Assembly (NCBI GenBank): GCA_001567305.1
Contig: JYPD01000014.1
Coordinates: forward strand, 1-64,000
Source: a candidate division WS6 bacterium OLB21
Lineage (GTDB): Bacteria > Patescibacteriota > Dojkabacteria > B142 > OLB20
Direction: 5' to 3'
Length of the DNA: 64,000 bases
Part shown: one piece after another, positions 1-64,000 of the stretch
Layout of the letters: every line of letters starts with the position of its first letter
Position numbering within the stretch: the stretch's first letter is position 1
Program-made: the position numbers and the translations under genes
The notes under the pieces: generated by a model
The model's input: the letters and a program-made list of their open reading frames with translations, nothing else
The model's database searches: none
Told to the model about the DNA's origin: nothing

Positions 1-1146
1 ACTATTAAAAGAATAAGAGGTTCCATAAGCTTTGTCAAATTGCTTGTGATTTCTTCAACCTGATCTTCGTAAAATCTAGCTAAATCACCCAATATCTTAT
101 CTAAAGCTCCTGTCTGTTCACCTGTTGAGATCATTTTTAGAACTATTAGCGGCACTACTTTGTTTCTGCCTAATGGTCCTGCAATTTGTTGTCCTTTCGA
201 TACTTCTTGAGCAGCATAGAACAAAGCCAATTTGAAGTGAATGTTTTTAGTGCCTTACCAGTCGCTGTCAAGGCATCAATTATTGGAACTCCGCTTTTAA
301 TCAACATCTGTAATAATCTGACCATTTGTAAGACTTGTGATTTTGCTTGCAGGTCGCCAAAGACTGGAACTTGCAGAAGCAGTTTGTCAATAAATTTCCG
401 TCCTGAATCGGTTTTATAATAAGCACGAAATCCGAGAATCGTGCTGGTGACGGTTACAAAAGTTATTAATAATCCTAACGGATCGCTAAAGAAATTACTT
501 ATTGTAACCAAGGCCTGAGTTATTGCAGGTAAATCACCACCGCCTAGATCGGCGTAGAGATCTTCAACCGCAGGAATCATAAACACTACCAGTACTAACA
601 CAACAATGATTATTGCCAGAAATATTACAGCCGGATAGATCATCGCCCCACGAATTTTTCCGTTTATTTGCGCCGTTTTTTGTAAATCCTCGGCAATCTG
701 CTGAATAATCTCGACTAGATTTCCCGATTTCTCTCCGGCATCAATAAGACTCAGCTGTAGATCGTCAAATATTGCCTTGTTTCTTCCGAAGGAGGTCGCC
801 AAAGGCAGTCCTGATTGAATATCTTTATAAACTTGAGTAAGTTGTTTTTTAATCCAGTGTATTTTGTTTGCTCTACTAGAATTTCTAGCGAACTTGCAAC
901 TGGCAGACCAGCAGAGAGCATTGTTGCTAACTGCCTTGCGAAAACAACTTTTTCGTTAAGCGGAATTCCTCCAATCTGGATATCGTTTAAGTTGCCAAGA
1001 TTTAAACCAATCTTTTGATTAATGGAGATAATAATTAACCCCTGTTCGTGAAGAAACGAAGCAACATCTTCTCTGGTTTGAGCCTGCCTTTCGCCAGTTA
1101 CTTGTTCACCAGTAGCCTTTGTTGCTGTATATGTGAAGACTGCCAT
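1..1146 (-). CDS. pilC: PilC, type IV pilus inner-membrane platform protein (partial, two frameshifts)
   Basis: Type II secretion F / PilC family polytopic membrane protein that anchors the PilB and PilT motors in the inner membrane. The N-terminal part opens with MAVFTYTATKATGEQV, typical of PilC, and contains the first cytoplasmic T2SSF domain; a membrane segment rich in I/V/L and the second T2SSF domain follow. The reading frame breaks twice: at the T-run 845-850 (one base seems missing; the corrected frame reads LKKQLTQVYKDIQSGLPLA) and at the T-run 244-248 (one base missing; corrected ALKNIHFKLALFYAAQEVSK). The gene continues past the left edge of the window. Its ATG overlaps the pilT stop as TAATG, which indicates translational coupling. 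The family is certain; whether the breaks are real mutations or sequencing errors is inference, and errors are more likely. Confidence 0.9.
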
Positions 1147-2939
1147 TAATTAGATTTTAACAAACTTAATAACTCATCGGGTTTAGCTGTATAGTTTTGA
1201 GCAGCCTCTACAGTCAAGTCGCCTGAGCGAATTAGTTTAACCAAGGATTTTTCAAGTGTGATCATCCCAAGTTCAGCACTGGTTTGAATCATATTGTCTA
1301 TCTGATAAGTTTTCCCCTCTCTAATTGCATTCTTTATTGCTGCATTGGCAATCATGATCTCTAAAACTGCTTTTCTACCTCCTCTTTGAACCGGTACCAA
1401 TCTTTGTGCCACAACTGCCGAAATAACATTCGCAAGCTGGGCCCTAATTTGCGCCTGCTGTGCATCTGGAAAGACATCAATCATTCTGTCTATACTTTGC
1501 GCAGCAGAATTGGTATGTAGGGTAGAGAAGACTAAATGACCTGTTTCAGCGACTGTAATAGCCGAAGCAATTGTTTCGAAATCTCTCATCTCACCAACAA
1601 GAACAACATCAGGGTCTTCACGAAGAGCTGCACGGAGTGCTCTGCTGAAACTTTTAACATCTGTTCCGACTTCTCTTTGATCAACTAGTGATTTTGCTCT
1701 TGGAAATACATATTCGATAGGGTCTTCAATTGTAATTATATGTTTTGCCTCGTTAATATTTATCTCCTGAATTATCGAAGCTAGAGTTGTACTTTTACCA
1801 TGTCCAGTTGGACCAGTAACTAACACAAGACCATGAGGTAGTTTGGCAAAATCATAGATAACATCTGGAAGACCAAGCTCAGCAATAGTTCTAATTCTGG
1901 AAGGAATTAATCTAAATGCTCCAGCAAGTTGTTCCTTTTTATGATAAATGTTAACTCTAAACCTGGTTCCGCTCTGAATACTATGCGAGAAATCAATATC
2001 TAGATCTGCCTTCAAGGCTTCTTGCTGTTCTGGTGTCAAAATCGACTCAAAAAGCTCTCTAACTCTTTCGAGTTGCATAATCTGATTACCGATAGAAATC
2101 AGTTTGCCGTCAACCCTAAGCATTGGTGGATAACCGGTTGAAATGTGCAAATCAGAAGCATTTTTTTCTTCGGCATAGGCAAGAAAATCGTCCATCTTAG
2201 CTTTCTGAGCATAGTAATTCTCGCTTGCATCTGCAGGTTTAAGTGAATCAATTTGTGGAGAAGGTGTTGGAACCGCCTGCTTAGACTCTACAAGTTCATC
2301 AGCTTTCTTAAATATTTCCTCAACTGTCTCAGTCTGCTTTGCGGCACTCCCTGTAAGCTCTATGCCTCCCTGATTTAGGCTTGGAAGTGATTCCTTTATT
2401 TCCGGTTGCGGTGATGGGACTGTCACATTTGTCGATTCAGTATTATCTGACATTTGATTCAAATTAGCAGGAGCTTCTATGGGTTTAAGTTGTTCAGGCA
2501 CCTCGTTTTTAATTGTTGGAACTTGAGGGACTACTGGACTGGTAGAAGAGAAAGGTGATGTTGATGAACTCTGTGCAGTTTCTACAGGTGCCTCGGTTTT
2601 ATTGACATTGCTATCTAAAGGTTTTGCTAGGTTCAACTCGCCCATACCCAGGTTTTGAGTTTCTGCTTGTGGAATTTCTCCTGGTTGCATACTGGGAGCG
2701 GGAGTATCATTAAATTGAAACACTGTCTCTTTTGGTAGTTCTGTAAGAATCTCTGGGGCTGCCGATAATAAATTATTTGTAGTACTTGTATTGTTTAAAC
2801 CTGGCTGATTTGGTTGCTGTACCGGTTGCACAGGCATACTTGCTGCTGTTGAAGGTGGCAAATTTGGCATTTGCCCAGCAGGGGGCTGAGTAGGATTTGA
2901 ATTTGGTTGCTGCGGACTACTTAAATCAATGAAGGGCAT
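1146..2939 (-). CDS. pilT: PilT-like twitching motility ATPase with long disordered N-terminal extension
   Basis: Hexameric ATPase of the PilT/VirB11 family that powers pilus retraction. The catalytic core begins near residue 247 (MDDFLAYAEEKNASDLHIS). It carries Walker A GPTGHGKSTT near residue 375 (His where most relatives have Ser or Gln, still within GxxxxGK[ST]), Walker B DVVLVGEMRD near 443, and the His box GHLVFSTLHTN. No Cys zinc motif is present, as expected for PilT rather than PilB. The 597 residues far exceed the usual 350 or so, because residues 1-245 form a Pro/Gln/Ser/Thr/Asn-rich, probably disordered extension. It lies between pilB and pilC, 24 bases after pilB. Symbol from family resemblance; PilT versus PilU cannot be separated here. 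Confidence 0.9.
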   Translation of the reverse strand: MPFIDLSSPQQPNSNPTQPPAGQMPNLPPSTAASMPVQPVQQPNQPGLNNTSTTNNLLSAAPEILTELPKETVFQFNDTPAPSMQPGEIPQAETQNLGMGELNLAKPLDSNVNKTEAPVETAQSSSTSPFSSTSPVVPQVPTIKNEVPEQLKPIEAPANLNQMSDNTESTNVTVPSPQPEIKESLPSLNQGGIELTGSAAKQTETVEEIFKKADELVESKQAVPTPSPQIDSLKPADASENYYAQKAKMDDFLAYAEEKNASDLHISTGYPPMLRVDGKLISIGNQIMQLERVRELFESILTPEQQEALKADLDIDFSHSIQSGTRFRVNIYHKKEQLAGAFRLIPSRIRTIAELGLPDVIYDFAKLPHGLVLVTGPTGHGKSTTLASIIQEININEAKHIITIEDPIEYVFPRAKSLVDQREVGTDVKSFSRALRAALREDPDVVLVGEMRDFETIASAITVAETGHLVFSTLHTNSAAQSIDRMIDVFPDAQQAQIRAQLANVISAVVAQRLVPVQRGGRKAVLEIMIANAAIKNAIREGKTYQIDNMIQTSAELGMITLEKSLVKLIRSGDLTVEAAQNYTAKPDELLSLLKSN

Positions 2940-2963
2940 AGTTTTATATTAAAAAAATTATAT

Positions 2964-4769
2964 TTAACTGACAACTCTAAGTACTTCTTCGATAGTTGTT
3001 ACACCTTCCATAGCTTTCAAGTAACCATCTTGCATCATGGTGATCATTCCTTCTTTTACGGCAATCTTTTCTATCTCTTGTGCTGATGAATCTACAACCG
3101 TTAAAGAAGCAATACCTTCTGACATTTTCATTACTTCAAAGATTCCGATTCTGCCTTTATAACCACTGTCACCACATTGAGGACAACCTTTCCCTTTGTT
3201 TAAAAATATCTTACCACCATTTTTTTGCAAGATCGAGTCAATACTAAAACCGTTAATCTGTTCCAAAACTGTTTTAAGTTTATTAATTTCTTCTGGACTA
3301 GCTTCATATGAATATCTGCAGTTATCGCAGATTGTTCGAACTAATCTTTGTCCGGCAGCTAGTTCAAGAGTAGAGGAGAGTAAGAAGGGCTCAATACCCA
3401 TATCTTTAAGTCTTGGGATTGCTCCAGCAGCAGAATTGGTATGCAAAGTGGCAAGCACAAGATGCCCTGTAAGCGATGCCTGCACAGCTAATTCTGCAGT
3501 TTCTTTGTCACGAATTTCTCCAACGAGTATGACATCTGGGTCTTGTCTCAGAAAGGCCCGAAGTCCTTTGGCGAAGGTTAAGCCAACTTCGCTATTAACT
3601 TGAACTTGAGTGACTCCATCGATACGAATCTCGACTGGGTCTTCGAGTGTCATAATATTGATTTCGGGACTATTAATAATTTTAAGAGCACTGGCAAGAG
3701 TCTGGGTTTTTCCACTTCCTGTAGGACCTGTTACAAGCAAGATACCTTGTGATTTTTTAATTGCCTGCTGAAATAGTGCAAGACCTCTGCCTCGCATACC
3801 TGTTTTATCAAGCGTTAGGGTTCCTCCTCCTTTTGCAAGAAGCCTAATCACAACTTTTTCTCCATAGACCGATGGCATTACAGAAACACGGAGGTCAATT
3901 AATTCATTCTCTACTTTAATTTGAAATCTGCCGTCCTGAGGAACACGATGTTCATCTATTTTTAGATTAGATAAGATTTTAATTCTTGAAACAACAGGAC
4001 CAGCAAGCTTAACCGGTAGAGTTAGCTTCTCTTGCAAAACACCACTAACACGATACCTAACTACTACTTTGTTTTCTCTAGGTTCAATATGAACATCAGA
4101 AGCCTTGTATTTTGCAGCGTATTCAAGAATCATATTCACAATTCTTGCAACAGGTGCTGCAGCAATATCACCTTGAATTTCTGCAGAGGCTATCGTGCCG
4201 GTAATTTCGACTACATCTCCAACATCTTGTAGTGCCTGGGTAACTTCTGACCCGATCTGAGCACCATACTTGGTATCGATTATGCTTTTTATAATGCTTG
4301 GATCAGCAAAATAAGGTTCGATTCTTTTTCCAACTACTGTCGACAAGAAACGGATTTTTTGCAGATCTAAAGGATCTGCCATAGCTACCTTAAGCCCAAC
4401 TTCAGTGTTCTCAAAAGCGACAGCAGAGTTTTGCTTGGCAAGTTTTTGATTTAAGAGGTTGAGAGTTTCGATGTCAATTCTTTGCGCGGCAAGGTCTACG
4501 AAAGGGATTTGGAACAACTTTGATTTCGCTTTAGCTAAATCAAGTTCAGAAATATACCCACCCTGAAGTAGAATCTGCTCAATGGGCTTGCCTGTATTCA
4601 CAGATTCAAATTTTACCTTCTTTAAAGATTCGGTGTTTAGAAGCCCGAGTGAAAACAATGAATCGGCCAGATTCACCTGTTGTGATGTATTAAGAGCATT
4701 GTTGTTTACGGGAGGCGCTTGTTGCTGTAATATATTACCACCTATAGCCCCATTATCTGAATTTGCCAT
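2964..4769 (-). CDS. pilB: PilB, type IV pilus assembly ATPase
   Basis: GspE/PulE/PilB family ATPase that drives pilus extension from the cytoplasmic face. An N-terminal MshEN-type domain (residues about 30-180) precedes the catalytic core: Walker A GPTGSGKTQT near residue 347, Walker B DVILVGEIRDKETAE, and His box GHLVLATLHTN. The zinc-binding tetracysteine is present as CDNC near 480 and CPQC near 530. Length of 601 is normal for the family. First gene of the pilB-pilT-pilC run and probably cotranscribed with it from the promoter at 4812-4840. A 9-base direct repeat lies directly before its ATG. Confidence 0.95.
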   Translation of the reverse strand: MANSDNGAIGGNILQQQAPPVNNNALNTSQQVNLADSLFSLGLLNTESLKKVKFESVNTGKPIEQILLQGGYISELDLAKAKSKLFQIPFVDLAAQRIDIETLNLLNQKLAKQNSAVAFENTEVGLKVAMADPLDLQKIRFLSTVVGKRIEPYFADPSIIKSIIDTKYGAQIGSEVTQALQDVGDVVEITGTIASAEIQGDIAAAPVARIVNMILEYAAKYKASDVHIEPRENKVVVRYRVSGVLQEKLTLPVKLAGPVVSRIKILSNLKIDEHRVPQDGRFQIKVENELIDLRVSVMPSVYGEKVVIRLLAKGGGTLTLDKTGMRGRGLALFQQAIKKSQGILLVTGPTGSGKTQTLASALKIINSPEINIMTLEDPVEIRIDGVTQVQVNSEVGLTFAKGLRAFLRQDPDVILVGEIRDKETAELAVQASLTGHLVLATLHTNSAAGAIPRLKDMGIEPFLLSSTLELAAGQRLVRTICDNCRYSYEASPEEINKLKTVLEQINGFSIDSILQKNGGKIFLNKGKGCPQCGDSGYKGRIGIFEVMKMSEGIASLTVVDSSAQEIEKIAVKEGMITMMQDGYLKAMEGVTTIEEVLRVVS

Positions 4770-4787
4770 TGGACAGTTTTGGACAGT
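4769..4787. repeat. Tandem 9-base repeat at the pilB start
   Basis: TTGGACAGT occurs at 4769-4777 and again at 4779-4787, one helical turn apart, ending on the pilB start codon (on the minus strand ACTGTCCAA read twice before ATG). It lies between the pilB promoter and the start codon, so it could be an operator or affect ribosome access; it may also be chance. No Shine-Dalgarno sequence is obvious there. Confidence 0.4.
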
Positions 4788-4811
4788 ATCATGAACTCGG
4801 AATTAGCTTAA

Positions 4812-4840
4812 ATACTAAGTAAAAGAACAAGGGATGTCAA
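4812..4840 (-). promoter_or_regulatory. Probable promoter of the pilB-pilT-pilC operon
   Basis: On the minus strand a perfect -35 TTGACA (4835-4840) is followed after 17 bases by TAGTAT (4812-4817), 43 bases upstream of the pilB ATG. The -10 matches consensus at four of six positions. The -35 abuts the start of the divergent holB-like gene at 4842. Confidence 0.5.
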
Positions 4841-4841
4841 T

Positions 4842-5498
4842 ATGGGCAAATCACACCTAATAGTCACCAACAATCTAGAATTTGCAGAAAACGCAATCTC
4901 TGAAATAAAAGAGAGATTCGATATCAAAATCGACGATCCAGCAGATCTCTTGTCTATCCGTGGCAAATCGGAATCAAATACGATAGGAATCGAAGAGATC
5001 AGACAATTAAAGTCTTGGGCTTTGCTCAAACCTAGAAACGGAAACAATAAACTAGCAATCATCTACCAAGCAGAACTGCTTAGCGTTCAAGCTCAAAACA
5101 CATTGCTGAAAACGCTCGAAGAACCTAACACCTTTACATCAATAATATTAATAACAAACTCAATCGGTAGCTTACTAGATACAATAAAATCCAGATGCAT
5201 GGCTTACGAAGACCCAAGCATTCATAACTCAGAAGGTAATTATGAATTATCCTTTATGGAGAGTATGAGAAGAATAGAGGAGATAACCAAAGAGAAGGAT
5301 AAAAACATTCAAAGACAAAAGATTCGGTTCTTCCTTGTAAGTATTCTTAATAATGAACGAACAGCTTTAAAAAATGGGGCAAGTATTCAGTCTAAGCTAA
5401 AGCGCATTGAAACGATTAATAAAACAACCAAAATGATATATAGTAATGTTAGCGTAAAGATTGCTCTAGAGAATTTAATTTTTCAACTCTATCAATGA
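4842..5498 (+). CDS. holB: DNA polymerase III delta-prime-like subunit
   Basis: A clamp-loader AAA+ fragment of 218 residues resembling the delta-prime subunit. The diagnostic segment is AQNTLLKTLEEP followed by TSIILIT and IKSRCM, matching the sensor 1 region and SRC motif of DnaX/HolB proteins. No Walker A is seen, consistent with the ATPase-inactive delta-prime subunit, and the protein lacks most of the collar domain, so it is shorter than typical HolB (about 330). The start follows an AAGGGA sequence 8 bases upstream. It overlaps the next gene by ATGA. Assignment rests on motifs; a generic clamp-loader-like protein is the alternative. Confidence 0.7.
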   Translation: MGKSHLIVTNNLEFAENAISEIKERFDIKIDDPADLLSIRGKSESNTIGIEEIRQLKSWALLKPRNGNNKLAIIYQAELLSVQAQNTLLKTLEEPNTFTSIILITNSIGSLLDTIKSRCMAYEDPSIHNSEGNYELSFMESMRRIEEITKEKDKNIQRQKIRFFLVSILNNERTALKNGASIQSKLKRIETINKTTKMIYSNVSVKIALENLIFQLYQ

Positions 5499-5974
5499 AC
5501 AACAAATTATTCTTGACATATTGCTGGATCACTTCATTTGCTTGGTTTGGACTAATCCTAATCTTAAGCACGATCCCAGATTTGGACACTAAAGGGAATC
5601 AAATAGATTGGCTGGTTCGTGGAGTCGGTTATGCGCTGATGTATGCTATCATGTTCTTGTTGATTTTAAGGTCCTTGCTTGCAAGTGCTCGTTCTAAGGT
5701 AAAAAGACTGGCATACTATAAATCACGCCGAGAAAGGTCAGAAGATGTCGAATTTGCCCTCCTGACAGAATTTCTGTTATTCGTAATTGCAGTATTGATT
5801 ACTATAATCCTATCAGTAATTGACGAATATCTACAATCTCAAGTAGTAGGTCGGGTAGCAGCAGTATCCGATATTTTAATCAATATTCTTGGGATTGTTA
5901 TTGCCTCAACACTAGTCTATAAGATACCATTACTTACTGAAGCAGAAGATATCTTACTTAAGAAACACAAGTAG
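5495..5974 (+). CDS. VanZ-like small membrane protein
   Basis: A 159-residue protein with about four membrane segments and VanZ-family signatures: an early LSTIPDL segment and late DEYLQSQVVGRVAAVSD then NILG, corresponding to the conserved acidic/glycine motif of VanZ. VanZ relatives are implicated in lipid or envelope processes and teicoplanin resistance in some hosts; the role here is unknown. It overlaps the upstream holB-like gene by four bases, so the two are translationally coupled. A basic cytoplasmic loop (KSRRERSED) interrupts the membrane segments. Confidence 0.65.
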   Translation: MNNKLFLTYCWITSFAWFGLILILSTIPDLDTKGNQIDWLVRGVGYALMYAIMFLLILRSLLASARSKVKRLAYYKSRRERSEDVEFALLTEFLLFVIAVLITIILSVIDEYLQSQVVGRVAAVSDILINILGIVIASTLVYKIPLLTEAEDILLKKHK

Positions 5975-5990
5975 GTAATCTTCTTCTTTG

Positions 5991-6017
5991 TTGACTCAAA
6001 AGTATCTATGCTAGAAT
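5991..6017 (+). promoter_or_regulatory. Candidate gyrB promoter
   Basis: TTGACT at 5991-5996 and an extended -10 TGCTAGAAT (TAGAAT at 6012-6017), 36 bases before the gyrB ATG. The spacer is only 15 bases, but the TGn extension may compensate. Prediction by inspection only. Confidence 0.4.
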
Positions 6018-6052
6018 TGAGTGCAAAATTTCCTTTTCTTACCTGAATATTA

Positions 6053-7991
<1,939 letters not shown>

Positions 7992-8017
7992 TTTATCTAA
8001 CTAGCACATAACTAGAG

Positions 8018-8878
8018 ATGTCAAACTCAGCAAGCCAAATCAAGGAAGTCAAGAAATCTGAATTTATTAATAAAACAGAGAAGAACTCAAAAGGGGTAAG
8101 TTATTCAACAATTGGGACAACGCTTCAAGCGCTTAGTGTTCAACTCGACGAAGGAGAAAAGATTAATTCCGAAGCTGGAAAAATGTCTTGGATGACAAGC
8201 AATATCAAAATGAAAACAAAAGGGCAGGGGATTGGAAAAATCGTTTCTAGAGTTCTCGCCAACGAATCGTTCTTTATTAACGAATTTACCAGCGAAGCCG
8301 GAACCGGAATAGTAACTTTTTCTACAGACGAAGCAGGTAAAATTGTTCCTGTTGAACTTGCTTCAGACAAACCGGGTATCGTATTTCAAAGAGGTTCATA
8401 CCTTTGCTCAGAAATTGGAGTAGAAAGATCAACAGTACTAATTAAACGCTTAACAGCAGGAATATTTGGTGGGAAAGGTTTTATACTGCAAAAAGTTAAA
8501 GGAGAAGGCTCTGCTCATCTTATCGCAGATGGAGAAGTAGTTATGTACGAACTTTCCGCAGGAGAGCAAATGCTTGTAGATCAGGGAAACCTCCTTGCCT
8601 TTGAAGACACAGTAGATTTCGATATTCAAACCGTAAAAGGTGGAGCTATGAATTGGTTCTTCGGAGGGGAAGGTATTTTCCTAGGGTCACTTAAAGGTCC
8701 TGGCAAAGTATGGATGCAAACTCGAAAAATATCCGTGCACGGAGCAGCAGTTGCTGCTTCAGCTGCAAACAACTACTCTGGAGCCAGTCAAAATCCTTTA
8801 GGATGTATTTTCGGTTTAATAATTAGTGGCGTAATTTTTGGATGTGTAATTGCTTCTTCACTAATTATGAATATTTAA
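8018..8878 (+). CDS. AIM24 / TIGR00266 family protein with C-terminal membrane anchor
   Basis: A 286-residue protein whose central 200 residues match the AIM24 (mitochondrial biogenesis-like, TIGR00266) beta-barrel family: Gly-rich strands such as GKGFILQKVKGEGSAHLIADG, FGGEGIFLGSLKGPGKVWMQT. In bacteria the molecular function is not established. The N-terminus is polar; the C-terminus (about residues 262-286) is a hydrophobic stretch that could anchor the protein. It sits between gyrB (26-base gap) and gyrA, probably cotranscribed. Confidence 0.8.
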   Translation: MSNSASQIKEVKKSEFINKTEKNSKGVSYSTIGTTLQALSVQLDEGEKINSEAGKMSWMTSNIKMKTKGQGIGKIVSRVLANESFFINEFTSEAGTGIVTFSTDEAGKIVPVELASDKPGIVFQRGSYLCSEIGVERSTVLIKRLTAGIFGGKGFILQKVKGEGSAHLIADGEVVMYELSAGEQMLVDQGNLLAFEDTVDFDIQTVKGGAMNWFFGGEGIFLGSLKGPGKVWMQTRKISVHGAAVAASAANNYSGASQNPLGCIFGLIISGVIFGCVIASSLIMNI

Positions 8879-8894
8879 TTATTAATAACCTAGT

Positions 8895-9038
8895 ATGGAA
8901 CTACTGCTTATTATCGTCTGTACAATAACAGTATTCATGCTAATAACTCTATTCGTAGCTGCTGTTGCAATCAGCAAAAAAAGACGAAAGCCCAACGAAG
9001 GCCCAAAAGTTTACATTAGACAGACAAAAGGAAATTAA
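8895..9038 (+). CDS. Small single-pass membrane protein, 47 residues
   Basis: Open frame starting ATG at 8895 and stopping at 9036-9038, three bases before gyrA. Translation starts MELLLIIVCTITVFML, gives one hydrophobic helix of about 26 residues, then a basic tail with KKRRK. The tight fit between two genes on the same strand and the membrane-helix-plus-positive-tail design argue for a real product. I do not recognise the family. Confidence 0.6.
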   Translation: MELLLIIVCTITVFMLITLFVAAVAISKKRRKPNEGPKVYIRQTKGN

Positions 9039-9041
9039 ATA

Positions 9042-11645
9042 ATGCCTGACGAATCACAATTAACAATTACAGATAAGCGAATCAAGGAGCAAAACATTAC
9101 CGAAGAAATGCGCTCCAGCTATATCAATTATGCCATGAGTGTTATTGTGGCTAGGGCACTGCCAGATGTTAAAGACGGACTAAAGCCTGTTCAGCGAAGA
9201 ATACTTTATGCAATGTATAAACAGGGCTTTCTTCCTTCATCCTCTTACAAAAAGTCTGCCAGAACAGTTGGAGAGGTTATCGGTAAGTATCACCCTCATG
9301 GTGATACGGCAGTCTACGATGCTATGGTCAGAATGGCTCAAGATTTCAGTTACAGATATATTCTTATCGACGGTCAAGGAAACTTTGGCTCAATCGACGG
9401 AGACAGCGCCGCTGCCATGAGGTATACAGAATCAAGACTGCACAAAAATGCTATTCGCATTCTTACAGATTTAGAGAAAAAAACAGTTGATTTCGTATCT
9501 ACATACGACGGAACTCATAATGAACCAGTAATTCTGCCATCTCTCTTACCAAATCTACTTCTAAACGGAGCAGAAGGAATTGCAGTGGGAATGGCAACAA
9601 AAATTCCACCTCACAATCTTGGAGAACTTGTTGATGCGATGGTTGAAATGATCAACAAAGGCGAGGCAACAACCACAGATGAGATTGATTACTCATATCT
9701 TGATACCATAAAAACCGTTGCCGATATTGATAATCTCAGCAATGAAAGATTTCCGCACTTTAATTCCGAAGTAGAGATTTCAGAAATTCTAAAACACATA
9801 CCTGGACCAGATTTCCCCACAGGTGCAGAGATTTACGACCAAGAAGAAATAAAGCGAGCATATATGACCGGCAGAGGTCGAATTCTAATGCGGGCAATCG
9901 CAAAGATCGAAGAAAATAAAAGTGGAAAGTTCCAAATCATTATCACAGCGCTTCCATATCAGGTAAATAAGGCAAATCTAGTAAGTAAAATCGCAGAACT
10001 TGTTAAAGATAAAAAGATTGAAGGAATTTCTGACATCCGAGACGAATCAAACAAACTTGGAATTAGAATTGTTATTGATCTAAAACGAGACAGTAAGCCA
10101 AAAACATTGCTCAACAAGCTGTATAAATATACAGAAATGCAAAAGGCATTTAATGCCAACATGCTGGCACTTGTAAATGGAGAGCCAAAACTGCTCAACC
10201 TCAAAAGAATCCTTGAACTTTTTATTGAACACAGGCAAGAAATAATTATTCGCAGAAGTGAATATGATTTGGCACGAGCACGCGAAAGAGAACATATCCT
10301 AGAAGGATTGATGATCGCACTTGATAACCTAGACGAAGTTATTAATACAATTCGCTCATCAAAAGATGTAGATATCGCCAAAGAGAACTTGATGAAAAAG
10401 TTCAAATTAAGCGAAATTCAATCACAGGCAATCCTAGATATGCAACTTAGAAGACTTGCTGCCCTTGAAAGACAAAAGATAGAAGAGGAATACAAACAAA
10501 TTAAAATCACTATTGCAGATCTTCTGGCTTTGTTAAGCTCTGCAAGCACTATCCTCAAAACCATTGTTGACGAACTTACAGAGCTTAAAGAAAAATCGGG
10601 TGATATTCGCCGAACAAAGGTTCACAAAGGCAAAGTAGGAGAATTCAATGAAGAGGACCTTATTGCCAAAGAAGAGGTTATTGTAACAATCAGTGAACAA
10701 GGTTACATCAAACGCATGAAGCAAGATACCTATACCTTGCAAAAGCGAGGAGGAGTGGGCAAAAAGGGAATGACAACCAAAGAAGATGACGGTGTAGCTC
10801 ACATATTGAGCTGTAATACTCACGACGAGATATTATTCTTCACTAGCAAAGGAAGAATGTTTAATCTTCGAGTTTATGATATCCCAGAATTTGGTAGAAC
10901 AGCTCGAGGACAAGCAGTTATTAATCTAATTAATATTGAACAAGACGAAACCATTCAAAGTGTTTTAACCAGAAATCCTGATGGTCGAATATACGACGAA
11001 GATATCACCCAAGAAGGGGAAACGAAAACAGAATCTGGGAAATACAAATTCTTGTTTATGGCAACAAGACATGGCATTGTTAAGAAAACATCACTCGAAG
11101 AATTTGCAAATATTCGAGCAAATGGACTGATTGCAATTAAGCTCTCCGACGGTGACGAGCTTGCCTGGGTTAAACCAACAACTGGTAAAGATGAAATCAT
11201 GTTAATTACCAGAAAGGCTAGGTGCATTCGCTTTAAAGAAGCCGATGTCCGCGAAACGGGTAGGGCAACTATGGGAGTAAAGGGTATAACCTTCAAGTTC
11301 AAAGAAGATGAAGTAATTGTCATGGATGTTATTCGTAAGCTCGAAGAATTTGTTCTAAGTGTTTCAGAGCTTGGATACGGTAAAGTCACCGATCTTTCAG
11401 AATTTCCAACCCAAAACAGAGGTGGTATGGGAGTATTTACTGCCAGGGTAAATAAGAAAACTGGCGATCTTGCATCGGCCAGAATAATAGATCATCCCGA
11501 TCTTGAATTATTAATAATAACTCAAAGTGGACTTGCCGTTCGCATACCAACAAATGAATTACCAAAGCGCAGTAGGCAAACAGCCGGTGTAAGGCTAATG
11601 AAAATGAAATCTGATGATACGGTTACAGCTATTGCAATTATTTAA
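9042..11645 (+). CDS. gyrA: DNA gyrase subunit A
   Basis: Breakage-reunion subunit of gyrase, 867 residues. The winged-helix region shows [20 protein letters not shown] and the active-site tyrosine in AAMRYTE. The residue equivalent to E. coli Ser83 is Thr and the one equivalent to Asp87 is Asp, a combination found naturally in many bacteria. The C-terminal beta-pinwheel carries QKRGGVG, a recognisable but altered GyrA box (consensus QRRGGKG), which supports gyrase over topoisomerase IV. The frame is unbroken along its full length, unlike many genes here. Confidence 0.95.
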
Positions 11646-11660
11646 TGATTTGTTGTAACA

Positions 11661-11689
11661 TTGATTCGGATAGTTCGTTAATGTATATA
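11661..11689 (+). promoter_or_regulatory. Candidate promoter upstream of the GreA-like gene
   Basis: TTGATT (11661-11666), 17-base spacer, TATATA (11684-11689) preceded by TG. A second -10-like TATAAT lies at 11703-11708 without a good -35. Either would start a transcript that includes the structured leader ending at 11812. Confidence 0.4.
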
Positions 11690-11709
11690 AGAAAACCAGT
11701 TATATAATG

Positions 11710-11812
11710 AGAAATTGTTGTCTCACAAATAAGATGATTTTTATCAACAAGACCGGCTAAGGGAGAGGTTTAGCATGTTTACAAAACCTCTCAAATTTTG
11801 AGAGGTTTTTAA
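11710..11812 (+). ncRNA. Structured leader or small RNA ending in a terminator hairpin
   Basis: About 100 bases between gyrA and the GreA-like gene can fold into nested stems: TTGTTG (11715-11720) with CAACAA (near 11744-11750), inner TGAT with ATCA, and a terminal hairpin at 11783-11810. The segment GAGAGGTTT at 11763-11771 is complementary to the left arm of that hairpin (AAAACCTCTC), so two mutually exclusive pairings exist, as in attenuators. No known riboswitch class is recognised. Confidence 0.4.
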
Positions 11813-11815
11813 TTT
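11783..11815 (+). terminator. Intrinsic terminator
   Basis: AAAACCTCTCAAA and its complement TTTGAGAGGTTTT form a near-perfect hairpin followed by TTTTTAATTTTT. It can end gyrA transcription or act as a conditional terminator before the gene at 11829. Confidence 0.75.
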
Positions 11816-11828
11816 TTAATTAAATTAA

Positions 11829-12260
11829 ATGCAGGATAACTCAAGAAAAAATCGAATAATTAACAAGATCAATGACCTAAAGGCTCAAATTCTTGAGCTA
11901 GGATCGCAGATTGAGCAAGAAAGAAATGAAAACAACGAAGAAGATACAGCTATCAGACAAGAGCTGCTTGATAAACGCGAAATTCTTGAGCAGCAAATCT
12001 TAGAATTACAAAACGGCTTAACCTTAGCAAGTAATTCAGCTGAACTTCCTGCTGACCTTGGCAAGACATTTACAATAGATATGAACGGATCAAGTAGAGA
12101 ATTAACAATTGTACTTCCAGACGAGGCAAACCCTTCAATGGGCAGTATCTCTATTGATTCACCTATAGCTAAAGCGTTGTTAGGTAAAAAACAAGGAGAG
12201 ATTGCTAGCGTTTCAACACCTATGGGAAATCAGCAATATCTGATCAAAAAAGTTGTATAA
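11829..12260 (+). CDS. GreA/GreB-family transcription elongation factor-like protein
   Basis: A 143-residue protein with an N-terminal antiparallel coiled coil (about residues 1-65) and a C-terminal GreA-type domain ending in SIDSPIAKALLGKKQGEIASV then TPMGNQQYLIKKV, very close to the conserved GreA C-terminus. Gre factors enter the RNA polymerase secondary channel and stimulate transcript cleavage through acidic residues at the coiled-coil tip; the tip here reads NENNEEDTA, acidic but not the classic GDLSEN motif. It is about 15 residues shorter than GreA. Cleavage activity is plausible but not proven. Confidence 0.75.
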   Translation: MQDNSRKNRIINKINDLKAQILELGSQIEQERNENNEEDTAIRQELLDKREILEQQILELQNGLTLASNSAELPADLGKTFTIDMNGSSRELTIVLPDEANPSMGSISIDSPIAKALLGKKQGEIASVSTPMGNQQYLIKKVV

Positions 12261-12289
12261 CTCCTGACAAGATGAGATAAAAACATGAA

Positions 12290-12313
12290 CAGAGTAGGGG
12301 ATCCCCTACTCTG
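12290..12313. terminator. Perfect 24-base palindrome at the convergent gene end
   Basis: CAGAGTAGGGGA is followed directly by its exact complement, ending inside the last codons of the recombinase gene. It lies between two convergent genes, and on the minus strand it is followed by GTTTTTAT, so a bidirectional terminator is the simplest reading. Its right half is also one copy of the direct repeat described at 12301-12315. Confidence 0.55.
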
Positions 12314-12315
12314 AA
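12301..12315 (+). repeat. Direct repeat, left copy (recombinase flank)
   Basis: ATCCCCTACTCTGAA overlaps the 3' end of the Xer-type recombinase gene. A copy with one mismatch (ATCCCCTACGCTGAA) lies at 13851-13865, on the far side of the gene and its upstream region. Confidence 0.5.
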
Positions 12316-13484
12316 AGATCCTTTAATGGATGATGCTTCTGATGCGTCTGTTCTGCAACCTTATCGCTCGAATGAACATACTTACTTGTAGTTGATAATG
12401 ACGCGTGTCCTAAAAGCCTTTGAATTACTGCAGGATTAGCTCCGTTCTCAGCTATATAGGTAGCGAATCCATGCCTTAGACTATGCGCACTGGTAGGAAC
12501 AATGATCCCAAGGTAAGTGCGATACTCCTTGATCTTAGACTGAAGATAATTTACGGATATTCTTACCACATAAGGATCCTGAGTAGAATGTCTCAAACCA
12601 CGATAAGGTATGAATAATGCCGGGAAATCGTCATCTCTAGTTTGTAAATACCTCTCTAGGTAGAAACTGCATCTGGGAGTTAGGTATACAAATCTTTGCT
12701 TTCTGCCTTTACCTATTATATATATTTTTGAATCTCCAAGATGTGAATTGTCAGTAAGTTTTAGATCGTGTCTATCAAGGTTAATTAATTCAGAGATTCG
12801 CATACCTGTAGAAAAAAGCATTTCAAGCATGGCTCGGTTTCTAAAACGGATTTTCCTTTTCTTTTCATAAGTTTCGGGAGCTTCGACTAAACGGACAAGT
12901 TCTTCAAATTCTGCGACTTGAGTTTCTTTCTTTTCACTTTTAATTAGTTTTATTGAATCAGGAGGTAAAGGAACTTGATGATCGATATCGATCAAAAATC
13001 TCAAATACGAGCGAATAGCTGATAACATGCGATTTACACTACGACTACTTAGTCGTCCAGAATACATTGAAAGCCTTCTAGAGGCACTAGAGCTCGATTT
13101 CTTCTTTTCGCTTGTCCCATGTGCTTTTCCGTAGACATTAGTGGGTTTATACTTTTTAAGTACGGTCAAATACCTACCAGTCCTTAAAAATTCAACATAC
13201 CTACTGATATCTAGTTTTTTTAAAGATACAAATGCAAGTTTATTGCTAAGTATGAACGCTGCCAGTATTTCGAGGTCTCGTTTATAGTTATCAACCGTCT
13301 CCTGGCTATAATTCGTATTAACCAGATCTAAGAAAAACTCAGTCTGCATAGGTAGGACATCTAATAATTTGGTACCTTTGTCAACCATATCACTAGAGAG
13401 GGCCTCTGAGCCTGTCTCAGTAGCACTCTCGTTATTCGCACTATCCTGACTAATTAACGGGGTAGTGGTATCCATATTTATCAA
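12306..13484 (-). CDS. Xer-type tyrosine recombinase
   Basis: Site-specific recombinase of the phage-integrase family, 392 residues. The N-terminal SAM-like DNA-binding domain covers about residues 45-180, and the catalytic domain shows the full set: Arg in STGMRISEL, Lys in GKGRKQR, HxxR in HSLRHG, His in LLGHASLS, and nucleophile Tyr in TSKYVH. It is about 90 residues longer than XerC/XerD because of a 40-residue acidic N-terminal tail and a Ser/Lys-rich insertion (GTSEKKKSSSSASRRLS) inside the core-binding domain. It could be the chromosomal dimer-resolution enzyme, or an element-borne integrase; the flanking direct repeats leave both open. Confidence 0.9.
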   Translation of the reverse strand: MINMDTTTPLISQDSANNESATETGSEALSSDMVDKGTKLLDVLPMQTEFFLDLVNTNYSQETVDNYKRDLEILAAFILSNKLAFVSLKKLDISRYVEFLRTGRYLTVLKKYKPTNVYGKAHGTSEKKKSSSSASRRLSMYSGRLSSRSVNRMLSAIRSYLRFLIDIDHQVPLPPDSIKLIKSEKKETQVAEFEELVRLVEAPETYEKKRKIRFRNRAMLEMLFSTGMRISELINLDRHDLKLTDNSHLGDSKIYIIGKGRKQRFVYLTPRCSFYLERYLQTRDDDFPALFIPYRGLRHSTQDPYVVRISVNYLQSKIKEYRTYLGIIVPTSAHSLRHGFATYIAENGANPAVIQRLLGHASLSTTSKYVHSSDKVAEQTHQKHHPLKDLSE

Positions 13485-13608
13485 GGCAATTGAAGGTAAG
13501 TAAAGAATTTATTTTTCAGCAAAGGTTTAAGGAACAATAATTAATTTAATTATTATCAGTATAAAGAAAATAAAAATAATTAACAGAAATTTATATTAAA
13601 GGCTTCTC

Positions 13609-13702
13609 CCCTTAGCTTATTCTCTCGGTTACTAAATATAAGGGTGATTATACTCAGTTAAAGAATATATGATTTAACTCCCCTTGTAAAGGGTAATAAG
13701 CT
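13609..13702. ncRNA. Candidate structured RNA (multi-stem)
   Basis: Outer stem AGCTTATT (13614-13621) with AATAAGCT (13695-13702) encloses a hairpin AGTTAAA/TTTAACT (13656-13679) and a hairpin CCCTT/AAGGG (13681-13693). CCCTTA at 13609-13614 can alternatively pair with TAAGGG at 13639-13644. It has no T-arm motif, so it is not a tRNA. The strand is unknown: it could be the recombinase 5' leader (minus) or an independent RNA. Confidence 0.3.
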
Positions 13703-13824
13703 GAAAAATTATCGTCTAAATATTTGAGTTAATACTACTTTAGGAGCTAGAAATGATTCACTATTCCTTATATTAATATCAGTTTCTCTGAAACTGCCTC
13801 TAAGTGGTAATACTAAGCAGAAGG

Positions 13825-13833
13825 TTATCCACA
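13825..13833 (+). promoter_or_regulatory. DnaA-box sequence TTATCCACA
   Basis: An exact match to the canonical 9-base DnaA box. Only one perfect copy is seen in the gap, so it alone does not make an origin; it could reflect DnaA control of the recombinase gene or chance. Confidence 0.35.
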
Positions 13834-13850
13834 AATCGTAACATTATCGT

Positions 13851-13865
13851 ATCCCCTACGCTGAA
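13851..13865 (+). repeat. Direct repeat, right copy (recombinase flank)
   Basis: ATCCCCTACGCTGAA matches the left copy at 12301-12315 at 14 of 15 positions. Together the copies bracket the recombinase gene and most of its upstream gap (about 1.55 kb). Confidence 0.5.
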
Positions 13866-13934
13866 GAATTTAGCAATTAATAACTTATAGTGATTACCAT
13901 TGTGAAACTATGGGCTATTCTACACAAAGAAGCA

Positions 13935-14762
13935 TTATAAAAGCGTACCGTTTATCCCCCACTCTGCTACTAGAGCAAGCATTATGACAATCAACACAAA
14001 CAGTGAAAGATATTCAATCCATATCCATTTACTGATAATATCTCTAACCTCGAGTGATATTCCAAGACATATGTACAGCACAATACTCTGAGCAAGTGCC
14101 AGATATGGAGCCGATACCGGCCATATACTCACTATGGCAGCAGCAAATGATGTTATTGTGCCCATTGCTAAGCTGACAGTTAGTCTCTGATAAAAAAACA
14201 GGTCAAGAGACCATAAAGTAATATATACAAGTAACCCGCTAATAAGGTGAATCGCAATCAATCTGAACGGCAGGAAGATATCATTGCTGAAAAGCAGGAA
14301 GAAGAAGAAATACGAAATAACAAGAGTTAGGACAAACTGCGCAGCACGAGCAGCTTGCAGTAAGGGTATTGGATTGTTATAGGCAGCATTAAGAATATTT
14401 ACGGTCAGTAAAATTATGTATGAGAATAGCCAAAAGAATACAGCAGATACCAGAATTAGACTTAATTGACCCAACTCGGAAAAGACAGTTAGAATGATTA
14501 ATTCCGCAAAAAGACTAATGGAAAAGACTCCTATTGCAGGGAATAGCAAGATAGTAATGAATCGCTCTCCCCTAACCTTAAAGAATAATGCCCAGTAAGC
14601 ACCAAGATAAATCAGAATCGCAAGTAAAACTGGCTTTATAGGATCAAATGGAAAATCAATATCTAGTAATACTCTAAAATCTCTCTGCTGCAATAGAACA
14701 TAAGCCACTGTAAGTAGCGATGAAATAACTGCGATTCTTGTTCTAGTACTAATCTTTGACAT
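13935..14762 (-). CDS. Uncharacterised multi-pass membrane protein
   Basis: 275 residues with about eight hydrophobic helices and no soluble domain; not recognised. It overlaps the 3' end of ruvB by 14 bases, so it is the last gene of the ruvC-ruvA-ruvB run and translationally coupled to it. No catalytic motif is evident. A transport or envelope role is possible but unsupported. Confidence 0.75.
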   Translation of the reverse strand: MSKISTRTRIAVISSLLTVAYVLLQQRDFRVLLDIDFPFDPIKPVLLAILIYLGAYWALFFKVRGERFITILLFPAIGVFSISLFAELIILTVFSELGQLSLILVSAVFFWLFSYIILLTVNILNAAYNNPIPLLQAARAAQFVLTLVISYFFFFLLFSNDIFLPFRLIAIHLISGLLVYITLWSLDLFFYQRLTVSLAMGTITSFAAAIVSIWPVSAPYLALAQSIVLYICLGISLEVRDIISKWIWIEYLSLFVLIVIMLALVAEWGINGTLL

Positions 14763-15756
14763 TATTCTTATGATAATATCTCAATCCTTTATCTGTCACC
14801 ACCCTGCCCCTTGGAGTTCTTGCTAAAAATCCTTCTTGCAAAAGAAATGGCTCGTATACATCTTGTAGGGTAACCAGATCTTCTGAAAGTGCAGCAGCTA
14901 ATGCTTGGAGTCCTATCGGACCTCCTTTGTAATGTTCAATGATGTAATTAATGATTTTTCTATCCAACCCATCTAGACCAAACTCATCTACGCCAATTAG
15001 TTCTAACGCTTGAAGTGCTCTATCCCTTGTAATGCTCATATCCCCTGACACTTGGGCATAATCTCGGACACGCTTCAGCAATCGAATAGCTATCCTTGGT
15101 GTTTTTCTTGATCTGGCAGCAATCTCGGCAATGGCTTCTGACTCTAGTTGAGTATCTAGCACAGCTGCCTTCTGAATCAACAATTCCGAAATTTCTGAAA
15201 TTGAGTAATAATCTAGGCGCAGATCAAGTCCAAAACGATCTCTGAGAGGTGAACTTAGCGAACCTGCCCTAGTAGTTGCACCGATAATTGTAAGCGGATT
15301 AAGGTCTAGACGGATACTTCTTGCTGCTGGTCCCTTTCCGAGAATAATATCTATTGCCCTATCCTCCATAGCAGAATACAGTACCTCTTCAACAGCACGG
15401 TTGAGTCTATGGATTTCGTCTATAAACAAAATGCCGTTTGGTTCAATATTCGTAAGTATAGAAGCCAAATCACCTTTTCTTTCAATAGCTGGACCAGAAG
15501 TAATATACAACTGCACTCCGGCTTCTGATGCAATAACATGAGCAAGCGATGTTTTACCAAGCCCTGGAGGACCATGTAGAAGTATATGATCGATAGGCTC
15601 AAGTCTAGTCTTAGCGGCAGAAATAAGTATTTGTAAACTCTCTTTTTCTCTAGCTCGACCAATGATTTCTGCAAACGACTTAGGACGAAGTGTCTTTTCG
15701 TAAAGTTCTATCTCTTCTTCGTTTGTTGTATCTGGATCTAAGATTCTATCTGCCAT
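14749..15756 (-). CDS. ruvB: Holliday junction branch migration ATPase RuvB
   Basis: AAA+ motor of the RuvAB branch migration complex, 335 residues. Walker A HGPPGLGKTSLAH, Walker B GILFIDEIHRLN, sensor and arginine-finger region GATTRAGSLSSPLRDRFG, and the C-terminal winged helix ending FLARTPRGRV. It follows ruvA with a 2-base gap, so ruvC-ruvA-ruvB form one operon in the usual order. Confidence 0.97.
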   Translation of the reverse strand: MADRILDPDTTNEEEIELYEKTLRPKSFAEIIGRAREKESLQILISAAKTRLEPIDHILLHGPPGLGKTSLAHVIASEAGVQLYITSGPAIERKGDLASILTNIEPNGILFIDEIHRLNRAVEEVLYSAMEDRAIDIILGKGPAARSIRLDLNPLTIIGATTRAGSLSSPLRDRFGLDLRLDYYSISEISELLIQKAAVLDTQLESEAIAEIAARSRKTPRIAIRLLKRVRDYAQVSGDMSITRDRALQALELIGVDEFGLDGLDRKIINYIIEHYKGGPIGLQALAAALSEDLVTLQDVYEPFLLQEGFLARTPRGRVVTDKGLRYYHKNNVKD

Positions 15757-15758
15757 TA

Positions 15759-16340
15759 CTAATTATTTGATTTATTTCTTATTACTTTTAAAGCCTCTTT
15801 AATCAAATTACCTGCATCTAGTTGAGGATCTATGCTTTCTAACGCCTTGGAGATTTCTGTTTCAGAGAAACCAAGTCCAATTAAAGCATCATGCACCTCG
15901 TCTTGAGCAGGATTTGCCGTTTTTCTGCCATTAAGCACACCTTGATGAGCAGATTGCTTAAGTTTTGACTTCAGATCTATTATAATCCTTTCAGCTGTTT
16001 TTTGTCCTATTCCGGGGCTTTTTAGCAGTTTTGGTTGACCTTCAATAATCGCAGAGACGATTTCGTCATATCCTAAAGAAGATACTAACGCCATTGCAAG
16101 TTTTGGTCCTACTCCCGAAACTGTAATAAGCATTTCGAATAAACCCAATTCTTGCTTTGTTGCGAAACCAAACAATTTAAGTTCTTGCTCACGAACATGA
16201 GTATGGATATACAAACTGATTTCTTCGTTGATTGATAACTTTGAAGCCTTCGTATCTACTCGATACCCTACTCCATTGGTACCGATGATAATAGTATCGT
16301 GCATAATATCGATTATCACACCTTGCAGATATCCTATCAT
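15759..16340 (-). CDS. ruvA: Holliday junction binding protein RuvA
   Basis: 193 residues: N-terminal OB fold (MIGYLQGVIIDI and later YIHTHVREQELKLFGF), two helix-hairpin-helix motifs (VSGVGPKLA and SPGIGQKTAERIIIDLK), and the C-terminal three-helix domain that contacts RuvB. Its ATG overlaps the ruvC stop by one base. All hallmarks of RuvA are present. Confidence 0.95.
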   Translation of the reverse strand: MIGYLQGVIIDIMHDTIIIGTNGVGYRVDTKASKLSINEEISLYIHTHVREQELKLFGFATKQELGLFEMLITVSGVGPKLAMALVSSLGYDEIVSAIIEGQPKLLKSPGIGQKTAERIIIDLKSKLKQSAHQGVLNGRKTANPAQDEVHDALIGLGFSETEISKALESIDPQLDAGNLIKEALKVIRNKSNN

Positions 16341-16834
16341 TAAATTTTTAATAACATCTTATTTAGTTGACTAGCTTGTAAATGGCAGATAGCAACTGCC
16401 AAGGCGTCTGCAACATCATCTGGTTTTGGAATCTCATGAAGACCAAGTAGTCTTTTTACCATATATTGTACCTGAGATTTATCTGCTTTTCCGTAGCCCG
16501 TAACGGCTTGTTTTACCTGCAAGGGCGAATAACTGAAGACCGGAAGATCATTCATTGCCCCTGCCAGCAATATAACTCCTCTGGCCTGACTAACAGGAAC
16601 AATGGTTGTTTTATTTCGGAAAAAGAATAGGGATTCTACAGCAAGCACATCCGGTTTATTGACTTTAATGAGATTCATCATCTGTTCATACAGAATTTTA
16701 AGTCTCATTTCTATAACATCTTTCTTATTCGTGAGGATTGCTCCCGAATCTTCATGAACAAACTTGTTACCCATTAAGGTTACAACGCCCCATCCAGCAA
16801 TTGCGCTCCCACCATCAACTCCGAGTACCCTCAA
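16340..16834 (-). CDS. ruvC: Holliday junction resolvase RuvC
   Basis: RNase H-fold endonuclease, 164 residues, cutting Holliday junctions. Catalytic acidic residues: Asp in LGVDGGSAIAGWGVV (the usual DPG is DGG here), Glu in AVESLFFF, and the Asp pair in DDVADALAVAICH. First gene of the ruvCAB operon, 36 bases downstream of yebC. Confidence 0.95.
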   Translation of the reverse strand: MRVLGVDGGSAIAGWGVVTLMGNKFVHEDSGAILTNKKDVIEMRLKILYEQMMNLIKVNKPDVLAVESLFFFRNKTTIVPVSQARGVILLAGAMNDLPVFSYSPLQVKQAVTGYGKADKSQVQYMVKRLLGLHEIPKPDDVADALAVAICHLQASQLNKMLLKI

Positions 16835-16870
16835 AGTATGAATAATAACAAGAAAATAATATGTGGACTA

Positions 16871-17659
16871 CTAGTTTGAGTTTGTCCAAACCGAGTCAAC
16901 ATCGTCGTGATCGTCGACCGACTCGATCAAGCTCGTCAATTTTGACATATCTTCTGCAGAAACATTAACACTTTCTTTAGGCTCTTTAATTAATTCTGCA
17001 GAAACTAATCTGTAAGAAAGATCTTCAATAGCTTTTAAAACATTTGAAAAATCAACTTTATCAGTTGTAACCTCTAGAGCTTCTAGCTGATTTCCATCAA
17101 TTTCGTGTTCGACGATGTTGATATCTAATATCCCTTCGATATCAAGTAATGACATTTGAACCTCGTCAATCGAGACATCTTCGTATGTATCTTCTGCGCC
17201 GAACTTCTCTGCCTTTTTTGAGACGGCCGGAAGTATTGTTATCAGTCCTCTTTCAACAAATTGCCAGGCTATGCTTCCACCGGGAACCATTTTACCACCA
17301 TGGTTTTCGATTAGTTTTCTTACTTCAGAAACAGTTCTATTTGTGTTGTCTGTCTGACAATCGATTATTAGGGACACACCACCTGGTCCGAGAGCTTCGT
17401 AGCTAATCCTTTGTATTTGAACTTTCTCCCCTTCTCCGGTGCCCTTTTTAATCGCTCTTGTAATATTATCTGCCGGCATATTTGCGGCTTTAGCTTTTTC
17501 TATAGCAAGCCTAAGGGCAAAATTCATGTCAGGATCACCCCCGGCTTCACTGGCCGCTATTGTGATGTTTTTTGCTAGCTTAGTAAACAAGGCTCCTCTT
17601 TTGGCATCATTTGCCCCTTTAGCCCGTTTTATTTTTGCCCATTTGGAATGTCCTGACAT
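16871..17659 (-). CDS. yebC: YebC/TACO1 family protein
   Basis: Starts with the family hallmark MSGHSKWAKIKRAKGAND and continues through FALRLAIEKAKAANMPADNI and the middle-domain segment YEALGPGGVSLIIDCQTDN. YebC proteins were described as transcription regulators and more recently as factors that help ribosomes through proline stretches. At 262 residues it is slightly long owing to an acidic C-terminal tail (DDHDDVDS). Upstream of ruvC on the same strand, a common arrangement. Confidence 0.95.
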   Translation of the reverse strand: MSGHSKWAKIKRAKGANDAKRGALFTKLAKNITIAASEAGGDPDMNFALRLAIEKAKAANMPADNITRAIKKGTGEGEKVQIQRISYEALGPGGVSLIIDCQTDNTNRTVSEVRKLIENHGGKMVPGGSIAWQFVERGLITILPAVSKKAEKFGAEDTYEDVSIDEVQMSLLDIEGILDINIVEHEIDGNQLEALEVTTDKVDFSNVLKAIEDLSYRLVSAELIKEPKESVNVSAEDMSKLTSLIESVDDHDDVDSVWTNSN

Positions 17660-17686
17660 TTTCTATTGAATAATAAGATATGAAGA

Positions 17687-19049
17687 TTATCTGACTACAG
17701 ATTCACCGATAACGATTATTATATCACCTATGTGCTTCTCTTCGTACGGAGATGTTGCATAAACAAGATTTTTGCCAAAAATTCTTTCAATCTCAAAAAT
17801 CGTAACTGGGTATTTTTCTGGATTTGCTACATATACTGTTGTTTGTTCTGTTATATTTCTTGCATTGCCGATCTGAACGACTCTTCCTCCGCTGTTTGTG
17901 ATCCATCTTGCTCGTGAATTTGCCATTCCTCTGATCCCAGATGCATTAAAGACTTCAATACGAGCCTGTTCCTTTGCAAGATTAAAATTAAACATAATGC
18001 TAGACATATCTCTATCTATGCTCTCTGTCAATGGTGAATATCTAGAATATAGTCCTTTAGACTCAAGCGGTAGTAATGAGGCACTTTGTGTATAAGCTAA
18101 TTTAACTTGATCTCTTCTGATTGCCCATAGATGCCTAGCTAATGTAAAGAATTCATTCTTGCTTATGTTGGTATATACATTATCTTCAATAGCTTGAAGA
18201 ATTTGAGGAATATTTGCGAGTGTACGTAGTGAATCCAGATTTGCAGCAAATTCGGCTAAGAATCTAGACTGTCTAGCTAATTGTGAGTCGTTTCCATACT
18301 CGTTAGCAGCAAGAAATCCAACAAATTGATCCTGATAGATTGTAATTCTACCTTTGCCCCAAGAAATATTTCTCCCCTTAGTATCCGAAACATCTTCGTC
18401 GTTTAAATCATAACGAAGATCTAAAGATACCGGATCAAAGTAACGACCTACCTCGGAAAAGCCTTTCGTATTAGTAAGTAAGTATCGATCAATCTTAACA
18501 GCCATAAGTGATTCAACAGATCTTACTAAAATTTCGATTTCATTTCCTTTAGAATCTTTATTGTTAAGAATTGTTCGCAGATTAGAATTTTTATTAAGCC
18601 CCGGAACATAAACCTCGATGTCTGGAGAGATCATAAAGATTCCCAGCTCTGACCTTTGCGGATCAACAACTAGTAGACCTATTGCATCAACGAATCGATG
18701 TTCGTCGGAGAATTGATCTATACCTACAATCAAGGTAATGATTCGATTAACACCATTCCATTCAACTTGCCCGGGTTCACCTTTATCAGACACCTCCCTT
18801 TTAGGAGAGAAATCATAGAAAGCTTTAACATAAGGGGCGAATGCCAGTATCAGCAATAACAAAAATACCGCAATAATTAGTTTAGGCTTATAGATGATTG
18901 AGATTATCCGGTTTTGACGAAGCCTAGTTGAAATCGTTGATCCTTTTTTTCCGGTAAGTGATTTGCTTCTTTTTTTGTCTGCCTCGTTTACTTTGACGAA
19001 CGATTTGATTTCTGGAGCTGGTCAGCTTCTGTTTTAATTTCTTTAGCAT
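17687..19049 (-). CDS. LytR-CpsA-Psr family protein with LytR_C domain (start frameshifted)
   Basis: Membrane-anchored LCP protein: LCP domain (about 90 residues in, starting NRIITLIVGIDQ) with Asp/Arg residues typical of the fold, then a C-terminal LytR_C domain (IEVFNASGIRGMANSRA). LCP enzymes attach glycopolymers to peptidoglycan. The clear open frame begins only at a TTG (18862) inside the membrane helix, which cannot be the start. If one base is removed from the T-run 18970-18976, the frame extends to an ATG at 19049 (MLKKLKQKLTSSRNQ) inside the upstream gene, giving a basic cytoplasmic tail before the helix. That start is inference. Confidence 0.75.
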
Positions 19050-20376
19050 TGGCAACAGTAAAAATATCGGGCAATTTTGCTTGTAGTTCGATGTCTTTAC
19101 CATCGAGCAATTTGAAACTTAACCTCCAAGCATGAAGCATAAGTCGTGCAAACTTATTACCTCTTCCGTATATATTATCACCTAGGATTGGCAAACCCAA
19201 ACTACTCAGCTGCACTCTTAATTGATGAGTTCTTCCAGTTTTGGGAATAGCCTTTACTAACGAACATGTCTTGCCATCCAGTTGGAAAACACCCAAATTA
19301 TAAAAATCTGTTTCAGCGAGCTTCCCTTTTTTGTCTGCAAGGACAGTAATCTTCTTTCTATTCTGAGGATTTCTACCCAGATAGTTAACAATCTTTCTTT
19401 TTTGCCGATAGTTTTTAGTAGCATCACCTGCAACAACCATCAAGTATGTCTTTTGGATATTCCTTTCAGCAAAAGCTTTTGAATAAAACCATAATGCCTC
19501 TGTTGTTTTGCTTATCATTACCAGACCAGATGTATCTTTATCCAAACGATGGATAAGACCCGACCGAATACTATCTCCGACAGTTTGCAGTTCGCTGTAT
19601 CTATACATAACAGCATTCATCAAAGTATCCTGACTATTCCCCGCAGCCGGATGAACAACCATACCTGAGGGTTTATTTACCACCAGTAGATGCTCGTCCT
19701 CATAAACAATATCTAATTCGATATTCTGAGGTTTTAGTTGAAGAGTATCATTAGAAATTACACTTTGATCGAATACAATAGTATCTCCTGCGCGCACTTT
19801 GTATTGTGCTTGAGTCTGAACAACGCCATTCACCATTAAGCCCTTTGCTTCAATAACTCTTTTACAAGCACTTCGACTATATCCTACGATTTTCTTGCTT
19901 AAGAATAAATCTACCCTTTGAGTTGCATCTTCAGATTTTACTGTGAATTTTTTGAAGCTCTTGCATTTGCTAAAGATAACATTAGAAAAAAGTCCTAAGG
20001 CCGAAGTTATATATACATCAGCGAGATTAAACCAAGGGAATGAACCAATTGCTATGAAGTCTACTACACCTCCGTAGGCTAGACGATCAAAAAGATTCGA
20101 GAAAGCTCCCGATAACAATAACAACATGACTATCCATAACCACTTTGCTCCAATTGTACTGCGACTCTGAAATATTATGATAATTGAGATTAATAATCCA
20201 AAAACACTAAAAATCATTGCCTGCGTATTGTCTTGAGTTCCTATTCCAAGTGCTAAAGATTGATTGATGGTGTAATCAAGATGTTCAATTGCAATAAGTT
20301 TTAACAAGCGATCGGCAATGAATAAAATGCTAATAACAGAAAATAGATAATTCTTGTTAATTGGAATCTTTGCCAT
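18988..20376 (-). CDS. LspA-RluA fusion: signal peptidase II joined to pseudouridine synthase
   Basis: One unbroken frame of 462 residues joins two normally separate enzymes. Residues about 1-135 are a lipoprotein signal peptidase II: four membrane helices, first conserved segment with ADRLLK, then GAFSNLFDRLAYGGVVDFI and FNLADVYI, which hold both catalytic aspartates. Residues about 140-440 are an RluA-family synthase: an S4 domain (QRVDLFLSKKIVGYSRS), then SGMVVHPAAGN, and the active-site GLIHRLDKDTSGL, and KTGRTHQLRVQL. I chose the ATG at 20376 (MAKIPINKN), which overlaps the Lgt-like gene by 20 bases; the frame stays open to 20460. lspA and rluD are neighbours in many bacteria, so fusion by stop loss is plausible. 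Confidence 0.85.
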   Translation of the reverse strand: MAKIPINKNYLFSVISILFIADRLLKLIAIEHLDYTINQSLALGIGTQDNTQAMIFSVFGLLISIIIIFQSRSTIGAKWLWIVMLLLLSGAFSNLFDRLAYGGVVDFIAIGSFPWFNLADVYITSALGLFSNVIFSKCKSFKKFTVKSEDATQRVDLFLSKKIVGYSRSACKRVIEAKGLMVNGVVQTQAQYKVRAGDTIVFDQSVISNDTLQLKPQNIELDIVYEDEHLLVVNKPSGMVVHPAAGNSQDTLMNAVMYRYSELQTVGDSIRSGLIHRLDKDTSGLVMISKTTEALWFYSKAFAERNIQKTYLMVVAGDATKNYRQKRKIVNYLGRNPQNRKKITVLADKKGKLAETDFYNLGVFQLDGKTCSLVKAIPKTGRTHQLRVQLSSLGLPILGDNIYGRGNKFARLMLHAWRLSFKLLDGKDIELQAKLPDIFTVANAKEIKTEADQLQKSNRSSK

Positions 20377-21367
20377 CTGCTTCTTGTCTAAGTTTATCTC
20401 CAAACGACAATATAAACCGATCCCTACCTGCAGTTTTGCCGAAAGAAGACTCTGTTTCAATATTCTGATTCAATTTGGCTCGCTCCCTTGCCCTACTGGC
20501 ACGATCTTGATTAATGAATTGTGCCTCTGCTACTGACCTACTTCTCGTGAATCCACCGAAAGATTTATTTATCGTTCGATTCTCAAGAATATTTCCGATA
20601 AGAAGGATTAGCCCAACAAAGAACACTACAACTGCAATCAGCTGATGATAATCAAGCATTTCATAAAACGAAGGTTGATAATTGGCTGTTATTGTGCGCA
20701 GGTAAAGTTCAGAAACAGAAAATATCAGAAAGAATATTATTGACAACATTCCCTGTTTATTAGCAAATACACGCCAAGTAAGCCCTGAGAAAACCAGGAA
20801 TATTGTAATTATTGAAAATTGAATCAGCTGTATAGAATACCTGACCGTACCATCTGCATATCTAATACCAAGTATACTTTCGGTCAATTCTCCTGCTGCA
20901 TATCCATGGATAAAAAGCCCGATAAGTAAAAACAGATTTGCAAAAGCGTAACTCAGTACCAATTTATCAAACAATAGAAAAACGGTTTTCTTCTGATTAG
21001 AGTTCTTATAGATAATTAACATACCAATTACAAGCCCAAGAAAAATTCCAATATAAGAGAAGTTTCCGTCATTAAACCTAAAAAATGACCATGGTAGCTG
21101 ATATAAAAGCCTTAATCCTTCTGAGGTTTCGTTGAGTGGCAGCAAACCTACGCCCCTCTCGAGATATGTTTCAAGATTAAGAAGCATCCCTAGCAAACGA
21201 GAAGAAATAACTGCTGAAATAATATTTAAGAAGGCAATATCAAAGATTGTATTTGCTTTTAGATCTTTCCTTGTAAATAACCAAAACGAAAGTATATAAG
21301 CAACAAAGAAGACAAAGATAAAAACATATATTAAATATTGTGGCGCATCTAAACTAATCGGACTCAT
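20357..21367 (-). CDS. Lgt-like polytopic membrane protein (divergent)
   Basis: 336 residues with about seven membrane helices and a basic cytoplasmic C-terminal tail of about 70 residues. The order of helices and the segments SYIGIFLGLVIGML, IGLFIHGYAAGELTESILGIRYADG and YSIQLIQF resemble prolipoprotein diacylglyceryl transferase (Lgt), which starts lipoprotein maturation. The HGG of the catalytic loop and several conserved Arg/Asn residues are not obvious, so activity is uncertain. The position directly before the LspA fusion, which performs the next step of the same pathway, supports the call. Confidence 0.5.
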   Translation of the reverse strand: MSPISLDAPQYLIYVFIFVFFVAYILSFWLFTRKDLKANTIFDIAFLNIISAVISSRLLGMLLNLETYLERGVGLLPLNETSEGLRLLYQLPWSFFRFNDGNFSYIGIFLGLVIGMLIIYKNSNQKKTVFLLFDKLVLSYAFANLFLLIGLFIHGYAAGELTESILGIRYADGTVRYSIQLIQFSIITIFLVFSGLTWRVFANKQGMLSIIFFLIFSVSELYLRTITANYQPSFYEMLDYHQLIAVVVFFVGLILLIGNILENRTINKSFGGFTRSRSVAEAQFINQDRASRARERAKLNQNIETESSFGKTAGRDRFILSFGDKLRQEADGKDSN

Positions 21368-21397
21368 ATTGTTTATGCTTATAGTATATCTTAACAG

Positions 21398-22673
21398 CTA
21401 GAAGTTGATATTTGCTGTTAAATTCGAGAAATCAGTATTTGCAGGAGCTAGAGTGGCAATTAGCATTTCCTTACCTTCCAGCATTTCTCTCCATGCATCT
21501 ATCACACTGTTCCTATTCTCAGAATTTAGCCTATTAATGTACTCATCCACCGAAAGTAATTCGTCTTTTAATAATTTTTGAAGTCCGAACCATACGGCTA
21601 TGTCTTCTGCAGCTTCGAGATCGGTTGTCATCGATCCCAGTAGGTAGTTTCTAGCTCTTTCAAAATCTTTGTCCGAAAAATCTCCTTTGATCAGCGATTC
21701 TAGCTCGGTCAATATTGCTTCAATTGCCTTTTTAGCATTTTTTTTTATCTGTTCCTAGAGCTATCGAGTACCTGCCTGTGTCGGCATAACTAGAAATAGA
21801 TGCTCCGATATAATATGCGAGCCCTAGTTCGTCCCTAATCTTTTGAAACAATTTTGATCCGAATCCATAACTCAATATTGAATTACCAATTTGTAAAGCA
21901 TACTTATTCTTTGAGTTTCGTCTTGGAGCATATCCTCCCATAACAATATGTGCTTGTTCCAGATCCTTATTTTCAACCACAAAATTATTGCTGATTCTAT
22001 GGTTTGAAAAATGTTGCGGCTCAATTGTTTGTCCTTGTGGTAAGGAACCAAAATGGATCTCACAGAGTTCTTCTGCAAGTTCCTTATCAAAATTTCCAGC
22101 AATACTGATTAACAGATTTGCTTTTGTGTAGTACTTCTCGGCGAACAATCTTAGTTGCTCTCGGCTAGTTGCCTTTACGGTTTCTTGCGTTCCTGCAATA
22201 TTTCTTCCCAAAGGGTGTCTTGCAAACAAGTTCTCCGTAAAAATTTCGCTAACCCTGGATCTTGGCAAGTCGTTATACATCTTTATTTCTTCACAAATAA
22301 CGCCCTTCTCTTTTTCTATTTCACTTTCAGTAAAGAGTGGCGAATTAATCATATCTGCTAAGATTTCAAAGCTTTTCTCGAAATTATCCTTTGGAATTTT
22401 TATGTAGTAACCTGTGTAGTCATATGAGGTAAAGGCATTAGAAGTCCCGCCGAGTAGTTCGATTTCCATACCAATAATCTTGCTTGTTGGGTATCTTTTA
22501 GATCCCTTAAATAGTGTATGCTCCACAAAGTGAGCGATCCCAGCCTCTGCATCAGTTTCGTATCTGGATCCTACGCCTGCAAGAACCACTATCGCAACTG
22601 AAGGACTGGTATTATTATCTACTAAGAGAGTTCTGACACCGGATTTAGTAATTTTGAAATCTGGTTTCATCAA
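21398..22673 (-). CDS. M16 family zinc peptidase (one frameshift)
   Basis: Insulinase/PqqL-like metallopeptidase of about 425 residues. The inverted zinc motif HFVEHTLFKG (HxxEH) is near residue 49, with the third ligand expected in EKGVICEEIKMY. The C-terminal inactive-like repeat includes GFGSKLFQKIRDELGLAYYIGA. The frame breaks at the 9-base T-run 21738-21746; eight T residues restore DKKNAKKAIEAILTELESL and join to the downstream segment ending at 21398. Substrate unknown; relatives process peptides, often as pairs, but here only one copy is seen. Confidence 0.88.
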
Positions 22674-22676
22674 TGA

Positions 22677-23355
22677 TTACTTCCTTCTCTTCTTTTTTCT
22701 TTTCTTTTTATGTTTTTGGGAAGAGTCATCTATGGAGGGTTGATCTAACTTAACTGGAAGTGATGCTTCTAGATCTGTGCTTTGCTCAACTTTTTTTTGT
22801 ACTTTTTTTCGCGACACTCTTAATTTTGGCCGCAACAGCTTTAAGCTTTCCATTAACACTTGATATTATTGTTCTTCCGGTAATAGACCTTACTGGTTTA
22901 TCGGCATCTGCTGACTGAATATCTGCTCTACTTACAACTTGTTTTTGAGAGTCATCTGAAAGGAAGCTAACATCTATCTTCATTTCAGAATCGTTATCTG
23001 AGGCGATTCGTTTTGGATTGATTTTTAATTCGAAACTCATTACTACTCCATTTTCTCCGGTGAAATTGACGATTGGAACATTGACCCCTCCATCAATCCA
23101 GTCCTCAAAATCTTCGATAGTAGCAGGTCTGATTAAGAGGTAAACAAAAAGGAACGGGAACTGAAGTAAGAAGTTAGCTACCGCAATCACTATTGAAACC
23201 CAGCGTCTTTTGAATCTTTTCTGGGCATCGGCATACACCCACATGCTTACTACCAGCCAAAGGATAGCTAAATAAAGAAAAACAGCAGGAATAATCAGAT
23301 CTTGATAAGGAACATCTGAATTTAAGTCTAAGAATTGTAGTAACGCTTCAACCAT
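22677..23355 (-). CDS. Hypothetical membrane protein with Lys/Arg-rich tail (one frameshift)
   Basis: About 226 residues after joining two frames at the T-run 22791-22798 (seven rather than eight T gives STKKVEQSTDLE). Two membrane helices lie at about residues 18-40 and 50-75, followed by a soluble part with no known motif and a tail ending KHKKKRKKKRRK. The helix pair with YADAQKRFKRRW between them is a pattern I have seen in small uncharacterised CPR proteins, but no function can be given. Ends 4 bases before the M16 gene start. Confidence 0.65.
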
Positions 23356-23380
23356 GATTTCAAAAAATAATATTTAGCAA

Positions 23381-23945
23381 TTACACTCTACCTAAATACT
23401 CGTATGTTTGTGTGTTGATTTTAATAATTTCTCCTTCTTTTAGGAAAAGTGGGACTTTGATTTGCAATCCGGTTTCCATAACCGCATTCTTTAAGGCGTT
23501 TTGAGCTGTGTTTCCAGCTACTGCAGGATCTGTTGTTTGAATTTTTTAGATCTACAGTTTTTGGCAGTTCGATACTCACTGGGATTCCATCGATATACAA
23601 AGTAATAACTTTAGATCCTTCGATCATGAAGAGAAGTTCGTCTTGGATTTGTTCAACTGGGAGCTCGAACTGAGAGAAGTCCTCGTTACTCATAAAGTAT
23701 GCATTTGAATCATCTGCATACAAGAACTGTGCTGATTGTTTTGCAACATCTGCCTCCTGGACACTTTGTTCGTTTGTGAAAGTTTTCTCCGTAATAACGC
23801 CGTTTTCAATATCTCTTACTTTAAGCCGGATAGTTGCTTGGCCTCTTCCCTTTTTAATATGCTGATATTTTAATACTACATATTTACGATCATCAAGTTC
23901 AAAGACTGAACCGTTTCTTAAAGCATTAGATGCGATAGTTCCCAT
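23381..23945 (-). CDS. efp: Elongation factor P (one frameshift)
   Basis: KOW-like N-terminal domain, then two OB domains. It has GSVFELDDRKYVVLKYQHIKKGRGQATIRLKVRDI (reported as positions 23840-23920), with Lys at the tip of the conserved loop where EF-P is modified in some bacteria. The frame shifts at the T-run 23542-23547; five T residues give DLKIQTTDPAVAGNTAQNALK and the usual end EGEIIKINTQTYEYLGRV, with stop at 23381. The start is the ATG at 23945 because further upstream the frame runs into the tRNA gene. EF-P relieves stalling at proline stretches, which are frequent in the PilT extension and the pseudopilin linker encoded here. Confidence 0.92.
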
Positions 23946-23969
23946 AGAATTTTTTAAATTTATTAAAAA

Positions 23970-24055
23970 TGCTGGTGGTGGGGGTCGAACCCACACGCGG
24001 GGTAAGCCGCACGGGATTTTGAGTCCCGCGTGTCTGCCAATTCCACCACACCAGC
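23970..24055 (-). tRNA. tRNA-Leu (CAA)
   Basis: Read on the minus strand, the acceptor stem GCTGGTG pairs with CACCAGC; D-loop with TGGTGGAATTGGCAGAC; anticodon stem CGGGA/TCCCG around the loop CTCAAAA, giving anticodon CAA (codon UUG); a long variable arm typical of class II tRNA; T-arm GTGGGTTCGACCCCCAC. The discriminator is A and the terminal CCA is not encoded (TTTTT follows), so the CCA-adding enzyme at 62035-63483 is required. Confidence 0.97.
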
Positions 24056-24115
24056 AAGAATTAAGCAGTGTTTGCAAGGATTATAAGTGATGAGTAGGAA
24101 AAAGACAAAACGAAA

Positions 24116-24529
24116 CTACCCTTTTTTTGTTCCCATCTCTCGGTTATACATCGGCATTCGTGTTAGCTGTCCTGCTATACGCTGCAAAGCATTTTTTCTG
24201 GCAGCAATTCCACTTTTTAAGCCTCCTATTGCTTCTTTTACATTTGCAAGCCCTTCTTTAATTTGGGCAATTCTGGAAACAAGAGTTTTTCGGTCTGCAG
24301 AAAACTTGGAGAGTTGATCCATTAACTGTTTTCTAGCCTCAGGTGGAATATTGCCAGCCAACCTATCTCGAACCTGACCAATGGCATTATCGATTGCTGC
24401 TTTGCTTCCTTCCATTTGAGAAAGTGCCTTGAGCATACTCTCGCGTTGCGCCTCTACATTAGATTTCTGAGATTCTGCTCGTAATATTTCTGATCGAAGT
24501 TGTGATATTTGAGGTGCCCCACCTGCCAT
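24116..24529 (-). CDS. Hypothetical coiled-coil protein
   Basis: 137 residues, Ala/Gln/Lys/Glu-rich with heptad-like spacing over nearly the full length, short basic end (GTKKG). No signal peptide and no membrane helix. Not recognised. Transcribed towards the tRNA, 21 bases after the next gene upstream, probably the same operon. Confidence 0.65.
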   Translation of the reverse strand: MAGGAPQISQLRSEILRAESQKSNVEAQRESMLKALSQMEGSKAAIDNAIGQVRDRLAGNIPPEARKQLMDQLSKFSADRKTLVSRIAQIKEGLANVKEAIGGLKSGIAARKNALQRIAGQLTRMPMYNREMGTKKG

Positions 24530-24550
24530 ATAATGTGAACTAACTCAAAA

Positions 24551-24901
24551 TTAAACTTCGGTATTATCAGAGTTTTGTTTCTGTAGATAATCGTTTCTAA
24601 ATTGGACCAGGACTTGAAGAATTTGATTTTCTAAATCGGGTATGCTTTCAACCAGATAATTAAGTAACCCATCTTGTGCAGCACCTTTTTCGACAAGTTT
24701 ATCAAATTCACCTTTTTGCTCTGCGGTAAGCATTGGCTCAAAATAATCTACGAGATTATCGCCAAATATATCGTACAGTCTTGATGACTCTTGATTCAAA
24801 AAGTCCATATCGATATCGTCACCGTGCTTTTCTTGAACAAGCTGCATCATAAAACTAAGGACATTTTGGTCTTTAGGATCGGAATTATTTGAATTGGTCA
24901 T
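24551..24901 (-). CDS. Small acidic hypothetical protein
   Basis: 116 residues, acidic and helical, with a central LTAEQKGEFDKLVEKGAAQ segment. It resembles short uncharacterised CPR proteins of the DUF5663 type, but I cannot confirm the family. No membrane segment. First gene of the leftward unit with the coiled-coil protein; the divergent dockerin-like gene starts 104 bases away. Confidence 0.6.
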   Translation of the reverse strand: MTNSNNSDPKDQNVLSFMMQLVQEKHGDDIDMDFLNQESSRLYDIFGDNLVDYFEPMLTAEQKGEFDKLVEKGAAQDGLLNYLVESIPDLENQILQVLVQFRNDYLQKQNSDNTEV

Positions 24902-25005
24902 CTGAAAACTAATAAAGTATTTTTAATTTTACTCTATGCGATCAAGAAATGAAAATCCAGAATTGACTTCTACCAGGTCAATGACTACATTATATTAGGC
25001 TAATA

Positions 25006-25677
25006 ATGTTTTTGAAGTATAAAAAATACCTAACAAACTTTTTTTATTTCGCTGCCGGTTTAAGTTTGCTGGTAAGTATTGTATTAGTTGTTTGGCTTCT
25101 GCAAAAGACAGACGGAAATATTTTAGGACTCCATTGGTGCAACGGCATATCTCCCTGTACAGAAGGTCCGCAACCCCCCGTAACAGTTACTGCATTCATA
25201 CGAATTGTAGATGTTAAATTCACTGTTTATCCCGAAAAAAGGGAGCCTGCAATTGGAAACTGGGCTACCATAGCCGATGTTAGACTTCAAGATTGCAACA
25301 ATTCAAACAATTTCACTTATAATGCCATTGTCACAAATTCAATTGGTAAGGGCACGGTTGTGATCCCCTCTTCTAATCCTTTACCTGAAGGTGACTATAG
25401 ATTTTTCATTCGTGGTTTTTCTCATCTAAACGAAGAATTCAACTGTTATACATTAGATACTATCGGACCAGATATTGACCTGACACTTGAAGGCAAAGAG
25501 CTTCTTGCGGGCGAGGTTAGTAACAGTTATGATAATTATGTAAATTCCCTAGATATGTCTGTGCTTATAGGTAAGCTGTTTACTAATGACTACAAAAGCG
25601 ATCTTAATCAAGATACTTTGGTAAATGGCCTTGATTTTGGCAACCAAATTTACAACCTATTTAAAAATGGCGACTAA
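25006..25677 (+). CDS. Membrane-anchored protein with C-terminal dockerin-like module
   Basis: 223 residues. One helix (about residues 12-34) anchors or exports the protein; a beta-rich domain with paired cysteines spans 40-165; the last 58 residues look like a type I dockerin. The second calcium loop is canonical (DLNQDTLVNGLDFGNQI, with Asp, Asn, Asp at spacing 1-3-5 and Asn/Asp at 9 and 12). The first (EVSNSYDNYVNSLDMSVL) keeps VNSLD but lacks the usual Asp-x-Asn-x-Asp. It stands 3 bases before the cohesin-like gene. Dockerins bind cohesins with high affinity; pairing of these two neighbours is an inference. Confidence 0.75.
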   Translation: MFLKYKKYLTNFFYFAAGLSLLVSIVLVVWLLQKTDGNILGLHWCNGISPCTEGPQPPVTVTAFIRIVDVKFTVYPEKREPAIGNWATIADVRLQDCNNSNNFTYNAIVTNSIGKGTVVIPSSNPLPEGDYRFFIRGFSHLNEEFNCYTLDTIGPDIDLTLEGKELLAGEVSNSYDNYVNSLDMSVLIGKLFTNDYKSDLNQDTLVNGLDFGNQIYNLFKNGD

Positions 25678-25680
25678 TCG

Positions 25681-27600
25681 ATGAAACTATCATATAAAAT
25701 TCTGCTTTCTTCAATAACTTTCTTTTTGTTTTTCTTAATTGGAAACAGCAAAGCACAAGCAGGGTCTTTTTACTTCTCACCTGCTAATGCCAACCTGATT
25801 CAAGGCTGTATCAATGAAGTTGTCGTCATGGTTGATACTGCCGGTGCAAATTCAAACGCAGCAGATATTGAAATTACTTATAATCCTGCTCAGATACAGG
25901 TCTTAGATTCAGACCTTATCACTCCTGGGGTGCAGGTTATCCCCGGTAACGCCTATCAGGCATATGTTTACAACAATGTAACACCCGGGGTGATTAAAGT
26001 CGCTGCTGGTTCTTTTATCGGTGACTTGAACGGAGTTGCAACGCTCTTAAAAATACAATTTCAATCAATTGGAGCCACGGTAAGCTCTGGTTTTACAATT
26101 AACTTTACAGGACCCGGCAATACACTTGATAGTAATATTGCAGAAACAACTACCAGCGATGATCTTTTAACCTCAGTAACAAACGGATTTTATACTTTCT
26201 CTAGTGGAAGTTGCATCGCTGACACTACACCACCAACAATCAGTTTTACAAATCCAGTTAGTAATGCTTCTGGTGTAGGGCCGTCTGCAAATCTAGTTAT
26301 CACCTTGTCAGATAATCAAAGTGGCGTTGATATTGACTCTGTTGTTGTAACCTTTAATGGAGTACCCTACCAAAATGGCGATGCAGGATTTAATTTTACC
26401 GGAAGCCCAGGAAGCTATGTCATCACGATTACGCCAGTTGGAGGAATTCCTCAAGGGGTTGCCTCAACTCTTGTAGTTCAGGCAAAAGATCTTGCCGGAA
26501 ATAGCGCTAGTAGAATCATGAACTTTAATGTTCCGGCAGCCCCGATAGTTACTCCCGGACCAACACAACCGCCTGTCCAGCAAGATACAGTTGCCCCAAT
26601 TATTACACCAGAAGACCCTCAAGATGGGTCACAGGTTGAAATAAATACAAATCTAAACATCAATATCACAGACGATGCCAGTGGTGTTAATCTCGGAAGT
26701 CTGATTCTTATATTGAACGGTAAACAGTATAAGTTTAATAGTCCACAAGTAAGTTACTCAGGCGATCCAAATAATTACACATTTATACTTGATCCAGAAT
26801 CACTTCTGCCAGCAAACAGTCTTTCATACTTAACGATTTTTGTTAAGGACAATGCCGGCAATGCATCAATAAAGACTATTAGCTTTGGACCAGACCTGAG
26901 CAAACTACCCGACACAGATACTCCAGATTGTCTATGCCCTACCCCTACATCACCTCTACCTGATTCATATACTGATGTTGTCCGAATCTACCAATCTATA
27001 AACACAATACTACCATCAAACCTTAAATCCTTAGGCTTGCCGGGTTTCATCTCAGCTTTATTAGCCTTACTAACTGTGCTTGCAATGCTCAGCCTGCTAA
27101 AGATTCCAGATCTACTTCTTTTCTTGTTTACCAAAGGAAACAATCGACCTTGGGGTGTTGTTTATCAAGAGGATAGCGGAGAACCCGTTGCGGGAGCAAA
27201 AGCAATATTGAAAAGTATGGAAACAGAGGCATTTATAGAAAAATCAGTTACCGACTTTCAAGGAAGATACCAATTTGATCAACCTGCTGGTGATTATATG
27301 TTGCATGTTTCAAAGAACGGTTTCGGCGAAAAGGAATTAGGCATTAGGCACGAAATAAACAGTCAAATTGATTACATCGACCTGGCCGTTGATAATACCG
27401 GACCTATAATGCTAGTTATGAACTTTATTAAAAAGATTATCAGGTTTATCCAAAAACAACATCTGGCTTTCGCCTCTGCAGGTCTTGTCTTATCAATCGT
27501 ATCTTATATGTTTGTGCCGACAGCCATTGCTCTGCTTCTAACAATCTTCTATAGTCTTTGGATACTAATCGGGGGTACACTAACTTTTGTAAAGTCTTAA
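25681..27600 (+). CDS. Cohesin-like surface protein with Ig-like domains and membrane helices
   Basis: 639 residues. Signal peptide (1-27, ending KAQAG), then a cohesin-type beta domain (about 30-175: INEVVVMVDTAGANSNAAD, then VLDSDLITPGVQVIPG and a closing VTNGFYTF). Two Ig-like repeats follow, each opening DTTPPTISFTNP or DTVAPIITPEDPQDGS and joined by a Pro/Thr linker. A membrane helix lies at about 457-475, then a CarboxypepD_reg-like fold (WGVVYQEDSGEPVAGAKA, GRYQFDQPAGDYML), and two more helices at the end. The arrangement places the cohesin and Ig modules outside the cell. It follows the dockerin-like gene by 3 bases and converges on the histidine kinase gene. Confidence 0.8.
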   Translation: MKLSYKILLSSITFFLFFLIGNSKAQAGSFYFSPANANLIQGCINEVVVMVDTAGANSNAADIEITYNPAQIQVLDSDLITPGVQVIPGNAYQAYVYNNVTPGVIKVAAGSFIGDLNGVATLLKIQFQSIGATVSSGFTINFTGPGNTLDSNIAETTTSDDLLTSVTNGFYTFSSGSCIADTTPPTISFTNPVSNASGVGPSANLVITLSDNQSGVDIDSVVVTFNGVPYQNGDAGFNFTGSPGSYVITITPVGGIPQGVASTLVVQAKDLAGNSASRIMNFNVPAAPIVTPGPTQPPVQQDTVAPIITPEDPQDGSQVEINTNLNINITDDASGVNLGSLILILNGKQYKFNSPQVSYSGDPNNYTFILDPESLLPANSLSYLTIFVKDNAGNASIKTISFGPDLSKLPDTDTPDCLCPTPTSPLPDSYTDVVRIYQSINTILPSNLKSLGLPGFISALLALLTVLAMLSLLKIPDLLLFLFTKGNNRPWGVVYQEDSGEPVAGAKAILKSMETEAFIEKSVTDFQGRYQFDQPAGDYMLHVSKNGFGEKELGIRHEINSQIDYIDLAVDNTGPIMLVMNFIKKIIRFIQKQHLAFASAGLVLSIVSYMFVPTAIALLLTIFYSLWILIGGTLTFVKS

Positions 27601-27606
27601 TGGCAC

Positions 27607-30003
27607 TTACTTGATGATAGGTGCTGAACCTTCAACTTGTTCCATTCCTGATAAAGGTATAGTCACATAGAAGGTTGATCCTTTCCCTACTTCAGATTCA
27701 AACCAGATCTTTCCATTAAACTTGTCCACCATAGACTTAACAATATAAAGCCCCAAGCCAGAACCGCTAACATCTAGCTGTTTAATATTATCGGCTCGGA
27801 ACATTTTTTCAAATACTCTATCTTGTTGATCTTTAGGTATACCGTAGCCTGTGTCGGAAATTTTGATTAGAATTTCTTCTTTAGAGTCATCGGAGCTTTG
27901 TTTAAGAATATCGAAACTAACAGTACCTCCGTTTGGCGTGTATTTTAATGCATTAGAAAGTAAATTAGACATTATCATTCTCAGGAGTTTTTCATCTGCT
28001 CTAATAGTTTGAATCTGATCGCTAAAATTATTATTAAGAATTATATTCTTCTCTTGAACTAGGTAATTAAATTCTTTAATTATATTTTCGGCAAGTTTAG
28101 ATATATTAATCTCTGTTGGCGTAATAGGAAGTGTTCCAAGCTCGATCCTTGAAACATCTAATAAGGAATTAATCAAATCTAACATTCTTTCTGTTGCTTG
28201 CTTAATCTCAGTTATGTATTCCTTATCAGAACCACTGTATTTTGAATCGAAATCCTGCATTAGCATTTCGATATACCAACTGATTGTGGTAATTGGAGTT
28301 CTAAGCTGATGAGATACCATAGATACGAACTCGCTTTTTGCTAAATCAATTTGTTTTGATTGTGTGATATCTCTCATAATCTCTACAGCTCCAATAATCT
28401 TGTTTTGAAAAACTACCATTGAGACTGTTGAGGCTATTGGAATTCTAACCCCATTGCTACTTAGTAGATAATATTCTCCCGTTTTGTTTGTTTGCAAAGC
28501 GACAGCTTCTTCTATCGGAGTTTTTGCAAGCTTGAGAATATTTCCCTTTGCATCTTTTCCTAAAATATTCATCACTTTGCTTACTGGTCTTCCGATAGCC
28601 TTGCTTGGATCTACACCAAGCATAGCGATTGCGGCTGGATTAGCCATTATTAGATTACCTTGCCTGTCTACTGCTAAGATACCTTCTCCAATTGAACCAA
28701 GGAAGGCCTCTGTTCTTGCTTTTTCTTCTTCTGAAACCTTTCTTGCTAATTCTACATCTTCCATAACATTCATAATCGCCATTTTTATTTCAGATAATCT
28801 GGCATTACTCTCCTCTAATTTGGACACCTTATTAGTAAGTTTCGCAGTAGCAGATTGAACGCGCATCTCGAGGTTTTGATTCATTTCCTGAAGATCTTTT
28901 GCCATCGCATTGACGGATTTTGCAAGTAAGCCGATTTCATCGTTCGAGCGCACTTCTACTCTATTTGTTAGGTTCCCGCGAGCAATCTGAGTAACCGTTC
29001 CGGTGATTGACTCTATAGGTTTAACTATTGTTCGAGTTAATAGACTGACTACAAGAAAGACAACTAGGAATAAGACTAAGTTTGACAGTATCAACTGATC
29101 TCTTAGTCTGTATACACCGCTAAGAATGACTTCTTCAGGTATCTCTTTAATAACTAGCCAATAGTCTGAATCTAGGCTTGGAAAGACTACTCTCTCGAAG
29201 CTATACAGACTAGCATCAAGAATAAATGTATCTCTAATATTGTTTTGTAAGGAATAAAGTTTGTCATCTAAAATGTTATAGATGTTTTCTCCTACCTTAA
29301 AGCTGTCAACTCTATAAATCTGTGAATTTGTGGCTAGTATAGTTCCGGAATCAGAAACAATGTATTCTGCGAATCTATTATTACTGCTTGTTTCATTTAT
29401 AAAGGGTGTTAGGTTTATATCTACAAGAAAGACAATATAAGCCGTTGTATTCCCGGATAGGGCTATTGGTCTTATAAAGTAGACTTCAGTAATTAGTTCA
29501 TTATTGTATTGATAAGTGAAATAATCGCTAATCGTTTGCCCCTCTTCTAGATCTGAAAGTACAAGAAACGGATCAGCATGCTTGATTAAATCATAAACAT
29601 CCTCAATAGATTGTTCGTTTTGCAGAAACGAAGGATTCTTGAAATCGTATAACGGATTTCCCTGTGAGTCTAAAAGAAATATCCTGCTGAGGTAATTCTT
29701 ATACTGGATAAAAGTATTGAAATCATTATCGATAACTTCTTGAGGCATATTATCCAAACTACCTAGAGTGGTTGTATGCTTAACGATGTGAGTAGCAAGC
29801 ATTCCAACCTCTTTTTCTATCTGTTGAAGGGCAGTTGTTATTGCTCTTGCTCGAACTGCTGTTGTGCTGACACTCTCGTTAATACTCTGATCTAAAGCAA
29901 GACTTGTCTGGTTTTGTATACTAAAATATGCCAACACAGACATACCTAAACCTAGGGTTAGTGAAAGAATCAGTGTTACTTTTGTAGATAGTTTAATTTT
30001 CAT
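27607..30003 (-). CDS. Sensor histidine kinase (Cache-HAMP-PAS-HisKA-HATPase)
   Basis: 798 residues. Helix 1 (about 8-30), a large extracytoplasmic double-Cache-like domain (about 31-300), helix 2 (about 305-328), HAMP (329-380), a coiled linker, a PAS domain (about 430-545, ILAVDRQGNLIMANPAAI), HisKA with phospho-acceptor His in SHQLRTPITT near 562, and HATPase with NLLSNALKYTPNGG, DTGYGIPKDQQ and GSGLGLYIVK. Complete and probably active. It overlaps the PAS/GAF gene by 11 bases and is the last gene of the filament operon, so the response regulator at 38188-38600 is a likely partner (inference). Confidence 0.93.
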   Translation of the reverse strand: MKIKLSTKVTLILSLTLGLGMSVLAYFSIQNQTSLALDQSINESVSTTAVRARAITTALQQIEKEVGMLATHIVKHTTTLGSLDNMPQEVIDNDFNTFIQYKNYLSRIFLLDSQGNPLYDFKNPSFLQNEQSIEDVYDLIKHADPFLVLSDLEEGQTISDYFTYQYNNELITEVYFIRPIALSGNTTAYIVFLVDINLTPFINETSSNNRFAEYIVSDSGTILATNSQIYRVDSFKVGENIYNILDDKLYSLQNNIRDTFILDASLYSFERVVFPSLDSDYWLVIKEIPEEVILSGVYRLRDQLILSNLVLFLVVFLVVSLLTRTIVKPIESITGTVTQIARGNLTNRVEVRSNDEIGLLAKSVNAMAKDLQEMNQNLEMRVQSATAKLTNKVSKLEESNARLSEIKMAIMNVMEDVELARKVSEEEKARTEAFLGSIGEGILAVDRQGNLIMANPAAIAMLGVDPSKAIGRPVSKVMNILGKDAKGNILKLAKTPIEEAVALQTNKTGEYYLLSSNGVRIPIASTVSMVVFQNKIIGAVEIMRDITQSKQIDLAKSEFVSMVSHQLRTPITTISWYIEMLMQDFDSKYSGSDKEYITEIKQATERMLDLINSLLDVSRIELGTLPITPTEINISKLAENIIKEFNYLVQEKNIILNNNFSDQIQTIRADEKLLRMIMSNLLSNALKYTPNGGTVSFDILKQSSDDSKEEILIKISDTGYGIPKDQQDRVFEKMFRADNIKQLDVSGSGLGLYIVKSMVDKFNGKIWFESEVGKGSTFYVTIPLSGMEQVEGSAPIIK

Positions 30004-31522
30004 CCTGATACCTTGCCAGTTGTTGTTTAAGTTCTTTCATACGAATCTCTCTACCGACCATAAGTCTGTTCACTTTTTCTAGTTCTGCGTTTCTCTTCTC
30101 TAGTTTTTCTTCACTTTCGTTTCTTTCGATGGCAAACATAATATTTTGTCCAACAATGCGCATTATGTTAGTCATGTCTTCTAGCCATCTTCTGGTTTTT
30201 GTTAGTTGCGTCATACCAATAAAACCCTTAACAATATTTTTTGTAATAAACGGAACTACAAGCATTGATTTAATGCCTAGGTTTAGGAATTCATCTCTCT
30301 CAAGAACTGCATCCTGTGGTAATTCATTAATATTTTCAAATTTAAAAACCTTGCCAGAAAGCAAAGTTCTATGCATATTTCGAAGAGTCGTTATAGGAAC
30401 CCAAACTCTATACTTATCAGGGATTTTCTTCTCTTGAGCAATGGCCCAGTCGTAACCTATGCTCATCTGACTTTGATCATCTGAATAAAAAAAGATGTAG
30501 AGCCTATCTACTCCAATAAATTTCCCGATTCTCTCCATGATATTAACTATACGGATTTGAAACTCATCTTTTGGAATATAAATTAGGCTCGAACTAATAT
30601 CACTGATTAACATTTGTAATGAACTTCTAACCTTTAGCTCTTGCTGGCTTTGATAAACATATGTTGTATCTATACCAAAGTGAAAGACAGTTTTCTTGCT
30701 TCCAGTCTCTGTTATAACTGTTCTTCTCCAAGATATTTGCCTAATATTTGAGGGGGAGATTGCAATAATATCGCTCTTCTGGCTTAAGACCGATTTACTA
30801 TCGCTTAAAAGCTTCTCATACTCACTTGCGTAATATTCTCTTTGATCGACAGGTGCGATAACATCAAGCCAATCGTTACCGAAAAGCTTTTTGCCATTTG
30901 CAAGTATCTTGTCTGCCATCGGATTAGAATAGATTATCTTGTAAGCACTATCCGTGACCAAGACCAAAGCATCTGAACTTTCGAGATAAATTCTAGATTT
31001 GTCCTTCTCAACCGACAACTGTTCTCTGACTTGTTGCTCTTGGGTAATATCCTTAACATAACTTATTATCGCCTGCACGCTTCCGTTATAATCGAAGAGA
31101 ACCGAATCAAATATGACTGTTCTGATACTACCATCTGCATGATTAATATTTGTGCGCAAACTGATTGGCTTTTTATTGCGTAGAATTGCAGCAATTGAAC
31201 CTAATACTTCTCTTAATGAATCTGGCGGGAAAAGCTTCAACATAGGGATCCTTTTACCTATCAAATCGTTCGGCGTATAACCTCCGACAGAAGCAAGAGC
31301 TTTATTTACTTGCAGAACTTTTCCGGTAGGCGAGGTAATAGCTATTCCGAAAGGGATTGAATCAAATATTGTCTGATATTTTTTTATTTCAAGCTCAAGA
31401 TTGTCGTTAGAAGCGCATTCTTTTTCTAATATAGCCACTAAGGGTTTGAGCAATTCTTGTTTATTGCTATCAATTTCTCCATAAGCCTGAAGAAGAATTT
31501 GTTGGACCTTATTTTCTGACAT
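29993..31522 (-). CDS. PAS-PAS-GAF sensory protein without kinase domain
   Basis: 509 residues, cytoplasmic. PAS 1 at about 45-165 (DSIPFGIAITSPTGKVLQVNKA), PAS 2 at about 175-285, GAF at about 305-465 (GVDRLYIFFYSDDQ and a late KGFIGMTQ), then a coiled coil to the end (EKLEKRNAELEKVNRL). There is no HisKA, HATPase, GGDEF or EAL. Its stop overlaps the start of the histidine kinase by 11 bases, so it probably feeds that kinase. Ligands unknown. Confidence 0.88.
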   Translation of the reverse strand: MSENKVQQILLQAYGEIDSNKQELLKPLVAILEKECASNDNLELEIKKYQTIFDSIPFGIAITSPTGKVLQVNKALASVGGYTPNDLIGKRIPMLKLFPPDSLREVLGSIAAILRNKKPISLRTNINHADGSIRTVIFDSVLFDYNGSVQAIISYVKDITQEQQVREQLSVEKDKSRIYLESSDALVLVTDSAYKIIYSNPMADKILANGKKLFGNDWLDVIAPVDQREYYASEYEKLLSDSKSVLSQKSDIIAISPSNIRQISWRRTVITETGSKKTVFHFGIDTTYVYQSQQELKVRSSLQMLISDISSSLIYIPKDEFQIRIVNIMERIGKFIGVDRLYIFFYSDDQSQMSIGYDWAIAQEKKIPDKYRVWVPITTLRNMHRTLLSGKVFKFENINELPQDAVLERDEFLNLGIKSMLVVPFITKNIVKGFIGMTQLTKTRRWLEDMTNIMRIVGQNIMFAIERNESEEKLEKRNAELEKVNRLMVGREIRMKELKQQLARYQDEN

Positions 31523-31546
31523 CTGGCAGTATTGATATCTATATGA

Positions 31547-32665
31547 CTAAAATTCAGCTACCTCTTCCCAACTCTTAATGATGATCTCAGGATTTATCTG
31601 AACGGTTTTAATCTTAATTCTTCGAACGGCTTCTCCTACAGTTGAGGTCACTCTAATTTCTTTGTTTGGCTGAGTATTTAATTGACATTGCGTGTATAAC
31701 AAACTAATTTCTGCAGGTGTTAGCACTCTATCCCAAATATCTAGATTATCGATTAGGCCACTCCATGGTTCTGCACCAAGAACATCTTTTGCTCCTCTAC
31801 CAACTAGTAAAGTCGATGCCCCTGCGATTACACCAGGCACTCGTGGCCCCAAAAAAAGTTGTACCAACAAGGTTACCATTTACAAAAAGCTGAATATCGT
31901 CTCCGTTCTCCCAGGTAAGAACCAAATGTTGCCAATCCGTTGTAGTGATATTCGAAGTAGTTTCCATTTGTTGAACAATATTGCTCACACCATTAAAAAT
32001 GGTTACTCCAGCCTTAATTACCTCTGTACCCCCCCCCATAAAGACCGCCAGCATCGTAACGCATACCAAACACATCATCGTCACCGTTAGGTGGAAATGT
32101 TATTAAGAAACCTCTGTCTGTGTTAATCGTATCTGACTTTATCCAGGTTGAGATAGAAAATGCAGTCATGCCATTAATATAATCTTCTCCGTCTGCATCT
32201 TCTAGGAAATCGTTTATTCCATCGAAACTTGCTGCAGAGTCGCACTGACCAATTACATCTGCAGTTGGACAAGCACTCCCTGAACACTCGAAGTGTCTGT
32301 TATTACCAGAACTATCTAAAAAGGTAGTTGAAGCAGGGGGATCATCAAACTTGAGAGAAAGAACATTCCCTCCTCCATTATCTCCAACCTCCTCTGGGAT
32401 ATCAGTTATTACATATTCGCAGGTTCCGTCTGCAAGAGATGAGTTTGTTGTTCCGGTAATTGATGGATCGTTTCTAATAGCATCAAGTGCTCGGTTGGCA
32501 CAGGCATCGTGAATAGCTCTTGCTGATGTGCTTTCAACTACTAGATCCGTGGTATTTACACTCGATGTACCCAACAGGATAATGCTCACAAGAAGGGTTC
32601 CCGCAACAATGCTAATCAGAATCACTGTAACTAGTGCGATGTATCCATTTTTTTTTATCTGACAT
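31547..32665 (-). CDS. Pseudopilin-like protein with LamG/concanavalin-like domain (three frameshifts)
   Basis: The N-terminus GYIALVTVILISIVAGT is a GspK/PilX-like pilin helix without the usual Glu at position 5. A LamG/Laminin G-like jelly-roll follows (LSLKFDDPPASTTFLDSSGN, SAASFDGINDFLED, FSISTWIKSD, HLVLTWENGDDIQLFVNG, IDNLDIWDRVLTPAEI), then a short tail. Three homopolymer indels split it: T-run 32648-32656 (start), C-run 32029-32037, and A-run 31851-31857; each needs one base less. The corrected start ATG at 32665 overlaps the preceding pilin gene by 11 bases. LamG domains bind glycans, so a ligand-binding filament component is suggested. Confidence 0.8.
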
Positions 32666-33164
32666 TGATGCTTGCGTAATAAGTTTGAGTATAGTCATTC
32701 TCTGATCTGCCATCTGGATTTACATAGCTAAGAGTTAGGGCCACCCTAACTACACCTTTGGTTCCCGGTCTTGATAAGTTAGTTACAAGAAAATTATCAA
32801 CCGATACTCTGTTCGAGCTTAAATTAACGGGAGGAAAGAATTTCTCTGTCATGCTAAGTGTGTTTCCACTCAAGGCAATTGTAGTTGGATCAACTGCGGC
32901 TGTTACCATATCGAGTTGAATCTGGTTACTACTAAGTCCTGCAGAAGGTAATATGATTGCTTCTGAATCACGAACCGATTGAGATATCAACTGTAGTATC
33001 TGCATAGCTTGCTGATCGACTTCTGCAACTGTGGCTGCCCGTGCTCTGGCAAATATTATCTGCGTAAAGACAAGAGTTATTATAGTCAACACAACAGCGG
33101 CTATCGCTGTGTAAAGTAGCACTTCAATTAATGTAAAAGCTTGTTTGTGCTTGTTATGATCCAT
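32655..33164 (-). CDS. Pseudopilin (GspJ-like)
   Basis: 169 residues with a class III prepilin start: MDHNKHKQA then FTLIEVLLYTAIAAVV, Glu at +5 of the mature protein and Ala (not Gly) at -1. After the helix comes a GspJ/PulJ-like beta domain (QIIFARARAATVAEVDQQA, then ISQSVRDSEAI). Its ATG overlaps the corrected stop of the preceding gene as TAATG. Member of the four-gene pseudopilin set. Confidence 0.85.
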   Translation of the reverse strand: MDHNKHKQAFTLIEVLLYTAIAAVVLTIITLVFTQIIFARARAATVAEVDQQAMQILQLISQSVRDSEAIILPSAGLSSNQIQLDMVTAAVDPTTIALSGNTLSMTEKFFPPVNLSSNRVSVDNFLVTNLSRPGTKGVVRVALTLSYVNPDGRSENDYTQTYYASINVR

Positions 33165-34679
33165 TAATTTGGTTGTAGTATATAAAACTCGTTACTATTA
33201 TCCTGATTTGTCAAAAATATTCTATCAATAGATGGCTGATAAAAAAATTCCTGTAGCATTACCAGGCAAGTTCAAATCTCCCACGAAAACAGGTGAAGCT
33301 GGAGTTGTGTAATCTAAAACCAGAAACTCTTGGGCTGCGGACTGATTAGCAACAAAAAGTCGATTAAATAATGGGTCATAAGCTAGGTCGTTCACCTGGC
33401 CACCCGTGCTATAGGTACTCTGGACCACAAGAGATGTTGGTGTAGAGGCACTAACTGCAACTAGGGTGCCATCAGCTCTGCCAACAAACATTTGTGAACC
33501 ATCCATAAGAATAGTTCGAGCAATACTCCTTCCAGCAAGATTCAATGAACCGGCTGCAGAAATTGAACCCGGATTAGTTATATCTAAAATCTGAATCTCT
33601 GCAGAACCGCTGTTTGTTGCCAAGTATGCGTAGTTTCCGTAAATTGCAATATCGTAAACTGTGTTTGGAATATTAAAGCTACCTAATAAAACCGGTGAAG
33701 CCGGGGTGGCAATGTTGTAAATGTAAAATTCTGGCTGTCCACCGCTGACTCTACCAGCATAGAGCCTTGTACCATCAACTCTAACAGCATAAATGTCTCG
33801 ATTTGTAGCTAAATCGATATTACTTGAATTCGTTGGCGCATTTGGATTTGTAACATTAAAAACACGAATCTCTGCATTATTTGCAGACGAAGCTAAATAA
33901 AGATAATTTGCTCCACTGTCAGCCAACATGAATCCATTACTGGCAGGAGATGTAGTTCCGAGAGGAGCAGGTGATGCCGGATTTGAAATATCAAATATTC
34001 TGAGTACAGATGCTAGCTGCAATACATAAGCAAAATTACCATTAACAACAACATCGATAGCATCATTATTTCCTGCAAAGTTAACCGAAGTAGTTACTGC
34101 TGGATTAGCCCAACTAGCGGTTGGTGTTGGTGATGGTGTTGGCGTCGGTGAATCTGTTGGTAACGGAGTTGCTGATGGTGTTGCTGTTGGTGTCGGTGTC
34201 GGTGTATTTGTTGGTGTTGGGGTTGGAGTTGGTGTAGGTGTCGGTGTTGCCAGTCTGCCCCAATCGCTGATTTCCGTTGATATTGTTACAGATCTGTTTA
34301 TACCCGTTGGTTCTTGGCTCCAGTTGACAACTGCTGTAACCTGCTTTCGATAAGCGTCAATCGAGCTTACGGTTATGCTTCTGCTATATTCCCCTACTGT
34401 ATCGGAAGAACCACTTAGAGCCCAAACACCTCCGGAAATTGTGATACCATGAACCCCGTCAGGTAGGTTTGAAAAGTCTTCTTCGGCAATATTTCTTGCA
34501 GCCTCTATGGCTTCGTCGGCTAAGAATGAGGCTCTGGCAGCATTGCCCGAAGCATATATTGATTCTTGAGAGAAAGAAAGTAAGGCAACAACAGAGAATA
34601 TTAATAACCCTAGCAATGCTAAAGCCAAAAGAACCTCTACAAGAATTGCTGCCTTGAATTGTCTCTTTTCTTTTCTCAT
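33164..34679 (-). CDS. Pseudopilin fused to a LVIVD-type beta-propeller (one frameshift)
   Basis: N-terminus MRKEKRQFKA then AILVEVLLALALLGLL is a GspI-like pilin helix with Glu at +5 and Ala at -1. After a pilin head comes a Thr/Pro linker (PTPTPTPTPTPTNTPTPT and more, about 35 residues), then a propeller of LVIVD-like blades, each with FAYVLQLASVLRIFDIS / YLYLASSANNAEIRVFNVT-type strands. The stop at 33225 is premature: removing one base from the A-run 33241-33247 extends the last blade with QPSIDRIFLTNQDNSNEF and ends at 33164. The start is taken at 34679; 34691 is also possible. A filament tip displaying a propeller is the inferred role. Confidence 0.82.
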
Positions 34680-34680
34680 T

Positions 34681-35115
34681 TTAATAATCAATTACTCCTC
34701 TATTATTTATACTTATTACCCATTGCTCGGACTCTGGATTTGTTATTGTTATTGATCCAGTATTTGATGTATTGCCTATTACGGGATTAAAAATTACTTC
34801 GCTTAATCCGGTGAATGCAAGCTCGTTAGAAACAGTTGTAATCTCATCAAAGTCAGGATTTCTGGTTAAGTAAGTTTGACCTCGAAAAACCGTAATCGAA
34901 CCGTTCTGGAAATATACCCCCCAATATGAATCGTTTTCGCCTGTTTGAGATAAAACCTGGGCCCTTCTTAACGATTGTACAGAAGCCTGTACCGCAACAT
35001 CTAAATCATTTGATCCTACAATCCGACCTAGAAATGGTGCCGATACTGCAAATATTAGAGAAAACAGCGAAATCGCCAGTAGAACCTCGATTAATGTAAA
35101 TGCTTTGATCCTCAT
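34681..35115 (-). CDS. Pseudopilin (GspH-like)
   Basis: 144 residues. Prepilin start MRIKA then FTLIEVLLAISLFSLIF: Glu at +5, Ala at -1. The soluble part (QASVQSLRRAQVLSQTGENDSYWGVYF) matches the GspH/FimT fold. It starts 4 bases after pilC2, and its stop precedes the next pseudopilin start directly. Minor pseudopilins of this type prime assembly of a pseudopilus or pilus. Confidence 0.88.
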   Translation of the reverse strand: MRIKAFTLIEVLLAISLFSLIFAVSAPFLGRIVGSNDLDVAVQASVQSLRRAQVLSQTGENDSYWGVYFQNGSITVFRGQTYLTRNPDFDEITTVSNELAFTGLSEVIFNPVIGNTSNTGSITITNPESEQWVISINNRGVIDY

Positions 35116-35119
35116 AATC

Positions 35120-36515
35120 CTAACTACCAGAATTATCTTCTATATAAATTTCTTCTACCCAGCCTCTAGGTTTACCGCTAGTATTAACGATTAAATACCA
35201 ACCATTACTTTTTCCTTCATATAACAAGGTTCTTTCTTCACTAATTGTCTCTATAACATTACCGTCTGGTTGATTGTATAACTCTATTGTTCGGAACTCG
35301 TCCTTAATGGTTATCTGTCTGAAGATCTGCATAGTAGGAACCGGTGTAGCTGTAGATGTATTAGTTGCACTGGTATATCTGGCCTGACCTACGCCACCCA
35401 CCAGATTATAAACAGGAAGGATCACAGATAATGCAACAAAAACGACTCCTAGCCAAACAGCTATCAACATTACTGGCTCAAGTAGAACAGAAAGATTTTT
35501 ACTTGATGTATCAATTCTGTCTTCAAATCTTTCTCCGATTTGTTCAAGAGAATGAACAAAATTTCCTGACCTTTCTGCAGCAATTAAAATCTGCTGTACC
35601 GGCAGAGGGATTATTTTTCCGATACCCGAGTAGCTTTTAAAAGTATCCGCAAAGGAATAGCCATCTTCTATTCTCATGGCCAGATGTAAGTAGAAATTTC
35701 GGTAATGATAGAAATCAGATGACTTTACGAGCGAATTGACGGCATCTAAGATAGGAAGACCTGCTTTAAGCAATGTTCCTAGTAGAAAACCCATTCTGGC
35801 AACTTCGATATTGGTAACAATTATTCTCAGTGGTTTTATAGCGAAAATCATTTTTTGACCAATATGTTTTGATTTTTCGCGCACAAACAAGAATCTGTAA
35901 AGAAGGATCACAAAAACAAAAATTAGAGGGACAACAATTATTCCGTATTGAGACAAGAAGTCACCTAACCCAATAAGGAGCGAGGTTATAACTGGCATCT
36001 CGATATTTAATGCTGAATATACTGCTGAAAGTCTTGGGATAACAAAAATAAATATTCCCAAACCTAAGACTAGAGATAATCCGAGTATAATCGCAGGATA
36101 AAGCATTGCCGAAAGAAGTTTTGAACGAAACATTCTATTCTTTTTGATCTGTTCAACAACCAAAGCAAGGTTCTCTGGTAACTGTCCGGATTCTTCACCA
36201 ATTCTGACGAAAGTTACCAAATAACTTTGTACAACTTTATTTCTATCCAGTGATCTCCAGAGGGGATAGCCGCTGTCGATATCATCGATTACGCTATCAA
36301 TTATTTCTAAGACCTGCGGTGTCCTGGTATCGAATCGGACTGCATGCAGTGAAGATACAATATCTAACCCTGAATCAACTAGCAAAGCTAGATTTTCGAT
36401 AAAATCTTCAAGCTCGCGAGATATTCCACCCAATGGAGATGTAAGAGCAAGAAGTAATCTTCTTATAGAAGGGCTTCTTCTTTTTTTTTGAGAATTCTGT
36501 GCTTGACCTTATCAT
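35120..36515 (-). CDS. PilC2/GspF platform protein with C-terminal SH3-like domain (one frameshift)
   Basis: Second PilC/GspF homologue. Two T2SSF domains (FVRIGEESGQLPENLALV and LIAAERSGNFVHSLEQIGERFED carry the conserved Gly-Glu-x-Ser-Gly pattern) with the usual three membrane helices. Unusually, a Ser/Thr linker (ARYTSATNTSTATPVPT) leads to about 65 residues like a bacterial SH3 domain (RTIELYNQPDGNV, then LLYEGKSNGWYLIV and GWVEEIYI), on the outer side of the membrane if the topology is standard. The start lies at 36515 (MIRSSTEFSKK) if one base is removed from the T-run 36481-36489; the open frame otherwise begins at a TTG at 36433. Confidence 0.85.
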
Positions 36516-36523
36516 CAGTTTTG

Positions 36524-38204
36524 TTATTTAGTTTTTGATTTAGTTTGCTTCGCTTCAGTAATCACTGGGGGAGCTACCCTAAGCACCTCTTCGATTGTTG
36601 TAATACCCTGTTTAACTTTAACGATTCCATCTTCAAACATAGAATGTGCTCCCTGCTCTACTGCTAATCTCCAGATATCTGCTGTTGAGGGATCTGCAAG
36701 AATAAGGTCTTTCATTTCTCGAGTCATGTTTATGAACTCGAAAATTGCTGATCTGCCAATATATCCAGAGTTATGACAAGCTGCACAACCTTTTGCCTCA
36801 TATAGGCTTACTTCATTTTCAGAGAAAACGCCTTTTATTGCCGGAAATTCTTTTTCGAGGTCTGCCCTTTTAACATTTTTACTTATTCTGCAAGTTTGGC
36901 AAATCTTGCGAACAAGTCTTTGAGCAACGATCAGTTCAAGAGTCGAGGCAAGCAAGAAAGACTCTACTCCCATATCTCTAAGTCTAGGGATTGCAGTGGC
37001 AGCATCATTTGCATGAAATGTAGACAAAAGTAAATGTCCTGTTAATGCAGCATTAACTGCAATCTCGGCAGTTTCTTCGTCACGGATTTCTCCGACAAGA
37101 ATGACATCTGGATCTTGCCTTACAATAGATCGCAACCCTTTAGCAAATGTTAGATTGGTCTGGGTGTTAACCTGAATATGGTTTACGCCCTTAATCTTAT
37201 ATTCAACCGGATCTTCAATTGTCGTAACATTTACCCCAGGATTATTTAAAATTCTTAGTACTGAGTAAAGAGTTGAGGTTTTTCCGGAACCGGTCGGACC
37301 GGTGACCAAAATCATTCCGAAAGGCCTTTTGGAGGCTGCTATTAAAAGATCTTGATCATTTACAGAAAGACCAATTTCTGAAAGAGAAAATCTTTTTACA
37401 TACTCGGATAAGATTCTGATTGTAATTTTTTCACCATCAAGTGTTGGAATTACTGACACACGCATATCAACAGCCTTGTCACCTTTTCGGATTCGCATTG
37501 AACCGTCTTGTGCTGAGGCATGCTCATCGATGCGCATATGTGCATTAACTTTGATCAGGTTTAAAATGTTTTCATAATATTTCTTTTCGATTCTGGCAGC
37601 TTCTTGAAGAACTCCATCAATTCTAATTCTGATGATAACTTCTGTCTCTTGAGGTTCAAAGTGGATATCTGACGCTCTATCAACTATTGCATCGTCAATA
37701 ATTTCCACTACGACATCGGGTGCAATACGATCGGATTGTTCGATAATCTTTTTAAACCTTGTTTCAAGAGGTTCACGATAATGGACAAGTAAGCTATCAA
37801 TGTCTTCTGGAAGTGCGTACGCCAGCTTAACATTTCTTGCCTTGTAGACCTGCTTTAATAAAGAAACAATCTCTGCATTAGTAGGATCGTCTGTGGCAAC
37901 TACAACTTCTGATTTATTGTCGACATATTGAACTACTCTGTACTTTTTACCGATTTCTTTTGGTATAGAAAGGACTTCTTGCCTGGAAGGAATATTCGTA
38001 TTCAAGTCAGCATAATTAATCCCTAGACTTTCTGCAACTGCTTGACCGATTAAATCTTTTGTAACTATTCCCTGGGAAAGTAAATACTCAAGAAGATCTC
38101 CTTTAGTTTTTGCAACAACCTTTTCGGCAGATACTAATTCTTCTTCTGAGATGTAACTGCCTTTTTAGCAGTATTTGACGGATTGCTTTATTGTCGAGTT
38201 TCAT
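36524..38204 (-). CDS. PilB2/GspE assembly ATPase (one frameshift near the start)
   Basis: Second extension-type ATPase. N-terminal MshEN domain, then VRYR-like DIHFEPQETEVIIRIRIDGVL, Walker A GPTGSGKTST, Walker B DVILVGEIRDEETAE, GHLLLSTFHAND, and tetracysteine CQTC plus CAAC. The clear frame begins at 38005, but upstream codons continue the MshEN domain without a start. Changing the T-run 38162-38166 by one base joins to ATG 38204 (MKLDNKAIRQILLK), which overlaps the end of the response regulator gene by 17 bases. About 560 residues corrected. Distinct from pilB at 2964-4769. Confidence 0.9.
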
Positions 38205-38600
38205 GGGGCAGATATTGATTAATTTGTTGAATTATCGCCGAGAGCGGCGTATTTGATTTGACATAGTATCCAACTGCCCCTTTGGATTTTGCTTTATCAA
38301 TATCCTCTTGTTGACTTAAATTTGAACTGACTATGATGGGGGGCAAATTTGGCTTTCCCTTTATTGCGTCAAGGAAGCCAAAACCATCAAGATTAGGCAT
38401 AATTAAATCAAGAAGAATAAGATCAAATTTATTTTTTCGAGTTCACTGATTGCCTGCATTCCGTCAGCTGCAACAGTAGCTTCGTAGCCACTACTAGTAA
38501 GCTTTAATTGCAAAGCTTTAGCTATCGGTCTTTCGTCTTCTACAATAAGTATTTTGAGTGCCACTTTTTTATTACCCTTTGATAGGTTAATAATAAACAA
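38188..38600 (-). CDS. Single-domain response regulator (one frameshift)
   Basis: CheY-like receiver of about 125-135 residues with no output domain. Acidic pair in ILIVEDERP, phospho-acceptor Asp in LILLDLIMPNLDG after adding one base to the T-run 38432-38437, Ser in IIVSSNLS (usual Ser/Thr), and Lys in YYVKSNTP. The start may be ATG 38600 or GTG 38564, which has AAAGGG upstream. Directly before pilB2 and 31 bases after dnaB. It may receive phosphate from the operon histidine kinase and modulate the motor (inference). Confidence 0.85.
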
Positions 38601-38631
38601 TTTATCTCTACTAGTCTACACAATTAAGCTT

Positions 38632-39954
38632 TCAAGAGCGAATTTTATCAATTTCTCTAAATCGAGCCTGTTCTTTAACAAAGAATAGTTCAACAGCGCC
38701 AGTAGGTCCGTTTCTATGCTTTGCTATAGTAAGCATTCTGTTATCCGAACTGTTTTCTTCGTCGCCCCCTACCTTGCTAAGAAATAATACAACATCCGCA
38801 TCTTGTTCTATTGAACCGGAATCTCTTAGATCAGATAGTTGCGGGACACCGTCACCGCCACGCTGTTCAACCGATCTAGAAAGCTGAGAAAGAGCAATGA
38901 CTGGTACATCTAATTCACGAGCTAAGGATTTTAGAAACCTAGATATTTCCGATACTTCTTGTACCCTGCTCTCTTGTCTTCTTCCCTGCATTAGCTGTAG
39001 ATAGTCGACAATTATTAAATCCAGACTATTTTCAACCTTCAACCTTCTGGCTTTTGTTCGCATTTCCATAATGCCAATACCTGGAGTATCGTCAATGAAC
39101 AAATTTGCTTCTGACAACATTCCCATAGCCTCGGATAACCTAGAAAAACCTTCATCGGAAATTCTTCCCATCCTTAAATCCCAAAGACCTATACCAACTT
39201 GCATAGATAGAAGCCTATCCATAAGCTGAGTTCCAGACATTTCAAGAGAAAATACACCAACACTCTTTCCTTCAATTACTGATGCGTGCCTTGCTAAATC
39301 AAGAGAAAATGCAGTTTTTCCGACCGAAGGTCTTGCCGCAAGAATTATCAAATCTGACTTTTGGAGACCACCAAGAAGAGAATCAAGATAACTAAAACCT
39401 GTTGGAATACCACGAAGTTGGCCTTGATTCTTGTTTAACTCTTCGGCCATCTCGTACGACTGCTCCAAAAGCTTAGAAATATGAATAAAGTCTCGATCTA
39501 AGCTAGATTCAGAGATACCAAGTAGTTCTCTTTCTGCTCCGTCAAGTAGCACTTCAAGATCTTCGTCTTCTTGATAAGCCATTTCATCAAGCTTGGCGGC
39601 CATATGAATCATTCTACGACGCATACTTGCCTCTTTTATCAGTTTTCCATACTCTTCTACATGAGCAGCTGTAGGCACACCCGCCACAAGCTCTGACAAA
39701 AAAGCTGATCCACCGATCTTATCAAACACCTTTCTTTTTTTAAGCTGAGAAGAAAGGGTTAAAATATCGATGGCTTTTCTTTCGGACATTAAGTCAATGA
39801 TTGCTTGATAAACAATTCTATGGGTATCTTTATAAAAATGTTCCGGTTCTAAGAATTCTGCAACCTTGTAAACAGCCTCTTGATCTAAAAGCATTGCTCC
39901 AAGAACAGATTGCTCTGCTTCGTTATTCTGCGGAGGAAGTTTTAACTCCGGCAT
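38632..39954 (-). CDS. dnaB: Replicative DNA helicase DnaB
   Basis: Hexameric replicative helicase, 440 residues. N-terminal domain opens PPQNNEAEQSVLGAMLLDQ; RecA-like domain has Walker A ARPSVGKTAFSLDLARHA, Walker B LIIVDYLQLMQG, LSQLSRSVEQR, and DLRDSGSIEQDADVVLFL. Complete. It follows a small MBL-fold gene by 3 bases and precedes the response regulator. Confidence 0.96.
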   Translation of the reverse strand: MPELKLPPQNNEAEQSVLGAMLLDQEAVYKVAEFLEPEHFYKDTHRIVYQAIIDLMSERKAIDILTLSSQLKKRKVFDKIGGSAFLSELVAGVPTAAHVEEYGKLIKEASMRRRMIHMAAKLDEMAYQEDEDLEVLLDGAERELLGISESSLDRDFIHISKLLEQSYEMAEELNKNQGQLRGIPTGFSYLDSLLGGLQKSDLIILAARPSVGKTAFSLDLARHASVIEGKSVGVFSLEMSGTQLMDRLLSMQVGIGLWDLRMGRISDEGFSRLSEAMGMLSEANLFIDDTPGIGIMEMRTKARRLKVENSLDLIIVDYLQLMQGRRQESRVQEVSEISRFLKSLARELDVPVIALSQLSRSVEQRGGDGVPQLSDLRDSGSIEQDADVVLFLSKVGGDEENSSDNRMLTIAKHRNGPTGAVELFFVKEQARFREIDKIRS

Positions 39955-39957
39955 TGT

Positions 39958-40515
39958 TTAATCAGATAAAAGATACAATGAAGTACTATGCTCTTCGTCT
40001 GCAAAATCTGATTCAACAAATTTAAATTTACTTTCTTTTTGTGGAAGTTCTACTCCAAGCTCTGCGGCAATCTTTTTTGAAAGCTCCTCGTTTGCCCCTA
40101 AGGGAAGAAAAATGTAGGGATCAAAAATTGAGATCATTTCTAATCTCTGCTGATAATCTTTTTCGTCGTAGAAGTCTACAACCAGAATATGGTCTATTCC
40201 AACTTGCTCTGCAACTTTGGGATCTATCTTTTTTGTGTTTGCATCTAGATACACTATTTGAATTTGTTCTAGATTGACGCTAAACATATTTGCCTCTGTA
40301 CTTTCGTTGGTATCAAGAGCATAAATAAAGACTCCCTTAGCTTCATATTCACCAGGATGAGTTATTAACAAGCTATCTTCTGCAGATTCGACTTGTTTAC
40401 CACTAAGCACAATATCTTGATCAAACTTTTTAGTTTTCGAAGAAGTACCAACAATTGCGACTGAAACATTTGCACCCCTGAGAATTAAATTATTCTTTTC
40501 GGATTTAATAAGCAT
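39958..40515 (-). CDS. Small metallo-beta-lactamase-fold protein, probably non-catalytic
   Basis: 185 residues resembling the short MBL-superfamily (COG2220-like) proteins of CPR genomes: LLITHPGEYEAKGVFIYAL in place of the substrate loop, and regular beta-alpha spacing. The HxHxDH zinc motif is absent, so hydrolase activity is unlikely. It lies just before dnaB. Confidence 0.55.
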   Translation of the reverse strand: MLIKSEKNNLILRGANVSVAIVGTSSKTKKFDQDIVLSGKQVESAEDSLLITHPGEYEAKGVFIYALDTNESTEANMFSVNLEQIQIVYLDANTKKIDPKVAEQVGIDHILVVDFYDEKDYQQRLEMISIFDPYIFLPLGANEELSKKIAAELGVELPQKESKFKFVESDFADEEHSTSLYLLSD

Positions 40516-40542
40516 GATGATTTATCTATCAATTAGAAATTT

Positions 40543-40548
40543 ATTATA
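40543..40548 (-). promoter_or_regulatory. Candidate -10 element upstream of the MBL-dnaB unit
   Basis: A perfect TATAAT on the minus strand, preceded by GTG, 28 bases upstream of the ATG. The -35 at normal distance is poor (TTCAAA). If real, it could drive the long operon from 40515 to 27607. Confidence 0.35.
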
Positions 40549-40661
40549 CACGACTGTCAACAGACTTTGAATAGTTGTTACGATTAACTACTTTTACAAT
40601 CTAAAGTGACAAAGAAGATATGATTCGTAACCTTTGTTGTAATAAGTGGATATCTCCCAGA

Positions 40662-41846
40662 TTATTCTAGTCTATCAGATCCAATAAAGACGATCGCCTG
40701 AACAGTTTCGTCCTCTGGCAATGCTTCACCATCTGGTAATTCGGATCGTAGAGGGTACCCCAGACTATCTGCAAGCTTCTGCACGGCCTCGTTCTCGCCT
40801 GCGCTCAGATCGAGAACAAAGCTTTCTTCATATCTAAAATCAGAAGTCGACCTTTTGGAAACACTGTAAGCAGAACTAAGACCGGTCAATTCTTTTTGCA
40901 CCTGGAGAGTAATACCGCTAGCGTCTGTACCATTTCGAATTTCGATAAACAGACTTTCTTCAGTTGTGGTAGGAACAACCGTAGCTACCGGACTAGTATC
41001 TGTAGTTACAGGACTTAATCCTTCAAAAACTACTGCCGAACTTTGGAGCAAAGTATTTGGATCGGATATCTGCCCCATATTTACTATCTTGTTTAGTTGA
41101 GCCCTATAAACAATGACAAGATTTGCAGAACGAAACACGATAAGGTTATCGCCATTTGCAGTGAATCTATGCAGCGAACTGTCTAACCCTCGTAGAACTT
41201 CTGAGTCAGAGACCAAACCAACAAGCGGTTCCTCACCTAAAGGAAGTTGAACTAGCCGATCAACAGAAGCTAACACTTCAGAAGATCCATTATTGTTTGA
41301 CCCGTTAAAAACCACTACTGCAGCCATAACCAATATGACAAGAACCAAAATGCCTACAATAATATAAAATCCTTTCTTTGACTCTTTGTTTTGTTGACCT
41401 GGCCTATCTCCAAGTGCCTCGTCGGCTGCAGAAGAAGAATTCATCAAAGAGGCAAAACTAACCTTTTCTTCTGCCTCCGAAGTATTATTAGATTCATCCT
41501 GCCCGGCTTCTTGAACATTGTCAGGTTGTGATTGAGCTTCGTCTATTTGCTCAGCTTCACCTTCCTGAACTACCGCCTTTTCTTCACTGGGTTCCTCTTC
41601 TTCAGCTTGCTTAACCTGAGAGCCAAAAATCGAACGGTTTCTTTCTTCCTTTGACTCATCAGCGACTTGCTCATCGGCAACCCGCTCGTTAACTACTTCT
41701 TCTGGCTCTCGGGCTTCGGGTTGAGATATTACCTTCTTAGCTGGAGCAAGGAATGTTGGAACGAACTTTTCCTCCTTAGTTGCAGACACTTCCTTTTTGG
41801 CTTTAATAGCTGGCTTTTTTTCTTTTGTTTCGATTTTTTTGGGCAT
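40662..41846 (-). CDS. Single-pass membrane protein with C-terminal LytR_C-like domain
   Basis: About 394 residues from the ATG at 41846 (MPKKIETKEKK), preferred over 41897 because the extra 17 residues look unlike a protein start. Residues 1-160 are highly charged and acidic (EEEEPSEEKAVVQEGEAEQ); a helix lies at about 170-193 (FYIIVGILVLVILVMAAVVV); the outer part ends in a LytR_C-like domain (SLFIEIRNGTDASG, then FVLDLSAGENEAVQKLA and AIVFIGSD). No LCP domain. It could act with the LCP protein at 17687-19049. Function unknown. Confidence 0.75.
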   Translation of the reverse strand: MPKKIETKEKKPAIKAKKEVSATKEEKFVPTFLAPAKKVISQPEAREPEEVVNERVADEQVADESKEERNRSIFGSQVKQAEEEEPSEEKAVVQEGEAEQIDEAQSQPDNVQEAGQDESNNTSEAEEKVSFASLMNSSSAADEALGDRPGQQNKESKKGFYIIVGILVLVILVMAAVVVFNGSNNNGSSEVLASVDRLVQLPLGEEPLVGLVSDSEVLRGLDSSLHRFTANGDNLIVFRSANLVIVYRAQLNKIVNMGQISDPNTLLQSSAVVFEGLSPVTTDTSPVATVVPTTTEESLFIEIRNGTDASGITLQVQKELTGLSSAYSVSKRSTSDFRYEESFVLDLSAGENEAVQKLADSLGYPLRSELPDGEALPEDETVQAIVFIGSDRLE

Positions 41847-41912
41847 GGAATTACATTTATTAAGTGTATAACAATAAGTTAACGAAAGCTTAGGCACTAG
41901 TCAAGAAAAGAC

Positions 41913-41942
41913 TTGCTTAAATAATGGCACTACTGCTATAAT
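41913..41942 (+). promoter_or_regulatory. Probable rpmE-prfA-prmC promoter
   Basis: Extended -10 TGCTATAAT (TATAAT at 41937-41942), with TTGCTT at 41913-41918 as a weak -35 (18-base spacer), 17 bases before the rpmE ATG. Confidence 0.55.
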
Positions 41943-41958
41943 TACGACGCTTAGAAAT

Positions 41959-42279
41959 ATGAAAAAAGACATTCATCCAAAACTTTATAAAAACGCCAAA
42001 GTGACAGATGTTTCAACAGGTCAAACATTCACTTTAGCAAGCACCAAAGAAGAAATCGTAGTAGATGTTACCAACCTTTCACATCCATTCTATACCGGTC
42101 AACACCGTATTGTTGACACAGAAAACCTTGTTAAGAAGTTCGAAGAAAAACGAAAAGTAGCAGACGGCAAAGAAGTTCGAAAAAAATCAGATAAACGCAA
42201 CGCCAGAAACAGAAAAGTTAGCGAAATCAAAGGTGGCAACAAGCTTACCTTAAAAGATATGCTTAGCCAAATTAAGTAG
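41959..42279 (+). CDS. rpmE: 50S ribosomal protein L31, zinc-free form with basic extension
   Basis: Begins MKKDIHPKLYKNAKVTD and continues to SHPFYTGQHRIVDTENLVKKF, the L31 core. The four zinc cysteines are absent (the C-minus form). Residues 70-106 are an extra basic tail, so the protein is 106 residues rather than about 70-85. It precedes prfA and prmC on the same strand, a frequent order. Confidence 0.95.
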   Translation: MKKDIHPKLYKNAKVTDVSTGQTFTLASTKEEIVVDVTNLSHPFYTGQHRIVDTENLVKKFEEKRKVADGKEVRKKSDKRNARNRKVSEIKGGNKLTLKDMLSQIK

Positions 42280-42329
42280 ATATTCCCTACTCTTCAAACT
42301 ATAATACCTAATGTAGGTAAAATTTTCTC

Positions 42330-43379
42330 ATGCAAGAAAAAATCAACAAAGTTATTGAAAGATACAAAGAAATAAACGAGCTTCTTTCTGCTCCTGATAC
42401 ACACGCCAAGCCGAACCTAATTAAAACTCTCGCTATAGAACAAGCTGCATTAGAAGATCTTTATAATCTTGCCGAAAAACACAACAAACTTCAAAAAGAG
42501 TTAACCGAATTAAAAGAAATGATCGCAACAGAGTCAGATCACGAAATGCTCAATCTGTTAAACGAATCACAACTTGAAGTATCCGAAGAATTAACCGCAA
42601 CATTAGAAGCCTTTGAAAAACTAGCCAGAAAGGCAGACCCAAATGCCACTCGCAGTGTTATTATCGAAATTCGTGCCGGAACTGGCGGAGAAGAAGCCGC
42701 ACTTTTTGCAGCAGAACTCTATCGAATGTACCTGCGCTATGCAGAACATAACAACTGGAAGACTGAGCAATTATCATTAAACCACTCTTCCACAGGCGGA
42801 CTTAAAGAAGTGATTTTTCTAATTGAAGGTGCTGCTTATGGCAAATTAAAATTCGAGAGTGGTGTGCATCGAGTGCAAAGAGTCCCTGCAACAGAAGCCT
42901 CTGGCAGAATACATACATCTGCATCATCGGTTGTTGTTCTTCCTGAGGCCGAGGATGTCGAAATCGATATAAAGGAAGAAGATCTTAAAGTTGATGTTTA
43001 TCGCTCTAGCGGTCCTGGTGGACAAAGTGTTAACACCACAGATTCAGCTGTTCGCATCACTCATATACCAACCGGTATCGTTGTTACCTGCCAAGACGAA
43101 AAGTCACAGTTAAAAAACAAGAAAAAAGCTCTATCTGTCCTTAAAAGTAGACTTTATGATATGGAACTTCAAAAACAGCAGGACAGCGAAAGAAGCAAAA
43201 GGCAATCTGCGATAGCAGGTGGAGACAGATCCGCAAAGATTCGTACATACAACTTCCCTCAAAGTCGAGTAACAGACCATAGAATCAAGGTCAGTTGGCA
43301 TAATTTAAACGAAATCATGGATGGATATCTCGATGCGATTATTGAATCTTTACAAGAAGCTTTAGCCAATGAATCTTAA
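42330..43379 (+). CDS. prfA: Peptide chain release factor 1
   Basis: 349 residues. Catalytic GGQ in SSGPGGQSVNTTDSAVRITH, codon-recognition PAT in HRVQRVPATEASGRIHTS (PxT means RF1, reading UAA and UAG). Stops by TGA are used in this window (for example at 5496-5498), so an RF2 gene should exist elsewhere. Its end overlaps the prmC start by 11 bases. Confidence 0.96.
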   Translation: MQEKINKVIERYKEINELLSAPDTHAKPNLIKTLAIEQAALEDLYNLAEKHNKLQKELTELKEMIATESDHEMLNLLNESQLEVSEELTATLEAFEKLARKADPNATRSVIIEIRAGTGGEEAALFAAELYRMYLRYAEHNNWKTEQLSLNHSSTGGLKEVIFLIEGAAYGKLKFESGVHRVQRVPATEASGRIHTSASSVVVLPEAEDVEIDIKEEDLKVDVYRSSGPGGQSVNTTDSAVRITHIPTGIVVTCQDEKSQLKNKKKALSVLKSRLYDMELQKQQDSERSKRQSAIAGGDRSAKIRTYNFPQSRVTDHRIKVSWHNLNEIMDGYLDAIIESLQEALANES

Positions 43380-44226
43380 AGCCGCTATCGCCTTTGTAAA
43401 ACGAGCGCTCCAAGGTCTTAATACAGATATTGAAACTGAATCAAGCATTCTTGTTTCTTATGTTTGCTCCATAAGAAAAGAAGATATCTTTAAAGACCCT
43501 GAAAAAGAGCTTAGTTCTGACGAAATAGAACTATTAGAACAATTGGTTCTACAAAGGAAAGGAAATACACCTCTCCACTATCTTATCGGCAATAAAGACT
43601 TTTATGGCAGGAATTATCGCCTCAACGAATCCGTCTTAATTCCAAGACCCGAAACCGAAGAATTGTGTTGGCATGCAATAAAATATGCCTCTATACTCAG
43701 AAAACCCTTCAAAGTTCTAGATATTGGAACAGGAAGTGGTGTAATTGCCATTACCCTTGCAGCAGAATTGAGCCAAGCGAGAATTGATGCCATCGATATC
43801 TCTTCTGAAGCAATAATAGTTGCGAAAGAGAATGCGAAAAATTTGCTTAATCGTGATCAAGACAGAATAAATTTCTACAATATTGGTATTGAAAACTATA
43901 ATCCCCAAAACCAATACGACATAATTATCAGCAATCCTCCTTACATACCTATAGGAGAGGGCTCTGAACTAATGCCAGAAGTAAAAAAAGAGCCTGCTTC
44001 TGCGTTATTTGCTGGAGAAGATGGTCTGGATATTTACAAAAAGATATATAAAAAGCTACCGCAACTTACAACAAGCCAGGCTCGAGTATATCTAGAAATA
44101 CACAGCCCAAACTTAGGACAGAACATAAATCTTGTCAGAAAAATGTTGCCAAGTTGGCAAATAGTCACATATAAAGATCTTCAAGGCAGAGATAGGATAC
44201 TCGAAATTATTCGCGCTCAGCAATAG
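43369..44226 (+). CDS. prmC: Release factor glutamine methyltransferase PrmC
   Basis: 285 residues; methylates the GGQ glutamine of release factors. SAM-binding motif VLDIGTGSGVIAITLA and catalytic NPPY in IIISNPPYIP. The N-terminal helical substrate domain is present. Coupled to prfA by overlap; its 3' end overlaps the convergent htrA by 20 bases. Confidence 0.95.
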   Translation: MNLKAAIAFVKRALQGLNTDIETESSILVSYVCSIRKEDIFKDPEKELSSDEIELLEQLVLQRKGNTPLHYLIGNKDFYGRNYRLNESVLIPRPETEELCWHAIKYASILRKPFKVLDIGTGSGVIAITLAAELSQARIDAIDISSEAIIVAKENAKNLLNRDQDRINFYNIGIENYNPQNQYDIIISNPPYIPIGEGSELMPEVKKEPASALFAGEDGLDIYKKIYKKLPQLTTSQARVYLEIHSPNLGQNINLVRKMLPSWQIVTYKDLQGRDRILEIIRAQQ

Positions 44227-45433
44227 TTACTGTTGTCTCGAATGTTTCGCGATTTCGAAAAATACCAACTTGAACTTTTGAACCAATTTCGGATTTCTGA
44301 ATTAAAGAGAATAAGCTTTGATTCTCAAGATCCTGACCAGCAAATTCAATAATAATATCTCCTCGAGTGATACCAGCTAAAGCAGCTGGACTATCGGATA
44401 AGACTCTAAGAATTTCTGCTCCCACGGTAGAACGCCCATCAACAAATACTATTCTAAGCCTGTACTCAACACCTAGGTATGGAATTCTGAATTTGCCGAA
44501 GCGGTTTAGCTCGTCAATTCTATCTTTAATTCGATTAACAGGAATAGCAAAGGAAAGATTATCAGCACCACTAATAGTTGCAAAATTCATTCCGATTACT
44601 TCTGCTGAAGTGTTTAATAGTGGCCCTCCTGAATTTCCGGGATTTATTGCAGCATCTGTTTGAATAACATCTTCATATGTTTGCACACCTGATGAAAAGA
44701 AACCTTCGGAAATCTGAACTTCACGATTAAGTCCGCTGATTATGCCACTTGTTACTGTTCCAGAGAATCGACCTAAGGGGTTACCAATTGCCACAACTGT
44801 TTGACCTTGAATTAGCTTTTGTGAATCTCCGAGAGGAAGTGGTTTGAGTCCAGATTGATTGATTGTGATTAAGGCAATATCGTTTATTGGATCACGATGT
44901 ATCTTTTCGACCGAAATAGGATTCTCGCTTTCGTTGAGAGTAACAAAATACTGGGCGTTCCTATCTTCTACAACATGCCTATTGGTAACAATTAACCCGT
45001 TTTCGGTTACAACAAAACCTGTTCCAATAACTCGATCTTCGGAAAAACTATCCCCTCTGATTCCAATAGCAACAACCGATGGACTTGCCGACTCAACTAC
45101 AGAGGTAATCAACTGCTCCTGAGAAGTGATTTCTATTTGATCAGTCTTTTCTTGATAGCGATACTCTCCTTCTCCAACCGTTGACAGATTATAGTTTTCG
45201 CAAGTCAGAGACTCCCATATTTGCGATTTCGGAAGAACGAGAGAACAAGTATATTTCTGTACATATCCAGCAAGCCAAAGCACGGAAACAACTCCGCAAC
45301 AAATCGTTAATAGAAACAACACGAAAAAGACACAACCGAATCTGAATCTGCGTGAAGTTTTTTTTGCCGGCTTGGTACTTTCTTTGACCACATTATTTTC
45401 TGTTGAGATCTTTTCTGCGGTTTGCATAATCAA
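44207..45433 (-). CDS. HtrA/DegP-type membrane-anchored serine protease
   Basis: 408 residues: N-terminal helix (about 33-56), trypsin-like domain with His in TNRHVVED near 150, Asp in NDIALITI near 184, Ser in GNSGGPLLN near 266, and one C-terminal PDZ domain (PAALAGITRGDIIIEFAGQD). Extracytoplasmic quality-control protease. It lies 23 bases downstream of the Ctp-type protease gene, so two secreted proteases share an operon. An alternative start is the second Met (45427). Confidence 0.94.
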   Translation of the reverse strand: MIMQTAEKISTENNVVKESTKPAKKTSRRFRFGCVFFVLFLLTICCGVVSVLWLAGYVQKYTCSLVLPKSQIWESLTCENYNLSTVGEGEYRYQEKTDQIEITSQEQLITSVVESASPSVVAIGIRGDSFSEDRVIGTGFVVTENGLIVTNRHVVEDRNAQYFVTLNESENPISVEKIHRDPINDIALITINQSGLKPLPLGDSQKLIQGQTVVAIGNPLGRFSGTVTSGIISGLNREVQISEGFFSSGVQTYEDVIQTDAAINPGNSGGPLLNTSAEVIGMNFATISGADNLSFAIPVNRIKDRIDELNRFGKFRIPYLGVEYRLRIVFVDGRSTVGAEILRVLSDSPAALAGITRGDIIIEFAGQDLENQSLFSLIQKSEIGSKVQVGIFRNRETFETTVTIAERE

Positions 45434-45456
45434 TTCATCTGTAAAAGATAAAATAA

Positions 45457-46678
45457 TTATTTGATGTTCTTTAGTTCTTCAAGCGCCTTTGCATCCTGTT
45501 CTTCGTAATCATCTACTAGGATATCAGGCACGATTGGATCATCTTGATTAATGTTTTTACCTGAAGGTGTCAACCATTTCTGAAAGACGAGTTGCAAAGT
45601 AGAACCATCTCTAAGAGTAATTAATCTTTGCTCAACTCCTTTACCTACAGTTTTCGAACCTATTACTTTAGCTCGGCTATTATCAGAGATAGCACCTGCA
45701 AATATTTCTGAAGCAGATGCGCTTCCGTCGTTAACGATAACAACCATTGGCATATTAAGTAATCTTCCATCTCTATTAACTCGATGCTCAGTTTTGTTCC
45801 CACGGCGGTCTTCTTCACGGAAGATCATACTATTTCTGGGTAAGAATTCACCTAGAACATATTCAACCGAATTAACAAAACCTCCTGGGTTGTTTCTAAC
45901 ATCTACCACAATTCCTTTTGGATTCTTTGCAATTATTTGATCCACAATACTGTCCCATTGCTTATTAAATGCTTCAACGGAGTCTTCTGTGAATTTATAT
46001 ATTTTTACTTTGAGATAACCGTCTTCAATATCTTCAATTACAATATTGTCTAGATCAATTTTTGCCCTAGTTATAGTAACTTCATATCTTTTTGACGATT
46101 CTGGACGAAACAAAGCAAGAAGAACATCTGTTCCTGCCTGACCACGGATTGTTGCTGCAACTTCGTAAACACTCTTTCCCTGCATATCAGATCCATCAAC
46201 CTCTAGAATGATGTCTCCAGGTTCAAGTCCAGCTTGTTTTGCAGGCGATCCATCTATAGGGCTTTCTACAGCCGCATACTCCCCTTCTTGTCTAAGAGTC
46301 GTTCCTATACCTTCAAACTCGCCTTTATTAGAACTAAGATACTGCTTAGTTTCTTCTGGAGTAAGAAAAGCTGTGTACTTGTCTCCAAGACCACTGACTA
46401 GTCCCTTAACTGCTCCATACAACAATTCCTGTCCATCTACCTCTTTGTTTATGTATTCTGCATCAATAAGTTCCCAAACTTCCCATAATAAGCCAAGATC
46501 AACTTGTTTAAACTCTTTTTTTTGCTCCGGTAAGTTGATAATCAGATCTTGATGATCCTGTTGTGCTGTTTTGAGATTGAATATTCTGTGTTCCTAGATA
46601 GAAACCACCCAGGAAGAATCCGACAATTAAGATGAAAATCAGTAGTAAATAAGTAATAAATTTTGTGTGTTTATCCAT
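45457..46678 (-). CDS. S41 carboxy-terminal processing peptidase (one frameshift)
   Basis: N-terminal helix (MDKHTKFITYLLLIFILIVG), CTP N-terminal region, PDZ domain (GSPAKQAGLEPGDIILEVDG), and S41 catalytic domain with Ser in NDGSASASEIFAGA and Lys in GSKTVGKGVEQ. About 406 residues. The frame breaks at the T-run 46569-46572; three T residues give NIQSQTAQQDHQDLIINLP and join the two parts. Start may also be 46687. Membrane-anchored processing protease of the Tsp/CtpA family. Confidence 0.92.
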
Positions 46679-46679
46679 G

Positions 46680-48702
46680 TTATTCATCTAAAGGTATAAT
46701 ATTGCCAATAAACGAAGAAGATACTTCGTCTTTCGAGCTAAGTAACAACTCGGTTCCTTCTTGGACACTTTCTATTCTAGCATAAGGGTATGAGCTTTTA
46801 TAATCAAAAAAACGAACTCTATTACCTTTGATGAATTTTGCTTTACTAAGCTGAATTTCCTGATCATCTTCTTCGATTTTTGAGGCAGAAGTTACCTTAA
46901 ATTTCAATTTTTCTCTCTCAAATATCAACTCATTGTTTTGAATTACAACAAATTGTCCAAGCAAGCTTCGAATTAATCTAGTTTCCTTGGCTGACATTTG
47001 AATTCCAGGTTCCCTTATTATTACCAGATCACAGTACTTCCAGACAGAATTCCCCAAGATTCTTCGTATCGATAATGTATCATTAACAGCAGGAACAATA
47101 ACAACCCTAATAGAATATTTGAGAACATCCTCTATACTCGGAAAGGCTCCATCATCGTGATACAGGACCTTAGGGACAAAAGGAGCATCTGTTGTGTAAT
47201 TTTGAACAATCTTTCCAAAGACCGATTCAGATGTGGACAAAAACAAGGGAAAACTCGAGGCACTATTCGGCTTTATCGCTAGACCTCTTTTTGGATAAAC
47301 TGCCGAAATCTCACCAGAAAAAGGTGAAGAAACATCATAAATAATCTTTTGTCTAATTTGAACAATATTTTCTTCTGCGAGCAAAGAGTAATCAACTCTT
47401 CCAAAGTGTAATTTGTTTTCTTTTCTTCCAAGTAGCTTATTTTTCGAAAATAAGTCTTCCCCCTCTTTAAAAAATTCGCCATCACTAAGTCTTAATTTAT
47501 CCCTTTTCGTGTCTACTCGAACTGCATCACCAACATAATCAGCTTCGAGTTTTACTAGAGCAGCATTTTTCTCTACCTTATCGCCAGGATTTATATAATG
47601 TTCTGAATTTAGTACATTAGGGTGAATAAGTCTGACTTCTTCTACTCGATTATTTACAAAGATTTGTTTTAAATAACAATAATTATTCTTGTTAAAATCT
47701 TTGTACCCAGTTCTGTGTATATATTTACTAAAAGTCGCGCTATCCATTTCAGATATTCTAGGCAAAGGAAATTCGGACAGGTAAACATATTCGGACAACA
47801 ATCGATTATTATATGAATACCCCATGTTTCCACTAAAGAGTTGGATTCCACTACCATCATTGACGAGCACCCTCTCACCCTCAGAGGAATTAAATGCGTA
47901 TTTGGACAATTTCGATTTAATACTTGGTTTGTTTATCCAGGTTAACTGTGGAATAAAAGCACGATTATGAAGGTAAGATACAGGATTTTCTCGCTTAACC
48001 TTTGATACAGAAAGAGTTTCGAAAATTGCCATCTTATCGATAAATACCCTAGCATCCTGATTGCCTAATAAGACACACAGAATCTGAATAATTAGAATCC
48101 CATCCAGCCAACCACTCCAAAGCATCTCCCCACCAATAGCTACCTCTGTAAAAGAAGTGTTCTCAAATTGTATAGGAGGTAACTTTGATAATAGTTCTTC
48201 GAGTATAAGCGAATTAACCTTACGATCTTCATGGTTGTATGTTAATACAGGATTAGTAAAGTATCTAGAAACAACCGCCTGTGCATCAATCTTATTCTTT
48301 TTTGCCTAGATAATGCGTCTACGATAAGCTCCTCGCTAATTTCTAACTCGAATATCTCTTCACCAAGAACCAACAACCATTTATCAAAATTCATCTGCAA
48401 GTAGAGTTCATACTGACCAACCTGTGACAATAGTTTGCGAATGTTGTCGATCCTAGCCTCATTATTTGACCTCCTGCCTATGCTGGAGGCAACGATTGAA
48501 TTACTTTCGAGGAATACTTCAAAATCAGAATACGGCCTTGAATATTTGTTTAATCGCCTCGATATTTGCCAAGGCACTCGAAATACTGAAGAGGAATCAT
48601 TTTCTGGAGTGTAGCCTTTTACAGCAGAACCCGTTAGATGAAGTGAATAACCGAAATACTTTCCCCAGATAAGGATTTCTTTATAGTTTCTAACGAAACC
48701 AT
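46680..48702 (-). CDS. Large unrecognised protein (one or two frameshifts)
   Basis: About 660 residues after joining frames at the T-run 48298-48303 (seven T gives KKNKIDAQAVVSRYFTNPV). The N-terminal end is unclear; ATG 48702 (MVSLETIKKSLSG) is in another frame, so a second indel near 48640-48690 is likely. Visible parts: an N-terminal soluble region; a segment GGEMLWSGWLDGILIIQILCV; two beta-rich stretches (PGDKVEKNAALVKLE and SPFSGEISAVYPKRGLAI) that look like half-barrel lipoyl-type folds; and a C-terminal part ending in a KOW-like strand set (KGNRVRFFDYKSSYPYA). It ends next to the Ctp gene. No function is claimed. Confidence 0.6.
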
Positions 48703-48753
48703 GAATTTGGCTAGTGGACAGTTGTTTGATTTTGAGATAACGCTAATTCTTTA

Positions 48754-48999
48754 TTATATCAGCTCATTGTATGGTAAGAGAGCCATGTATCTTGCTTTCT
48801 TTACCTCTAAAGCTAATTTCCTTTGGCACCTTGGACTTACACCTGTTCGCTCAGGGGGGAGCATTCTCCCTCTGGTAGTAACAAATTTTTTAAGTCTATA
48901 AACATCTTTATAATCAATTAGTTCTGTTCTACCACGAAATGGGCATGAAGGTTTTTTGAAGCGCTTTAGCTGTTTTCTTTTTTTTAGTGTCTTTGCCAT
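48754..48999 (-). CDS. rpsR: 30S ribosomal protein S18
   Basis: 81 residues; core [50 protein letters not shown] (given as residues 28-77) is diagnostic of S18. Last gene of the rpsF-ssb-rpsR operon, 6 bases after ssb. Confidence 0.96.
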
Positions 49000-49005
49000 T
49001 AGTAA

Positions 49006-49518
49006 TTAATTAGAGATTAAAAAAAGATCGTCTTCTTCGTCGTCATTTGTAGTTACTTTTTCTTCGTTACTCTTGACTGAAGTATTATCGTTTGTTGTTT
49101 GATCGTCCGCAATAACAATATCTTCTTCTGCTGAGTCGCCCTCTGATCTTGCTGCATCAATACCTATTCCTTTTTTTCCTTTGTCATCAAGAAGCTTCAT
49201 ATCATTAACCTTGATCTCTGTTTTGTATCTTCTGCCTCCAGTGCTGTCTTCCCATGTTCGAGTTCTAAGTTCTCCTTCTATCCAGACTAACATTCCAGTT
49301 GATAATATTTGTGCGCAAATCTCGGCAAGTTTATTCCATGCTACAACATTATGAAATTCTGTTCTTTCCTGTAGATTACCGTTACTGTCTTTCCATGAGT
49401 CGTTTGTTGCTACACCGAAAGTGCAAACTGTTGCATTATTTGAAGTACTTCTAAGTACTGGGTTTCTAGTAAGATTACCAATCAATAGAACTTTGTTTAG
49501 TGATCGTGAGGTTGCCAT
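49006..49518 (-). CDS. ssb: Single-stranded DNA-binding protein
   Basis: 170 residues. OB fold with LNKVLLIGNLTRNPVLR, FGVATNDSWKDSNG, and FHNVVAWNKLAEICAQIL. The C-terminal tail is acidic (NDDEEDDLF) but ends LISN instead of the usual DDIPF. The last codons cross the 7-base A-run 49019-49025; one base fewer would stop the protein right after DDLF, closer to the canonical tip, so this may be another indel. Between rpsF and rpsR, the standard order. Confidence 0.96.
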   Translation of the reverse strand: MATSRSLNKVLLIGNLTRNPVLRSTSNNATVCTFGVATNDSWKDSNGNLQERTEFHNVVAWNKLAEICAQILSTGMLVWIEGELRTRTWEDSTGGRRYKTEIKVNDMKLLDDKGKKGIGIDAARSEGDSAEEDIVIADDQTTNDNTSVKSNEEKVTTNDDEEDDLFLISN

Positions 49519-49543
49519 CTGTTCTTCGTATAATAATAATTAA

Positions 49544-49825
49544 TTAATCAATTTTTGTAAGCAGAAACCTGAGAATATCGTTCATTAACTTGAGTTCATT
49601 CTGGAACTTTGCTGCGTGTCCAGGATCAAGTTCAAGGGTGTAAACAAGATAGTAGCCTTCTTCGTGCTTTTCTATCTCATAGGCAAGATGTCGTTTTCCC
49701 CAAACATCGATATTAGTAATAGTACCCTTAGCTTTTTTAACATGGGCTTCAATCTTCTTCTGGATACCAGCTCGAATATCTTCTGGAAGAAGAGGTTTTA
49801 AGATGATCATCAATTCGTATTTCAT
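49544..49825 (-). CDS. rpsF: 30S ribosomal protein S6
   Basis: 93 residues: MKYELMIILKPLL, WGKRHLAYEIEKHEEGYYLVY, and LKLMNDILRFLL are typical of S6. First gene of rpsF-ssb-rpsR. An extended -10 (TGTTATGAT, TATGAT at 49887-49892 on the minus strand) lies 62 bases upstream. Confidence 0.95.
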   Translation of the reverse strand: MKYELMIILKPLLPEDIRAGIQKKIEAHVKKAKGTITNIDVWGKRHLAYEIEKHEEGYYLVYTLELDPGHAAKFQNELKLMNDILRFLLTKID

Positions 49826-49886
49826 GCTTTTCTAACCTTTAAATCATTAAATTAAGTAATATATCTAGGTCAAAAGTATGGATGCA

Positions 49887-49892
49887 ATCATA
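49887..49892 (-). promoter_or_regulatory. Candidate extended -10 of the rpsF operon
   Basis: TGTTATGAT on the minus strand (TATGAT with a TGn extension); no good -35. It lies between the end of the membrane-protein gene and rpsF. Confidence 0.4.
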
Positions 49893-49951
49893 ACACACTT
49901 TTGCATAAAATTGAACAAATTCATTGCAATTTTATTGGCAGAGAGCAGTTA

Positions 49952-50673
49952 TTAGTTTCTACTAATTTGAGTATTGTATACTCCTCTTTCTACAATTGTT
50001 GCCTGACCTGCAGATGTCCGAACCAAAAGAATGAGTTGTTGCTCGGCAAAGATAGCAATTATATCACCTGCCTTAGCCTTTGCATAGAATTCTGGATCTT
50101 GTTTCTGTAGAACTGTAGGATCTGTAACTACAGACATTTGAGGATTGGCATCTGTATTCTGTGAGATCAATCCTGCAGAAACAGCTGCATTCACGACACT
50201 ATCTCTTAATGCCTGCTGATTCTTATTAAGAAGTACTCCAGGACTTTCACCTTGGTAAATAATTTCTCCGGTTTCTCTACGATAGATTACCATCTTATCT
50301 GAAAAACCAAGCACATAGTCACCATTATTGGCATTGGCATACACCTCTGCCTGAATAGAATTTGCCTTTCTTAGGCTTTCTGCATCGGCAACGACACTTA
50401 CAACGGGGTTCTCGAAGGGATTGACCTGCACTAATGCAGCAACCTCTTCAGTAACCTGTTGTGTAAGATTTTTTGTGCTAAATATGGAGGATTTATTGTT
50501 AAAACAATATTAATTACCAACAAAACAATAATTATCAAAACCGAGGGAACAAGAATTGTATGAGCACTGATTTTGATGCCCTTTCGTTGTTGTTGATTCA
50601 TTCCATAGTGTTGATTCATCGAATCATTCGGCAGATTTGGTTGTTGCATATATACGGGATAATAATTACCCAT
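49952..50673 (-). CDS. Membrane protein with two copies of a GD-rich module (one frameshift)
   Basis: About 240 residues after adding one base at the A-run 50500-50503 (corrected helix end VINIVFNNKSSIFSTKNL). Cytoplasmic Gln/Asn-rich N-terminus (MGNYYPVYMQQPNLPND), one helix (about 35-60), then two extracytoplasmic repeats of about 55 residues: VVSVVADAESLRKANS...GDYVLGFSDKMVIYRR and MSVVTDPTVLQKQDP...GDIIAIFAEQQLILLV. The same module occurs once in the protein at 50993-51478. Function unknown. Confidence 0.7.
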
Positions 50674-50723
50674 AAACTATAACCATTTGCAAATATCAAG
50701 TCAATGAGGATCTAAAGAAGAAA

Positions 50724-50754
50724 AAAAATCACGTAGTGCAAGTACGTGATTTTT
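50724..50754 (-). terminator. Bidirectional-looking terminator hairpin
   Basis: AAAATCACGTA and TACGTGATTTT form an 11-base-pair stem around a 7-base loop, with eight A residues on the left side, which give a U-run on the minus strand, and four or five T residues on the right side. It ends transcripts from the 50993-59021 unit or from the promoter at 50823-50851. Confidence 0.8.
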
Positions 50755-50822
50755 ATATACAAGAAAGGCAAAAAGTTTACCTTAAGGCAGTCAGAATAGT
50801 TAAAAAATGCGAATATGTAAAT

Positions 50823-50851
50823 ATTATGTATTAGCTAGAAAAGCGTGTCAA
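50823..50851 (-). promoter_or_regulatory. Strong minus-strand promoter
   Basis: Perfect -35 TTGACA (50846-50851), 17-base spacer, CATAAT (50823-50828). No gene start lies between it and the terminator at 50724-50754, so its product is either a small RNA of about 90 bases or a leader read through into the gene at 50673. Confidence 0.6.
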
Positions 50852-50992
50852 TATTTACAACAATAAAAATTGAGAAAATAATCCAAAATACCAAATATCC
50901 GTGTATAGCAATTAAATAGACCACAAGTATACTACAAGTATATTCAGGTAAAAAGGCATTATTGATTGAGTATTATTTTTATACAAACAATA

Positions 50993-51478
50993 CTATTCTT
51001 CGAGGGTTGGGGTTGGAGTTGCCACCTCAAGGTCCGATCTTTTGATTGGCACAATAGCAATTATAATATCTTGGGATTCTCTATAAATAACTGCTTTATC
51101 TGAGTAGACCAATAGCCGATCACCGTTCTGTGCATAAAAATAAAAGTTTGGATTAGAGAGTTTTAGCTGTTCGATATCAGATATAGTTGCTACTGTGGGC
51201 TTCTCGTCGTCTGGAATAAGGAGTTTTTTAGCGACATTTTGCGCAACATCATTGTTTTTTATCGATTCACCGGCAACTTCACCCTGTGTTGTTTGGTCCT
51301 CTGCCTGACCAAGATAGCCGTTACTAAGCAGAAACGAATGGCTTAACCAACCTGCAACAAAAAGTATAACTGCCAAAGTAAGGCGCAAAATCAAATCTAC
51401 AGTATTTGCTGACTGATTCTTACCTAACGATGAGACAATTGTTCTTTGGTACTCTGCTCCGTACATAGTTTTGATCAA
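50993..51478 (-). CDS. Membrane protein with one GD-rich module
   Basis: 161 residues; helix at about 27-50 (LILRLTLAVILFVAGWLSH), then an extracytoplasmic part with one module TVATISDIEQLKLSNP...NGDRLLVYSDKAVIYRES, paralogous to those of the protein at 49952-50673, and a Thr/Pro end (TPTPTLEE). It follows the giant surface protein by 39 bases on the same strand, so a linked function is possible. Confidence 0.75.
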   Translation of the reverse strand: MIKTMYGAEYQRTIVSSLGKNQSANTVDLILRLTLAVILFVAGWLSHSFLLSNGYLGQAEDQTTQGEVAGESIKNNDVAQNVAKKLLIPDDEKPTVATISDIEQLKLSNPNFYFYAQNGDRLLVYSDKAVIYRESQDIIIAIVPIKRSDLEVATPTPTLEE

Positions 51479-51517
51479 CTAATCATACTATATATCTTTT
51501 AATTGCTTTTTGGGAAG

Positions 51518-54500
51518 CTAATTTATTATGAAGTAGTTAAATATTGTATCAGTATCAATTGAGTTTTCGATTTCTATCGTAAACCCGACACCTGGTTTAA
51601 TATTTACAACCCTATATTGGACAAATTGGTTTGCAGTAAGTTGAACAATTGAATCTGAATTTACCTGAATGTTGTTAACCTCTACTCTAACAGACCCGGC
51701 TGAAATAACTGCCTTACCGGCAGCCTGATTCTGCCCTGTTCCAAGAGATAGTTTTCTTTCTATCAATAAGCTGTTTGTAACAGCTTCGTTAGCGTAAAAG
51801 ACTCCTAGAACATCAAGATCACCTTCTACGACTAGAGCACCTTTTACTACTAACTGATCAATCGAGATTGCTAATGAAGTACTACCAGGATTATCGATAA
51901 TCTCAAATAGATTATCTCCATTTGCTAAGGTAAATGATTCGATTTGCAGAGCAGAGATTCCGTTGTTTCTTTCTCCAAAGACTTCACTGCCAACATATAT
52001 TGGAGACACATAGGCATTGATTCTTCCAATTTCTGGTAGAACTGTTGCTTCTTCTTGAATCATCTCTGCCAGAATTCTTGCTTTCTCATCCTCAATATTA
52101 AGTTCCTTGTAGAGTTCATTATTAACTAGATTTAACAAAGTCTGTGCGTCCTCGTTACTAAGCCCCTGCCTGATTAACTCATCAATATAATCATAAGCTT
52201 CTATTTTGTAATTAACTATGTTTTCACGAACCAGCTCGGAATCTCCAGCGGTGAAGAATGTCGAGTCAAAATCCTCGAGCGCTCTACCAACAACCATGCC
52301 AGGTTTTGTTGCTCTCATTACATATCCAGGAATGGATGCTGGAGCAAGGAAATCACCTCGTTTTATCGGACCGTTTTCTTCCGAGATATATACTATGCTT
52401 GATCCTCTCATTAATGTTGGGACAGATGCAGTCGACCCATTAACTAGCTTATCGATGTTCACCTTTGGAGAAACTGAAGCAACACCAGCTATTAGATTTG
52501 AATTCAAGTTGTTAGACTTAGATACCTCAAGAGGATTATCTGTGTAAGAAACAACTTGACCCGGCAAGACTAGCTCTTCTTCTTTGGCGAAGAACATTTC
52601 GTTAGTCGATTCAACAGAGATTGTGTTGTTGATCACAATTGGGTCAATTGGTTTGATTATTGGCGCTTCTGATTGATCTGGAGCTTCAATCTCGGGGTCG
52701 AAAGCTAAACTAGAACTGTCTTCACCCATTACGAACTCTGGAATTCCATCTCCGTCTGCATCGAATTCGAACTTGCCTGTTTCAGGATTAAATCTAATAA
52801 CACCATATCCGTTGCTACCAATTGCTATAGAATTTTCATCTGATGGGTCGAACCAAGTATTATTGATCATCACTAGAATGCTTATCTTGCCCGATTCTTT
52901 TGTCCAAGCTTCCAGAGCTGTTCCGATAATCATACCTCTGCTTGTTGCTTTCTGTCCTCTACCTGCATTCGATGATACCGAGATAGGATCACCGATAGAA
53001 ATATCCTGCGATTCTGTAGATATTTTGACGGGGACTCTTCCTGCCAAGGCAAGCGGTTTGAAGTAAGCCAAATCTAGTTTATTATCTGGTGTAGATGGGT
53101 TTAGTACCAACCCTGGATTTGTTGAAATAATTCCCAATACATTATTCCGTGAAGAAGTTGTTGCTTTTTCAACAAGAAATCTATTGTACAGATTCTCGTC
53201 TTCGTGTTGCTTGTTTGATACACTGACGATATCGCCTGCACTTATTGATGTATCATCGGTTTTGACATATTCTGCAATGTCCGGAGTACCCGAACCGTTA
53301 GTCATATCAACCCATTCATAGTTGTTCGAAGAATTCTGTCTGCACAAGTAGATTGAACCATTCTCCCCAGAGTCCCGATTATAGATAGTAGTGCCAACGG
53401 TTGAAGAATCGCATGTAGGAGCATTACCTGTCGCTACATTAGCATATACTATTCCAGCAGATGTTCCTGAGATGACTATGTTTCCACTCACAGTGATTGA
53501 ATCACTTAGTTGAAACTCACTGTCAGTGCCGTTCCACTTCAATGTTTCTGTATTTGTTCCCCCGAAGTTGATTGTGATATCACCTGAAGCAGTTGTATCT
53601 TGATCAGTCTGAAGATAAAGGTCACCATCTGTGAAGATTCCTCCTTCAACCCCTAAAAGGCCTGCCACAAACATATCATCTCCAGATAACGAGAAACTAC
53701 CGTGAGCAATGGTTGATGTTGCACTTGTTGAAGCACCAACGATTAAATCGCCTCCCACATAAACACGGTCTCCAACTTCAAGGTCATCTGTGACTCGCAT
53801 ATCACCTGCAGATGGAGTACTTACATAGCTAAATGCAGCATCTGCACCAATTATTATTGCTTCTGTATTTGAGAAATATCCGTTTGTTCCATTGGTCCAT
53901 AGTGCGCCTGCCAGGAGATCAATATTTGATGATCCATTATAGAAATAGAGGTTCGTTCCGTTCCACCATAGATCTCCATTAACAGGTGCAGATGGATTCA
54001 CACCAGATGAAGATGATAGATTAATCTGAGCACTTGCTGTTGTTGCTGCTTTGATATCTAACCAAGCATCTGGATTCTGTACACCAATTCCGACCCTATC
54101 TGTCCCACCAGATGCATTGATCAGATACGAATCGGTATCGCCCTCAATTATAAAATCTACAGCAGCACCATTTTGGTTAAATACAAAGTTTGCATCATTG
54201 AGTTCAAGAGTATCTGCGTTCGTATATTCGAGTCTTCCAGTGTTGCCATTTGCAGAATAGAAATCGATTTTTCCATTTGATCCTGAACCGACACCAACTC
54301 TCACCAGATTATTGTTTACATCAACACTAAAGGCAGCAGTAAGTCCAGTACCGCCAATTGCAAAGTTATCTGTGGTACTAGTTAGATATGTAACCGTACC
54401 TGCATCAGTCAAGAGTGGATTGAATCCGCAGTTGGGTTGACTTGCATTACAAACCAATTTATCACCCCAGTATAGATTATCAGTTGCAGCATTTACTTGA

Positions 54501-57500
54501 GCAGCAGTTGATAAGAAATTGTTTGGATTCGAACTACCTAGATGAATAAATTCTGTAACTTCAAGCCTATCGTCAACAACAACATAGCCATTATTATTCG
54601 CTCGCAGAATTAGATCTTCATCGCTAGCTAAATCTCCTGCGACAATGTATAGAGGCGAATCTGATTTAATGTAACTTGCAGTAGAGTTTGTGAATACGAT
54701 GTCATTTGCAATCTGCACATCTCCAATACTTGTAAATGTGGCAGGCACATTGGCAGTGATGCCTACTGAAGATACAGTAAAAATCTCGGTACCATCAATT
54801 GCAAGCTCAAGTAGATTTCCACTAAACCCACTTGCAGGATTGACATACAATGCTGTCTCTGATCCGTCGAGTTGTGTTCCCAATGTGGTTGTTCCTCCAA
54901 AAAGGAAGTCCCCGTAAGTTTCGCTGGCAACATCATTAATGTAACCAAATTGATTAGCTCCAAAGCCGAATTCAAACCTTTGATCTGTTGCGTTGTCGTA
55001 TCGCATAAAGAAGTCGGCGTTGCTTCCAAAGAACATTGATCTATCACTTGCTAGAAGAATGTCTCCACCAGTAAACTCCCAGCGATCATCGGTTGTAAAT
55101 GTTATTGCTCCAGTATCTCCATCACTGGCAAACATATTCAAGACGGCATTGGCTGTTGATCCAGTGCCGATTCTAACGGTATTATCGCTAACATCAACAC
55201 TAAAAGCAGCTCCAAGTGTGCTTCCGCCAACCGCAAAGTCATCAGTAGTCTGAGTCAAATATGAGATCGAACCTGAATCGGTGAATAATGAACCTCCTCC
55301 AAATGAGATACCGCAATTTGCTTCGCTAACATCACAAAGTAGGTCCTCTCCCCAATATAGATCACCATTGGCACCAATACCAGTTGTGCCCACACTAAGG
55401 ACATCAGAACTGTTTGTTCCTAAGTTGAGTCTGCCATCTATCTGTAGATTACCCGAATTATCAAGCCTAGCAACCTCCGTGGACAAGTCATTAACGAAAC
55501 TCAACGCATAGTTTGTGTCACTAGTAATACTTAGGAGTACTCTCATATCAATCTCGTTATCACCAGCGTTGTAATAATTACCTCGAAGTATTAAAGCACC
55601 TGAATTTGCTGTTGATCCTGTTGTTGAGTTGTCGATGATCATATTAAAAGGAGTTGTTCCTTGCACTGTTAAGTCTCCACCCACCCTGAAATTATCATCT
55701 GTTGCAAGAAGGTTGGTTCCTGCGTCATATAGATTTGTGTCGTTACCAATAACCAATCCACCGCTAGAGCCTGTCGAGATAACCCTTAACTGCTGATCGA
55801 CCTGAAGATTGCTTGAAGTTACTAATAACTGAGTTCCCCCATCATAAAGATAAGTATCGTTGCCTATCTCAATACCAGCTGCAGACCCTGTTGTATTCAG
55901 CCTAAGTCTTCCGGTGCTGGGCTGGAAGAAGAATGGCCCTGTATCTGCACTGGCTCCAAGCACAAAATTATCGGATGTACTTGTAAGGTATGTGAATGTG
56001 CCAGAGTCTGTAAATAACGAGCCAGTCCCGGCTAATAGATCAACAGTCTGACTGCCATCATAAAAGTTCAGACTAGTTCCATTAAACCAAAGGTCACCTG
56101 ACCCGGGAGAACTTGGATTAGTTCCTGGCGAGAGATTAATCTGAGCGTTTGATGAAGTTGAAGCTGCAATATCAAGGAATGCTGTAGGAGCAGTAACTCC
56201 ACCGATACCAACTTTTCCTCCAGAACTTTGTAAAGCAAGATCACCAGTACTAATTATACTTAAGACATTAGTAGAAGTATTGTAACCAATTGCTCCTTCG
56301 TCTGTCGTTGAGGTTCCAATATGTAGAGTACTTGGACCTAAGAATAACTCTTGGAAACGCCTGGTATTTGATCCCAGATTGAAAGACTCGTTCGTGGAAG
56401 GCATTAAACTGTTTGAGATCTCGAAACCATTTAATGACGATCTCCAGGCAAGAACCTGTGGGCTTGTGCCTCCAAATTGAATTAAGGCATCTCCAGAAGC
56501 CGTATTTACATCTGTCTGTATATAAAGGTTGCCGTCAGAATAAATATTACCTTCAACTCCAAGATCTCCAGCGACGAACAAGTCGTTTCCATTCAGAACA
56601 AAACCACTATCGGCAATAGTAGATGTTGTTGACCCGATAAGTAGATCACCTCCACTCACATAAACATCGGCACCTGCAAATTCAAAAGTATCACTATCGA
56701 GAAATACTATGCTTCCGCTATTTGTGGCATCGCTTGCATAAAATTGTATCGTAGGATCATTGGAATCATTAGCGCCGTCACCAATTCTAACTAAGTTGGC
56801 AGCAACATCAACACTAAATGGAGCAACCAGCGTGTTATTTGCACCAACTGCAAAGTTATCGGCCGTCTGAGTTAAGTAAGTAATTGCGCCTCCATCTGTA
56901 AATAAAGAGGATCCACCAAAGGCGATGCCGCAGTTTGGTTGACTTACCATACAAATAAGATCCTCACCCCAGTAGAGGTCGCCATTTGCCGATGCACCAG
57001 TTGTGCCGACACTAAGTAAGTCACTAGTATTTGTTCCAAGATTCAATCGACCAGAAATCTGAAGGTTGCCTGATTGGTCAATACTTCCTACTTCATTTGC
57101 TTGAGCAGAGTTGTAAAAGCTTAGTCTGTAGTCTGTATCGCTAACAATGTTTAGTAACAAACGCATATCTATCTCTGAGTCAGAAACGTTGAAATAATTT
57201 CCTCGAAGAATTACAGCACCTGAATTTGCAGTTGCCCCAGTGGTTGTATTATCAATTACAATATTTCCTGGAGTTGTTCCGCTCACAATCAAACTATTAC
57301 CTCCGGTTATACTCGCATTCCCACCTGCAACTTGAAGAGCATCGTTAATATATACAAGATAAGAACCACCAGCACTTAATTCAAGATTAGCTCCTGTTTG
57401 GGTGATGAAACCATCTGTAAGGGCTAGAGTACCTGCTCCAACATATATTCCATTTTCGACATATAGAGCATTTCCAACTCCCAGAAGATCTAGAACAAAT

Positions 57501-59021
57501 AGATCGTCTGCATTGGCAGCATCAAGAATAAAATTCGTATTTGTTAATGGTGTATTGTCACCAGTCCAGTTACCGATAATAACATCATAATCATTCTCAA
57601 CTGTTGCAGTATTATTCCCAGAATTAAAGGAAACAGTTTCCCATAAACCAAAGTTTGAATTACACCCCGTTCCATTCTGCAGACAAACCCTTTGATCTCC
57701 CCAAAAAGGTCGTTTGTTGCTGCACTGGCTGCAGAGATGCCAAGTACATTATTAGCTGCATTCCCAATATTTACAGTACCACTAACTATTAAGTTGCCTG
57801 TGCTTCCAGCATCTGTAAGAGCCATTAAGAGATTTGTTCCATCCCTGTATTCAAGACGATTATTGGATGTACTGTAGAATACTTGTATATCATCATCCGT
57901 ACCAAGCATTAGCCTTGTATCATCAGTTATTCTAAAGCTCCGCCACTCCATTGAAGAGTATCAACAATATACTCAAACATGCCTGTATCACCTGTGGAAG
58001 AATAGAATTCTACCTTTGCATTTGATGTTGAACCATCTCCGAATCGAATTCTGTTTTCACTCTTCTTAACACTGAAGGCAGATACAAGTGTCGAAGAAAG
58101 CGACAAATCAGAGCCAGAAGAAGTAAGATAAGTTACATTTCCGTTGATAGTCCAAAGACCGCCTCCTCCTCCCGATGCTGCGTTAAGCGCATGAAGTATT
58201 GAATTAGTTCCTGCAGGAAGCGAACCATAGACTCCATCGCTAAATGCAATATCTCCCGTATTTGTGTCGTTAAAAGTAAGTGTTGTATTACTGTATATGC
58301 CACCGGCATTAATGTTGGCGTTACCTGAAATCGTAAGGTCGCCGCCATTAGATATTGTAAATCTATCAGAACCTCCAACCTGAAATTGCAACAAGTTCGG
58401 AGTTCCGGTTCCATTCTCGTTCAAGAATAAAAGCGGAGAGGTAACATTACCAGTTTCTTGAACAGATGCAGGTGAGAGATGTACGAACCCAGTTGAAGAG
58501 ATACCACCCAGGGTCTGAGCTTCGTATGCAAAAGGCACTGTGGTTAACAATTTTCGAGTAAATGTTTCTGGACTTGAAAAGTCACCATTTCCGTCATCGT
58601 CGAACTCTACCTGTATATAGATTGTGTTGTCAGCGCCCCATACCAAACCTGATCCGCTACATCCACCAGAAGGTGACTCCCAGCTATTACAGATCGAATT
58701 CAGAGAAAGAGAGAATACGCCATCGTAATCTCCAAGTTCAACATCTTCATGAGTTTCTTGCCATAAAAGTGTTCCACCAACGCTGTCTGAATAGATACTG
58801 ATTCTGAGGTCGCAAGTATCGGCTCCGGCTGAAACACAAGCTGGTGAACCCGGCACAAGGTTTGTTCCATTTGTCTTGTTGACTATCTTTCCTTGAAAAC
58901 TCATTTGACTAGAAACAGCGGCTAGAGTAGATGGTGGGAAAGACAACAACGCCAGAAAGATTACAAGAGCTAATGCAATAGCTATGGTTGGCAGAATTTT
59001 TAGATTTTGTTCAGAACCCAT
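51518..59021 (-). CDS. Giant repetitive surface protein, about 2,500 residues (two frameshifts)
   Basis: Signal peptide or anchor (VIFLALLSFPPSTLAAVSS), then an N-terminal domain (SFQGKIVNKTNGTNLVPG), and a long run of beta-strand repeats. Recurring units: GDLYWGEDLLC..NCG, LFTDSG..YLTQT.DNFAVG, FSVDV..N.VRIG, GDLWFNGTSLNFYDGS, and DLFVAGDLGVEGNI..SDGNLYIQTD. Near the C-terminus a phage-tail-like domain (ISAGDIVSVSNK, NVLGIISTNPGLV, LAGRVPVKI) occurs, followed by a second diverged copy (LPGQVVSY, LIAGVASVSP, GSSIVYISEENGPIKRGDFL). Indels at A-runs 57703-57707 and 57934-57936 split it; one added base each restores DLFWGDQRVCLQNG and WSGGAFRITDD. Probably a fibre-like adhesin; ligand unknown. 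Confidence 0.85.
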
Positions 59022-59335
59022 AGGGATCTCAATTATTTACTTGCAAAAGGCAAAACAAAGATTAAGTAAAATCGATGTTTATTCATTCATTTTATGCAAA
59101 ATTTATTAAGAGAGCAACAAAAAGATGTAAAAAAAGCGAAGTATAAACTCCATGTCCAACAAAGGATATAGCGTTCGCTATTATTTTCTGAATAATTTGA
59201 AAAATCAAAGATAATGAAGTATATAGCCATACGAAATCAAAACGAATACGCTTCACCAATTGACATCTCCATGCACTTTGGTTTTCATTAGCACTTCTAG
59301 TATATATTTGCCAATAATTCAAATATACATTGTCA
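59022..59335. other. 314-base intergenic region upstream of the giant gene
   Basis: Contains the candidate promoter at 59089-59117, a small hairpin ATAGC/GCTAT near 59168-59181, and an 87-codon open frame that I do not accept as a gene. Nothing else is visible. Confidence 0.5.
59089..59117 (-). promoter_or_regulatory. Candidate promoter of the giant surface-protein gene
   Basis: Minus strand TTGCTC (59112-59117), 17-base spacer, TAAAAT (59089-59094), about 70 bases before the ATG. The -35 is weak, the -10 good (five of six). Confidence 0.35.
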
Positions 59336-60427
59336 CTACGAATGATGAAAGACAATCACATCTCCTTCATTAACTATATAATCCTTTCCCTCTAGTCGCA
59401 TCTTTCCAGCTTCTTTTGCCTTCAACCAACCTCCGGATTTTACAAAATCATCATAAGAACAAACCTCGGCACGAATGAAGTGATCTTCGAAATCACTATG
59501 AATTACTCCTGCAGCAACTGGTGCTTTACTTCCTTTTACCAGAGACCAGGCGCGAACTTCTTTTTTTTCCTGCTGTAAAGAAAGAAATCAATCCAAGAGA
59601 TGCATATGCAGACCTAATTAGCATTTCAAGGCCAGTAGCTTCGATTCCATATTCGTTCATAAATTCAAGTCTTTCCAATTGAGAAAGCTGCGATAACTCA
59701 TACTCGAGTTTAATATCAACTGCAATAGCTGCGCAGTTTTAGGAATAGAAAGCTTATCCCGCTTATCATCTAGATCCTGAATAGTAAGATGGTCCCTTGT
59801 ATTTAGAACATAAATCATAGGTTTATCAGTAAGTAGCATCAGCTGTTTCCTTAGTGTAAACAATCCTAGGTTGTCAGGGTCAACAGACAGGGTCATAGCA
59901 AGCTTACCAGACTCTAGTGTTTCACGGAGCGTGTGTACATGATCAACAAAATCCTGTTTTACCATGCCGGCCCTAAGTTGTTTTTCTAGACCTGTTAATC
60001 GTTTATATACAGTATCTAAATCTTTGAGAATCAATTCAGTCTCAATAATCTCTTTGTCTCGAATTGCATTAACATCGTTTTCAACATGTATTACTTTTTC
60101 ATCAACAAAGTCCCTAATTACATGGATTATACAATCTGTATTTCCAATATGTTTTAGAAACTCGTTTCCTAGACCCTCACCTTGATGGGCTCCCTTTACG
60201 ATCCCTGCAATATCAAAAAACTCCACTACAGCTGGAACAATATTTTTCGATTCGCATATATTAGCTAAAATCTCAAGTCTAGGCTCAGGAACAGGAACTA
60301 TTCCTACATTGGGATCTATTGTACAAAATGGATAATTTTCCGCTGCAATCTGTTGAGCTGTTAAGGCGTTAAACAAAGTGGACTTACCAACATTAGGCAG
60401 ACCTACAATACCGATAGATAATGACAT
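59336..60427 (-). CDS. ychF: Ribosome-binding ATPase YchF (two frameshifts)
   Basis: Obg-like P-loop protein. G1 [37 protein letters not shown]-like lid region, NTRD in place of NKxD (typical of ATP-preferring YchF), and a C-terminal TGS domain ([43 protein letters not shown]). Breaks lie at the T-runs 59737-59740 (one base missing; corrected [19 protein letters not shown]) and 59561-59568 (one base extra; corrected FFTAGKKEVRAW). Stop at 59336. About 363 residues, normal for the family. Confidence 0.93.
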
Positions 60428-60436
60428 AATAAAAGA

Positions 60437-61873
60437 TTAAAGAGTATGTGATTCATTTAGATCTGGTATTATAGCATTCCTACCTTCTGCAACAATTGAA
60501 TTCTGCAACATCTTACTTTGCGACTCTTCGGCATGAACAAGGAATACCTGCTTTAAAGACGACTTTGCCTGAACATTCAGCCATAATAAAAGCGTGGGTT
60601 CGTCTGCGTGAGCCGAAAACCCTCTGATATACTCTACTTGAGAGTTGATATCAATATCTCTCTTATTAATTTTTACGACCTTCGCTCCATCTACTATCGC
60701 CCTTCCAAGTGTTCCTTCAGCTTGATAACCAACAAATAACAATGAATTTCTAGACTTTGGAGCATAAGAAGCTACATGCTGAAGTATTCTTCCGCCCTCC
60801 ACCATACCACTTCCAGCAATTATTATTGACCGACTAGAAGCTTTCAGTCTTAGCGACTGCTTTGCTGTTCTGATATATCGAAGTTCATCGAAATCGAATC
60901 TGGAACTGCCGTAATCACCTATAACTAAAGACTTCTTAACACCATTTTCATTAGAATATTCACCATACGAAAAATTTCGATTAAAATACGATGCAAATTG
61001 CGTGTATATCCTTGTTGCTCTCGATGCCATTGGACTATCCAAAATTATTTGTACATTACCCTTAATACAGCTACTCGTTATAGATATTTTTAGTAATTCC
61101 AAGATTTCCTGAGTACGATGTATAGCAAAGGAAGGAATGATAACATTTCCATCTCTTTCAATCGTATTATTAACTGAATTTAAGAACATATTTGTTGTTG
61201 ATTCTCTATCCTGATGTGTTATTCCTCCATAAAGAGACTCCATTATTATGTAATCTGGATCAAAATCGGATGAATTAGAAAAAGGATTTACTATTGATTG
61301 GTCTATTCTCCCAAGGTCGCCAGAAAATAATAGCTTTGTATTATTAATAACAATCTCAATCGATGCGGCACCAAGTATGTGTCCTGCAGGTACGAATCTT
61401 ACAGAGACATTACTCATCGGCATAAAACCATCTCCTAAGTTTTTGGTAACAAATCTCGAGATTGTATTTTGAGCATCGATGGTATCGTATAAAATATTAT
61501 GCATTTCAAACGGCATAGACTCAGAATATATATGCTTGTTATTAGAGTTCTTCCTAGACTCTATTTCTTGAATCTTTGCAGAATCCAATAGAACCAGCTC
61601 AGCCAACGCCGAAGTCGGCGGAGTAAGATATATTTTACCAGTGAATCCTTGTCTCACCAGTTTAGGCAACAACCCACAATGATCCATATGAGCATGGGTC
61701 AGCAAGACAAAATCTATTGACTTTGGATCGAAAGCGAAAGGTTTGCTATTTAGATCTTCAACATCTGATCCTTGAAACATTCCGCAGTCAACCAAAATAT
61801 TTACTCCTTCGTCTTGGATTTGATAACAGGAACCGGTTACAGTCTTTGCGGCTCCTCTAAAGATTAATTGCAT
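60437..61873 (-). CDS. Beta-CASP metallo-beta-lactamase RNase (CPSF/YSH1-like)
   Basis: 478 residues. Zinc motif LLTHAHMDHCG, later His in PAGHILGAASIEI, Asp in FSGDLGR; beta-CASP region with IIPSFAIHRTQEIL and the motif SGMVEGGRILQHVA; then FSAHADEPTLL. These are the marks of the CPSF73/YSH1-like (COG1236) family of RNA endonucleases or exonucleases. Probably in RNA processing. Nine bases before ychF, cotranscribed. Confidence 0.9.
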   Translation of the reverse strand: MQLIFRGAAKTVTGSCYQIQDEGVNILVDCGMFQGSDVEDLNSKPFAFDPKSIDFVLLTHAHMDHCGLLPKLVRQGFTGKIYLTPPTSALAELVLLDSAKIQEIESRKNSNNKHIYSESMPFEMHNILYDTIDAQNTISRFVTKNLGDGFMPMSNVSVRFVPAGHILGAASIEIVINNTKLLFSGDLGRIDQSIVNPFSNSSDFDPDYIIMESLYGGITHQDRESTTNMFLNSVNNTIERDGNVIIPSFAIHRTQEILELLKISITSSCIKGNVQIILDSPMASRATRIYTQFASYFNRNFSYGEYSNENGVKKSLVIGDYGSSRFDFDELRYIRTAKQSLRLKASSRSIIIAGSGMVEGGRILQHVASYAPKSRNSLLFVGYQAEGTLGRAIVDGAKVVKINKRDIDINSQVEYIRGFSAHADEPTLLLWLNVQAKSSLKQVFLVHAEESQSKMLQNSIVAEGRNAIIPDLNESHTL

Positions 61874-62034
61874 TTGTTATGAAAAGTGATATTTAAAATA
61901 ATATATGATTTATAATATTGTATTAGATATTGACACAAAAATAACAATAAATATGTTACGCACAAAAGTAATTAACCTGAGTATTTAGTACAAACCATTT
62001 GATTGCCTGTGCAAATATCTTGTGATCATATATT

Positions 62035-63483
62035 TTACTCTCCTTGGGCATCACGATACATATCGGTGGCGATCCTTAGCAGTTCCTCTTTTTTATTGCT
62101 AAGTGGTTCTTCGACAACAATCTCTAGTAGATCGTTCAATATTTTTCCTATCATGGGTCCAGAGGTTATCCCCAAACCTATCAGGTCTCTACCATTTATT
62201 GCCAGATCAGATAATTTGATCGCTAATTCTTGCCTGCGGATTTCTGCTATTCTCGCTTGTAGTGCGGTAATTTCGTTTGGATCAAATTGACTATGCGGAT
62301 TTGCTGTAGCATCAGCTATGCGCAATTTGAATAGATCGTCGATCAGCTCATCACCGACATTTTTTATGAATCTTCTTACAGCCGCATCTGACCAACCTCC
62401 TTCGTAGGCAGCATCTTGAGATTCAGATTTTCTGTATTCTGCTGAAGGATAGTAGAACATGTGCCACCTAACTAAGGACGCTACTCTTTTCACCACCTTG
62501 GATGAATACCTAAGCCTAGAAAGAATCTCTGTAGCCATTTTTGATCCTTCAACATCGTGACCAAAGAAATGAATACCTGTTTCATCTTCACTTTTTGTTC
62601 TTGATTTACCAATATCATGCAAAAGAGCTGCAAGTTTAATACTGTCCTCAGCAAGATCGAGCGTTTTTAAGCTATGTGTATAGACATCATCTGCGTGCCA
62701 TTTTGGTTGAACAAGACCAATCAATTCAAGTAGTTCTGGAATAAATAACTCAAGCAAACCACTCATTCTTAGCAGTTCAATACCTTTTGAAGGTTTCGGC
62801 GAAAACATTAAGAGTTTATTCAACTCTTCCCTAACCCTCTCCATAGAAATACGCTTTGCTACATGCAATGTTTCTTGAATGGCATTAAATGTGTCTATTT
62901 CTATCTCAAAATCCAATTCTGAGGCTAACCTGCAAGCTTTAAATGCCCTTAGACCGTCTTCTCCAAATCGTTCTAGTGGATCCCGCACCGCTCGTATAGT
63001 TTTGTTTAATAGGTCGTTAACTCCTTTATAAGGATCAACTATTATCTCTTCTATTGATACTCCTGGATCAGAAAAGTCTGCAAAATTGATTGCTATAGCG
63101 TTAATTGTAAAATCTCTTCTTGCTAGATCCTCTTCTATTGCTGAAGAGAATTCAACATGGGAGGGCCATCTGCCTCCAATATAATTTTCTTCTTTTCTGT
63201 ATGTTGTAACCTCAACATCCTTCCTTTCTCCATTCTCATCCTCAATTACAATTAATACAGTGCCAAAAGCTGCATTTGTAGTTATTGCTTTTACAAAAAG
63301 CTTTTGCACATCTTCGGGTTTTGCATTGGTAGCTAGATCAAAGTCTTTAGGTGACCTGCTTAATAGCAAATCTCTTACTGCTCCTCCAACAAGGTGAGCC
63401 TCATAACCGGCATCAATCAGAATATCCGCAACCCTAAAGACATACTCTGGAATCTGATTTCGTAGTTGTGAATGGTTAATCAT
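62035..63483 (-). CDS. cca: CCA-adding tRNA nucleotidyltransferase / poly(A) polymerase family
   Basis: 482 residues. Class II nucleotidyltransferase head with VGGAVRDLLLSRSPKDFDLAT (DxD metal ligands), RRDFTINAIAINF, and a Pro-Tyr-x-Gly segment (VDPYKGVNDLLNKTIR). An HD domain follows (ALLHDIGKSRTK), found in CCA enzymes with additional phosphohydrolase activity. The tRNA-Leu here lacks encoded CCA, which fits. It overlaps cysS by 8 bases. Confidence 0.92.
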   Translation of the reverse strand: MINHSQLRNQIPEYVFRVADILIDAGYEAHLVGGAVRDLLLSRSPKDFDLATNAKPEDVQKLFVKAITTNAAFGTVLIVIEDENGERKDVEVTTYRKEENYIGGRWPSHVEFSSAIEEDLARRDFTINAIAINFADFSDPGVSIEEIIVDPYKGVNDLLNKTIRAVRDPLERFGEDGLRAFKACRLASELDFEIEIDTFNAIQETLHVAKRISMERVREELNKLLMFSPKPSKGIELLRMSGLLELFIPELLELIGLVQPKWHADDVYTHSLKTLDLAEDSIKLAALLHDIGKSRTKSEDETGIHFFGHDVEGSKMATEILSRLRYSSKVVKRVASLVRWHMFYYPSAEYRKSESQDAAYEGGWSDAAVRRFIKNVGDELIDDLFKLRIADATANPHSQFDPNEITALQARIAEIRRQELAIKLSDLAINGRDLIGLGITSGPMIGKILNDLLEIVVEEPLSNKKEELLRIATDMYRDAQGE

Positions 63484-64000
63484 TTGTTGAAGAGATTCTC
63501 CAAGTAGTTACTCCGTCCCTATCTTCAAGCTGGACTAAGTATTTAGTAAACAAATAGTCACGGATAGCATCCGACTCACTCCACTGCTTATTATTCCTTA
63601 ATCTATTACGCTCATCTATCTTTTCGTTTATCTCGTTTAACATTCCAAGATCACATTTCTCAATTTCTTCCCAATCAATAATCCCTAAAACCTGGTCGAA
63701 TTGTTTCAAGGTTACTAGTAAATCTTTTTCTGCAGCCTCATACTCTAACAATTCAGAAAGAACAGCCAAGGCAATAGGCATATTAATGTCGTTCTCTATT
63801 GCCTCCCTAAACTTTTTTTCTAGGACACTTATTATCTTTCCTCCCTTAGTCTCTCCCTTAGATTTTAGATAGCAGGTTTTAGCAAAATCTATTATTAGAG
63901 TTAATCTTTTATCTGCTGCCTCAAGGGAATCCCATGTAAAGTTTTGCACCTGTCTGTAGTGTGCCGTTAAGAAGAAATACCTGAGCGCAAGCAGATTACT
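63476..64000 (-). CDS. cysS: Cysteinyl-tRNA synthetase, C-terminal part (partial)
   Basis: Open frame runs off the right edge. The visible 174 residues begin SNLLALRYFFLTAHYRQVQ and continue NFTWDSLEAADKRL, matching the end of the catalytic domain and the anticodon-binding region of CysRS (IALAVLSELLEYE, RNNKQWSESDAIRDYL). The KMSKS motif lies outside the window. Upstream member of a cysS-cca pair. Confidence 0.85.
   Translation of the reverse strand, partial: SNLLALRYFFLTAHYRQVQNFTWDSLEAADKRLTLIIDFAKTCYLKSKGETKGGKIISVLEKKFREAIENDINMPIALAVLSELLEYEAAEKDLLVTLKQFDQVLGIIDWEEIEKCDLGMLNEINEKIDERNRLRNNKQWSESDAIRDYLFTKYLVQLEDRDGVTTWRISSTND

Follow-up and report, generated by a model that had tools for sequence, protein, structure and literature searches.

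What machine is encoded by a gene run in which a filament motor, pilin-like proteins with grafted domains and two-component genes stand together? The run lies in the 64,000-nucleotide stretch of DNA analysed here (the window; candidate division WS6 bacterium OLB21, contig JYPD01000014.1), and a preliminary description had read it as a sensor-controlled pseudopilus operon that displays folded domains. We conclude that the cassette is best explained as a second type IV pilus, adhesive in function, specific to the candidate phyla radiation (CPR) and under two-component control, a reading to which we assign a probability of about 0.6.

All nine genes are on the minus strand in the order of Table 1, at 38564–27607 within the region 27607–38600. 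Their junctions are tight: the response regulator (RR) gene overlaps pilB2 by around 17 bases, the genes for GspI and GspJ share TAATG, those for the PAS–GAF protein and the histidine kinase (HK) overlap by 11 bases, and 24 bases separate the GspK gene from the PAS–GAF gene. The single-strand run with small gaps or overlaps, as originally described, is therefore borne out by gene content, order and junctions. Because the closest relative (genome G001, locus L027) keeps the same nine genes, including an ortholog of the PAS–GAF protein, between identical flanking genes and with one extra PAS gene, the set is more than a chance neighbourhood. A cohesin–dockerin reading of two genes downstream was dropped (dockerin, E = 0.12 only; cohesin, no match).

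Table 1 Positions in the window of the nine cassette genes and of the separate first pilus system
Feature	Position	Strand	Remarks
Single-domain (CheY-like) response regulator (RR)	38188..38564	-	Probable GTG start; one internal frameshift near 38415
PilB2 extension ATPase (MshEN + T2SSE)	36524..38204	-	Frameshift near 38165; overlaps RR end
PilC2 platform protein, C-terminal SH3b-like tail	35120..36515	-	Frameshift near start
GspH-like minor pilin	34681..35115	-	N_methyl 9e-5; weak GspH
GspI-like minor pilin + Pro/Thr linker + LVIVD seven-bladed propeller	33164..34691	-	Frameshift near 33260, blade 7
GspJ-like minor pilin	32655..33164	-	N_methyl 1e-5; conserved family A10
GspK-like minor pilin, LamG within pilin domain	31547..32676	-	Frameshifts near 32035 and 31855
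PAS-PAS-GAF protein, cytoplasmic, without kinase domain	29993..31522	-	PAS_4 5e-17; GAF 3e-7
Sensor histidine kinase (HK): Cache-like extracytoplasmic domain, HAMP, PAS, HisKA, HATPase_c	27607..30003	-	
First pilus system, separate (PilB1 and PilT)	1146..4769	-	T2SSE matches; no RR adjoining

Several of these genes are interrupted. Alignment of the intact L027 proteins to the window (tblastn) located the frame changes in RR, PilB2 and GspK; the match to GspI ends at around 33270, with the remainder of blade 7 in another frame, and a further frame change was seen by eye at the start of PilC2 (around 36495). All are at or near homopolymers. The frameshifts are probably assembly errors rather than pseudogenes, because gyrB (6053–7991) and pilC1 (170–1146) in the same window are split in the same way and all cassette genes are intact in G001, which belongs to the same family; real decay was rejected as less likely on these grounds.

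The order PilB–PilC–H–I–J–K is shared by 53 loci that represent at least 27 families, with the named Saccharibacteria, Magasanik-, Roizman-, Woese-, Gottesman-, Levy- and Collierbacteria counted besides, and is thus conserved in CPR relatives far beyond the family of the window. LVIVD propellers are present on 41 of 61 GspI proteins, and 23 of 52 loci have an RR immediately upstream of PilB (compared with 2.8% of background genes), although both frequencies are inflated because the search seeds carried propellers and RRs. The cassette PilBs, including PilB2 of the window, form one clade (44 of 44 rows; SH-aLRT, 97) that is separate from the PilT-linked PilB1 and from the PilBs of both Saccharibacteria pili (T4P-1 and T4P-2).

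The presence of both an assembly ATPase of the PilB/GspE family (PilB2; T2SSE, 6e-120; MshEN, 6e-10; 78% identical to PilB2 of L027) and a platform protein of the PilC/GspF family (PilC2; T2SSF, 1e-41) places the machine in the type IV filament superfamily. The cassette lacks the PilT of its own that a retractile type IVa pilus would have; the PilT-type ATPase of the window sits with PilB1. The tail of the L027 PilC2 ortholog matches SH3_3 (1.5e-5, just below the Pfam cut-off), and homologous tails were found in L031, L128 and L156.

The RR of the window has receiver-family matches on both halves and no output domain; an intact ortholog of 129 amino acids (L027:13039–13428) aligns to it in two frames, and the phospho-Asp and Lys motifs are conserved (alignment A4). 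The HK matches HATPase_c (1e-27), HisKA (2e-18), HAMP (1e-15) and, below the cut-off, dCache_1 (1e-7). An HK is encoded within the next 7 genes in 17 of 53 loci, compared with 1.8% of background genes, and none of 6 PilT-type loci has an RR adjoining PilB. The proposal that a sensor pair provides signal input therefore holds in that two-component genes are attached far above background, but the HK and PAS genes are variable accessories of the cassette. Control of the operon by the regulator is less likely: as a bare receiver without a DNA-binding domain, encoded by a gene that overlaps pilB2, the RR is, to judge from sequence, likelier to act on the PilB motor than on transcription. The CheY-like PixE has been reported to interact with PilB1 (PMC7690835), which provides a precedent for a receiver-type regulator on an extension ATPase, although the cyanobacterial PixE and PixG carry PATAN domains whereas the cassette RR is a bare receiver encoded beside pilB.

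It is also conceivable, if unlikely, that the adhesive pilus is correctly recognized but that the RR and HK control something else, such as the regulator of another operon, and stand beside pilB2 only through shared expression timing. In 29 of 52 loci PilB has no RR beside it; as this is more than half, the machine must be able to work without RR control. The position and domain make-up of the HK also vary, and free-standing receivers can serve phosphorelays. Against this, the RR and pilB genes of distant families repeatedly overlap or nearly do so (usually −17 to +33 bases), which favours a direct partnership, and the PixE precedent points the same way.

N_methyl motifs and long hydrophobic N-terminal helices identify the proteins encoded between PilC2 and the PAS–GAF protein as pilins with a class III signal, and structure predictions gave pilin helices at the N termini of the two fused proteins (residues 19–73 in the GspI model and 10–69 in the GspK model). 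The names GspH, GspI, GspJ and GspK follow gene order and weak similarity, as curated cut-offs were not reached. In searches of the PDB, the GspH family profile (A13) matched type IV pilins (2.6e-10), and the I, J and K profiles found no usable relative, their weak matches reflecting the pilin helix or chance; GspJ weakly matches ComGF, ComGD, ComGE and GspH. Four minor pilins in the order H–I–J–K, with a K that lacks Glu5 and has a conserved Cys pair (alignments A3 and A11), match the make-up of a GspH–I–J–K tip complex. GspI matches LVIVD (1e-14), and the AlphaFold2 model of its L030 ortholog (mean pLDDT, 91) joins the helix to a sheet (81–143) and a seven-bladed propeller (161–469) that has propeller matches in the PDB.

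GspK of the window is read in three collinear pieces with 56–67% identity to the intact L027 protein, with Laminin_G_3 matches on the pieces (1.6e-7 and 4e-6; 5e-19 in L027). The LamG domain that had been described on GspK is indeed there, but it is inserted inside the pilin domain rather than appended. Of 86 genomes of the class, just two, the window genome and G001, both in the family of the window, have it on GspK. We therefore regard it as a lineage-specific graft and rejected it as a core part. Confidence in the GspK model is low for its LamG part, and a fold search with this model accordingly returned nothing significant. Carbohydrate-binding modules swap at the LamG insertion site: GspK of L029 has two CBM_2 domains there (1e-49). 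A CBM_2 domain is also carried by GspI of L027. With extra domains on both GspI and GspK, these are modular pilins.

The comG competence operon of Firmicutes has the order comGA-GB-GD-GE-GF-GG, and the cassette resembles it in its ATPase, platform and minor pilins D(H)–E(I)–F(J)–G(K). It differs in having no major pilin between the platform and H, and in its grafted domains and RR/HK genes. We consider it improbable that the cassette encodes a DNA-uptake (Com-type) pilus with modules that catch DNA or its wrappings: there are weak matches to ComGD, ComGE, ComGF and ComGG, and natural competence has been reported for TM7x (PMC12206443), but the kinds of module present (LamG, CBM2 and LVIVD) point to carbohydrates or proteins as ligands, the cassette has neither ComEA nor ComEC, the curated (equivalog) cut-offs were not reached by any family, and the second pilus of TM7x is dispensable for competence (PMC12206443).

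Nor could the term pseudopilus be established. Because no secretin, GspC, GspL or GspM was found among the cassette genes and many relatives have a major-pilin gene inside the cassette (L030, L033, L043, L045 and L046), a type IV pilus fits better. The window cassette has no such gene; in the window assembly, which is 87% complete, the single clear major pilin found lies on another contig, beside a third, RR-less cassette. Least probable of all is a T2SS-like pseudopilus acting as a piston for protein secretion in a monoderm cell, with the modules as part of the export path. In its favour, GspF is the top NCBIfam match of PilC2, PilB2 also scores with GspE, an HIJK set is present and lists of T2SS parts exist for CPR genomes (PMC9166423). 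However, the cassette has no obvious substrate genes, type IV PilB gives PilB2 a slightly better score (480 versus 467 bits, both under the cut-off), relatives carry major pilins and large tip modules are ill suited to a short piston.

An adhesive type IV pilus has close parallels. The thin pilus T4P-2 of Nanosynbacter lyticus TM7x is likewise a second patescibacterial type IV pilus without its own PilT, and its seven-bladed propeller pilin PilX2 is required for normal host binding, which falls when it is deleted (PMC12206443). That propeller, however, is of the RCC1 type, on a pilin that is GspK-like in related genomes, rather than LVIVD on GspI; its machinery and pilins are in separate loci with pilMNO, and no RR or HK was reported (PMC12206443). 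RCC1 and PilB searches and the tree place the presumed Saccharibacteria T4P-2 PilBs (in genomes other than TM7x, those with no adjacent PilT-type match) in another clade, and we therefore rejected membership of the cassette in T4P-2; genome G431 contains both systems. In Streptococcus sanguinis, the modular minor pilins PilB and PilC also graft domains, including a ConA-like lectin, onto a monoderm minor pilin predicted at the tip (PMC8179133, PMC9934059), and the lectin pilin PilC has been modelled there (PMC9934059), but the lectin is C-terminal rather than inserted, a vWA domain takes the place of the propeller and no RR is coupled. The tip adhesin PilY1/PilC1, with FimU–PilV–PilW–PilX, likewise presents a propeller on an HIJK-type complex; PilY1 is a separate non-pilin protein, whereas in the cassette the I-type pilin itself carries the propeller. 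Pilins with grafted lectin domains, and one with a propeller, have thus been published before; the literature searched contained no paper on the exact gene set, on LVIVD pilins or on this operon in Patescibacteria.

In our model, PilB2 and PilC2 would polymerize a filament from a major pilin supplied by a gene elsewhere, with the GspH–I–J–K-type complex nucleating at the tip and the SH3b tail of PilC2 anchoring the platform to the cell wall. The tip GspI would display the propeller and, in the lineage of the window, GspK would add the lectin-like LamG domain; these would bind a ligand, most likely a glycan of a host cell or surface. The HK, by means of its Cache-like domain and with modulation by the PAS–GAF protein, may sense a signal from outside the cell and phosphorylate the RR, which would switch the PilB2 motor on or off. 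Given the propeller, the swappable sugar-binding tip domains and a motor gene often coupled to a signalling protein, the pilus is probably a regulated grappling line to recognize host cells or surfaces.

More tentatively, at slightly less than even odds, the cassette may represent a previously unrecognized class of type IV filament that spans the CPR and has a PilB lineage to itself. In such a filament, a dedicated bare receiver, encoded alongside the motor, would gate extension in response to an extracellular signal, and the tip would join a propeller borne by a pilin to interchangeable carbohydrate-binding modules, which would set host or surface specificity in each lineage. Host recognition by Patescibacteria is a standing question, and the sole genetic dissection of their pili that we found concerns one Saccharibacteria strain. 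The cassette is a distinct and widespread candidate for this function; its swappable tip modules offer a guess, readable from sequence, at the binding target of each lineage, and the receiver beside pilB suggests a testable way in which attachment could be switched on by a signal.

The nine genes of the cassette lie on one strand and neighbours abut or overlap, as the preliminary description had claimed: the response regulator (RR) and PilB2 genes overlap by about 17 bases, the GspI and GspJ genes have TAATG in common, and the PAS-GAF and histidine kinase (HK) genes overlap by 11 bases. The window is contig C14 of an assembly that comprises 1.05 Mb in 32 contigs (87% complete); named relatives of the cassette place its source in the Patescibacteria. 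A third PilB is on contig C22. Two plus-strand genes face the cassette. The product of one is small, and its end weakly resembles a dockerin (E 0.12); the other encodes a 639-amino-acid membrane protein that contains Ig-like and CarboxypepD_reg domains, and this gene is syntenic in G001, the closest relative.

Features of the window and of related loci
Feature	Location	Strand	Content or evidence
Nine-gene cassette	38564 to 27607	minus	gene calls and domain searches
Gene 1, RR		minus	receiver-only
Gene 2, PilB2		minus	MshEN, T2SSE
Gene 3, PilC2		minus	T2SSF, SH3b-like tail (35120-35400)
Genes 4-7		minus	GspH-, GspI-, GspJ-, GspK-like pilins
Gene 8		minus	PAS-PAS-GAF protein
Gene 9, HK		minus	membrane; Cache-like, HAMP, PAS, HisKA, HATPase
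Genes facing cassette	25006-27600	plus	
PilB1-PilT pair	1146-4769		separate pilus system
pilC1	170-1146		
gyrB	6053-7991		
M16-like peptidase	21398-22673		
1924-aa protein	51518-57292		no significant Pfam match
Second cassette (L026)	C22:30000-46000		
GspK-like protein, 1221 aa	L151:10029-13694		nine DUF4215 repeats
PilX2-like pilins, Saccharibacteria-class genomes	L208:7105-9489, L204:6930-8927, L206:6888-8723, L200:7873-9696, L203:7585-9273		GspK-like N-terminus, then RCC1-type propeller

When intact proteins of the nearest relative were aligned to the window, frame changes appeared in RR, PilB2 and GspK (two in GspK); the GspI match ends early compared with the relative's protein, with reading continuing in another frame, and a further change at the start of PilC2 was seen by eye. 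Every one is at or adjoining a homopolymer. In the same window, gyrB, pilC1 and the M16-like peptidase gene are likewise interrupted, each reading as two ORFs that differ in frame, which points to homopolymer indel errors throughout the assembly. Assembly error is the likelier source of the cassette frameshifts because gyrB is essential yet split. Unbroken copies of the cassette genes are present in G001 (locus L027).

G001, which belongs to the family of the source genome, has the same nine genes and one additional PAS gene, bounded by the same flanking genes. Wider sampling bore out conservation of the gene order: PilB-PilC-(H)-I occurs on a single strand in 53 loci, followed in nearly all by J and K. 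These loci represent 27 or more families of the sampled set, together with named Saccharibacteria, Magasanik-, Roizman-, Woese-, Gottesman-, Levy-, Collier- and Peribacteria. All 44 cassette PilBs form one group (SH-aLRT 97) in a maximum-likelihood tree of 78 PilBs, built by a quick method without bootstrap. PilT-linked PilB1, the PilBs of both Saccharibacteria pili and ten sequences from other phyla fall outside that group. This grouping is informative because the PilBs were mostly picked through their pilin neighbours, not their own sequence.

An AlphaFold2 model of GspI (27-sequence alignment headed by an order-level ortholog; mean pLDDT 91) agrees with the earlier proposal of a propeller-bearing pilin: a pilin helix (19-73) and sheet (81-143) lead through a short flexible linker to a seven-bladed propeller (161-469), and Foldseek searches with the model returned propellers. 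LVIVD repeats (presumably entry IPR013211) occur in 41 of 61 GspI proteins, a figure inflated by seed choice; the G001 protein has an additional CBM_2 at its end. For LVIVD proteins of about 640 amino acids in families f9 and f5 (L015, L017, L020, L024 and others), the match to the GspI profile begins no earlier than position 105, so their N-terminus appears different or more diverged.

GspK-type proteins (about 135 amino acids) lack Glu5 and have two invariant cysteines in common. The LamG described on GspK is present (Pfam 5e-19 on the intact G001 ortholog, although this part of the structure model is unreliable), inserted inside the pilin domain after the second cysteine, with the final pilin strands resuming behind it; it is not core, occurring in 2 of 86 class genomes, those of the window and G001. 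At the equivalent site, the G038 protein carries two CBM_2 domains (1e-49). Because of these distributions, carbohydrate-binding modules are, by sequence comparison, lineage-specific grafts on an H-I-J-K core with a frequent propeller on I. In family f74 (L137, L142, L143, L144, L147, L148, L149, L153), cassette GspH reaches 880-1015 amino acids; its large graft, without a clear Pfam domain, places an extra module on H as well as I.

In 23 of 52 cassettes, the gene immediately 5' of PilB encodes a same-strand receiver (118-163 amino acids), mostly overlapping PilB or less than 35 bases away from it (background genes, 9/326; PilT-type loci, 0/6), and an HK lies within seven genes downstream in 17 of 53 (background, 6/326). 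These signalling genes are enriched but not constant: the second cassette of the source genome, on C22, encodes a major pilin (the one clear candidate in this genome), PilB, PilC, H, I with a propeller, J and K, also frameshifted, and has neither RR nor HK. Aligned receivers retain the phospho-acceptor Asp and conserved Lys, and no output domain was found in them. PilB2 itself is the likeliest RR target, we infer, because the genes overlap and a CheY-like protein, PixE, reportedly interacts with PilB1 in Synechocystis (PMC7690835).

The proposed functions are adhesion and control of PilB2 by RR. PilB2 and PilC2 would assemble the filament, using a major pilin supplied from elsewhere, perhaps the C22 candidate; any retraction would depend on the PilT of the first system. 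In GspF topology, the region after the last membrane segment is on the wall-facing side. The SH3b-like tail of PilC2 follows that segment and should therefore face the wall, where it could anchor the platform; such tails also occur in L027, L031, L128 and L156, across several families. Type IV filaments start assembly at the tip, from an H-I-J-K complex. Modular minor pilins are predicted to sit at the tip (PMC9934059). The GspI propeller and GspK LamG would sit at this far end, able to bind glycan or protein, while the Cache-like domain of HK would sense the exterior and HK would set the phosphorylation of RR, and thereby PilB2 activity.

Propeller- or lectin-bearing pilins are already known. 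A 2021 survey catalogued 264 modular pilin architectures, which include lectins (PF13385) and, in a Falkowbacteria pilin, IPR013211 in 12 copies (PMC8179133), and the second pilus (T4P-2) of Nanosynbacter lyticus TM7x has a seven-bladed propeller pilin, PilX2, required for normal host binding (PMC12206443). We rejected identity of the cassette with T4P-2 because pilin type, locus layout and PilB clade differ: PilX2 relatives are GspK-like with RCC1 repeats, whereas the cassette has its LVIVD propeller on GspI; the T4P-2 pilin genes are not clustered with those of the machinery, whereas the cassette keeps both together; the presumed T4P-2 PilB falls in another clade; and one Saccharibacteria genome (G431) carries both systems. 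The cassette nevertheless probably works like T4P-2. In line with the preliminary description, a search of openly accessible journal papers found no described system with this exact set, nor any publication on the operon, on the clade of its PilB or on the receiver. The original observation is real, conserved and sensibly interpreted, and its interest is that the cassette would represent a second widespread pilus lineage of the CPR (Patescibacteria), with exchangeable tip modules and a receiver that may be coupled to the motor.
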